Shown here: piece by piece, positions 1-34,031 of the stretch
Position numbering within the stretch: the stretch's first letter is position 1
How the letters are laid out: every line of letters starts with the position of its first letter
NCBI GenBank assembly: GCA_013138735.1
Contig: WTCE01000096.1
Location: forward strand, 1 to 34,031
Reading direction: 5' to 3'
DNA from: Crocinitomix sp.
GTDB lineage: Bacteria; Bacteroidota; Bacteroidia; Flavobacteriales_D; Crocinitomicaceae
DNA: 34,031 bases
Position numbers and translations under genes: made by a program
Notes under the pieces: generated by a model
Databases searched by the model: none
Told to the model about the DNA's origin: nothing
The model's input: the letters and a program-made list of their open reading frames with translations, nothing else

Positions 1-324
1 AATTGATTACCAGATAAATATACGCATTTTTAGGCGATCATAAAAGGATTAATGAATTGATATTTAGATAGTTATCAACTGTTGAGTTGTTAATAAAATG
101 GCGTTATTTTAAATGCGTTTGCCCTGGCACCCAAGGTTTTATGATCGTAAAGTTTATGGATTCTTTTATGGCAGGCTCTGCATACCCAATTTTCAGAATG
201 GTCGCGTTCGTTTTAGGCATGTACTTTTTTGAATGGATGACTTACTATACACCTTTTTTGGAACCAAATGGTGAAAGTTTAATTCAATTGATCGACCAGA
301 AGTATCGCAGCAATCTGGCTTATT
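1..324. other. Left-edge stretch without a convincing gene
   Basis: No confidently coding frame is visible before the end of dxs. An 87-codon plus-strand frame (87-350) and an overlapping 39-codon frame starting at 111 both look protein-like over part of their length, and the first runs 26 bases into the 3' end of dxs on the opposite strand. Neither has a recognisable motif. They may be the decayed end of an older gene whose frame is broken near the T-run around 228-233; this is a guess. Confidence 0.25.
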
Positions 325-2268
325 TTACCCAACCATTGATGCCGCTTTGAGAATTATCCCCTTCATTAAGCTATCGGCAGATTTCACCATTGCATCCGCG
401 TCATAAAAACACTCCTGATACAGTTCATCTTGTGTTCCGTGATGGATAAATTTATCTGGAATTCCCAAACGAACTACTTTTGCACTATAGCTATGATCCG
501 CCATAAATTCTAGCACGGCCGATCCTAACCCTCCCATTAAACAACCATCTTCTACCGTAATAACTTTATCAAACTTAGAAAACACTTCATGCAACATCAA
601 TTCGTCCAAAGGTTTTATGAAACGCATATCATAATGTGCCGCGGAAATCCCTTTCTCCTTTAATTCTTCAATCGCCTTCGTGGTTTTATTTCCAATTGGA
701 CCAATCGTTAAAAAAGCCAAATCACTTCCAGTTTTCACTTTTCTTCCAGTACCAACTTTAATTTCCTTCAATGGTGTTTTCCATTTTGGCATAACGCCTT
801 TCCCGCGCGGGTAACGAATAGAAAAAGGGCCTTGATCCTTCAATTGGGCAGTGTACATTAAATTTCTTAATTCCGATTCATCCATAGGAGAAGAAACTAC
901 CATGTTTGGAATACAACGCATATAAGCCAAATCATAAGCTCCGTGATGCGAAGCGCCATCAGCTCCAACTACTCCACCACGATCTAAACAGAAAACAACA
1001 TTCAAATTTTGCAAGGCTACATCATGTATTACTTGATCATAAGCCCGTTGCATAAATGAAGAGTAAATATTGCAAAATGGTACTAAACCTTGAGTCGCCA
1101 TTCCGGCAGAAACAGTCACAGCATGTTGCTCGGCAATTCCTACATCAAAAGCACGATCAGGCATTGCCTTCATCATTATATTTAATGAACAACCTGAAGG
1201 CATTGCTGGAGTCACCCCCATAATTTTATCATTCTCTTCAGCCAACTCTACAATCGTATGTCCAAAAACTTCTTGGAATTTGGGAGGTTGGGGTGAAGTT
1301 GGAATTACTTTAACAATTTCACCTGTTTCTTTATTGAAAACACCTGGCGCATGCCATTGCGTTGCATTTCCATCTTCGGCAGGTTTATATCCTTTACCTT
1401 TTGTTGTAATAACATGTAAGATTTTTGGTCCAGGAATATCTTTTAAATCCTGCATGATCTTTACTAAACCAATTGTGTCGTGCCCGTCAACAGGACCAAA
1501 ATATCTGAAATTTAAAGATTCAAAATAATTACTATCGTTTAAAAGCGATCCTTTTAATGAATTGCTAATTTTAGAAGCAATGGCTTGTGCATTAGGTCCA
1601 AATTTTGAGATTTTTCCCAAAAGACTCCAAACTTCGTCTTTTACTTTATTATAGGTATGTGAAGTAGTAATGTCCGTTAAATATTCGCGCAATGCACCAA
1701 CATTCGGATCAATTGACATACAATTGTCATTTAAAACAACTAATAAATTTGTATTGGTTGATCCACCATGGTTTAAACCTTCAAAAGCGAGTCCTGCAGT
1801 CATTGATCCATCACCGATAACCGCAATATGTTGTTTATCTTCTTTTTTATATTCACTAGCAATGGCCATTCCTAAGGCTCCCGAAATCGAAGTTGAAGAA
1901 TGCCCTACACCAAAAGTATCGTATTCACTCTCACTTCTTTTTGGAAAACCACTTATACCACCTTTTATACGATTGGTATGAAATTGCGCACGACGACCCG
2001 TCAATATTTTATGCCCGTATGCTTGATGTCCAACATCCCAAACAAGTTGGTCTACCGGCGTATTAAATGCGTAATGTATTGCAACAGTAAGTTCCACAAC
2101 TCCTAGACTTGCTCCAAAATGAGAATTACCAATTTCAGAAATTACATCAACAATATATTGACGCAATTCATCTGCTACTTGCGGAAGTTGATCAATCTCA
2201 AACTTCTCTCTTAAATCTTTCGGAAACTCTATTTGGTTCAAGAAATCTCCGGCGGTATATTGTGACAT
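325..2268 (-). CDS. dxs: 1-deoxy-D-xylulose-5-phosphate synthase
   Basis: A cytoplasmic thiamine-diphosphate enzyme that condenses pyruvate with glyceraldehyde 3-phosphate to 1-deoxy-D-xylulose 5-phosphate, the first step of the MEP isoprenoid pathway and a branch to thiamine and pyridoxal. The 647 residues are close to the usual 620-640 of the family. Seen in the protein: His50 in [16 protein letters not shown] at 80-87; GVGHSS at 120-125; the GDG (152-154) to NDN (180-182) diphosphate/Mg site; the catalytic Glu in AEQHA at 379-383; and the DRGG...GASHHGAYD substrate-binding stretch at 429-446. It starts at ATG and stands alone, with a probable promoter 18 bases upstream. The gene looks intact, so function is assigned with high confidence. 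Confidence 0.98.
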
Positions 2269-2285
2269 ACGAGCTTATTGTATTA

Positions 2286-2293
2286 CAAATTTA
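2286..2293 (-). promoter_or_regulatory. Probable -7 promoter element of dxs
   Basis: Read on the minus strand this is TAAATTTG, an exact match to the Bacteroidota -7 consensus TAnnTTTG, 17 bases upstream of the dxs ATG. No clear TTG is seen at the -33 position, so the call rests on the -7 match and its location. Confidence 0.35.
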
Positions 2294-2621
2294 AGCATTC
2301 CTGCGCTATCCTTCATAAAAGCATAACGTTTTAAATTGCAATGTGTTCAATGAATTTAACTTTTTTTAAGTAAAAGAAATGATTACAAGGAGGATTATAT
2401 GAACAATGGATTGTAAAAACATGCTATTTTAAGAGGTACAAATACGTAAAAACAGGCATAAGTGAAACTGTGAGTTTCTGTTGAAACCACTCAAAGAAAT
2501 CAGTAAATAAAAGAGCAGCGCTGAATTGGATACTTCAATAATAAAAAGAGCAGTTATTGGTCTATTAATTCAGTCGAATTAAATAAGTATATTTAGAACT
2601 ATCAATTTAAATAACAAAACT
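2294..2621. other. Intergenic region between dxs and the first glycine-rich gene
   Basis: The divergent spacer is AT-rich and contains no gene I can support. It must hold the promoter of the downstream T9SS gene: TATATTTAG at 2588-2596 resembles a Bacteroidota -7 element, and the same nine bases recur at 7350-7358 before the third paralogue. Confidence 0.3.
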
Positions 2622-4523
2622 ATGAAATTAAAATTAAAATGGATTACGGCCCTTACCCTATTTTTAGGATTCGGTCTATCAACAGCCTGGAGTCAGGTAA
2701 CCACGTTTGACTATACGGGTAGTATGCAAACTTATGTTGTTCCAATCGGCGTGATATCTTTAGAAATGGAGCTATACGGAGCGGCGGGTTACGGTAACTT
2801 AGGCCAAGGTGGTCGCTGCCAAGCAGAGCTGGCTGTAACACCGGGTGAAACACTAAACATTTATGTTGGTGGAACCGGAGGAACTACTAGTGGTGGTTAT
2901 AATGGTGGAGGAGCTCCAGGATCAAGTACAACATACGGTGGAGGCGGTGGAGCCTCAGATGTTCGTCAAGGAGGAACAGCCTTGGGTAATAGAATTATTG
3001 TCGCTGGTGGTGGTGGTGGCTCTGGAAGTAACTGTGGGCTATGGTCTGCTGAAGGTGGACATGGTGGAGGACTCATTGGTGAAAGCGGATGTCTTTATTC
3101 TTGTTCAAGTTGCGAGTATACAGGTAGTGGCGGAAGTCAAGTAGCTGCAGGAATTGCTGGTCCTACTGGGCATTTTAATTGTACAGAAAACAGTAATGGA
3201 ACACTTGGATCTGGAGGTTCAAACCCTGGTAGTACAGGTACTGGTGGTGGCGGTGGCTACTACGGTGGTGGTTCTGGATGTTACGAAGGTGCTGGTGGCG
3301 GAAGTAGCTATACAGATGGTGATGCCGAAGCAGTTGTACATGAACAAGGTGTGCGTTTAGGGAATGGTGAAATCATTATCACTGTACTTTGTACACCTTT
3401 GAGTTTGGCTCCACACGATTCTGAACTTTGTTTTGGAGATGAGCTAGTTTTAGATGCAACGTCTGATTTAGGTGGATCTATTTCATGGGATGGTGGAGTT
3501 ACTGACGGAGAAGGATTTGAACCACCTGTAGGAATATCTACATATACAGCTACAAGTGATGCTGATGGTGATTGCGGTTTTTCTGTTGAAATTGAAGTAT
3601 TAGAATTACCCGAAGTAACTGCATCTGTTGATGAAGAAGAAATTTGTATTGGTGAATCAATTGTCTTAACGGGCGGCGGGGCTGATGGCTACGTGTGGTT
3701 TCCCTTAGAAATTGAAGATGGTGAAGCATACACTCCAGAAGTAGGTGAATATACATACACTGTTGTAGGTACAGATGATGTAACAGGATGCGAAAACATA
3801 GCAGAAGTAGATGTTGTGGTTTACGACTTACCTGAGGTCATTGCCAACATTAGTGATGACCAAATTTGCATTGGCGAAAGTGTAGTTCTTAATGGAGCAG
3901 GCGCTAGCTCTTACGATTGGGATCCGGCAGAAGCAGATGGTGTTGCATTTACACCAGCTGCAGTTGGGACATTCACTTACTCTGTTCTTGGCACTGATGA
4001 TAACGGTTGCATGAACGAAGACGAAGTGGAATTAACAGTTTATGAAGAATTAGAAATTACCTATACAACTATAGATGAAATTTTAGGAAGTGATGGAGAA
4101 ATTGACATTACAGTTACAGGTGGAAACCCAGCTTATTCTTATGATTGGGATGATGATGGTACTGGTGACTTTGATGACGATCAAGATTTGACTGGCCTAA
4201 CAGGCGGAACTTATATAGTTGTTGTCATGTGTGATGCAGGTTGTTCAGCAACTGAAACAGTAACACTTGGAAGTCAAGTTGGAATTGGTGAATTAAATGA
4301 AGTTGGTTTGAATGTTTATCCTAACCCTACAACTGAATTTATTACAGTTGAGTTTGAAGGAACATTTACTTACGAATTGACGAACATCAACGGTGCTATA
4401 ATTGCACAGGCAACTGCAACAGATAAAGAAGTAATTTCTTTAGAGAATGTAGCTGATGGTGTTTATTTCGTAATGATCAAATCTGATGATACAATTCATA
4501 CAGTTAAGGTTGTGAAGAAATAG
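2622..4523 (+). CDS. T9SS-sorted glycine-rich protein with Ig-like repeats (copy 1)
   Basis: Predicted secreted or cell-surface protein of 633 residues. Residues 1-25 are a signal peptide (hydrophobic core, cleavage after AWSQ or just before). Residues about 27-250 form a glycine-rich domain beginning with a YTG...QTYVVP strand and carrying GGYNGGG, GGGGASDVR and IIVAGGGGGSG, the pattern of the ALK/LTK-type glycine-rich domain. Three Ig-like repeats follow (about 255-480), each with a conserved Cys pair (C.G near the start, GC near the end), then an SprB-like repeat with an acidic DWDDDGTGDFDDD stretch, and a type A T9SS sorting tail of about 73 residues starting at LNVYPNPTTEF. It is the first of three tandem paralogues, each with its own terminator. 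A surface adhesin or matrix role is inferred; no enzyme motif is visible. Confidence 0.92.
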   Translation: MKLKLKWITALTLFLGFGLSTAWSQVTTFDYTGSMQTYVVPIGVISLEMELYGAAGYGNLGQGGRCQAELAVTPGETLNIYVGGTGGTTSGGYNGGGAPGSSTTYGGGGGASDVRQGGTALGNRIIVAGGGGGSGSNCGLWSAEGGHGGGLIGESGCLYSCSSCEYTGSGGSQVAAGIAGPTGHFNCTENSNGTLGSGGSNPGSTGTGGGGGYYGGGSGCYEGAGGGSSYTDGDAEAVVHEQGVRLGNGEIIITVLCTPLSLAPHDSELCFGDELVLDATSDLGGSISWDGGVTDGEGFEPPVGISTYTATSDADGDCGFSVEIEVLELPEVTASVDEEEICIGESIVLTGGGADGYVWFPLEIEDGEAYTPEVGEYTYTVVGTDDVTGCENIAEVDVVVYDLPEVIANISDDQICIGESVVLNGAGASSYDWDPAEADGVAFTPAAVGTFTYSVLGTDDNGCMNEDEVELTVYEELEITYTTIDEILGSDGEIDITVTGGNPAYSYDWDDDGTGDFDDDQDLTGLTGGTYIVVVMCDAGCSATETVTLGSQVGIGELNEVGLNVYPNPTTEFITVEFEGTFTYELTNINGAIIAQATATDKEVISLENVADGVYFVMIKSDDTIHTVKVVKK

Positions 4524-4544
4524 TAACGGTTAAAAAAAATTAAG

Positions 4545-4579
4545 AATGGCGTCTAATTTTAAATTAGGCGCCATTTTTT
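4545..4579 (+). terminator. Rho-independent terminator of glycine-rich copy 1
   Basis: A 15-bp arm (4545-4559) pairs with 4561-4575 through one G-T wobble, around a GGCGYC core, and runs into a T-tract. It lies 22 bases after the stop codon. Very similar hairpins follow the other two paralogues. Confidence 0.85.
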
Positions 4580-4848
4580 GTGCTTTCATAACTGCACATA
4601 CTGGATTTAAAGCGTAAACATTTATCCGTATAAACACGGATACATTCAGCATATTGACAGAACAACGTCGAATTCAAACTACTCAAAAAATCTCACATTT
4701 CAACGCTACAAGTCAGCCTGTTAAGAATTTAACGTTTAGTTTTCAGAACCTTTATTTAGATCACAACTCCAAAAGATAAGTAGGTTAAAACACTGGTGTT
4801 CAGTCAAAATTTATTATATTCACTCAAACCGATTTAAATTTAAACGAT
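4580..4848 (+). other. Intergenic region upstream of glycine-rich copy 2
   Basis: No gene seen. A 7-bp inverted repeat, TATCCGT (4623-4629) and ACGGATA (4636-4642), is present. TATATTCA at 4815-4822 lies 26 bases before the next ATG and could be a weak -7 element. Nothing else stands out. Confidence 0.3.
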
Positions 4849-7227
4849 ATGAAACAAATTTTACATTGGCGTACTGCGCTATTATTGCTATTTGGCTTTA
4901 GCTTTTCAGCTGTTTACGGTCAAATTACGACATTCAGTTATACTGGAGGGATGCAGACTTATGTTGTACCCGGTGGTGTAACTTCAATTGCTGTTGATCT
5001 TACTGCAGGAGGAGCAGGCTACAGCTTTCCCTGTTGTTCCCACATTCCTGGAAACGGAAGTAGAATAACTACTGAAATGACAGTAACCCCGGGAGAAACA
5101 TTATATATATTTGTAGGAGGAAGAGGATCAAATGGAGGTAATAATACTGCCGGAGTTGGTGGATATAACGGAGGTGGCACAAGTGGTGTTGCATTTAGTT
5201 ACTACTCAGGTGGTGGCGGAGGCGGTGCTTCTGATATTCGTAGAGGCGGAACTGGCTTAGTAAATCGCGCAGCTGTTGCTGGCGGCGGTGGAGGTTCTGC
5301 ATACAATTACGGATCAGGTGACAACGGTGGACACGGCGGTGGCTTAACTGGAGCACATGGTTTAACCAATTTCTCTCCAGGTGCAGCAGGCGGCGGTGGC
5401 GGTTCTCAAGTTTCTGGCGGTTCTGCTGGCGTTTGGGGCGGATATAGCCCAGGCACAGCGGGATCTTTAGGAAATGGTGGCAATGGTGGTCCAGGAACTA
5501 GCGGTGCTGGTGGCGGTGCTGGTTATTATGGCGGTGGTGGCGGCGCATGGGGCGGCGGTGGCGGCGGCAGTGACTGGTCTGATCCAGGAATCTGTGCTCC
5601 TCACACAAGTTATGCTGGTATAAATACTGGAAACGGAACAATTATTATTGAAGTATTATGTGCAGGATTAGAAACTGACGTTTCTGCTGTTGAAGTATGT
5701 GAAGGTGAAGAAATAACACTGAGTGCTGTATCTACTACTGGTGGAGTGGTAACTTGGGATGGCGGCGTTGTTGACGGTGATGCTTTTACTCCACCTCTTG
5801 GACTAACTACATATACTGCGACAAGTACTAGTGATGAAGATTGCCTATTCTCAATTGACATTTTAGTATACCCTACACCTGATGTAACAGTAACTGCTAC
5901 TTCAGTTGAAATATGTGACGACCAAAGTGTGACCTTTTCAGGTGGCGGTGCCGATTCATACACATATGATCCTGTTGACGTTGTTGATGGTGATCCATAT
6001 ACACCTGGAGACTTAGGTACAACGACCTATACGATTACGGGTATCTTAGGGCCTGGATGTGAGAGCACAGCAACTATTGACGTCCTAATGAACCCTACAC
6101 CAGTAGTAACTGCAACAGCATCTGAAATTGAAATTTGTGAATTTGAAACTGTTACTTTCTCTGAAGGTGGAGATGCTGATTCTTACGAATGGGATCCAGC
6201 TGATATCGTTACTGGCGTACCATATGATGGTTTACCTGACGGTGCCATTGTTGTTACTTTAACGGGTACTTTTGATGCTACTGGATGTGATACTGATGAT
6301 ATGGTAAGCATTACTGTGAACCCTTCACCTTATGTAAATGCTTCATCTGGTGATGAAAACTATTGTGATGGTGAAACTGTTATACTAGGAGCTGGTGGTG
6401 ATGCTGATGTTTGGGTTTGGGATCCAACGGATCTAGAACCTGGTATTGGAACAACAACGTACACATTAACTGGTACCTATGAAGGTATTGACTGTGAAAC
6501 CGTGGACGAAGTTACGATTACCATGCATGACAACCCAACAGTTACTGCTTCGGCTGATTATCCAGATGTTTGTAATGGACAAAACGTTGTTTTAACAGGC
6601 GGAGGAGCTACAACTTACGAGTGGGATATGGGCGTAATGGACGGCGAAGGGTTTGCACCTGGAGCAGTTGGAGCTTACACATATACAGTTGTTGGTACAG
6701 ACGTTAATGACTGTTCTGATGAGGCAACGATCGAAGTTACTGTGGTTGAAGAAATCACAATTACTTATGTAGTTACGGATGAAATGATTTTCGAGGATGG
6801 CGAGATTGACATTACTGTATCAGGTGGTGTTGCTCCTTACACATTTGATTGGGACATTGACGGAACTGGTGATTTTGATGATACTGAAGATCAAACTGGT
6901 TTAGCAGATGCATTGTATAATGTTGTTGTTAACGGTGCTTCTGGATGTTCTGCATCAGAAATGATCGTAACAGGAACACAAGCTGGTGTTACTGAATTAA
7001 ATGATGTAGTGTTGAATATTTATCCGAATCCTGCAACTGAATTTATTACAGTTGAGTTTGAAGGAACATTTACTTACGAATTGACTGACATCAACGGTGC
7101 AATTATTGCACAAGCAACTGCAACAGATAAAGAAGTAATTTCTTTAGAGGATGTGGCAGACGGTGTTTATTTTGTAATGATCAAATCTGATGATTCAGTT
7201 CATACAGCTAAGGTTGTGAAGAAATAG
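4849..7227 (+). CDS. T9SS-sorted glycine-rich protein with five Ig-like repeats (copy 2)
   Basis: The longest of the three paralogues, 792 residues. A signal peptide (about 1-24, ending VYGQ) is followed by a glycine-rich ALK/LTK-type domain (about 26-265) with GGYNGGG, GGGGGGASDIRRGG and AAVAGGGGGSA, and a glycine-saturated stretch near 210-240. Five Ig-like repeats of about 70 residues follow, each with a Cys pair, then the SprB-like repeat with DWDIDGTGDFDD and the T9SS tail from LNIYPNPATEF. It has two more Ig-like repeats than its neighbours, which accounts for its extra length. Its sorting tail is nearly identical at DNA level to copy 1, while the glycine-rich parts differ much more. 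Likely a surface-exposed structural or adhesive protein; substrate or partner unknown. Confidence 0.92.
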   Translation: MKQILHWRTALLLLFGFSFSAVYGQITTFSYTGGMQTYVVPGGVTSIAVDLTAGGAGYSFPCCSHIPGNGSRITTEMTVTPGETLYIFVGGRGSNGGNNTAGVGGYNGGGTSGVAFSYYSGGGGGGASDIRRGGTGLVNRAAVAGGGGGSAYNYGSGDNGGHGGGLTGAHGLTNFSPGAAGGGGGSQVSGGSAGVWGGYSPGTAGSLGNGGNGGPGTSGAGGGAGYYGGGGGAWGGGGGGSDWSDPGICAPHTSYAGINTGNGTIIIEVLCAGLETDVSAVEVCEGEEITLSAVSTTGGVVTWDGGVVDGDAFTPPLGLTTYTATSTSDEDCLFSIDILVYPTPDVTVTATSVEICDDQSVTFSGGGADSYTYDPVDVVDGDPYTPGDLGTTTYTITGILGPGCESTATIDVLMNPTPVVTATASEIEICEFETVTFSEGGDADSYEWDPADIVTGVPYDGLPDGAIVVTLTGTFDATGCDTDDMVSITVNPSPYVNASSGDENYCDGETVILGAGGDADVWVWDPTDLEPGIGTTTYTLTGTYEGIDCETVDEVTITMHDNPTVTASADYPDVCNGQNVVLTGGGATTYEWDMGVMDGEGFAPGAVGAYTYTVVGTDVNDCSDEATIEVTVVEEITITYVVTDEMIFEDGEIDITVSGGVAPYTFDWDIDGTGDFDDTEDQTGLADALYNVVVNGASGCSASEMIVTGTQAGVTELNDVVLNIYPNPATEFITVEFEGTFTYELTDINGAIIAQATATDKEVISLEDVADGVYFVMIKSDDSVHTAKVVKK

Positions 7228-7246
7228 TAACATTTAAATTTTTAAG

Positions 7247-7279
7247 AAAGGCGCCTAATTTAATTGGGCGCCTTTTTTT
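7247..7279 (+). terminator. Rho-independent terminator of glycine-rich copy 2
   Basis: A 14-bp arm with a GGCGCC core (7247-7260) pairs with 7262-7275 through one G-T wobble, followed by a run of seven T. It sits 19 bases after the stop codon and resembles the terminators at 4545 and 9300. Confidence 0.85.
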
Positions 7280-7378
7280 ATGCCATTATTTCATTGTAAA
7301 ACAATTAGTTAAGAACGAAAATTAAGTGGCATACCTCGATACTTTTCACTATATTTAGATACAACTAACAATTCTACT

Positions 7379-9280
7379 ATGAAAATAAAAATACAATTTA
7401 GCCTAATATGCATTCTGCTATTTGGCCTAGGCCTGACACAAGCATGGAGTCAGGAAACCACCTTTGATTATACTGGCGGTGTACAAACATACACCGTACC
7501 AATTGGTGTAACCTCAATACAACTAGAAGCTTGGGGTGCACAAGGCGGCACAGGAACATTTGGCGAAATTACGCCCGATCCGGGGCTAGGGGGGTATTCA
7601 GTTGGATCATTAGAAGTTACTCCGGGAGACGTTCTAAACATCTACGTTGGTGGCGCTGGAGAATCTAGCGGACCTGGGGGATATAATGGAGGCGGACAAG
7701 CTGGAACGGACTATGGTGCTGCTGGTGGTGGTGCTTCTGACGTTCGATCTTCCCCTTATACTTTGACTGACCGTGTAATTGTTGGAGCTGGAGGTGGCGG
7801 AGCTGCCTTTGGATCAACCCCAAGTAACGGAGGACATGGTGGAGCACTTATTGGGCTTACAGGAGAAGATGGAGATTCATTCGTTGGAGGCGGCGGAGGA
7901 ACGCAAGTAGCAGGAGGAGCTGCGGGTTGTTGCTATGGCGCTGCAACAGGCGGATTATTCGGAATTGGCGGTGGACCAGGAGATTATCATAACGCCGGTG
8001 GCGGTGGTGGTTGGTATGGCGGTGGTTCCGGAGCTGGGCAAGCAGGTGCTGGTGGTGGATCATCTTATATTTTTGGTTTAATTGATGGAGAAACAACAGC
8101 AGGTCTTAGAACTGGAGATGGTCAGGTAATTATTTCGATCTTATGTAACGCACTTACGGTGACAGTTTCAGATGATGAAATTTGCATTGGTCAGGAAGTA
8201 ACTTTAACAGCTGTATCAGATGTTGGAGGGGAAATAACTTGGGAAGGCGATATTGAAAATGGTGTACCGTTTGCTCCAGATGAATTGGGCTTTGTAGAAT
8301 TTAACGCCACAAGTGATGGGGAAGGTGATTGTGGCCTCACGGTTACGATTACGGTTTGGAATCTTCCAGACGTGGAGATTGATTATGATGGACCTGACCC
8401 AATTTGTTTTGGAGATGAAATAACTCTTTCTGGTGATGGAGCAGATAGTTATGATTGGGAACTTGATGTAATTGATGGTGAACCATTTGTTCCAGAAGTA
8501 GGTGTTACAGATTATACGGTAATTGGCACTTCTGGACCTGGATGTATGGATCTTGAATCAATAACAATTGAAGTATTCGAAGCCGCCTCGGTTGATGCAT
8601 CTGTGACAGATGATGTGGCTTGTTTCGGACAGTCCGTTACATTTACAGGTTCGGGTTGCGAAACTTATCTTTGGTCACCCGAAGATGTGGAAGACGGAGT
8701 TGCTTTCACTCCTGCAGAATCTGGAACCTTTATGTTTTACGTAACTGGGACAGATGCAAATGGATGTACTGATCAAGACAGCGTAGAAGTCTTTGTTAAT
8801 GAAGAAATTCTAATTACTTATACTACCGCAGCAGAAGTAGTCGGCGAAGACGGAAGTATCGACATTACCGTTACAGGCGGATCACCACCTTATGAATTCG
8901 ATTGGGACAATGATGGAACGGGAGACTTTGACGACACAGAGGATTTAGCTGGATTAACTGCCGGCACTTATGCTGTAATAGTTCAAGACAATGTGGCCTG
9001 TACAGCTAATTCAGAAATAACTGTTGATTCTCAAGTTGGAATTGGTGAATTAGATGAAGTTGGCTTGAATGTTTATCCTAACCCAACAACTGATTTTATT
9101 ACAGTTGAGCTTGAAGGAATATTTACCTACGAATTGACAAACATCAACGGTGTTATAATTACACAAGCAACTGCAACTGACAAAGAAGTGATTTCTTTAG
9201 AGAATGTAGCAGACGGTGTTTATTTTGTAATGATCAAATCTGATGATTCAATTCATACGTTTAAGGTTGTGAAGAATTAA
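7379..9280 (+). CDS. T9SS-sorted glycine-rich protein with Ig-like repeats (copy 3)
   Basis: Third tandem paralogue, 633 residues like copy 1. Signal peptide about 1-25 (ends AWSQ); glycine-rich ALK/LTK-type domain about 27-255 with GGYNGGG, GGGASDVR and VIVGAGGGGAA; three Ig-like repeats with Cys pairs; SprB-like repeat with DWDNDGTGDFDD; T9SS type A tail beginning LNVYPNPTTDF. TATATTTAG at 7350-7358 before the gene matches the element before copy 1. The last lysine of the usual KVVKK ending is replaced by asparagine. The three genes probably arose by tandem duplication; whether they are expressed together or as alternatives cannot be seen. Confidence 0.92.
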   Translation: MKIKIQFSLICILLFGLGLTQAWSQETTFDYTGGVQTYTVPIGVTSIQLEAWGAQGGTGTFGEITPDPGLGGYSVGSLEVTPGDVLNIYVGGAGESSGPGGYNGGGQAGTDYGAAGGGASDVRSSPYTLTDRVIVGAGGGGAAFGSTPSNGGHGGALIGLTGEDGDSFVGGGGGTQVAGGAAGCCYGAATGGLFGIGGGPGDYHNAGGGGGWYGGGSGAGQAGAGGGSSYIFGLIDGETTAGLRTGDGQVIISILCNALTVTVSDDEICIGQEVTLTAVSDVGGEITWEGDIENGVPFAPDELGFVEFNATSDGEGDCGLTVTITVWNLPDVEIDYDGPDPICFGDEITLSGDGADSYDWELDVIDGEPFVPEVGVTDYTVIGTSGPGCMDLESITIEVFEAASVDASVTDDVACFGQSVTFTGSGCETYLWSPEDVEDGVAFTPAESGTFMFYVTGTDANGCTDQDSVEVFVNEEILITYTTAAEVVGEDGSIDITVTGGSPPYEFDWDNDGTGDFDDTEDLAGLTAGTYAVIVQDNVACTANSEITVDSQVGIGELDEVGLNVYPNPTTDFITVELEGIFTYELTNINGVIITQATATDKEVISLENVADGVYFVMIKSDDSIHTFKVVKN

Positions 9281-9299
9281 AGCAATTTAAAATTTTAAG

Positions 9300-9334
9300 A
9301 ATGGCGCCGAATTATATTTGGGCGCCATTTTTTT
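9300..9334 (+). terminator. Rho-independent terminator of glycine-rich copy 3
   Basis: AATGGCGCC (9300-9308) pairs with GGCGCCATT, extended by weaker pairs, and ends in seven T. It is the third member of the terminator family seen after the two preceding paralogues. Confidence 0.82.
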
Positions 9335-9408
9335 ATGCTGTCTTTATCTATCCTTAGATCAAAAATTCAATTTGACTTCTCTTCTATTAATATCGTAACT
9401 TACTGCGA

Positions 9409-9795
9409 ATGGATTTTAATTCTGCGTCTCTAATTAATACGAAAAGGCTTTTTGTCCTTTTCATCTTCCTATCCTTTAGTTGCCGCAAAGATCCAACTGT
9501 GGGATATGTAAAATACCAACCTGCTAAATGCAACGACACGGTTTATTATGATGCAGAAATTCGAGTGGAAATTATAGATAAATCATGTAATGTAGCTGGT
9601 TGTCATGATGCAACAGCGGCAGGCGGCTTAAGTTATACCAACCATGCAGAAGTTTCCGCAATGACGCATCCAATGTACCTTACAATTATTCATGATACGG
9701 CTGCTCCCCCAATGCCCTATCCAACTGAGCGATTACCGGATAGTTTATTAAATAAATTTTACTGTTGGATCCAACAAGGTAGGCTGAATAATTAA
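9409..9795 (+). CDS. Small lipoprotein with an atypical CX4CH haem c motif
   Basis: A 128-residue protein with a hydrophobic segment ending in the lipobox LSFSC, so lipidation at Cys25 is predicted. Cys60-NVAG-Cys65-His66 is a CX4CH motif, a known but less common variant of the CXXCH haem c attachment site. The C-terminal part, PPMPYP (100-105) followed by a helix ending CWIQQG (119-124), resembles the C-terminal half of small monohaem cytochrome c domains, where a Met in such a loop is the distal haem ligand. A periplasmic electron-transfer or haem-binding role is inferred. Alternatively the two Cys may form a disulfide in a haem-free relative. TTTG (9371) and TAACTTAC (9396) before the gene could form a weak promoter. 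The 3' end overlaps the convergent neighbour by four bases. Confidence 0.8.
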   Translation: MDFNSASLINTKRLFVLFIFLSFSCRKDPTVGYVKYQPAKCNDTVYYDAEIRVEIIDKSCNVAGCHDATAAGGLSYTNHAEVSAMTHPMYLTIIHDTAAPPMPYPTERLPDSLLNKFYCWIQQGRLNN

Positions 9796-11309
9796 CTTTC
9801 ATTGGCCACCATTAAATCGCGCAATACTGCATAAAATTTTTGTTTGGTCATTTTAGATTTTAACCAAGCATAATAACTTACTGCCTGCAAATCTTCCTGC
9901 TCAACTTCAATCCAAACAAATGAGGATTCCACCCGATCTAAAAACTCCTCGGTGTCTATAATCAACGGATTCTTAATGATTCGTTTAATGAGACCTAAGA
10001 ATACTGAAATGCGTTTATACTTATCCGTTTGCAGTAAATCTTTATGAATCCGTTCTATCGACAGAATCCGATCCAAGGCAATTTCTGTTCTTCCCAATTC
10101 ATATTGATAAATAACATCAATCATATTCTTTTTGATGCGCCATTCAACTCCCATGTTCTTTTCAAACCAATTGTCGGTTCTGCCCATTTTAATTAATTGC
10201 TGATTGGCCTTTTTATATTCCTCTATTTGAAAATAATAAATGGACAAATTTAATTGAGCGTTAAATTCATGTTCTTTTAACAAGAGTTTAGAAGGATTCA
10301 TGCCCTCCAAAATCTCAATTGATTCAAGAACATTTCCACGCAAATTTTCGCACGCAGCTAAGAGCATTCTGTACTTGACATTAAAACGGTTAAAAATTCC
10401 CTTGCCCACCTGACCTAAATAAGTTTGCATTTTTTCTAAATACAAAATCGCCTCATCAAATTTCTTATTGCGATATAAAGTGTGACTCACAATATAAAGG
10501 ATATTAAGGCGGTTCGTTGGGCGACTATCGAAATATCCAGAATCAGAAATTTTATTATAATTGTTAATCACATATTCTTCAAAGGAGTAAAACTCTTTGT
10601 TTGCCAAAATAATTCCACGTGCAATTAAAACAAAATTATAGCGCAATTTGGGCCGACGAAAGAGTGAATCTTTCATGTCAAAAGTATTCAGCAATAAATC
10701 CAAAATTCGTTCTAAGTCTAAATCTTGCGCTTCAATTTTAACCTTTTCCAATTCTTGTTTAACGAAACTGCCAATAATCTTTAAATTTTGATCCTCTTGC
10801 GCCAATTCAGCAGTTTGTCTCCGTTTTTGAACTAACTCTTTCAAACTTCCGACTACAAAATTGCCATCATAATGTTCAATTTGTAATTCATAAATGGATT
10901 GCAATTGCTGATTCAACTCCGCTTTATCTGCTAAATTTTCGCTCTTTTTTAATTGTTTCCAGGCTAATTTATCGAGGTTATTATTAAAAAGGTGCCGCAC
11001 CAAGATGAGGTTCTTACTTATTTCAGATGCAAGGCTTTCGTCATTGTCAATTTGCAATAGATAAATAAAGTCATTCAAATGCTTTACAAGGCGTTTTCTT
11101 ACACTATGATAAGCGTTCCGATCTTCTTTGTTTTCACCATATAATGCCAACAAAATTTCATCTTTACCATAGGACTTTTCCTTGGCAAAAAGATTAAACA
11201 AATCCAAATCTATACGCGAAGTTTTGAACCTGTTTCGTTGGATGAATTGTCTAAATTCCTTTTGTTTATTATCCGAAAAAGAGTGAACTATCTGCTGCAA
11301 ATCATCCAT
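9792..11309 (-). CDS. Uncharacterised helical-repeat protein of Bacteroidota
   Basis: A 505-residue protein without signal peptide or membrane segments. Its start (MDDLQQIVHSFSDNKQKEFRQF) and the whole chain are rich in amphipathic helices with Leu, Lys, Glu and aromatic residues, with TPR-like spacing (for example YLEKMQTYLGQVGKGIF and YYFQIEEYKKANQQL). I recall similar unannotated proteins in Flavobacteriales but know no function. A scaffold or protein-binding role fits the fold, nothing more. It is monocistronic: convergent with the lipoprotein at its 3' end and divergent from the radical SAM gene at its 5' end. Confidence 0.85.
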   Translation of the reverse strand: MDDLQQIVHSFSDNKQKEFRQFIQRNRFKTSRIDLDLFNLFAKEKSYGKDEILLALYGENKEDRNAYHSVRKRLVKHLNDFIYLLQIDNDESLASEISKNLILVRHLFNNNLDKLAWKQLKKSENLADKAELNQQLQSIYELQIEHYDGNFVVGSLKELVQKRRQTAELAQEDQNLKIIGSFVKQELEKVKIEAQDLDLERILDLLLNTFDMKDSLFRRPKLRYNFVLIARGIILANKEFYSFEEYVINNYNKISDSGYFDSRPTNRLNILYIVSHTLYRNKKFDEAILYLEKMQTYLGQVGKGIFNRFNVKYRMLLAACENLRGNVLESIEILEGMNPSKLLLKEHEFNAQLNLSIYYFQIEEYKKANQQLIKMGRTDNWFEKNMGVEWRIKKNMIDVIYQYELGRTEIALDRILSIERIHKDLLQTDKYKRISVFLGLIKRIIKNPLIIDTEEFLDRVESSFVWIEVEQEDLQAVSYYAWLKSKMTKQKFYAVLRDLMVANES

Positions 11310-11403
11310 AAATAAAGTACGTTAATTTAACACAATATACCGCAATTAAAGAATTAAACGGATCGTACTGATTTTTTTAAAATACGGAAAGTTGAAAAAC
11401 TGA

Positions 11404-11435
11404 CTTTACTTAGGATAAATCCCGCACTAAGTTTG
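11404..11435 (+). promoter_or_regulatory. Promoter of the radical SAM / glycosyltransferase operon
   Basis: TAAGTTTG at 11428-11435 is an exact TAnnTTTG -7 element, preceded 21 bases upstream by TTTA (11404) as a partial -33 element. It leaves a leader of about 30 bases before the ATG at 11471. Confidence 0.5.
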
Positions 11436-11470
11436 TACCATCAAAAACAATATTACGAAACACTTTAACA

Positions 11471-12418
11471 ATGAATAAAAACACTAAAACACAAGATAGA
11501 AAAGTATATGCCAAAATAGCCAAAGCTGCTTTCGATACAACACGTCCATTACTTGCACAAATCGTTATTACAAAAAGATGTAATTTATCATGCAGCTATT
11601 GCTTTGAATTTGACAAAGTTTCTAAACCAGTTCCAATAGCCATTCTAAAATCTAGGATGGATGAATTAAAAAGATTGAGAACTGTTTTCGTAACTTTAAA
11701 TGGTGGCGAACCCTTACTGCATCCACAAATCACCGAATTGGTTCAATACATTTCAACTTTAGGAATGATTCCAATGATTAATTCCAATGGTTGGCTCTTG
11801 ACACCTCAACTTATTCATAATTTAAATGAAGCAGGACTTTACGGTATGCAAATTAGTTGTGATAGCATGCGTGACAATTCAAATACCAGAAAAAGTATGA
11901 AACGTCTGCTTCCTAAATTACTTTTACTAAAAGAACAAGCCAACTTTAAAGTCCGCATCAACGGAGTATTGGGATCAACTCCAGCAAGTGAAGTTATAGC
12001 AGTTGCTAAAACTGTTATGGCCCTTGATTTTGATTTTCAATGTTCAATCGTGAGAGACGAATCTGGAAGCGCAATACCAATTGATCAGGAAATGCAGGAA
12101 GCTTATATGACAATTAGATCCATGCGAGGAAGACTACCCGCCATACTCCACGACCGTTTTCAATTGCCGCTGATACAAGGAAAAGAAGTGAAATGGAAAT
12201 GTAGATCTGGCGCTCGCTACTTTCATATTGATACGGAAGGCATAGTTCACCTCTGTCAACCGCGAACAGGCACTCCGGGCAAAAGGTTAGTCGATTATAC
12301 AATCGAAGATATTAAACACAATTTCAATCAAGTAAAATCTTGTACTAAAAGATGCCCACATGCCTATGCACATATTGGCAGTAGACTAGATAGTTTCAGA
12401 TCGCAAAAAGGTGCATAG
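11471..12418 (+). CDS. Radical SAM protein with C-terminal Cys cluster
   Basis: 315 residues. Cys37-x3-Cys41-x2-Cys44 (RCNLSCSYC) is the radical SAM [4Fe-4S] motif, followed by NGGEPLLHP (the GGEP SAM-binding motif) near 77-85 and an ISCDSM strand near 130. Four further cysteines at 244, 262, 291 and 295 (CR..., LCQPRTG, CTKRC) resemble a SPASM/Twitch-type auxiliary cluster. Such enzymes start radical chemistry from S-adenosylmethionine; SPASM members often modify peptides, but lipid and sugar substrates are also known. No precursor peptide is visible nearby. The glycosyltransferase starts 45 bases downstream and probably shares the transcript, which hints at a glycolipid or glycan pathway. 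Substrate unknown. Confidence 0.88.
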   Translation: MNKNTKTQDRKVYAKIAKAAFDTTRPLLAQIVITKRCNLSCSYCFEFDKVSKPVPIAILKSRMDELKRLRTVFVTLNGGEPLLHPQITELVQYISTLGMIPMINSNGWLLTPQLIHNLNEAGLYGMQISCDSMRDNSNTRKSMKRLLPKLLLLKEQANFKVRINGVLGSTPASEVIAVAKTVMALDFDFQCSIVRDESGSAIPIDQEMQEAYMTIRSMRGRLPAILHDRFQLPLIQGKEVKWKCRSGARYFHIDTEGIVHLCQPRTGTPGKRLVDYTIEDIKHNFNQVKSCTKRCPHAYAHIGSRLDSFRSQKGA

Positions 12419-12463
12419 CACAGCAATTAAAAATTAAAGCATTATTCAAAAATAATAGATAAA

Positions 12464-13180
12464 ATGAAAGATTTAAGTATAATAATCCCAGCTTATAATG
12501 AAGCAAAAAGAATCGTCCCAACCATACAAAACATTAACAATTATTTGGCAAAAACGCACTACAACTACGAAATTATTGTAGCAGATGACGGGTCAACGGA
12601 TGACACGATCAATATTATAAAAAACTTGGAAATTGAAATTCCGGAATTAAGACTTATGTGTTGTGAATCGAACAAGGGAAAAGGACAAGCCGTGCGAGTT
12701 GGTATGTTGGCCGCCGAGGGAAGAATAAGACTCTTTTCAGATGCAGATGGGGCAACACCAATTGAGGAACTCCCCAATGTTCTAGCGCCAATTGAAAATA
12801 AGGAAGCTAAAATCTCAATTGGATCGCGGTATTTGGCTCAATCTGAAATTGCCAAATCACAACCTTTTTACCGCCGTGCTTGGAGCAGATTGGCCAACTT
12901 ATTTGTTCAACGTTTGCTCTTACCTGGAATTGTCGATCCTAATTGTGGTTTTAAGGCTTTTGACGGCAAAACTGCCCAATTTCTTTTTTCACAATGCACT
13001 GTAAACGAATGGTCTTTTGATTTAGAAGTGCTTGGTTTAGCGCGCAAACACGGTATTATTACTCACCAAATTCCAGTTAAATGGATTCATGATGAAGCGA
13101 GTAAAGGAAAATTGCGACATTTACCACAGGAGATTAAGAATTTATATACCATTCGTAAACGCTTAAATTTAAGCATATAA
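12464..13180 (+). CDS. Family 2 glycosyltransferase, dolichyl-phosphate-glucosyltransferase-like
   Basis: 238 residues, a GT-A fold enzyme expected to transfer a sugar from a nucleotide donor, probably onto a polyprenyl phosphate at the inner membrane face. Visible motifs are IIPAYNEAKRI (7-17), ADDGSTDDT (40-48), NKGKGQAVRVGM (70-81), the DXD-type metal site SDADGATPI (92-100), IGSRYL (119-124) and DPNCGFKAF (158-166). The DADxATPI and CGFK signatures are those of the ALG5-like group rather than generic wall glycosyltransferases. There is no C-terminal membrane domain, so it would act as a peripheral enzyme. It follows the radical SAM gene closely and is likely co-transcribed. Confidence 0.92.
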   Translation: MKDLSIIIPAYNEAKRIVPTIQNINNYLAKTHYNYEIIVADDGSTDDTINIIKNLEIEIPELRLMCCESNKGKGQAVRVGMLAAEGRIRLFSDADGATPIEELPNVLAPIENKEAKISIGSRYLAQSEIAKSQPFYRRAWSRLANLFVQRLLLPGIVDPNCGFKAFDGKTAQFLFSQCTVNEWSFDLEVLGLARKHGIITHQIPVKWIHDEASKGKLRHLPQEIKNLYTIRKRLNLSI

Positions 13181-13284
13181 GCGCTTTTTAAAATACGTTT
13201 TTGATCAATCTAATAGCTAACTGTCAAGTATTTAAACTTAAACGCTGAATAAAATAAAACACGTTTAGCAACTGTTTTAGTTAG

Positions 13285-13314
13285 TTGAACCAAGTCAAAC
13301 CTACTAAGTTTGAC
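13285..13314 (+). promoter_or_regulatory. Promoter with overlapping inverted repeat before the DUF2339 gene
   Basis: TTG (13285-13287), 17 bases, then TAAGTTTG (13305-13312) fits the Bacteroidota promoter pattern. A perfect inverted repeat, GTCAAAC (13294-13300) and GTTTGAC (13308-13314) with a 7-base spacer, overlaps the -7 element and could be an operator. Confidence 0.45.
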
Positions 13315-13331
13315 CTTAATAAACCGAGCGA

Positions 13332-15908
13332 TTGGCGGTCAAACGCCTAGCTCATAAACCTATTGCTATGGTAATTTTAATTGTTTTAATTGTAGGCGTA
13401 GTCACGATAATATTACTGACGAGCTTTCGACAAGAAGTTAAAAAGAACTTGCGTATCGTTAATAAAAACATTATTAACGTCCGAAAAGAATTGGATGCCT
13501 TGCGAGAAGATCAAAAACTGCAACCAGCAGATCCTGATAAAAAAGCGGAAGAAGCACCGGCTAAACCAAAACTTAAACCTTTAGAGGTTTCTGGTCAGCG
13601 TTTAGTTTCAAGTACAGCAGATGAAAAGGCTGAAACTGAAAAACCTGCGGAACAACCGAAAGTTGAACCAACGGTTGAAGCACCGAAAGTTGCGGCTGAG
13701 AAAAAGCCACCAGTAATTCAGAAACCAACTGAAAGTCCTAAACCTGTTGCGGAAGAAAAACCTGTAGCAAAAGAAAAAGCAGCAATTGAAAAACCTGCTG
13801 CACAAGCTGCATTTACTGCACCAGCTCAAAAACGAATTAATCCAAGACATAAAATTAAGCCAACGCCAAAACCTAAGCGCGACTTAGAAAAAATCATTGG
13901 CGAAAACTGGTTAAACAAAATTGGTATTGCAGTTCTAGTGATTGGAATTGGCTTTTTTGTTAAATACGCCATTGATAAAAATTGGATTGGTGAAATTGGC
14001 CGTGTTGCCATTGGTATTGGTCTAGGCGGTATTTTAATTGGAATTGCGCACTTTTTACGCAAAAAATACCATGCATTTAGCTCTGTCCTTATTGGAGGCG
14101 GAATAAGTGTGCTTTACTATACCATTGCTATTGCCTACCACGATTACCACATATTCGATCAGAAAACAGCCTTTGGAATCATGGTACTCATTACCTTATT
14201 CTCAACTATTATTTCTGTCATTTATGACCGTAAAGAATTAGCAATAATTGCACTGATTGGCGCATTCACCTCCCCTTTTATGGTGTCAGACGGCACAGGG
14301 AATTATAAAGTTTTCTTTACTTATATCGCAATTATCAATTCTGGAATGTTGATTTTAAGTTACTTCAAAAAGTGGGACATTTTATCTAAGTTATCCTTAG
14401 GCTTTACGGTATTATTTTTTGGAGCGTGGATGATTACAACAAGCATGTATGAGCTAGTTCCGGCTAAATGGGCTTTGATCTTTGCAACTATATTTTACGT
14501 GCAATTTTTAGGAATGAGTTTAATTTACAATTTAGTTCGTAAAGTCAAATTCACCGCCTGGGAATTCATTCAACTAACAGGAATAACAGCGTTATTCTAT
14601 GGCGCCATGATGTATGTGATTCAGGCGAATAATTACCCAATTGGTATGGGTGAATTTACCTTAATCATGAGTGGCTCTTATATTGGACTAGCATTCTTTG
14701 TTCATTTACGAGAAGGAGCAGACAAGTCACTGGTTTACCTTTTAATTGGCAAAGCAATTGCTTTTGTAACATTGACAGGCGGTCTACTCTTTGACGGAGA
14801 TTATATGACGCTTTTCTGGGCAGTTGAAGCCGTTGTGATTTTAGCACTCGGTCAACGTGCGAACATGAACATTTTGAAAAATTCATCAGCCATATTAACC
14901 ATAATTGCGGTATTTGGATTAGGCCGCGATTGGTTTTTAACTTATGCCGAAAACCCAACCGCAATTACGCCAGTATTTAATGGTACTTTTTTAACTGGTT
15001 TATTTGTAATAGGAACCTTGTTCGCGACGTTCATTTTGATCAAAAGAGAAAAAGATGAGACTGAGAACACGTTTGTCATTGGGAAATCACAATATCATTT
15101 TGCTGTTGGAGCTTTGATTTTTGCTGTCAGTTATTTAACAATATTATTTGAGCTTACGCATCAATTACGAAGTCTTAATTATAGAGAAGGTGCTATTTTA
15201 TTCCTTTGGATTTATCACTTGGTGCTCGTCATTATAGGAAATTTGATAGCACGCACTCGCCAATCGGATTTAATGGCACAGATCTTCTTCTTTGTAGGCG
15301 TTGTTGGCACATTCTTTTATTTGATTGTTGCCCAAAACAACAACTTTGAAATTTTAAAAGACACTATTAATGTACCCAGTAGAAGTGTATATTATTTCAC
15401 TCACTTTGGAATGACTGTTGGTGTAATTGCCCTGTTATTAATCTTAAGAAAAGGTGTAAATCGCATTTTTGAAACGCAGGTCAATAGAGATTGGTTTTTA
15501 GCTGGACTAAGTGTCGTAGGTTTAATAATAGCCACTGTTGAATTAGATCAAATTTTAGGGTATATGTTTACGCCTAGCTATAGCTTTGACACTGTATTGC
15601 GCCATAGCAGAACCGAAGGATACACTATTTTATGGGGACTCTATTCATTCTTATTAATGATTCGTGGAATGCAAAAGAAAAACCAAATCATGCGAGTTTT
15701 ATCACTCATTATGTTTAGCGCAACCTTGTTGAAATTATTCATATTCGACATTCAAAATATCTCTGAAGCTGGCAAGATTGTCGCATTTATCTCTTTGGGT
15801 GTATTGCTATTGGTGATCTCATTCTTATACCAAAAACTAAAAGCCATTATTGTGGATGGAAAAGTGGATGGAAAAGATGACGACGAAGTAGATGACAAAG
15901 TAGAATAA
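13332..15908 (+). CDS. DUF2339 family multi-spanning membrane protein
   Basis: A polytopic inner-membrane protein of up to 858 residues. It has an N-terminal membrane anchor (about 13-30), then a Lys/Pro/Ala/Glu-rich, probably unstructured linker (about 55-180), then the conserved DUF2339 opening (GENWLNKIGIAVLVIGIGFFVKYAID, in pieces from about residue 190) and about 20 further hydrophobic helices to a charged tail rich in Asp and Lys. The family is widespread in Bacteroidota and Proteobacteria and its function is unknown. The start is uncertain: an in-frame stop lies at 13320, leaving TTG at 13332 or ATG at 13368. The TTG start gives a basic N-region before the anchor and is kept here. Confidence 0.9.
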   Translation: MAVKRLAHKPIAMVILIVLIVGVVTIILLTSFRQEVKKNLRIVNKNIINVRKELDALREDQKLQPADPDKKAEEAPAKPKLKPLEVSGQRLVSSTADEKAETEKPAEQPKVEPTVEAPKVAAEKKPPVIQKPTESPKPVAEEKPVAKEKAAIEKPAAQAAFTAPAQKRINPRHKIKPTPKPKRDLEKIIGENWLNKIGIAVLVIGIGFFVKYAIDKNWIGEIGRVAIGIGLGGILIGIAHFLRKKYHAFSSVLIGGGISVLYYTIAIAYHDYHIFDQKTAFGIMVLITLFSTIISVIYDRKELAIIALIGAFTSPFMVSDGTGNYKVFFTYIAIINSGMLILSYFKKWDILSKLSLGFTVLFFGAWMITTSMYELVPAKWALIFATIFYVQFLGMSLIYNLVRKVKFTAWEFIQLTGITALFYGAMMYVIQANNYPIGMGEFTLIMSGSYIGLAFFVHLREGADKSLVYLLIGKAIAFVTLTGGLLFDGDYMTLFWAVEAVVILALGQRANMNILKNSSAILTIIAVFGLGRDWFLTYAENPTAITPVFNGTFLTGLFVIGTLFATFILIKREKDETENTFVIGKSQYHFAVGALIFAVSYLTILFELTHQLRSLNYREGAILFLWIYHLVLVIIGNLIARTRQSDLMAQIFFFVGVVGTFFYLIVAQNNNFEILKDTINVPSRSVYYFTHFGMTVGVIALLLILRKGVNRIFETQVNRDWFLAGLSVVGLIIATVELDQILGYMFTPSYSFDTVLRHSRTEGYTILWGLYSFLLMIRGMQKKNQIMRVLSLIMFSATLLKLFIFDIQNISEAGKIVAFISLGVLLLVISFLYQKLKAIIVDGKVDGKDDDEVDDKVE

Positions 15909-15971
15909 GTACCACAATCGCTTCTTTAAGAGAAAGCGGAAATCATATAAAAATTCAAATTAAAAATTAGC

Positions 15972-15995
15972 GGGGAGTCTGTAAAAAGACTCCCC
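15972..15995. terminator. GC-rich hairpin after the DUF2339 gene
   Basis: A perfect 8-bp stem GGGGAGTC / GACTCCCC with an 8-base loop lies 64 bases after the stop codon. It has no T-run on the plus strand; T-rich sequence follows it on the minus strand. It may end transcription weakly or stabilise the 3' end. Confidence 0.4.
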
Positions 15996-16016
15996 CTTAA
16001 AACAAAACTGTCCAAA

Positions 16017-16352
16017 ATGTACCACAAAATAAAATCTTTCAGGATGCCAAATAAACATGAGAAGGCTTGCTTTGGGATATTTGCAATCCTTACTTTCCTG
16101 ATACTCCTTCTAAACTTACAGTTCTTATCAATCGATTTATTTGGATATTTGGCGCCTTTCTTTTTGGGAGGTGCGTTGCTCGGATATTTGATTTCACTGT
16201 TGTTTTATTTCGCGGCAAAAAAGAGATTTTCTATAGAAACATTAACACCTAGTAATAAACGCTCCGGCTGGACAGCCGTCATCCTTTTAGTCGCAACCAA
16301 CGTTCTTGCGAATTGGGCAGGAGTGGCGGTATGGGTCGACATCTGCTTATAA
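16017..16352 (+). CDS. Small membrane protein, unknown function
   Basis: 111 residues with three predicted membrane helices (about 19-40, 43-66 and 88-108) and a short basic N-terminus. No family recognised. A second possible start is Met10 at 16044. It heads a run of small membrane-protein genes on the same strand and lies 48 bases before the next one, so it may belong to the same transcript. Confidence 0.6.
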   Translation: MYHKIKSFRMPNKHEKACFGIFAILTFLILLLNLQFLSIDLFGYLAPFFLGGALLGYLISLLFYFAAKKRFSIETLTPSNKRSGWTAVILLVATNVLANWAGVAVWVDICL

Positions 16353-16400
16353 CAACTAAAACAGTCTTTCCGACAGGATGCCACATGAATCTCAATCACA

Positions 16401-16811
16401 ATGAAAAATATAACCATACTCTATATCGTCGCGCTTTGCATTAGCATTATTCTGCCTTTCATAGTTTTCGAACGCTTTACGAACGCAGACAAAGAATTCT
16501 TTTTTTATTACACAATCACAGTAATCACTTATACAGCTGCAGCTATTTCCATAATTTTGAAAGAAGGTTATAGCAGAACATTTCTCCTCCCTTTCTTTAG
16601 TGTTTTTGTCTTTATCTTCTCGGGATTTCATCTTGTTATTACAATTCTGATCGTCTTATTGGATGTTTCATATCACTTAGATCGGAGTAATGGCTTTTTT
16701 ATTCTAATTGCATTATTTCAGTTGGGATTCTGCATTTTAGCGATAAAGCATATCCGTCCTCAAAAAATTGAAAACCTTGAACATAAATTAGATGATCCGT
16801 ATGAATTTTAA
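16401..16811 (+). CDS. Four-helix small membrane protein, duplicated module A1
   Basis: 136 residues with four predicted membrane helices and a polar tail (HIRPQKIENLEHKLDD). It is a close paralogue of the gene at 17294: the first 15 codons and the last 25 or so are nearly identical. It forms the first half of a two-gene unit repeated in tandem at a spacing of 893 bases. No known family recognised. The role is unknown; small size and repetition suggest a rapidly changing accessory membrane function. Confidence 0.65.
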   Translation: MKNITILYIVALCISIILPFIVFERFTNADKEFFFYYTITVITYTAAAISIILKEGYSRTFLLPFFSVFVFIFSGFHLVITILIVLLDVSYHLDRSNGFFILIALFQLGFCILAIKHIRPQKIENLEHKLDDPYEF

Positions 16812-16919
16812 TCGGTAGTCAGTTGATGGAACGCAGATGACGCAGATAAAGCAGATTTTCGCTGATTTTTTTTTATGAATCGCGATAGCTCGAAAATTTA
16901 AATAAGAAAAGCCAAACAG
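16750..16919 (+). repeat. Direct repeat, copy 1 (tail of module A gene plus GCAGAT-rich spacer)
   Basis: This segment is repeated almost base for base at 17643-17811. Its core, 16828-16885, is an imperfect GCAGAT repeat (ACGCAGATGACGCAGATAAA, then GCAGATTTTCGCTGAT and a T-run). I recall similar dispersed GCAGAT elements in many bacterial genomes; this is from memory and unverified. Confidence 0.85.
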
Positions 16920-17297
16920 ATGAGAGAAATTACCGTTATATACATTATTACATTGGCTGTAAACATCATCTTTCCATTCGTATTTTTGGATTGGGACATT
17001 TGGGATTGGGAAGGTTCAGGTGCAAGATATTTTTGGTTCACAACCAGTGTTCAGTTTCTTGTTATTCTCTTAACTTTTATTGGGAAGAAACGTGGCCCAC
17101 TAGCTTTCTTGCAATTATGTACGCTAATCATGGCCATTATTAATTTCTTGTTTCTGCTCTTTTTCTTTCTTTTACAAAACGATTTTGAAGGGGGGTACGC
17201 GCATCAATATATCCTATTCATGCTCTTGCAACTTGCGGTTTTCTCACTCTCTATTTATCATACAACTAAAAACAGTAACAAATCTAAATCACAATGA
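16920..17297 (+). CDS. Four-helix small membrane protein, duplicated module B1
   Basis: 125 residues, four predicted membrane helices, with a polar tail rich in Ser, Asn and Lys. It starts directly after the GCAGAT spacer with MREITVIYII, matching MRPITIIYIL of the gene at 17812. Its stop overlaps the start of the next gene (ATGA at 17294-17297), which suggests translational coupling. The body resembles the module A proteins only loosely. Function unknown. Confidence 0.6.
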   Translation: MREITVIYIITLAVNIIFPFVFLDWDIWDWEGSGARYFWFTTSVQFLVILLTFIGKKRGPLAFLQLCTLIMAIINFLFLLFFFLLQNDFEGGYAHQYILFMLLQLAVFSLSIYHTTKNSNKSKSQ

Positions 17298-17704
17298 AAA
17301 ATACAACCGTACTCTATATTGTCGCGCTTTGCATTAGCATTTGTCTTCCATTTATAGTGGTTGATGACTTTGTTCACGCAGATCAAGAATTGTTCATGTA
17401 TTACTATATAACAATTGCCATCTATTTATTGGCAATAATTTCCGCCTGTTTAAAGGAAGGGAACACCAAAGAGGCTTTACTCCCATTATTCAGCTTTTTC
17501 ACAATGTTATCTTCGGGGTTTCATTCTCTTCTCGCGCTTCTTGTACTTTTCTTAGGTGTTGCTCGATATTTAGATCACGATAATTTCTTCTTTATAATTC
17601 TTGCGTTGCTCCAACTAGCACTCTGCTTTTTGGCCATTAAACATATCCGTCCTCAAAAAAGTGAAAACCTTGAACATAAATTAGATGATCCGCATGAATT
17701 TTAA
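17294..17704 (+). CDS. Four-helix small membrane protein, duplicated module A2
   Basis: 136 residues, the same length as module A1. It begins MKNTTVLYIVALCISI and ends HIRPQKSENLEHKLDDPHEF, against MKNITILYIVALCISI and HIRPQKIENLEHKLDDPYEF in A1. The middle has diverged in residues but keeps the helix pattern. It overlaps the preceding gene by four bases. The paralogue pair and the shared flanking DNA show a tandem duplication of about 893 bases. Function unknown. Confidence 0.65.
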   Translation: MKNTTVLYIVALCISICLPFIVVDDFVHADQELFMYYYITIAIYLLAIISACLKEGNTKEALLPLFSFFTMLSSGFHSLLALLVLFLGVARYLDHDNFFFIILALLQLALCFLAIKHIRPQKSENLEHKLDDPHEF

Positions 17705-17811
17705 TCAGTAGTCAGTCAATGGAACGCAGATGACGCAGATAAAGCAGATTTTCGCTGATTTTTTTTATGAATAGCAATAGCTCGAAAATTTAAATAAGAA
17801 AAGGCAAACAG
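17643..17811 (+). repeat. Direct repeat, copy 2 (tail of module A gene plus GCAGAT-rich spacer)
   Basis: Second copy of the segment at 16750-16919, with a few substitutions and a T-run one base shorter. The GCAGAT-rich core lies at about 17721-17777 and ends just before the next start codon. Confidence 0.85.
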
Positions 17812-18204
17812 ATGAGACCAATTACAATAATCTATATCCTCGCGCTGTGCATTAGCATCTGCGGGTTGTTTATTCTGGCGGTATTCGCTTTCCTACCAAC
17901 TAGATTTTGTTTATACAGCTTTGGTATTGTCATACTTTACGCAACTGCGACAATCATTGCCTGCATCAAAAACAAAAAAATTAAACGCTTCTATTTACCC
18001 ATTTTAAGCTACTTCATTCTTATCTCTGCGGTAATACATGTTATTCTATTAATCACACTACTTGCATCAGGACACGCAGGATATTTAGGTTATACTCACG
18101 CCCCCCTTACTTATTATCAAATAACACTTTGCATTCTGTCTGCTAAGCATATTCTCCCTCAAAAAAGTGAATCACTTAAATCCAATCTTGATGATGAATT
18201 TTGA
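17812..18204 (+). CDS. Small membrane protein, duplicated module B2 (chimeric)
   Basis: 130 residues, four predicted membrane helices. Its leader and first codons (MRPITIIYI) match module B1, but the next residues (LALCISIC) and the C-terminal tail (SAKHILPQKSE...LDDEF) match the module A proteins. It therefore looks like a recombinant of the two paralogues. The stop overlaps the start of the next gene. Function unknown. Confidence 0.6.
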   Translation: MRPITIIYILALCISICGLFILAVFAFLPTRFCLYSFGIVILYATATIIACIKNKKIKRFYLPILSYFILISAVIHVILLITLLASGHAGYLGYTHAPLTYYQITLCILSAKHILPQKSESLKSNLDDEF

Positions 18205-18760
18205 ATATTATCAATTGCTCTCAGCAGGTCCCATTATTGGGTTTTTAATCTCGAAAAAGGCTGCTCCCAAAATAAAAATGGGCCTATTATCTTTTCTTGT
18301 TTTACTATTAATTCCTAGGCTTTGGGGTTACCAACTCAACTATTCAATTCTCAACTACATTGCCTATACATTGGTCATTGCTTTTTTATGGGATTTAATT
18401 TTTAGAAAAAAAAATAGGGCCAATTTCCAAACTAGTACCATTGTAACAAGTGTAGTTTTATTCCTTTTTCTATTCGTATCCGGATGCTTAACAAATCTTT
18501 TGGGTTCAACGACTCAAGAGGCCGCTTGGGAAAAGGACAAATATGAAATTCGCTATTATGAAAGTCGTGGATTTGCGGGCACAGGTCATCTAAAAATCTA
18601 CGATTTGCACCACAATATCCTATTCGGTCTGTACACCCGGAAATTGGACAGTAAGACAATCAGCAGTTTTGACACAACGAATACGCACCAATTAAACTAT
18701 ACCAAGCATCACGTAGTATTTGATAAACGTACCAATGAAATCTCAACCAATCATGACTAA
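18191..18760 (+). CDS. Membrane protein of unknown function
   Basis: About 189 residues from the Met at 18191 (an upstream in-frame ATG at 18167 would overlap the previous gene more deeply). Three to four membrane helices in the first 100 residues (for example LLSFLVLLLIP and VVLFLFLFVSGC) are followed by a soluble domain of about 85 residues with a strand-rich pattern (YEIRYYESRGFAGTGHLKIY). No family recognised. It overlaps both neighbours and so is probably translated from the same message. Confidence 0.6.
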   Translation: MMNFEYYQLLSAGPIIGFLISKKAAPKIKMGLLSFLVLLLIPRLWGYQLNYSILNYIAYTLVIAFLWDLIFRKKNRANFQTSTIVTSVVLFLFLFVSGCLTNLLGSTTQEAAWEKDKYEIRYYESRGFAGTGHLKIYDLHHNILFGLYTRKLDSKTISSFDTTNTHQLNYTKHHVVFDKRTNEISTNHD

Positions 18761-19022
18761 AAAAGAGCAATACCGACTTTATTTCCTTGTTTTTTCAGGA
18801 TCATTATACTACCTCATGTTATTTCTGATTCCAACAGAAGCTGGTATGGGCGAAATGTTAGCAATGCTTTTTGCTTCAATTACTTTAGCTGCCTCATTGA
18901 TGAGCGCCGCACTTTATTTCATCCTATTAAAAAAGACAACCTATGTTTTTCTAACGGAACTTTTTTCAATGATTGGGGTTGGATTGATTGCTTTGACCTT
19001 GTTTACTTTTCCTTATGGGTAG
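18753..19022 (+). CDS. Small three-helix membrane protein
   Basis: 90 residues from the ATG at 18753, which overlaps the preceding stop by eight bases; the longer reading from 18720 would overlap more. Three hydrophobic helices (about 9-28, 32-55, 61-87) follow a basic start (MTKKEQYRLY). It closes the plus-strand run and converges on the next gene with an 11-base gap. Function unknown. Confidence 0.55.
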   Translation: MTKKEQYRLYFLVFSGSLYYLMLFLIPTEAGMGEMLAMLFASITLAASLMSAALYFILLKKTTYVFLTELFSMIGVGLIALTLFTFPYG

Positions 19023-19033
19023 GTTCTAGCTTA

Positions 19034-19450
19034 TCACACAGCAAACCTAAACCAACCTCCTTCTAAATGCTCTAGATATGTAAGGTGTAAACGGTTACCA
19101 TTGCCTTGGATCAATGAAGGTTTTTTAATCTCCTCCTTTGAAAACTCCCCATAGATAAACCCCCACCCTTTACCTACTACACCGTATCCACAAAAAAACA
19201 CTTTATGCTGGTGTAAGTTTCGAAATTCTAAAAATCCAACAACCTCCATTTCTTCTATTATAGAAACAGGAACTGTATCTGGCGCATCTTCTGTGTCGAA
19301 TCCTATTGCTTCTGGATTTGCTAGAAAGTAGGAAACTATGGATTGAAACTTGGCTTCATCAAATTCAATAGAATGAGGGTCAGGTCCTGTTTGCATTGAC
19401 GGAAAGCATGAAACAAGAAAAAAGAATGGTATCAATAGTAAATGTTTCAT
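19034..19450 (-). CDS. Small lipoprotein, unknown function
   Basis: 138 residues with a typical lipoprotein signal (MKHLLLIPFFFLVSC, lipidation at Cys15) and a mixed strand-helix domain containing GYGVVGKGWGFIYGEF. No known family recognised. It is the last gene of a closely spaced minus-strand series, 26 bases after the preceding stop. Confidence 0.75.
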   Translation of the reverse strand: MKHLLLIPFFFLVSCFPSMQTGPDPHSIEFDEAKFQSIVSYFLANPEAIGFDTEDAPDTVPVSIIEEMEVVGFLEFRNLHQHKVFFCGYGVVGKGWGFIYGEFSKEEIKKPSLIQGNGNRLHLTYLEHLEGGWFRFAV

Positions 19451-19476
19451 ATTAATCTTTTCCTTATGGGCGATTC

Positions 19477-20058
19477 TTATAACCGATACTTCAACCCTGC
19501 CCCATTATCACTCAATTGAACTTTATCCCAAAAGCCATCCAATTTATTTTTGCGGTGTATTGAATGCAATATTACACCTGCCGCATCAAAGAAAAGTAAA
19601 AAGCCCCCTTGCATAATAAGGGAATTTCCCCAACCGCGATATCTGTGATAATTATCAACATCCAACAATGCTCTTTGCTTCAAATAAAAACCTCCTGTCA
19701 TGTAAAACACGTCCAAAGCTGAATTGAATAAAAATATCTTTTCTGTTTTATTCTGCGCCTTCCAAGTAGTTGCCAACGAAAATCCATTTGGATCGGTTTT
19801 TCTTGCTTTAAAATAACCGGGCAATGCAAACGCTAAATTCACGCCGTTCCACATCACATTCATTTGGTGAAAATATTTGGCTTCGTTTTCGGTTGTTGCC
19901 CAACCAACGCTGCTCACGCCAATATTTGCCACCGACCATGAAGCATATCCAAGCATTAAATTCTCACTCAACTTTAGCCGTTCTTGATTATAAACATCTA
20001 AATTTTGCCCGAAAGAAAAAATTGGCAAAAACAATAATAGCAATATTAATAAACGCAT
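19477..20058 (-). CDS. Uncharacterised exported/membrane protein
   Basis: 193 residues. The N-terminus (MRLLILLLLFLPIFSFGQ) is a good signal peptide, followed by YNQERLKLSENLMLGYASWSV-type residues and three to four hydrophobic stretches that read as membrane helices. I recall similar unannotated proteins in Bacteroidota; no function known. It sits 14 bases downstream of the phosphoesterase-like gene in the same direction. Confidence 0.8.
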   Translation of the reverse strand: MRLLILLLLFLPIFSFGQNLDVYNQERLKLSENLMLGYASWSVANIGVSSVGWATTENEAKYFHQMNVMWNGVNLAFALPGYFKARKTDPNGFSLATTWKAQNKTEKIFLFNSALDVFYMTGGFYLKQRALLDVDNYHRYRGWGNSLIMQGGFLLFFDAAGVILHSIHRKNKLDGFWDKVQLSDNGAGLKYRL

Positions 20059-20072
20059 AAAATCTTATCAAT

Positions 20073-20915
20073 TTAGTAATCATCAATTTCTCCCAAATCC
20101 GCCTCCTGTAAACTTACAATTCGAAACTCTACCGTTTTATCATTTAACACATCTATGATTAAGTAATTATCTGCAACTCCACCTCCCATGCCACTTGCCA
20201 CATACGTAATATTGTCCATAGGCTCATGAAAAATAGACATTCCCCAATCAAACGCGCCAACATCACCTGAAAAAATATAGGTAGGTTTATTGGTTTCCTC
20301 TAATGCAGGCAAAACCTCCGATTTAAAATTAATCGCATCAGTTTTCCCCTCAAACGAATTGGGCGAAAGATGCATATAATCAATGTAAATAGCTTGATGA
20401 ACAAATACAAAAATATTTTCAATCCAATCTTGATTTCTCTCGACCAAATTCTGAAAAAATGTGATTTGATTTTTACTAATCACCCAGCCGTCAACTTGCA
20501 CTTCTGGTATTAAAAAAAGATCATTTTCTAAAAAGAAATACCGACCAATTGGACCATATCGCTCAGTATACAAGTCATAGTCTTTCAAATCATGATTCCC
20601 TGGCGCAAAGTCCAAAGGCATTTTCAAACCCTCCAAGTCTTTATCCACTTGAGTCCAGGATTCTTCGTTTGGGTTTTTCACGATATCACCAGTTAAAAAA
20701 CCGTGCACCATTAATTCATCTGAATTTAAGTCATCAAAAGTTTCTAAAAAGGGGGAATAAAGTCGTGGCGATTCTTCAAGAGGAGAACCATAAACATGAC
20801 CCGCTACAAAAAACGAATAGGAACGTTGCTTTGAATAAATCCAAAAACCGATAACAAGCAACAATAAAACTAGGCCTAAGCCTATTATCTTCGTTCGTTT
20901 ATTGCTTAAAAACAC
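20073..20915 (-). CDS. Metallophosphoesterase-like protein with altered metal site
   Basis: 280 residues with an N-terminal membrane anchor (about 9-26), so the domain faces the periplasm. Calcineurin-like motifs can be followed: AGHVYG (38-43) where DxH is usual, TGDIV (75-79), APGNHDL (104-110), FVHQAIY (171-177) and SGDVGAFDWG (216-225) where GHxH is usual. GD, GNHD and the middle His are kept, while the first Asp and the last His pair are not, so metal binding is probably different or partial. It starts with GTG at 20915; a stop lies in frame just upstream and there is no ATG alternative near the anchor. It begins nine bases after the peptidase gene stop. Substrate unknown. Confidence 0.82.
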   Translation of the reverse strand: MFLSNKRTKIIGLGLVLLLLVIGFWIYSKQRSYSFFVAGHVYGSPLEESPRLYSPFLETFDDLNSDELMVHGFLTGDIVKNPNEESWTQVDKDLEGLKMPLDFAPGNHDLKDYDLYTERYGPIGRYFFLENDLFLIPEVQVDGWVISKNQITFFQNLVERNQDWIENIFVFVHQAIYIDYMHLSPNSFEGKTDAINFKSEVLPALEETNKPTYIFSGDVGAFDWGMSIFHEPMDNITYVASGMGGGVADNYLIIDVLNDKTVEFRIVSLQEADLGEIDDY

Positions 20916-20924
20916 GGTCTTTTA

Positions 20925-21971
20925 TTATTTAAATGACCAATCGTAATCTCCCAAATCTTCTAAACAAGCCGTCAATAAATCAATCGATCCTTGAATATCA
21001 TCCTTGTCTGCCATTTCAATGACTTGATGCAAGTGACGTGTTGGAATAGAAACCGCACCAGCAATTGAACCACCCTGCGTCATTCTTTGAATTCCTGCAG
21101 TATCAGTTCCTCCAGCAGTTAAGATTTCTGGTTGCCATTTAATTTTATTCTTATCAGCCGTTTGCTTCATAAAATCAACCATTCTATAATCACAAATGGT
21201 CATAGCATCCATAATTTTAATGGCTGTTCCTTCACCAAGTCGCGTAATTTTTTCATGCTCGGCAGCACCTGGTAAATCAAATGCAATAGTCGTATCCAAG
21301 CCAAACCCAAAATCAGGATCCACTTTTAAAGCGGACACATTTGCGCCACGAATTCCAACCTCTTCTTGCACAGTAAACACCCCGTACACATCATAAGGCA
21401 CTTCCTTATCCTTCAAGTTCCGCAAAGTCTCAATCAAAATAAAAACCGCCAAACGATTATCTAAAGATTTAGAATTAACACAGTTTCCCATTTGAATAAA
21501 CTCACGTTCACGTGTAATCGGGTCGCCAATTTTAATCACGGCTTCAACTTCCTCTTTTGAAAGTCCTGTATCAATAAAATAATCTGAAATTTTAGCAATT
21601 TTAGTTCTTTCCTCAGGCGTCATTACATGAATGGGTTTTGAAGCCATTACACCAATCACATCTTCCTTTCCATGAATAATAACACGTTGAGCCGTTAATG
21701 TCTTCGGATCAAATCCGCCCAATGTATGAAAACGAATAAACCCTTTGTCATCAATATGCGTTACAATGAAACCGATTTCGTCCATGTGTGCGCCAATCAT
21801 AGCTCTTTTTCCTTCTTTCCCTCTTTTTATGGCGTAAACATTGCCCATATTATCCACCTCTACTTCGTCTACCAAAGGTGTTACTTCTTTAATGACTAAT
21901 TCACGTACTTTTTGCTCAAACCCAGGAGCACCTGGCGTTTTACATATCTTTGCTAATAAATCAATATTCAT
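20925..21971 (-). CDS. M42 family metallo-aminopeptidase
   Basis: 348 residues, a cytoplasmic dizinc aminopeptidase of the TET/glutamyl-aminopeptidase/FrvX family that trims short peptides, normally as a large oligomer. Visible metal and catalytic residues are His62 (GAHMDEIGF), Asp171 (KSLDNR), Glu203-Glu204 (TVQEEVG), Asp226 (GLDTT) and His315 (IPTRHLH), with GGTDTA at 287-292. All are in place, so activity is expected. Two bases separate it from the small membrane protein upstream and nine from the phosphoesterase-like gene downstream. Members of this family were also called endoglucanases in older annotation; the residues support a peptidase. Confidence 0.95.
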   Translation of the reverse strand: MNIDLLAKICKTPGAPGFEQKVRELVIKEVTPLVDEVEVDNMGNVYAIKRGKEGKRAMIGAHMDEIGFIVTHIDDKGFIRFHTLGGFDPKTLTAQRVIIHGKEDVIGVMASKPIHVMTPEERTKIAKISDYFIDTGLSKEEVEAVIKIGDPITREREFIQMGNCVNSKSLDNRLAVFILIETLRNLKDKEVPYDVYGVFTVQEEVGIRGANVSALKVDPDFGFGLDTTIAFDLPGAAEHEKITRLGEGTAIKIMDAMTICDYRMVDFMKQTADKNKIKWQPEILTAGGTDTAGIQRMTQGGSIAGAVSIPTRHLHQVIEMADKDDIQGSIDLLTACLEDLGDYDWSFK

Positions 21972-21973
21972 TT

Positions 21974-22291
21974 TTAATCTTTTTTAGGTTCTGAATTTTG
22001 TGCTGGTTGATTCGTTGTTGCTACGCGATATCCAATCATGATTGGAAGTCCTAATAAACAAACAACTAATAATAATATCCCTTTTAAGGTTGGCCCAACA
22101 GAGGTTAAGCGATCCAAGGAAACACTTTCTGGCAAAGCGCTTCTATCTAAAAAAGCTTTTAACGAGACATCAATAGGATAAGTAGATGTTGTCTCCACAA
22201 TTTCTGCCTCAAAAATGGCCGCATCATAGAAATAAAAAAAAGCAGTAAATAGTAATACTGCCACTGCCGAATATCCAATTATCTTATTCAT
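21974..22291 (-). CDS. Small two-helix membrane protein
   Basis: 105 residues with membrane helices at about 5-23 and 70-90 and an intervening loop of 45 residues, with a polar tail. No family recognised. It precedes the M42 peptidase with a two-base gap and so should be co-translated with it. It has its own probable promoter upstream, making it the likely first gene of this operon. Confidence 0.65.
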   Translation of the reverse strand: MNKIIGYSAVAVLLFTAFFYFYDAAIFEAEIVETTSTYPIDVSLKAFLDRSALPESVSLDRLTSVGPTLKGILLLVVCLLGLPIMIGYRVATTNQPAQNSEPKKD

Positions 22292-22325
22292 ATATTTTGT
22301 AAATTCCCGATCATATTATTGGCAA

Positions 22326-22360
22326 TAAAGATAGTAACCTGAGCTCGATTATTCGTCAAA
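22326..22360 (-). promoter_or_regulatory. Possible promoter of the M42 peptidase operon
   Basis: On the minus strand, TTTG (plus 22357-22360), 23 bases, TATCTTTA (plus 22326-22333), one mismatch from TAnnTTTG, 34 bases before the ATG at 22291. Confidence 0.35.
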
Positions 22361-22368
22361 TAAACTTT

Positions 22369-23355
22369 TTATTGATTATTGTGTTGACCACCTTCTCTCC
22401 TATTCGTGTTTTGCTCGAGCAGCCGCGCACTTAAATTGTAAAAATCAGCTTCCTTTCCATACCCTTTTTCTTGCCAGAATTGGGCTAGATTTTTATAACG
22501 GTAAATTTCATCAATACCTAAGCCCTGAGAAACTTTCAATAAATCAAGCGGGCAAAGGTAAACTGGCTTAGCGTCTGTCTCATCTAGATGGTTAGAACCA
22601 TTCATGACACACTCATAATCAACACAATGTGTGATGCCGAAAATATGACCCAATTCGTGAGAAGCTACTTTTAAGGTTCGCTTTAAACATAAATCAAATT
22701 GAGTTGAATCTAGGTCCGGAAATCCAAATCTTGCAATGGAATAGATACCAACCTTCCCGCCTACTCTCCCTTGTCCAAACACAAAATTGTATTGGTCACT
22801 CGGATATAAATCATAAGCCGTAAACCCCATATATGCTCGCGCATCATCTGGTATATTTGGTGTCAAAATTTCATCCATGATATAGGTCGTTTGCAACTGC
22901 TCTGTTCCATCAACACTTAAGCGTCTGTTTTCTGCAGGAACTTCATCCGCTGAAACAGCATCCATTATGGCAACATCCACACTGTAAAACACCTTAAGAT
23001 ATTCAGCCGTAATTGTTATAATTTCCGTTTGTTTAACCGTAAACGCTCCTATTGGTTGAATGTATATTTTGTTTCTTTTTTTTTCCAAAATATTGGGGTA
23101 AACATATAAAAATTCATGCGGAAATTGTTGTGCTTCTTGATTGTGAAATAACCATTCGCCTGGAATAGGGTTGGATTTTAAATGCTGAACAGTATCTAAG
23201 CTACTTTCCAAATATCTCAAGTGATCTTTTAATTCTTTTGGGATGACAGCGACTTCTTGATCTGGTTTATTTTCCGACTTGAATAATTGCGAAACGCCAA
23301 TTCCTATTATCAATCCAAGAACTAGCAGTAGGCTATATGAGATCCACTTTTTCAT
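22369..23355 (-). CDS. Membrane-anchored archaemetzincin-like metalloprotease
   Basis: 328 residues. An N-terminal hydrophobic segment (5-24) works as an anchor or signal peptide. The zinc motif HELGHIFGITHC (233-244) followed by Cys249, Met251 and Cys268 matches the archaemetzincin signature HExxHxxGxxHC-x4-C-x-M...C. The expected fourth Cys of the closing CxxC is Asp271 instead, and the Met-to-Cys spacing is one residue short of the usual 17. Glu234 is the catalytic base. Archaemetzincins are usually soluble and intracellular, so an exported member of this length is unusual. It starts 37 bases after the thioredoxin-like lipoprotein stop, perhaps in one transcript. Proteolysis outside the cytoplasm is inferred. 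Confidence 0.88.
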   Translation of the reverse strand: MKKWISYSLLLVLGLIIGIGVSQLFKSENKPDQEVAVIPKELKDHLRYLESSLDTVQHLKSNPIPGEWLFHNQEAQQFPHEFLYVYPNILEKKRNKIYIQPIGAFTVKQTEIITITAEYLKVFYSVDVAIMDAVSADEVPAENRRLSVDGTEQLQTTYIMDEILTPNIPDDARAYMGFTAYDLYPSDQYNFVFGQGRVGGKVGIYSIARFGFPDLDSTQFDLCLKRTLKVASHELGHIFGITHCVDYECVMNGSNHLDETDAKPVYLCPLDLLKVSQGLGIDEIYRYKNLAQFWQEKGYGKEADFYNLSARLLEQNTNRREGGQHNNQ

Positions 23356-23392
23356 TCTTTAAATTTAGGAAATTATAGTTTGTACTTGCTCC

Positions 23393-24445
23393 TTAATTTG
23401 ATTTTTTGAAATTTGACAAGCCTTCTTCTAGCCAAGCACGATATAACTCAGCACTGCCATGACTTCTGATAGTCGCTATATCCTCGACTAGAGATTCATT
23501 GTTATAATTTATAATGTCAAATATGGGTTGAGTTTCTATTCCGTATCTTTCAATTTCATAATTTGTCCAATATTCTCCATAAGTTCTCACGGAATCATAA
23601 TCCCTTAAATTTGTTATCACAGAACGATCATCCAAAAAAAGAGACACGATAAGAAATTCATCTCTCAAAATTGGATAGACGAGAGAGTCTGGCCAAATAT
23701 CAAATTCAAACTTGTCATAACCGACACAATTATACCCTGTAAAATAGAGCAACACAGGCTTATTATCCCATGCGCTATATGCTAAAGCTTTTTTAAAATC
23801 GACATTGCTTAGAACTTTGTACTCATCAAATTCCAATGTATCGTTTGTAGCATCATCATATTGCGACTGCTGTTTATTTTTCTTTTCAAAATTCAGAAGT
23901 CCTTCATGAAGCCATTGCTCAAATGAAACCGGCGAAGAACTGCTATAGTTCATTCGTTTACTCACTAATGATTCGTTATCAAAATTCACAATATCGCAAA
24001 ACGGAGTTTCGAATACACCATAACGTTCAGTTTGATAGGACTTCCACATTTCAGATTTTGGCTCTATGACAGTATCACCGGTAGCTTTAATAAGTCTATA
24101 AGTCGACCGATCATCTGACTTAATCTCAAATATTGTGAATTGATTTTTTAAGATTGTAAGAACTACTTGGTTGGATAAAATTCGATCTTCAAAATAACGA
24201 GAATTTACACTTCCATCTGCTGTATAATAAACGAAAACTGGACGATTATCGACTTTGGTACTGCGCAAATCGAAATTCTCGAGTTTCCAAGGGTCATCAA
24301 TTATAGTAATATCTAGATCTTTATACTTTTGGGTTTCTTCTAGAATAGTAATGTTCTCCGAATCAGATATCGAAGAATTAGTTTCACCGCAACCGAAAAA
24401 AATTCCGGTTGCAATGAAACAAATTAAATAATGTTTAATTTTCAC
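23393..24445 (-). CDS. Lipoprotein with two degenerate thioredoxin-like domains
   Basis: 350 residues. A lipobox IFFGC gives Cys19 lipidation. Two related halves follow, about 45-190 and 205-350. Each carries a RPVFVYYT or KPVLLYFT strand, an active-site-like stretch, an IFEIKSDDRS or VSLFLDDRS strand, a WKSYQTERYG or WTNYEIERYG segment before the cis-proline strand (TPFCDI, QPIFDI), and an EQWLHEGLLNF or RAWLEEGLSNF end. This is the pattern of the thioredoxin-like domain found at the C-terminus of DsbD proteins in Bacteroidota. The CXXC is gone: Ser79-Val-Asn-Ser82 in the first half, Cys240-Val-Gly-Tyr243 in the second. It is therefore not an ordinary disulfide reductase; a binding or chaperone role is possible. 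Confidence 0.82.
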   Translation of the reverse strand: MKIKHYLICFIATGIFFGCGETNSSISDSENITILEETQKYKDLDITIIDDPWKLENFDLRSTKVDNRPVFVYYTADGSVNSRYFEDRILSNQVVLTILKNQFTIFEIKSDDRSTYRLIKATGDTVIEPKSEMWKSYQTERYGVFETPFCDIVNFDNESLVSKRMNYSSSSPVSFEQWLHEGLLNFEKKNKQQSQYDDATNDTLEFDEYKVLSNVDFKKALAYSAWDNKPVLLYFTGYNCVGYDKFEFDIWPDSLVYPILRDEFLIVSLFLDDRSVITNLRDYDSVRTYGEYWTNYEIERYGIETQPIFDIINYNNESLVEDIATIRSHGSAELYRAWLEEGLSNFKKSN

Positions 24446-24491
24446 TTGCTATTTAATATCGTGTGTTTGAAATAGAAAATTCGAGTTCAAG

Positions 24492-24550
24492 GCTTGTGCA
24501 GTCCATAAATTGTGCGTTTACTTTTGTAAACAATCAATTTATGGGCAAGC
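24492..24550. repeat. Long interrupted inverted repeat
   Basis: Three nested arm pairs share one axis: GCTTG/CAAGC (24492-24496, 24546-24550), CCATAAATTG/CAATTTATGG (24503-24512, 24535-24544) and GTTTAC/GTAAAC (24516-24521, 24526-24531). It lies between the bacilliredoxin stop and the lipoprotein start. No T-run follows directly on either strand, so it is not a standard terminator. Confidence 0.7.
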
Positions 24551-24586
24551 GTAACGCAGAAATCGGATTTTTTAGTCAAACACTAA

Positions 24587-24997
24587 CTAGCAGTACTCGT
24601 CAAAAGCCATAGCCAAGTTTTCAGCAATCATTTCAGCTGATCTTCCTTCGATATGATGTCTTTCAATAAAGTGAACCAAAGTTCCGTCTTTAAACAAAGC
24701 GATTGATGGAGAAGATGCAGGGTAAGGCAAGGTATATTTTCTTGCTTGATTCACCGCTTCACCATCTACACCAGCAAAAACAGTTACCATACTACTTGGT
24801 AATTTATTGTGTTTTGTCGATAAAATAACTCCTGGACGCATAGTCCCAGCAGCACAGCCACAAACTGAATTAATCACACACAACGTTGTGCCTTCTGCAC
24901 TGATTGCTCCGTCAACAGCTTCTGCTGATTCTAAACTTGTAAATCCCGCTTCAACCAATTGGCCTTTCATGGGACTTGTTAATTCTACTGGATACAT
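24587..24997 (-). CDS. Bacilliredoxin, BrxA/BrxB family
   Basis: 136 residues from the ATG at 24997 (MYPVELTSPM, the usual start of the family; an in-frame extension to 25045 has no support). The thioredoxin-like protein carries the Cys46-Gly-Cys48 motif in SVCGCAAG and the typical RPG and C-terminal FDEYC endings. In Firmicutes this family removes bacillithiol from S-bacillithiolated proteins; it also occurs in Bacteroidota, some of which make bacillithiol. A cytoplasmic role in thiol repair after oxidation is expected. It appears monocistronic. Confidence 0.95.
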   Translation of the reverse strand: MYPVELTSPMKGQLVEAGFTSLESAEAVDGAISAEGTTLCVINSVCGCAAGTMRPGVILSTKHNKLPSSMVTVFAGVDGEAVNQARKYTLPYPASSPSIALFKDGTLVHFIERHHIEGRSAEMIAENLAMAFDEYC

Positions 24998-25040
24998 TCT
25001 TTTATATTTTAATTTAATAATTAATCTTAAAGCCTCTTGG

Positions 25041-25061
25041 ATCAAAACTTTCTATTTTGAT
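25041..25061. promoter_or_regulatory. Inverted repeat upstream of the bacilliredoxin gene
   Basis: ATCAAAA (25041-25047) and TTTTGAT (25055-25061) form a perfect 7-7-7 inverted repeat 44 bases upstream of the bacilliredoxin ATG. It shares the pattern TCAAA-N9-TTTGA with the repeat at 13294-13314, so it could be an operator. Confidence 0.35.
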
Positions 25062-25174
25062 AACAAGAAACGCTTAACAAAGTTGCACATAATTTAGCGA
25101 AGTCTTTTTGTTTGGACTCAGAATTTCAACACATTATCCTATTTTCACTATAAAATAGTCGTTTAAACACGCAA

Positions 25175-26206
25175 TCAGTTGTGAAATCGTTCAATATTCA
25201 CCTCTGGATCTAAGGCATCATCATTAAACACATGGTTGAGTAATTGATTGGCATAATACGGTGCAATCATCACTCCTTTTGCACCAAGCCCATTAAAAAC
25301 TATTGCATTTTTTTGAGTAGAATGAATCCCAAGCAAAGGCCTGCGGTCTTTAACATTTGGACGAATACCTGCTAAATGGGCAACAATTTTATAATCAAAA
25401 TTTGTAAAAGCGGCCAACCTTTCTACCAAATTTTGTTTCCCCTCTTCAGTAGTAATTGGTTTGTCGAGTTCCCAATTATAAGTAGCCCCTACATTATATT
25501 TATTGCCTTCAACATGTGTGAGAAACATATTTCTATTGAGGGTATGCAAAAATTTAAGATCGGAAGTTTCAATCATTAATGTTTCACCATGCGTTGGTTT
25601 AAAAGGCAAATCCGAAAAAAGTGGGTTTTGTTTGACCCCCATCCCTTCACAAAAGAAAAACCGAGCAGAATCATTGATCGTATTGTAATCAAATACCTCA
25701 TCATAAAATTCGAGGCCTTTTTCAAGAAAAAATGCTTTTGAGGCGTCCAAAAACTTATTCGTATCCAGGTTCCCAAATGTATTTACTTTACCGATCCCAA
25801 AAGGATAATTAACGAATTTTTCATCCGGTAATTCTTCCTTATTTGGCGTTGTCAAATAAGCACTAAATCGATCATCACCTTCTTTTGAATTCCAATTATT
25901 CTCCTCTTCTATGGAAGCAAAAACACGATAAATACTTTTATGTGAAATTAATTTCACACTCAATTCCTGCTCAATTCTCGTATAAAATTTTTGAGCGGCT
26001 GGCAGTAATAAATCAGCATTCCAACTTTTGGTTAGGCGTTTAAAGACGATTGGGTTTACCATACCGGCAGCAACGCGGGTAGTATGATTTGACAACGAGT
26101 CAAAAACCGAAAACGTCCGATTTTCAAAATAAAGCTGCCAAGACAATACTGCCCCAGCTAATCCCCATCCAATAATTACGTTTTTGTTCTCCCTGTTGCC
26201 TTCCAT
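25175..26206 (-). CDS. FAD-dependent oxidoreductase of the D-amino-acid/glycine oxidase fold
   Basis: 343 residues. The FAD-binding GxGxxG is Gly13-Trp-Gly15-Leu-Ala-Gly18, followed by a second-strand acidic residue in FSVFDS. AAGMVNPIVFKRLTKSW (46-62) and the C-terminal AGIRPNVKDRRPLLGIH and FNGLGAKGVMIAPYYA stretches are typical of the DAO superfamily, related to the oxidase half of MnmC. I recall close relatives as common single genes in Flavobacteria. The substrate is unknown. It lies 61 bases after mvdD in the same direction but has its own consensus promoter in that gap, so it is probably a housekeeping neighbour rather than a graspetide tailoring enzyme. Confidence 0.88.
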   Translation of the reverse strand: MEGNRENKNVIIGWGLAGAVLSWQLYFENRTFSVFDSLSNHTTRVAAGMVNPIVFKRLTKSWNADLLLPAAQKFYTRIEQELSVKLISHKSIYRVFASIEEENNWNSKEGDDRFSAYLTTPNKEELPDEKFVNYPFGIGKVNTFGNLDTNKFLDASKAFFLEKGLEFYDEVFDYNTINDSARFFFCEGMGVKQNPLFSDLPFKPTHGETLMIETSDLKFLHTLNRNMFLTHVEGNKYNVGATYNWELDKPITTEEGKQNLVERLAAFTNFDYKIVAHLAGIRPNVKDRRPLLGIHSTQKNAIVFNGLGAKGVMIAPYYANQLLNHVFNDDALDPEVNIERFHN

Positions 26207-26233
26207 TATTTATTGTACCTTTTGTTCCAAGCA

Positions 26234-26265
26234 CAAAGGTAACAATCTCAATTAAGGGTATGCAA
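26234..26265 (-). promoter_or_regulatory. Promoter of the FAD oxidoreductase gene
   Basis: On the minus strand, TTG (plus 26263-26265), 21 bases, then TACCTTTG (plus 26234-26241), an exact Bacteroidota -33/-7 arrangement, 28 bases before the ATG. Confidence 0.55.
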
Positions 26266-26267
26266 TT

Positions 26268-27314
26268 TTACACCAACCCTGAAGCCTCTAATTCATTCGT
26301 TGGAACATGAGGTACTGCAATTGACTCTTTTACTAATAGTGAAGCAATTTCATCAGATATCGCATAATTCGCCTCTTCATCCAGCCAAAAGAATTCTCCT
26401 CCGGGATTTGATTCTAAAAAAATGTATTCACCTTCAGGTGTTAGAATAACATCACTTGCGCCATAATTCAGGTTACACACCTCATGAAAACGAAGCAAAT
26501 TCGCTTTTAAATCATCAGGAATACTGCACGACTTCCAGTCGCCAATTGATTCTTGACCAACTTTTCTCCAGTCAATTTCCCCATCTTTTTTCAATTGAGA
26601 ATCGAGCGCTGCCGCAAAAACTCTTTTACCAATAATTGTAATTCGTAGCTCTAATTTTTTCTCTATTTTTTCCTGAAATTTCATTGGACATAAACGCAAT
26701 TGCGCTTCTAAATCTTCCAAATCAGCCTCTCCAATTTCATTCGTAAAAACTACGCTTTCTACTCCTTCTTCATAGATACTAAATGCATGTTGCATTTTTG
26801 CAATCACACCATTCGGACAGCTTTTAACAAAAGCTTTTACCTGTTCAAAATCATTTGAAATACATGTTCTTGGAATTGTTAGTCCACATTGATCAGCAAT
26901 TCTTAATTGTTTTTCTTTAATGCCTGATCGTTTATTTTCGGAATAGGAATTTAACGTGAATAATTCGTGCTCCAAATGACTCAACATACCAATTAGAGTA
27001 GCATTAGACTCACCAATACTACTATTCAAATATTTTTTTTCCAATACTTCTTCTAAACAACTTCCTAAATTATAGATCCTACGATTCCATAAACTTAAAA
27101 ATTCAGTGGTAAGATTATGAACCGCTCCGTCATTATCAGCTAATAGAATTTCCCATTTACCCTTATTAAACAATGTAGTTATTCTATAATCAATAGGATA
27201 ACGATCAACATTTAATCGGACTACCTGTCCTCCTTTTCGTGCAATTGCCTCTGAAACCTTTTCCACACAAGGATTATCTTGCGTATGCGTGATGATCAAT
27301 ACTTTATTTTTCAT
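26268..27314 (-). CDS. mvdD: MvdD-like ATP-grasp ligase, graspetide ester-forming
   Basis: 348 residues from the ATG at 27314; the reading extends three codons to a TTG that is less likely. ATP-grasp enzyme of the microviridin family: an N-terminal domain (VLIITHTQDNPCVEKV), a central domain with VIAKMQHAFSIYEEG, the CPMKFQEKIEKKLELRITIIG strand pair (the Glu and Arg contact ATP and peptide), and the metal site FLESNPGGEFFWLDE about 20 residues into the last 54. GEFFWL near the C-terminus is the form I associate with MvdD/MdnC, which closes the two omega-ester rings on Thr and Ser using ATP. The start overlaps the mvdC end by 11 bases. Confidence in the family is high; the ester/amide division is from memory of characterised homologues. 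Confidence 0.93.
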   Translation of the reverse strand: MKNKVLIITHTQDNPCVEKVSEAIARKGGQVVRLNVDRYPIDYRITTLFNKGKWEILLADNDGAVHNLTTEFLSLWNRRIYNLGSCLEEVLEKKYLNSSIGESNATLIGMLSHLEHELFTLNSYSENKRSGIKEKQLRIADQCGLTIPRTCISNDFEQVKAFVKSCPNGVIAKMQHAFSIYEEGVESVVFTNEIGEADLEDLEAQLRLCPMKFQEKIEKKLELRITIIGKRVFAAALDSQLKKDGEIDWRKVGQESIGDWKSCSIPDDLKANLLRFHEVCNLNYGASDVILTPEGEYIFLESNPGGEFFWLDEEANYAISDEIASLLVKESIAVPHVPTNELEASGLV

Positions 27315-28293
27315 AATTTTCAATTCTATTTAATAATGTTTTTGCAATGGTAGCAGCAATTGGATACCCCAATTCTTTTTCTAACATCCCCCATTCTCCG
27401 GAAGGGTTTACTTCGAGAAAAACATATTCACCATTTGGCTGGCAAATCACGTCTATTGCCCCAAAACTGAGCTCAAACCGCTTCATCAATTCATCAATTT
27501 TTTTAACCTCCGCAATTGGTAATTCATAAGGCGCCCAAAACGTCACCTTATTTTCTGAATATCTCCAATCTTGTTTGCCCTTATCAGATTTTGACGCATC
27601 TATTTTACCGGTAAAACATTTACCCTCGATATAAGCAATGCGTAATTCATATGCCTTTGGAATATTATTTTGAAAAATCATTGGACAACAAGAAAGTGTA
27701 TCTTCCAATAATTCTAAATTTTCTTCATTAATTTGTGTTGTAGGAAAGAACCGTTCACCGGCACCCATAGAAAAACTTAAGGAATTTTGAAGTTTCGCTA
27801 TTATATTTCCGTCATGTTTCGCGTAAAATTGTTTCACACTTTCAAAATCACTTGTTATTATTGTATCCGGAGTTAACAAGCCAACTTCTTTAGCTTGGCA
27901 AAGTTGGTCAAATTTGTTTCCCTCTATCTTTCGCGCTTTCGACAATACATTTATACAAGGTGCTTGTTTTTCCAATAATTGAAAAAAACTTGATAGCGTT
28001 GTATTTATTTCTCCCCCCACATTAGCTCTATAATCAGCAGCAATTTCATCTAAAATACGGGGTTGCCATATTTTCCGAAACCACACTCCAGAAACTTCTG
28101 AAAGCTTAAAGCTAAATGCTTTTGAAGAAACGACAACCTCACTACCATTATCATCCAACGTACTTACAATTGACAAGTCTGTGAGGAAATCATCTGTATT
28201 GATCCGTAGTGCTTTTATATTATTTTGTGAAAAATAAGCCATTACATTATCAATGGTGTACAGATCATTACTATGTGTAATACACAATATCAT
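27304..28293 (-). CDS. mvdC: MvdC-like ATP-grasp ligase, graspetide amide-forming
   Basis: 329 residues. Paralogue of the next gene, with the same three ATP-grasp subdomains: MILCITHSNDLYTIDNV at the start, the GVWFRKIWQPR stretch near 70-80, IIAKLQNSLSFSMG, CCPMIFQNNIPKAYELRIAYI, and the metal site EVNPSGEWGMLEKELGYPI (294-312). VWFRKIWQP and GEWGMLE are the form I associate with MvdC/MdnB, which makes the omega-amide between Lys and Glu after the ester rings are closed. Its start lies 117 bases from the end of the second precursor, with a strong hairpin between. A start-codon remnant of this gene lies at 28770-28802. Confidence 0.93.
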   Translation of the reverse strand: MILCITHSNDLYTIDNVMAYFSQNNIKALRINTDDFLTDLSIVSTLDDNGSEVVVSSKAFSFKLSEVSGVWFRKIWQPRILDEIAADYRANVGGEINTTLSSFFQLLEKQAPCINVLSKARKIEGNKFDQLCQAKEVGLLTPDTIITSDFESVKQFYAKHDGNIIAKLQNSLSFSMGAGERFFPTTQINEENLELLEDTLSCCPMIFQNNIPKAYELRIAYIEGKCFTGKIDASKSDKGKQDWRYSENKVTFWAPYELPIAEVKKIDELMKRFELSFGAIDVICQPNGEYVFLEVNPSGEWGMLEKELGYPIAATIAKTLLNRIENYEK

Positions 28294-28341
28294 AAATTAG
28301 AATAGTTGGGGTAAATTTGTTCTTGCATTATAATTGGAACA

Positions 28342-28389
28342 ATAAAAAGTGAACACTTGACAACATACGTAATGTTGTTCCAAGTGCTC
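28342..28389 (-). terminator. Hairpin terminator or attenuator between the second precursor and mvdC
   Basis: On the minus strand a 9-bp arm (GAGCACTTG, one wobble) and a 7-bp inner arm (ACAACAT) close a 5-base loop, with a small bulge, and a T-rich tract follows. It lies 21 bases after the precursor stop. Partial read-through would give more precursor than enzyme message. Confidence 0.7.
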
Positions 28390-28409
28390 AACTAATTCAT
28401 CAATAAATT

Positions 28410-28604
28410 CTATGCCTCATCAGAATCTGAAGGATACTTCATAGTCATGGCTTCATCCGCATCTGACGGATATTTCATTGTTTGAAAAGTATCAAGGGCA
28501 GGCTTAGTTATCTTGTTTTCCTTTCCTCCTTTAAGATCACTGTCTTCTTTTACTTGTTTTTCCAAGAATTTTGCGAAAAACGGGACTTGTTTTTGATTTT
28601 TCAT
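28410..28604 (-). CDS. Graspetide (microviridin-type) precursor peptide, two cores, copy 2
   Basis: 64 residues. The leader carries PFFAKFLEKQ (8-17), the helix by which microviridin leaders bind their ATP-grasp enzymes. A Gly-Gly at 26-27 follows, then two cores, TMKYPSDADE (42-51) and TMKYPSDSDE (54-63). By analogy with microviridin, each core would carry Thr-Asp (T42-D48, T54-D60) and Ser-Asp (S47-D50, S59-D62) esters and a Lys-Glu amide (K44-E51, K56-E63). The product is likely a serine-protease inhibitor by family precedent, but the target is unknown. It is adjacent to mvdC and has its own promoter. Too small for many gene finders but certain by motif. Confidence 0.93.
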   Translation of the reverse strand: MKNQKQVPFFAKFLEKQVKEDSDLKGGKENKITKPALDTFQTMKYPSDADEAMTMKYPSDSDEA

Positions 28605-28650
28605 CTTTTCTTTTTTTCTAAATGTGTTATTATTAATTTATTTTCAGTTA

Positions 28651-28658
28651 CAAATTTA
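28651..28658 (-). promoter_or_regulatory. -7 promoter element of the second precursor
   Basis: TAAATTTG on the minus strand, an exact TAnnTTTG match, 46 bases before the precursor ATG. The -33 part is only weakly TTG-like. Confidence 0.4.
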
Positions 28659-28769
28659 GAGCAGTTCTTTGTTAAAACTTTGGGCAACTTTTGAATCTGA
28701 GGTCCGAATTGCTGAAATGTCACTTTGAGTTGCTAAAGGTTAAATGATAAATGTTCTGTAATGAATTCC

Positions 28770-28802
28770 AAACTCATTATTATGCATAGTACATAATATC
28801 AT
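28770..28802 (-). pseudogene. Start-codon remnant of mvdC
   Basis: Downstream of the first precursor, an ATG followed by codons for MILCTMHNNEF matches the mvdC start MILCITHSNDL base for base at most positions over about 33 bases, and the upstream spacer matches too. The frame ends at a stop after 20 codons. It marks the breakpoint of a tandem duplication of precursor plus mvdC start. Confidence 0.7.
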
Positions 28803-28863
28803 AAATCAAGCAAGAATAGATGCGTGGTGAATTTTGTTGCGATTTTTAATAGGGACAAAAAAG

Positions 28864-28909
28864 AAAAAGTGAGCACTTGATAACATAATTAATCTTGCTT
28901 CAAGCGCTC
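28864..28909 (-). terminator. Hairpin terminator after the first precursor
   Basis: A 9-bp stem (GAGCGCTTG with GAGCACTTG of the other arm, one mismatch or wobble) closes a long AT-rich loop and is followed on the minus strand by a T-rich run. It is the degenerate counterpart of the hairpin at 28342-28389. Confidence 0.55.
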
Positions 28910-28929
28910 AACTAATTCATCAATAAATT

Positions 28930-29115
28930 TTAGATCTCATCAGAATCTGAAGGATACTTCATAGTTTGATGCTCATCCGAATCAGACGGATATTTCAACG
29001 TGTGAAAAATATCCAACTTTGGTTTGGTTATCTTCCCTCCTTTAAGATCGTTGTCTTCTTTTAATTGTTTTTCTAGAAATTTCGCGAAAAACGGAACTTG
29101 TTTTTGATTTTTCAT
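28930..29115 (-). CDS. Graspetide (microviridin-type) precursor peptide, two cores, copy 1
   Basis: 61 residues; paralogue of the peptide at 28410. The leader MKNQKQVPFFAKFLEKQ is identical, followed by DLKGGK with a Gly-Gly at 25-26. The cores are TLKYPSDSDE (39-48) and TMKYPSDSDE (51-60), with one linker residue pair different from copy 2. Predicted rings are as in the other peptide (T39-D45, S44-D47, K41-E48; T51-D57, S56-D59, K53-E60). The Gly-Gly would suit a C39-type protease, but none is in the window. It is the first gene of the cluster in transcription order, 66 bases after the comF-like gene ends. Confidence 0.93.
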   Translation of the reverse strand: MKNQKQVPFFAKFLEKQLKEDNDLKGGKITKPKLDIFHTLKYPSDSDEHQTMKYPSDSDEI

Positions 29116-29172
29116 CTATTGATTTTTTGGATTAAATTAATTACTTAAAATTACACTTTTTTTCTTTCAAAA

Positions 29173-29199
29173 CAAATTAAATCACACTCGAGCTGCCAA
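29173..29199 (-). promoter_or_regulatory. Possible promoter of the graspetide cluster
   Basis: On the minus strand, TTG (plus 29197-29199), 16 bases, TTAATTTG (plus 29173-29180), one mismatch from TAnnTTTG, at the end of the comF-like gene and 57 bases before the first precursor. Confidence 0.3.
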
Positions 29200-29880
29200 G
29201 GTAGCAACACTAACTGTACAGTTTTCAACTTTCAACAATGCTAAGATGCAAGCTTCAATGGTTGCACCAGTAGTTAGAACATCATCAACTAACAGCACAT
29301 GTTTGTTTTCCAATTGTTTACTTTGCTTCACCGAAAAAATTTGTCGCACATTATCCCACCGATCATATTTAGAAAACTTGGTTTGCGAAAGGTTGTGAGC
29401 ATTGCGAATGAGACAGGTTTCGTTAATAGGAATGTTTGTTTTATTCGCTATACCATCAGCAATTACGCGGCTTTGATTAAAACCTCTTAATCTTTGTTTT
29501 TTAGGATGCAAAGGCACGGGTAATATGGCGTGAATCTTATCTGGCTCTGTAATTACTTCTGCCAATACTTCTCCAAAATATTGGCCCAATTTCTTTTTTT
29601 CTTTGTATTTTAATAGATGTAAAAGCCTTTGCGTTTGGTTACCGCGTTGATAATTCAATAAACTATAAATGCGCTGCACCTCTACCCGCCCCCAAAATAG
29701 TTTTTCTAATTTTTGTAACTCTTTTTTATTTTGACCGATATAGGGTAAATCATATGCACATGACAAACAGACATGTTGTTCATTCATGTTTAAATCTGTG
29801 TTACAAATTTGGCAAATATTGGGATAAAAGACGTCCAAAAACGCCCCACTTATTGTGCGGAATTGATTGGCTACACTCAT
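29182..29880 (-). CDS. ComF family phosphoribosyltransferase-like protein
   Basis: 232 residues. An N-terminal zinc finger is formed by Cys23, Cys26, Cys38 and Cys41 (PNICQIC, HVCLSC). A type I phosphoribosyltransferase domain follows, with LPVPLHPKKQRLRGFNQS and the PRPP loop VLLVDDVLTTGAT (about 195-207). This is the ComF layout; in naturally transformable bacteria ComF supports DNA uptake or single-strand handling. Its start is 488 bases from nrdB on the other strand. It ends 66 bases before the first graspetide precursor, with no obvious terminator between. Confidence 0.93.
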   Translation of the reverse strand: MSVANQFRTISGAFLDVFYPNICQICNTDLNMNEQHVCLSCAYDLPYIGQNKKELQKLEKLFWGRVEVQRIYSLLNYQRGNQTQRLLHLLKYKEKKKLGQYFGEVLAEVITEPDKIHAILPVPLHPKKQRLRGFNQSRVIADGIANKTNIPINETCLIRNAHNLSQTKFSKYDRWDNVRQIFSVKQSKQLENKHVLLVDDVLTTGATIEACILALLKVENCTVSVATLAARV

Positions 29881-30368
29881 ATAGTCATTTATTTTTGTTT
29901 TGGGTAATTAAATATAAGAATAGTTTTTCAACATTTCATGGTTTATAGATAAAATAGATTTTACTTGATTCACACATGAGAACAGTCGTAAATTGTAAGT
30001 CCGTTTGGACGAGTTAATTAGAAAAAATTGAGCGTTGAACATTTGTTAATAAATTACTGTTACTTGTTCGAAATTATTTTTTTACGAATGAATCAACCAA
30101 CATAGCAAATAAGACGTCTCTCTTGATTATCAACAAGTTAAGACTTATTAAAAAAACTAATTGTTGAAAACTATAAGTAGATTGTGAATTAAATAAGATA
30201 GGTTCTTCGATAAAAAATCGCAACTTTTGTAGTCCGATTTAAAACCGTTGAATTTTTCAAATTTTTGACAAGCGAAATCGGGGAAAAGAGCAAGAAAATT
30301 GAGTATAAACACCTAAGCTCCCACTAGGTGTAAGTAGACCAACTAATTAGAACAAAAAAAGACTTAAA
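29881..30368. other. Long divergent intergenic region upstream of nrdB
   Basis: 488 bases, strongly AT-rich, between comF (minus) and nrdB (plus). No gene is supported. It must contain both promoters. The only structured element I see is the inverted repeat at 30309-30331. Confidence 0.35.
30309..30331 (+). promoter_or_regulatory. Inverted repeat upstream of nrdB
   Basis: ACACCTA (30309-30315) and TAGGTGT (30325-30331) are perfect arms around nine bases, 38 bases before the nrdB ATG. The right arm overlaps a weak -7-like TAGGTGTA, with a TTG 23 bases upstream. An operator or 5' leader hairpin is possible. It does not match the NrdR box I know. Confidence 0.4.
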
Positions 30369-31346
30369 ATGGCAGAAGCAATAGAACCGATTTTAGTGAA
30401 GAACAACGAACGATTCGTGTTGTTCCCAATCGAACACAATGATATCTGGCAATTTTATAAAAAAGCTGAAGCTAGTTTTTGGACTGCAGAAGAAATTGAT
30501 TTATCACAAGATTTAATTGATTGGAATGAAAAATTATCGGATGATGAGCAACATTTCATCAAACACATTTTAGCATTTTTTGCTGCTTCTGATGGAATTG
30601 TAAATGAAAACTTAGCTGAGAACTTTCTTTCAGAAGTTCAATATACTGAAGCAAAGTTCTTTTATGGATTTCAAATTACAATTGAAAACATTCATTCTGA
30701 AACATACTCTTTGTTGATTGATACTTATATCAGAGACGACAAAGAGAAAAAATATTTATTCAATGCTGTTGACACTATTCCGTGTGTTAAGACAAAAGCA
30801 GATTGGGCTTTAAGATGGATCGACGAAGGTACATATGCAGAGCGCTTAATTGCTTTTGCTGCCGTTGAAGGAATTTTCTTTTCTGGTTCATTTTGTTCCA
30901 TTTTCTGGTTAAAGAAACGTGGACTAATGCCAGGATTAAGCTTTTCAAACGAATTAATTTCGCGAGATGAAGGACTTCACTGTGACTTCGCTTGCTTACT
31001 ATACAATGACCACTTGATCAATCAATTACCGAAGGAAACCGTTACAAAAATCATCACAGATGCTGTGGAAATAGAAAAAGAGTTTGTAACTGATGCGATA
31101 CCGGTTAAATTGATAGGAATGAATGCAGATTTAATGCAGCAATATATCGAATTTGTGGCGGATCGATTGTTAGGTGAGTTAGGATGTGCATCAGTATACA
31201 ACTCAACAAATCCATTTGATTTTATGGACATGATTAGTATTCAGGGAAAAACAAATTTCTTTGAAAAACGTGTTGCAGAATATCAAAAAGCCGGAGTATT
31301 AAACAGTGGAGAGAATCAATCATTCTCACTAGACGAAGATTTCTAG
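30369..31346 (+). CDS. nrdB: Ribonucleotide reductase class Ia, small (R2) subunit
   Basis: 325 residues. The di-iron R2 protein makes the tyrosyl radical used by NrdA to reduce ribonucleotides for DNA synthesis. Seen: Asp44 (EEIDLSQD); Glu106 and His109 with radical Tyr113 in [12 protein letters not shown]; the second Glu/His set in [11 protein letters not shown] and [10 protein letters not shown]; and the C-terminal tail SLDEDF that docks on R1. The sequence is of the eukaryote-like type common in Bacteroidota. It is followed by nrdA 84 bases downstream, with two small hairpins between. Confidence 0.97.
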
Positions 31347-31358
31347 AAAAAAATTAAC

Positions 31359-31399
31359 AAGTATTTAAAACCCCAATACTTCACCCTGCCAACAGGTGA
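31359..31399 (+). other. Two small hairpins between nrdB and nrdA
   Basis: AAGTATT (31359-31365) pairs with AATACTT (31375-31381), and TCACC (31381-31385) pairs with GGTGA (31395-31399), sharing one base. No T-run follows, so transcript processing or stability is more likely than termination. Confidence 0.4.
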
Positions 31400-31430
31400 C
31401 GTATTACACAAAAAAAACCAAGGACGCACT

Positions 31431-33797
31431 ATGTATGTAATTAAAAGAGATGGTCGCAAAGAGCCAGTCAAATTTGACAAAATCACGGCCCGCGTAAAAA
31501 AATTATGTTACGGCTTAAGCCCAATTGTTCAACCAGAGTTGGTTGCAATGAAAGTTATTGAAGGACTTTATGATGGCGTAAGTACGTATGAGTTAGATAA
31601 CCTAGCTGCTGAAGTTTCAGCATCAAAAACAATTGAACATCCGGATTATGCTTTATTAGCATCACGTATTTCAGTTTCAAACCTTCACAAGAACACAAAG
31701 AAATCATTTTCTGATACAGTAGAAGATCTTTACCATTACATTGACCCAATTACTGGAGACAACGCTTCATTAATTGCTGATGATGTTTACAAAATCATTA
31801 AAGATAATTCAGAGTATTTTGATTCACACATCATTTATGATCGTGATTTCAAATATGACTTTTTTGGTTTCAAAACATTAGAAAGAGCATACTTATTAAA
31901 AATTAACAATAAAATTGTTGAGCGTCCTCAACATATGTTAATGCGTGTTTCTGTTGGGATTCACAAAGATGATCTTGAATCTGCTGTTAAGACATACAAT
32001 GCAATGTCTCAAGGTTGGTTTACACATGCTACACCAACTTTATTTAACGCAGGAACTCCTAAGCCACAAATGTCATCTTGCTTTTTATTGCAAATGAAAG
32101 ACGACAGTATTGAGGGCATATACGATACATTAAAACAATGTGCACGTATTTCTCAATCAGCTGGTGGAATTGGATTATCTATCCACGACATTCGTGCAAA
32201 AGGTTCTTACATTAAAGGAACAAACGGAACATCAAATGGTATTGTACCTATGTTGCGTGTATTTAATGATACAGCAAGATATGTTGATCAAGGTGGCGGA
32301 AAAAGAAAAGGTTCTTTCGCTATTTATGTAGAACCATGGCATGCAGATATTTTTGACTTCTTAGATTTAAAGAAAAATCATGGTAAAGAAGAGCAACGTG
32401 CTAGAGATTTATTCTATGCAATGTGGGTTCCAGATTTATTCATGAAAAGAGTTGAAGAAAATGGAGAGTGGACATTAATGTGTCCAAATGAGTGCCCAGG
32501 ATTATCTGACGCTTATGGAGACGATTTCGATAAATTGTATTTAAAATACGAAGCAGAAGGCAGAGGAAGAAAAACAATTAAAGCACAAGATGTTTGGTTT
32601 AAGATTTTAGAATCTCAAATTGAAACAGGTACACCATACATGGTTTATAAAGATGCGGCGAACTTAAAGTCGAATCAGAAGAATTTGGGAACAATCAAAT
32701 CTTCAAACTTGTGTACTGAAATTTTGGAATACACTGCACCAGATGAAGTTGCTGTATGTAACTTAGGTTCTTTGGCATTACCAAAATATGTTAATGCTGA
32801 AACAAGAACATTTGATCATGACAAGTTGTTTGAGATGGCTTACCACTTAACGGTAAACTTGAACCGCGTAATTGATCAAAACTACTACCCTGTAATAGAA
32901 GCTGAAAACTCTAACAAACGTCACCGTCCAATTGGAATTGGTGTACAAGGATTAGCTGATGCTTACATCTTAATGCGCATGCCATTTGATTCGGAAGAAG
33001 CAAGCACATTGAACAAGGAAATTTTTGAAACCATTTATTATGCTGCAGTTACTGCATCAAAAGATTTGGCAATCAAAGAAGGCCCTTACCAAAGTATTGA
33101 AGGATCACCAATCTCTAAAGGTGAATTCCAGTTTGATATGTGGGATGTTAAACCTTCAAGCAGATGGGAATGGGATATTTTGAGAGAAGAAGTTAAAGAG
33201 CACGGTGTTAGAAATTCATTATTATTAGCTCCAATGCCAACAGCTTCTACAGCTCAAATCCTTGGAAACAACGAATGCTTTGAACCATATACGTCTAACA
33301 TTTATACAAGACGTGTACTTTCAGGTGAGTTTATCATTGTAAACAAGCACTTATTAAAGGATTTAGCGAAGTTAAACCTTTGGGATTCAAATATGAAGAA
33401 CAAATTAATGGCTTCAAACGGATCAATTCAAAACATTAATGAGATTCCACAAGACATTAAGGATCTTTATAAAACAGCATGGGAAATTTCTCAAAAAGTA
33501 TTGATTAATCAAGCGGCTGATCGTGGTGCATTTATTTGCCAATCACAATCATTGAACTTGTTTATGGAAAATGCCAACTTTGCGAAATTAACTTCAATGC
33601 ATTTTTACGGATGGAAAGCAGGTTTGAAAACAGGTATGTATTACTTGAGAACGAAAGCTGCAACAGACGCTATTAAATTTACATTGGACAAAGAAGCAGT
33701 TGCTGCACCTATTGTTGCAAAAACAGAAGAAGAAAGAATTGCTGAAATCGCATGTTCTTTGGATGATCCAGATAACTGTGAGATGTGCAGTGGCTAA
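31431..33797 (+). CDS. nrdA: Ribonucleotide reductase class Ia, large (R1) subunit
   Basis: 788 residues. The catalytic subunit reduces ribonucleoside diphosphates to deoxynucleotides. Domains in order: an ATP-cone allosteric domain (1-90, starting [17 protein letters not shown]); then the R1 barrel with redox Cys217 (SSCFLL) and Cys443 (CNLGS), the active-site NLCTE (Asn426, Cys428, Glu430), and the radical-transfer tyrosines in MYYLR (737-738); and the C-terminal CEMC (783-786) that reloads the active-site disulfide through thioredoxin. All key residues are present and the length is usual for the eukaryote-like type. Its partner nrdB lies directly upstream and the two are probably co-transcribed. 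Confidence 0.97.
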
Positions 33798-33903
33798 GAA
33801 ACCGGGCATTTCGAGAGCCTCAATGTCCTATAGTTTAATAGAACAAACGTGAGGATATGTGCTCCTGATAGCTATCGGGAGGCTAAGAAACCGGGCATTT
33901 CGA
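33792..33903 (+). repeat. Direct repeat pair with a palindrome after nrdA
   Basis: The 23 bases from GGCTAAGAAACC at 33792-33814 recur at 33881-33903, 89 bases later; the first copy contains the nrdA stop codon. Just before the second copy, 33862-33881 is a palindrome (CTCCTGATAG / CTATCGGGAG) with one T-G pair. I recall GATAGCTATC palindromes as frequent intergenic repeats in Flavobacteria, unverified. Confidence 0.75.
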
Positions 33904-34031
33904 TACTTCGACAGGCCATTAGATTAGCAATTCATAAAATTAAGATGATTTATTGATGTTATAAGGAGGGGGTTCTAGGGGGAGACTCATAACTCGATTA
34001 TTTTGTTAATAACTTGACCCGCATATATTTA
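33904..34031. other. Right-edge intergenic sequence
   Basis: No gene is seen before the window ends. GATACTTCGACAGGC after the repeat at about 33901 resembles dispersed intergenic repeats of this phylum. A short purine-rich run lies at 33964-33987. Confidence 0.25.

Follow-up and report, generated by a model that had tools for sequence, protein, structure and literature searches.

In the window, a stretch of 34,031 nucleotides from Crocinitomix sp., our analysis supports the presence of a chryseoviridin/microviridin-type graspetide cluster, which by its sequence would be a member of a known family from a new lineage. On the minus strand and in the order of transcription, we found precursor 1 (28930..29115, 61 aa), precursor 2 (28410..28604, 64 aa), an MvdC/MdnB-type ATP-grasp ligase predicted to form lactams (27304..28293, 329 aa) and an MvdD/MdnC/CdnC-type ATP-grasp ligase predicted to form esters (26268..27314, 348 aa). 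The two ligase genes overlap by 11 bases, and the length of 348 aa is counted from an ATG, the listed 351-aa open reading frame starting at an upstream TTG. The reading frames of all four genes are intact, and the claim of four graspetide cluster genes made by an earlier, sequence-only reading is confirmed at the same place and on the minus strand. The GG motif, the TKPxLD element, the hairpins and the mvdC remnant described below go beyond that reading. A scan with Rfam from 22000 to 34031 gave no match. Pieced together from genes, motifs, family membership, an empty site and a duplication, a full account of graspetide chemistry, processing, target, expression and gain of the cluster appears fairly probable to us. 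More tentatively, at a little under an even chance, the product would be a single released peptide of 34 or 37 residues with one lactone and two tandem tricyclic cages, a class II/III hybrid working as a double-headed inhibitor of serine proteases.

We first consider the precursors, which were identified by family models and a motif check. Both scored above the cut-offs of NF033738 (microviridin/marinostatin; cut-off 26 bits), with 72.9 bits for precursor 1 and 68.6 bits for precursor 2, and of Inhibitor_I10 (PF12559; cut-off 21 bits), with 40.3 and 43.2 bits. Both carry the leader motif VPFFAKFLEKQ, and hence the PFFAxFLE leader together with the TxKYPSDx(D/E)(D/E) core of microviridin-type (group 1) precursors. 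Precursor 1 has a GG site, TKPKLD and the cores TLKYPSDSDE and TMKYPSDSDE; precursor 2 has a GG site, TKPALD and the cores TMKYPSDADE and TMKYPSDSDE. Each thus holds two TxKYPSDxDE cores, with donor and acceptor residues present in all four, and these motifs and models bear out the two bicore peptides of 61 and 64 residues with a leader helix that had been proposed. The sequences that follow GG are KITKPKLDIFHTLKYPSDSDEHQTMKYPSDSDEI and KENKITKPALDTFQTMKYPSDADEAMTMKYPSDSDEA. The consecutive cores with a GG site are those of class II microviridins. In addition, both precursors match exactly (TKPKLDIFHTLKYPSDSDE and TKPALDTFQTMKYPSDADE) the motif TxxxxDxxxTxKxPSDxD[DE], given as conserved in chryseoviridin precursors in PMC8939145. 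By their motifs, the window precursors combine traits of class II (consecutive cores) and class III (the chryseoviridin motif).

In the proposed pathway, the leader helix PFFAKFLEKQ would recruit the MvdD/CdnC-type ligase, which would close esters between T and D in TKPxLD and, in each TxKYPSDxDE core, between T and D and between S and D. The MvdC-type ligase would then close one K-E amide per core, giving seven rings per precursor (−7 H2O). We expect this seventh ring because it is the TKPxLD ahead of core 1 that makes the chryseoviridin motif complete. The predicted number of dehydrations is thus probably seven in each precursor, with three in every core and one in TKPxLD, and not six; the three waters per core, or six per precursor, of the sequence-only reading are probably too low. 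For the seven-ring products after GG cleavage, the computed monoisotopic masses are about 3879.89 and 4069.85 Da. The CdnC structure paper by Zhao and others from 2021 reportedly describes five- or six-residue macrocycles ahead of a microviridin-like core.

Among the 24 precursors compared, T-x4-D lies two to three residues ahead of a core in 14, from three lineages: both window copies, the distant G467 precursor and 11 precursors from six genomes (f16) of one genus. The other ten have no T-x4-D (two in L021, three in L023 and one each in L022, L024, L025, L026 and L041). Two cores were also found in precursors of L022, L025, L026, L037 and L041, and the G467 precursor (L037) has T-x4-D ahead of each of its two cores. 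The order ring-cage-cage occurs in the two window precursors and in none of the other 22.

These comparisons bear on the alternative of a plain class II microviridin precursor, in which two cages would be closed, six waters lost and TKPxLD left as an unmodified spacer. The ten precursors without T-x4-D before a core indicate that cages do not need it. Moreover, PMC8939145 puts the number for the entire chryseoviridin motif at "3 lactone or lactam linkages", whereas the predicted ring-plus-cage unit needs four (three esters and the amide). Either the seventh ring or the amides might thus not form; this count lowered our confidence in the full account to the level given above, and membership in the graspetide family is unaffected by it. 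Nevertheless, T-K-P-x-L-D is kept at exact spacing in both window copies despite changed neighbouring residues, TKPSLD precedes a core in the G467 precursor, and the nearest solved relative of the D-type ligase is CdnC. We consider the plain class II alternative unlikely, and retain seven rings as the preferred reading.

As for the ligases, the C-type enzyme scored 352.2 bits with TIGR04185 against 235.9 bits with TIGR04184, and the D-type enzyme 364.6 bits with TIGR04184 against 258.1 bits with TIGR04185. Both scores lie below the NCBIfam equivalog cut-offs (425 bits for TIGR04185 and 475 bits for TIGR04184), as do those of both other Bacteroidota ligase pairs scanned, from G467 (L037; 394 and 433 bits) and Ancylomarina (L025; 371 and 407 bits). 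The family-model search suggested by the sequence-only reading was therefore clear for the precursors, which exceeded their cut-offs; the ligases found their best models in TIGR04185 and TIGR04184 but stayed under the equivalog thresholds. Among solved structures, the D-type ligase was nearest to CdnC, a chryseoviridin ligase (7mgv, 281 bits; next 5ig9, 203 bits), and the C-type ligase to AMdnB (7m4s, 244 bits; next 5ig8, 208 bits). By its best solved match, the D-type enzyme is a predicted CdnC-like ester ligase of the kind found in class III.

We then placed both enzymes in a tree of 30 rows, comprising 14 C-type and 13 D-type ligases and three grasp-with-spasm ligases of the genome that holds the window; one cut row had been dropped. 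The D-type rows formed one group (support 99/97), and the C-type rows another with moderate support (77/83, in 82% of 200 bootstrap trees). In both groups, the protein from the window branched together with those of G467 and the f16 genomes, at moderate support values of 89/86 and 90/90. The MvdC and MvdD types that had been assigned to them, with a position outside these groups named as the refuting outcome, stood up in this tree, where both ligases lie inside. Best models and tree side agree on a paired MvdC/MvdD-type system, though under the equivalog cut-offs. Identities as RimK, glutathione synthase or grasp-with-spasm ligases were rejected, with scores far below those of the MvdC/MvdD models; the three grasp-with-spasm ligases of the genome also form another clade, which further disfavours the last of these.

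Regarding processing, a GG-specific peptidase encoded outside the cluster would remove the leader and release one peptide of 34 or 37 residues with two protease-binding cages and Met or Leu at P1. Each precursor has one GG motif, in the leader and upstream of all ring motifs, and two residues separate the core 1 and core 2 motifs. Because the sole GG precedes all rings and the spacing between the cores is so short, release as one linked piece is predicted to be likelier than cutting between the cores; of the two options left by the sequence-only reading, cores cut apart or linked, the linked one is favoured on these grounds. Additional cutting between the cores would yield separate single-cage peptides and is compatible with either ring count. 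It would suit the near identity of the two cores and the several consecutive cores that class II precursors have, according to PMC13039773, but the single GG motif, the two-residue spacing and the lack of any protease gene seen in the insert speak against it, and we regard it as quite unlikely. Release as one linked piece remains our preferred reading. According to PMC5934393, AMdnC modifies three cores in one precursor.

No exporter or GG peptidase gene was seen in the insert by open reading frames and profile scans. Four C39 matches, one of them on a 749-aa open frame (C126), were found on three other contigs of the genome, and none is tied to the cluster. Class II precursors are described as often accompanied by a C39-domain transporter in PMC13039773; this trait is absent from the insert, and the word "often" in the source means that it is not strictly defining. 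When 14 neighbouring open reading frames in relatives, a part of those in the loci (four in L031, five in L037 and five in L025), were scanned with Pfam, we observed no C39 or ABC transporter. The membrane transporters seen among these frames were of sulphur types (Sulf_transp in L037 and TauE in L025).

The likely product, by analogy with known inhibitors, is a serine protease inhibitor of the subtilisin type with Met or Leu at P1. Residue x of TxK is Met in three of the four window cores and Leu in one. The corresponding position 5 is described as essential to microviridin inhibition in PMC7823629, where the F5M variant of microviridin L has an IC50 of 0.09 μmol/L against subtilisin, compared to 5.8 for the wild type, and F5L gives better elastase inhibition. 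Likewise, three of the four cores read T-M-K-Y-P-S, compared to T-M-R-Y-P-S in marinostatin. Table 3 of PMC9623506 lists marinostatin as a 12-residue subtilisin inhibitor (Ki 1.5 nM) with F-A-T-M-R-Y-P-S over P4-P4′ and Met at P1, and the same source places Thr-Met-Arg-Tyr-Pro-Ser at P2-P4′. Given Met at this position and the data on microviridin L F5M and marinostatin, a subtilisin-like target is our first guess; the product would probably act on serine proteases of the subtilisin type, or else on those resembling elastase or chymotrypsin. For the Leu core the target may be a different one, since F5L is described as improving elastase inhibition. The window cores share with marinostatin the T-M-x-Y-P-S reactive-site stretch, but differ by Lys in place of Arg, by the MvdC-type ligase and by two cores per precursor; because of this Lys and the MvdC-type ligase, a lactam is expected in the window product.

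A tandem duplication, which took the first codons of mvdC along, gave rise to the two precursor genes. The precursor units (29171 to 28774 and 28654 to 28265) align over 374 columns with 318 identical and score 356, whereas 200 single-base shuffles reached no more than 38. Included in the copy are the 3′ hairpin and the start of mvdC (29 bases, 24 of them identical); these bases remain between the precursors as a remnant at 28774..28802 on the minus strand. Since the copy includes the mvdC start, the genes were probably once ordered precursor-mvdC-mvdD; the homology now stops within mvdC. Over 61 codons, the precursor pair has a dN of 0.11 and a dS of 0.85 (dN 0.03 in the leader and 0.19 after GG) and is under purifying selection. 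All 30 bases of core 2 agree between the genes and form the longest stretch of identity in the alignment, in keeping with the earlier remark that the cores are almost the same; this identity amid divergence hints at local gene conversion. Production of one inhibitor in high amount, as suggested by the sequence-only reading, would fit such near-identical cores.

Long imperfect hairpins, each followed by a T-run, were predicted by folding in the 3′ regions of precursor 1 (28803..28929, duplicated together with the gene; MFE −21.8 kcal/mol, z −3.95) and of precursor 2, before the ligase genes (28294..28409; MFE −23.3 kcal/mol, z −4.54), both on the minus strand. Rigid terminator scans, which require perfect stems, detected neither, the stems being imperfect. 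In the relatives, 7 of 13 loci (L026, L031-L035 and L037; five of these from one genus) have a perfect-stem hairpin with a T-run in the interval from the last precursor to mvdC, compared to 3-6% of stretches taken at random from these loci; it is absent in the other six (L021-L025 and L036). Folding of five relatives picked from the 13 gave z from −2.5 to −6.3. Against about 400 nearby 60-mers, the hairpins of L025, L037 and L026 were in the lowest 2% (4, 8 and 2 fold as low), and those of L031 and L035 were not outstanding (38 and 57). A conserved attenuator is partly supported by these data, and we recognised no account of this arrangement among the papers listed for terminators. Most transcripts may end at the hairpin that follows each precursor, which would leave precursor in excess of enzyme. 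TAnnTTTG promoter boxes provided no promoter evidence on the cluster strand (two, against 1.9 expected by shuffling), and 11 sigma-70-like sites were found against 12.9 expected. One TAnnTTTG box lies about 54 bases ahead of precursor 2.

The cluster fills a gap of 2975 bases between comF and a FAD oxidoreductase gene. Seven of eight congeneric genomes hold both genes, the eighth (67% complete) having neither, and in all seven comF adjoins the oxidoreductase gene with 15-71 bases between matches; in the six junctions inspected, the oxidoreductase frame follows close behind the comF stop. Among 200 genomes sampled from the family and 399 from the order, NF033738 matched the window's own only; in the class it matched 5 of 396 genomes and in the phylum 8 of 395, these samples overlapping and each counting the own genome. 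Because of the empty site in congeners and the presence in one of 399 genomes of the order, the cluster was likely gained from elsewhere as an insert of about 3 kb, and the precursor gene would have been duplicated before or after this gain. Base composition was rejected as a sign of transfer, since the G+C of the cluster (32-37%) resembles that of the flanks. We found no donor; among the relatives fetched, the best matches of the same ligase type are 36-47% identical. This rarity, the mvdC remnant between the precursors and the lack of an exporter seen in the insert would also suit a decaying or silent cluster without product, but all four reading frames are intact, dN is far below dS in the precursor pair, and the neighbouring frames scanned in the relatives L031, L037 and L025 likewise include neither a C39 nor an ABC transporter; we find such decay very improbable and favour a functional cluster.

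Compared to known systems, the cluster resembles the chryseoviridin (Cdn) systems of Chryseobacterium in its leader motif, in the GG site, in a T-x4-D that precedes a cage core, in having more than one precursor and in its two ATP-grasp ligases, the D-type being nearest to CdnC among solved structures. The chryseoviridin-like f16 loci share the gene order precursors-MvdC-MvdD. In contrast, chryseoviridin systems usually have several T-x4-D and one cage core, whereas each window precursor has one T-x4-D and two tandem cores, and the flanking genes differ. Chryseoviridin loci are flanked by an epimerase and an alpha/beta hydrolase, as stated in PMC8939145, and so is the f16 locus L031 (PF01370, 113 bits; PF00561, 86 bits). 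The class II precursor AMdnA of Anabaena PCC 7120 also has several consecutive cores behind one leader, according to PMC5934393; the cluster differs from it by TKPxLD ahead of core 1 and by the lack of a C39 transporter seen in the insert. Overall, the cluster opens no new class. With it, the ring-plus-cage graspetides known from Chryseobacterium gain a further lineage. It also shows clearly an entire peptide cluster located within an insert of about 3 kb, the corresponding site being empty in congeners, and its precursors, as compact substrates, would help to ask if one chain can receive both single rings and cages from a CdnC-like ligase.

Related precursors were found in an uncultured Saprospirales, where two small peptides with the leader motif are encoded before the ligases (L021:4835-5200). 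One carries a single core, TMKAPSDQDE, and the other stops at TMKTPS without reaching a full core. On other contigs of the genome that holds the window, we identified three grasp-with-spasm loci by NCBIfam models, each with an ATP-grasp protein and a SPASM maturase (L038:5746-7980, L039:7511-9715 and L040:7597-9777), and all six proteins exceeded the NCBIfam cut-offs. By eye, a small GG-containing ORF lies near each of the three loci.

In the window, the product of 22369-23355 is an archaemetzincin-like metalloprotease, as judged from a score above the Pfam cut-off for Peptidase_M54; its NF033823 score of 101 bits falls below that model's cut-off of 145. By visual inspection, four similar, membrane-protein-like small ORFs stand in a row at 16401-18204, and three large, similar glycine-rich proteins at 2622-9280 appear secreted; their C-termini, almost the same in all three, resemble type IX sorting domains.

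Within the window precursor pair, core 2 of precursor 1 (28936-28965) shares 30/30 bases with core 2 of precursor 2, despite a synonymous divergence of 0.85 between the two genes. This disparity suggests a possible local gene conversion at core 2.
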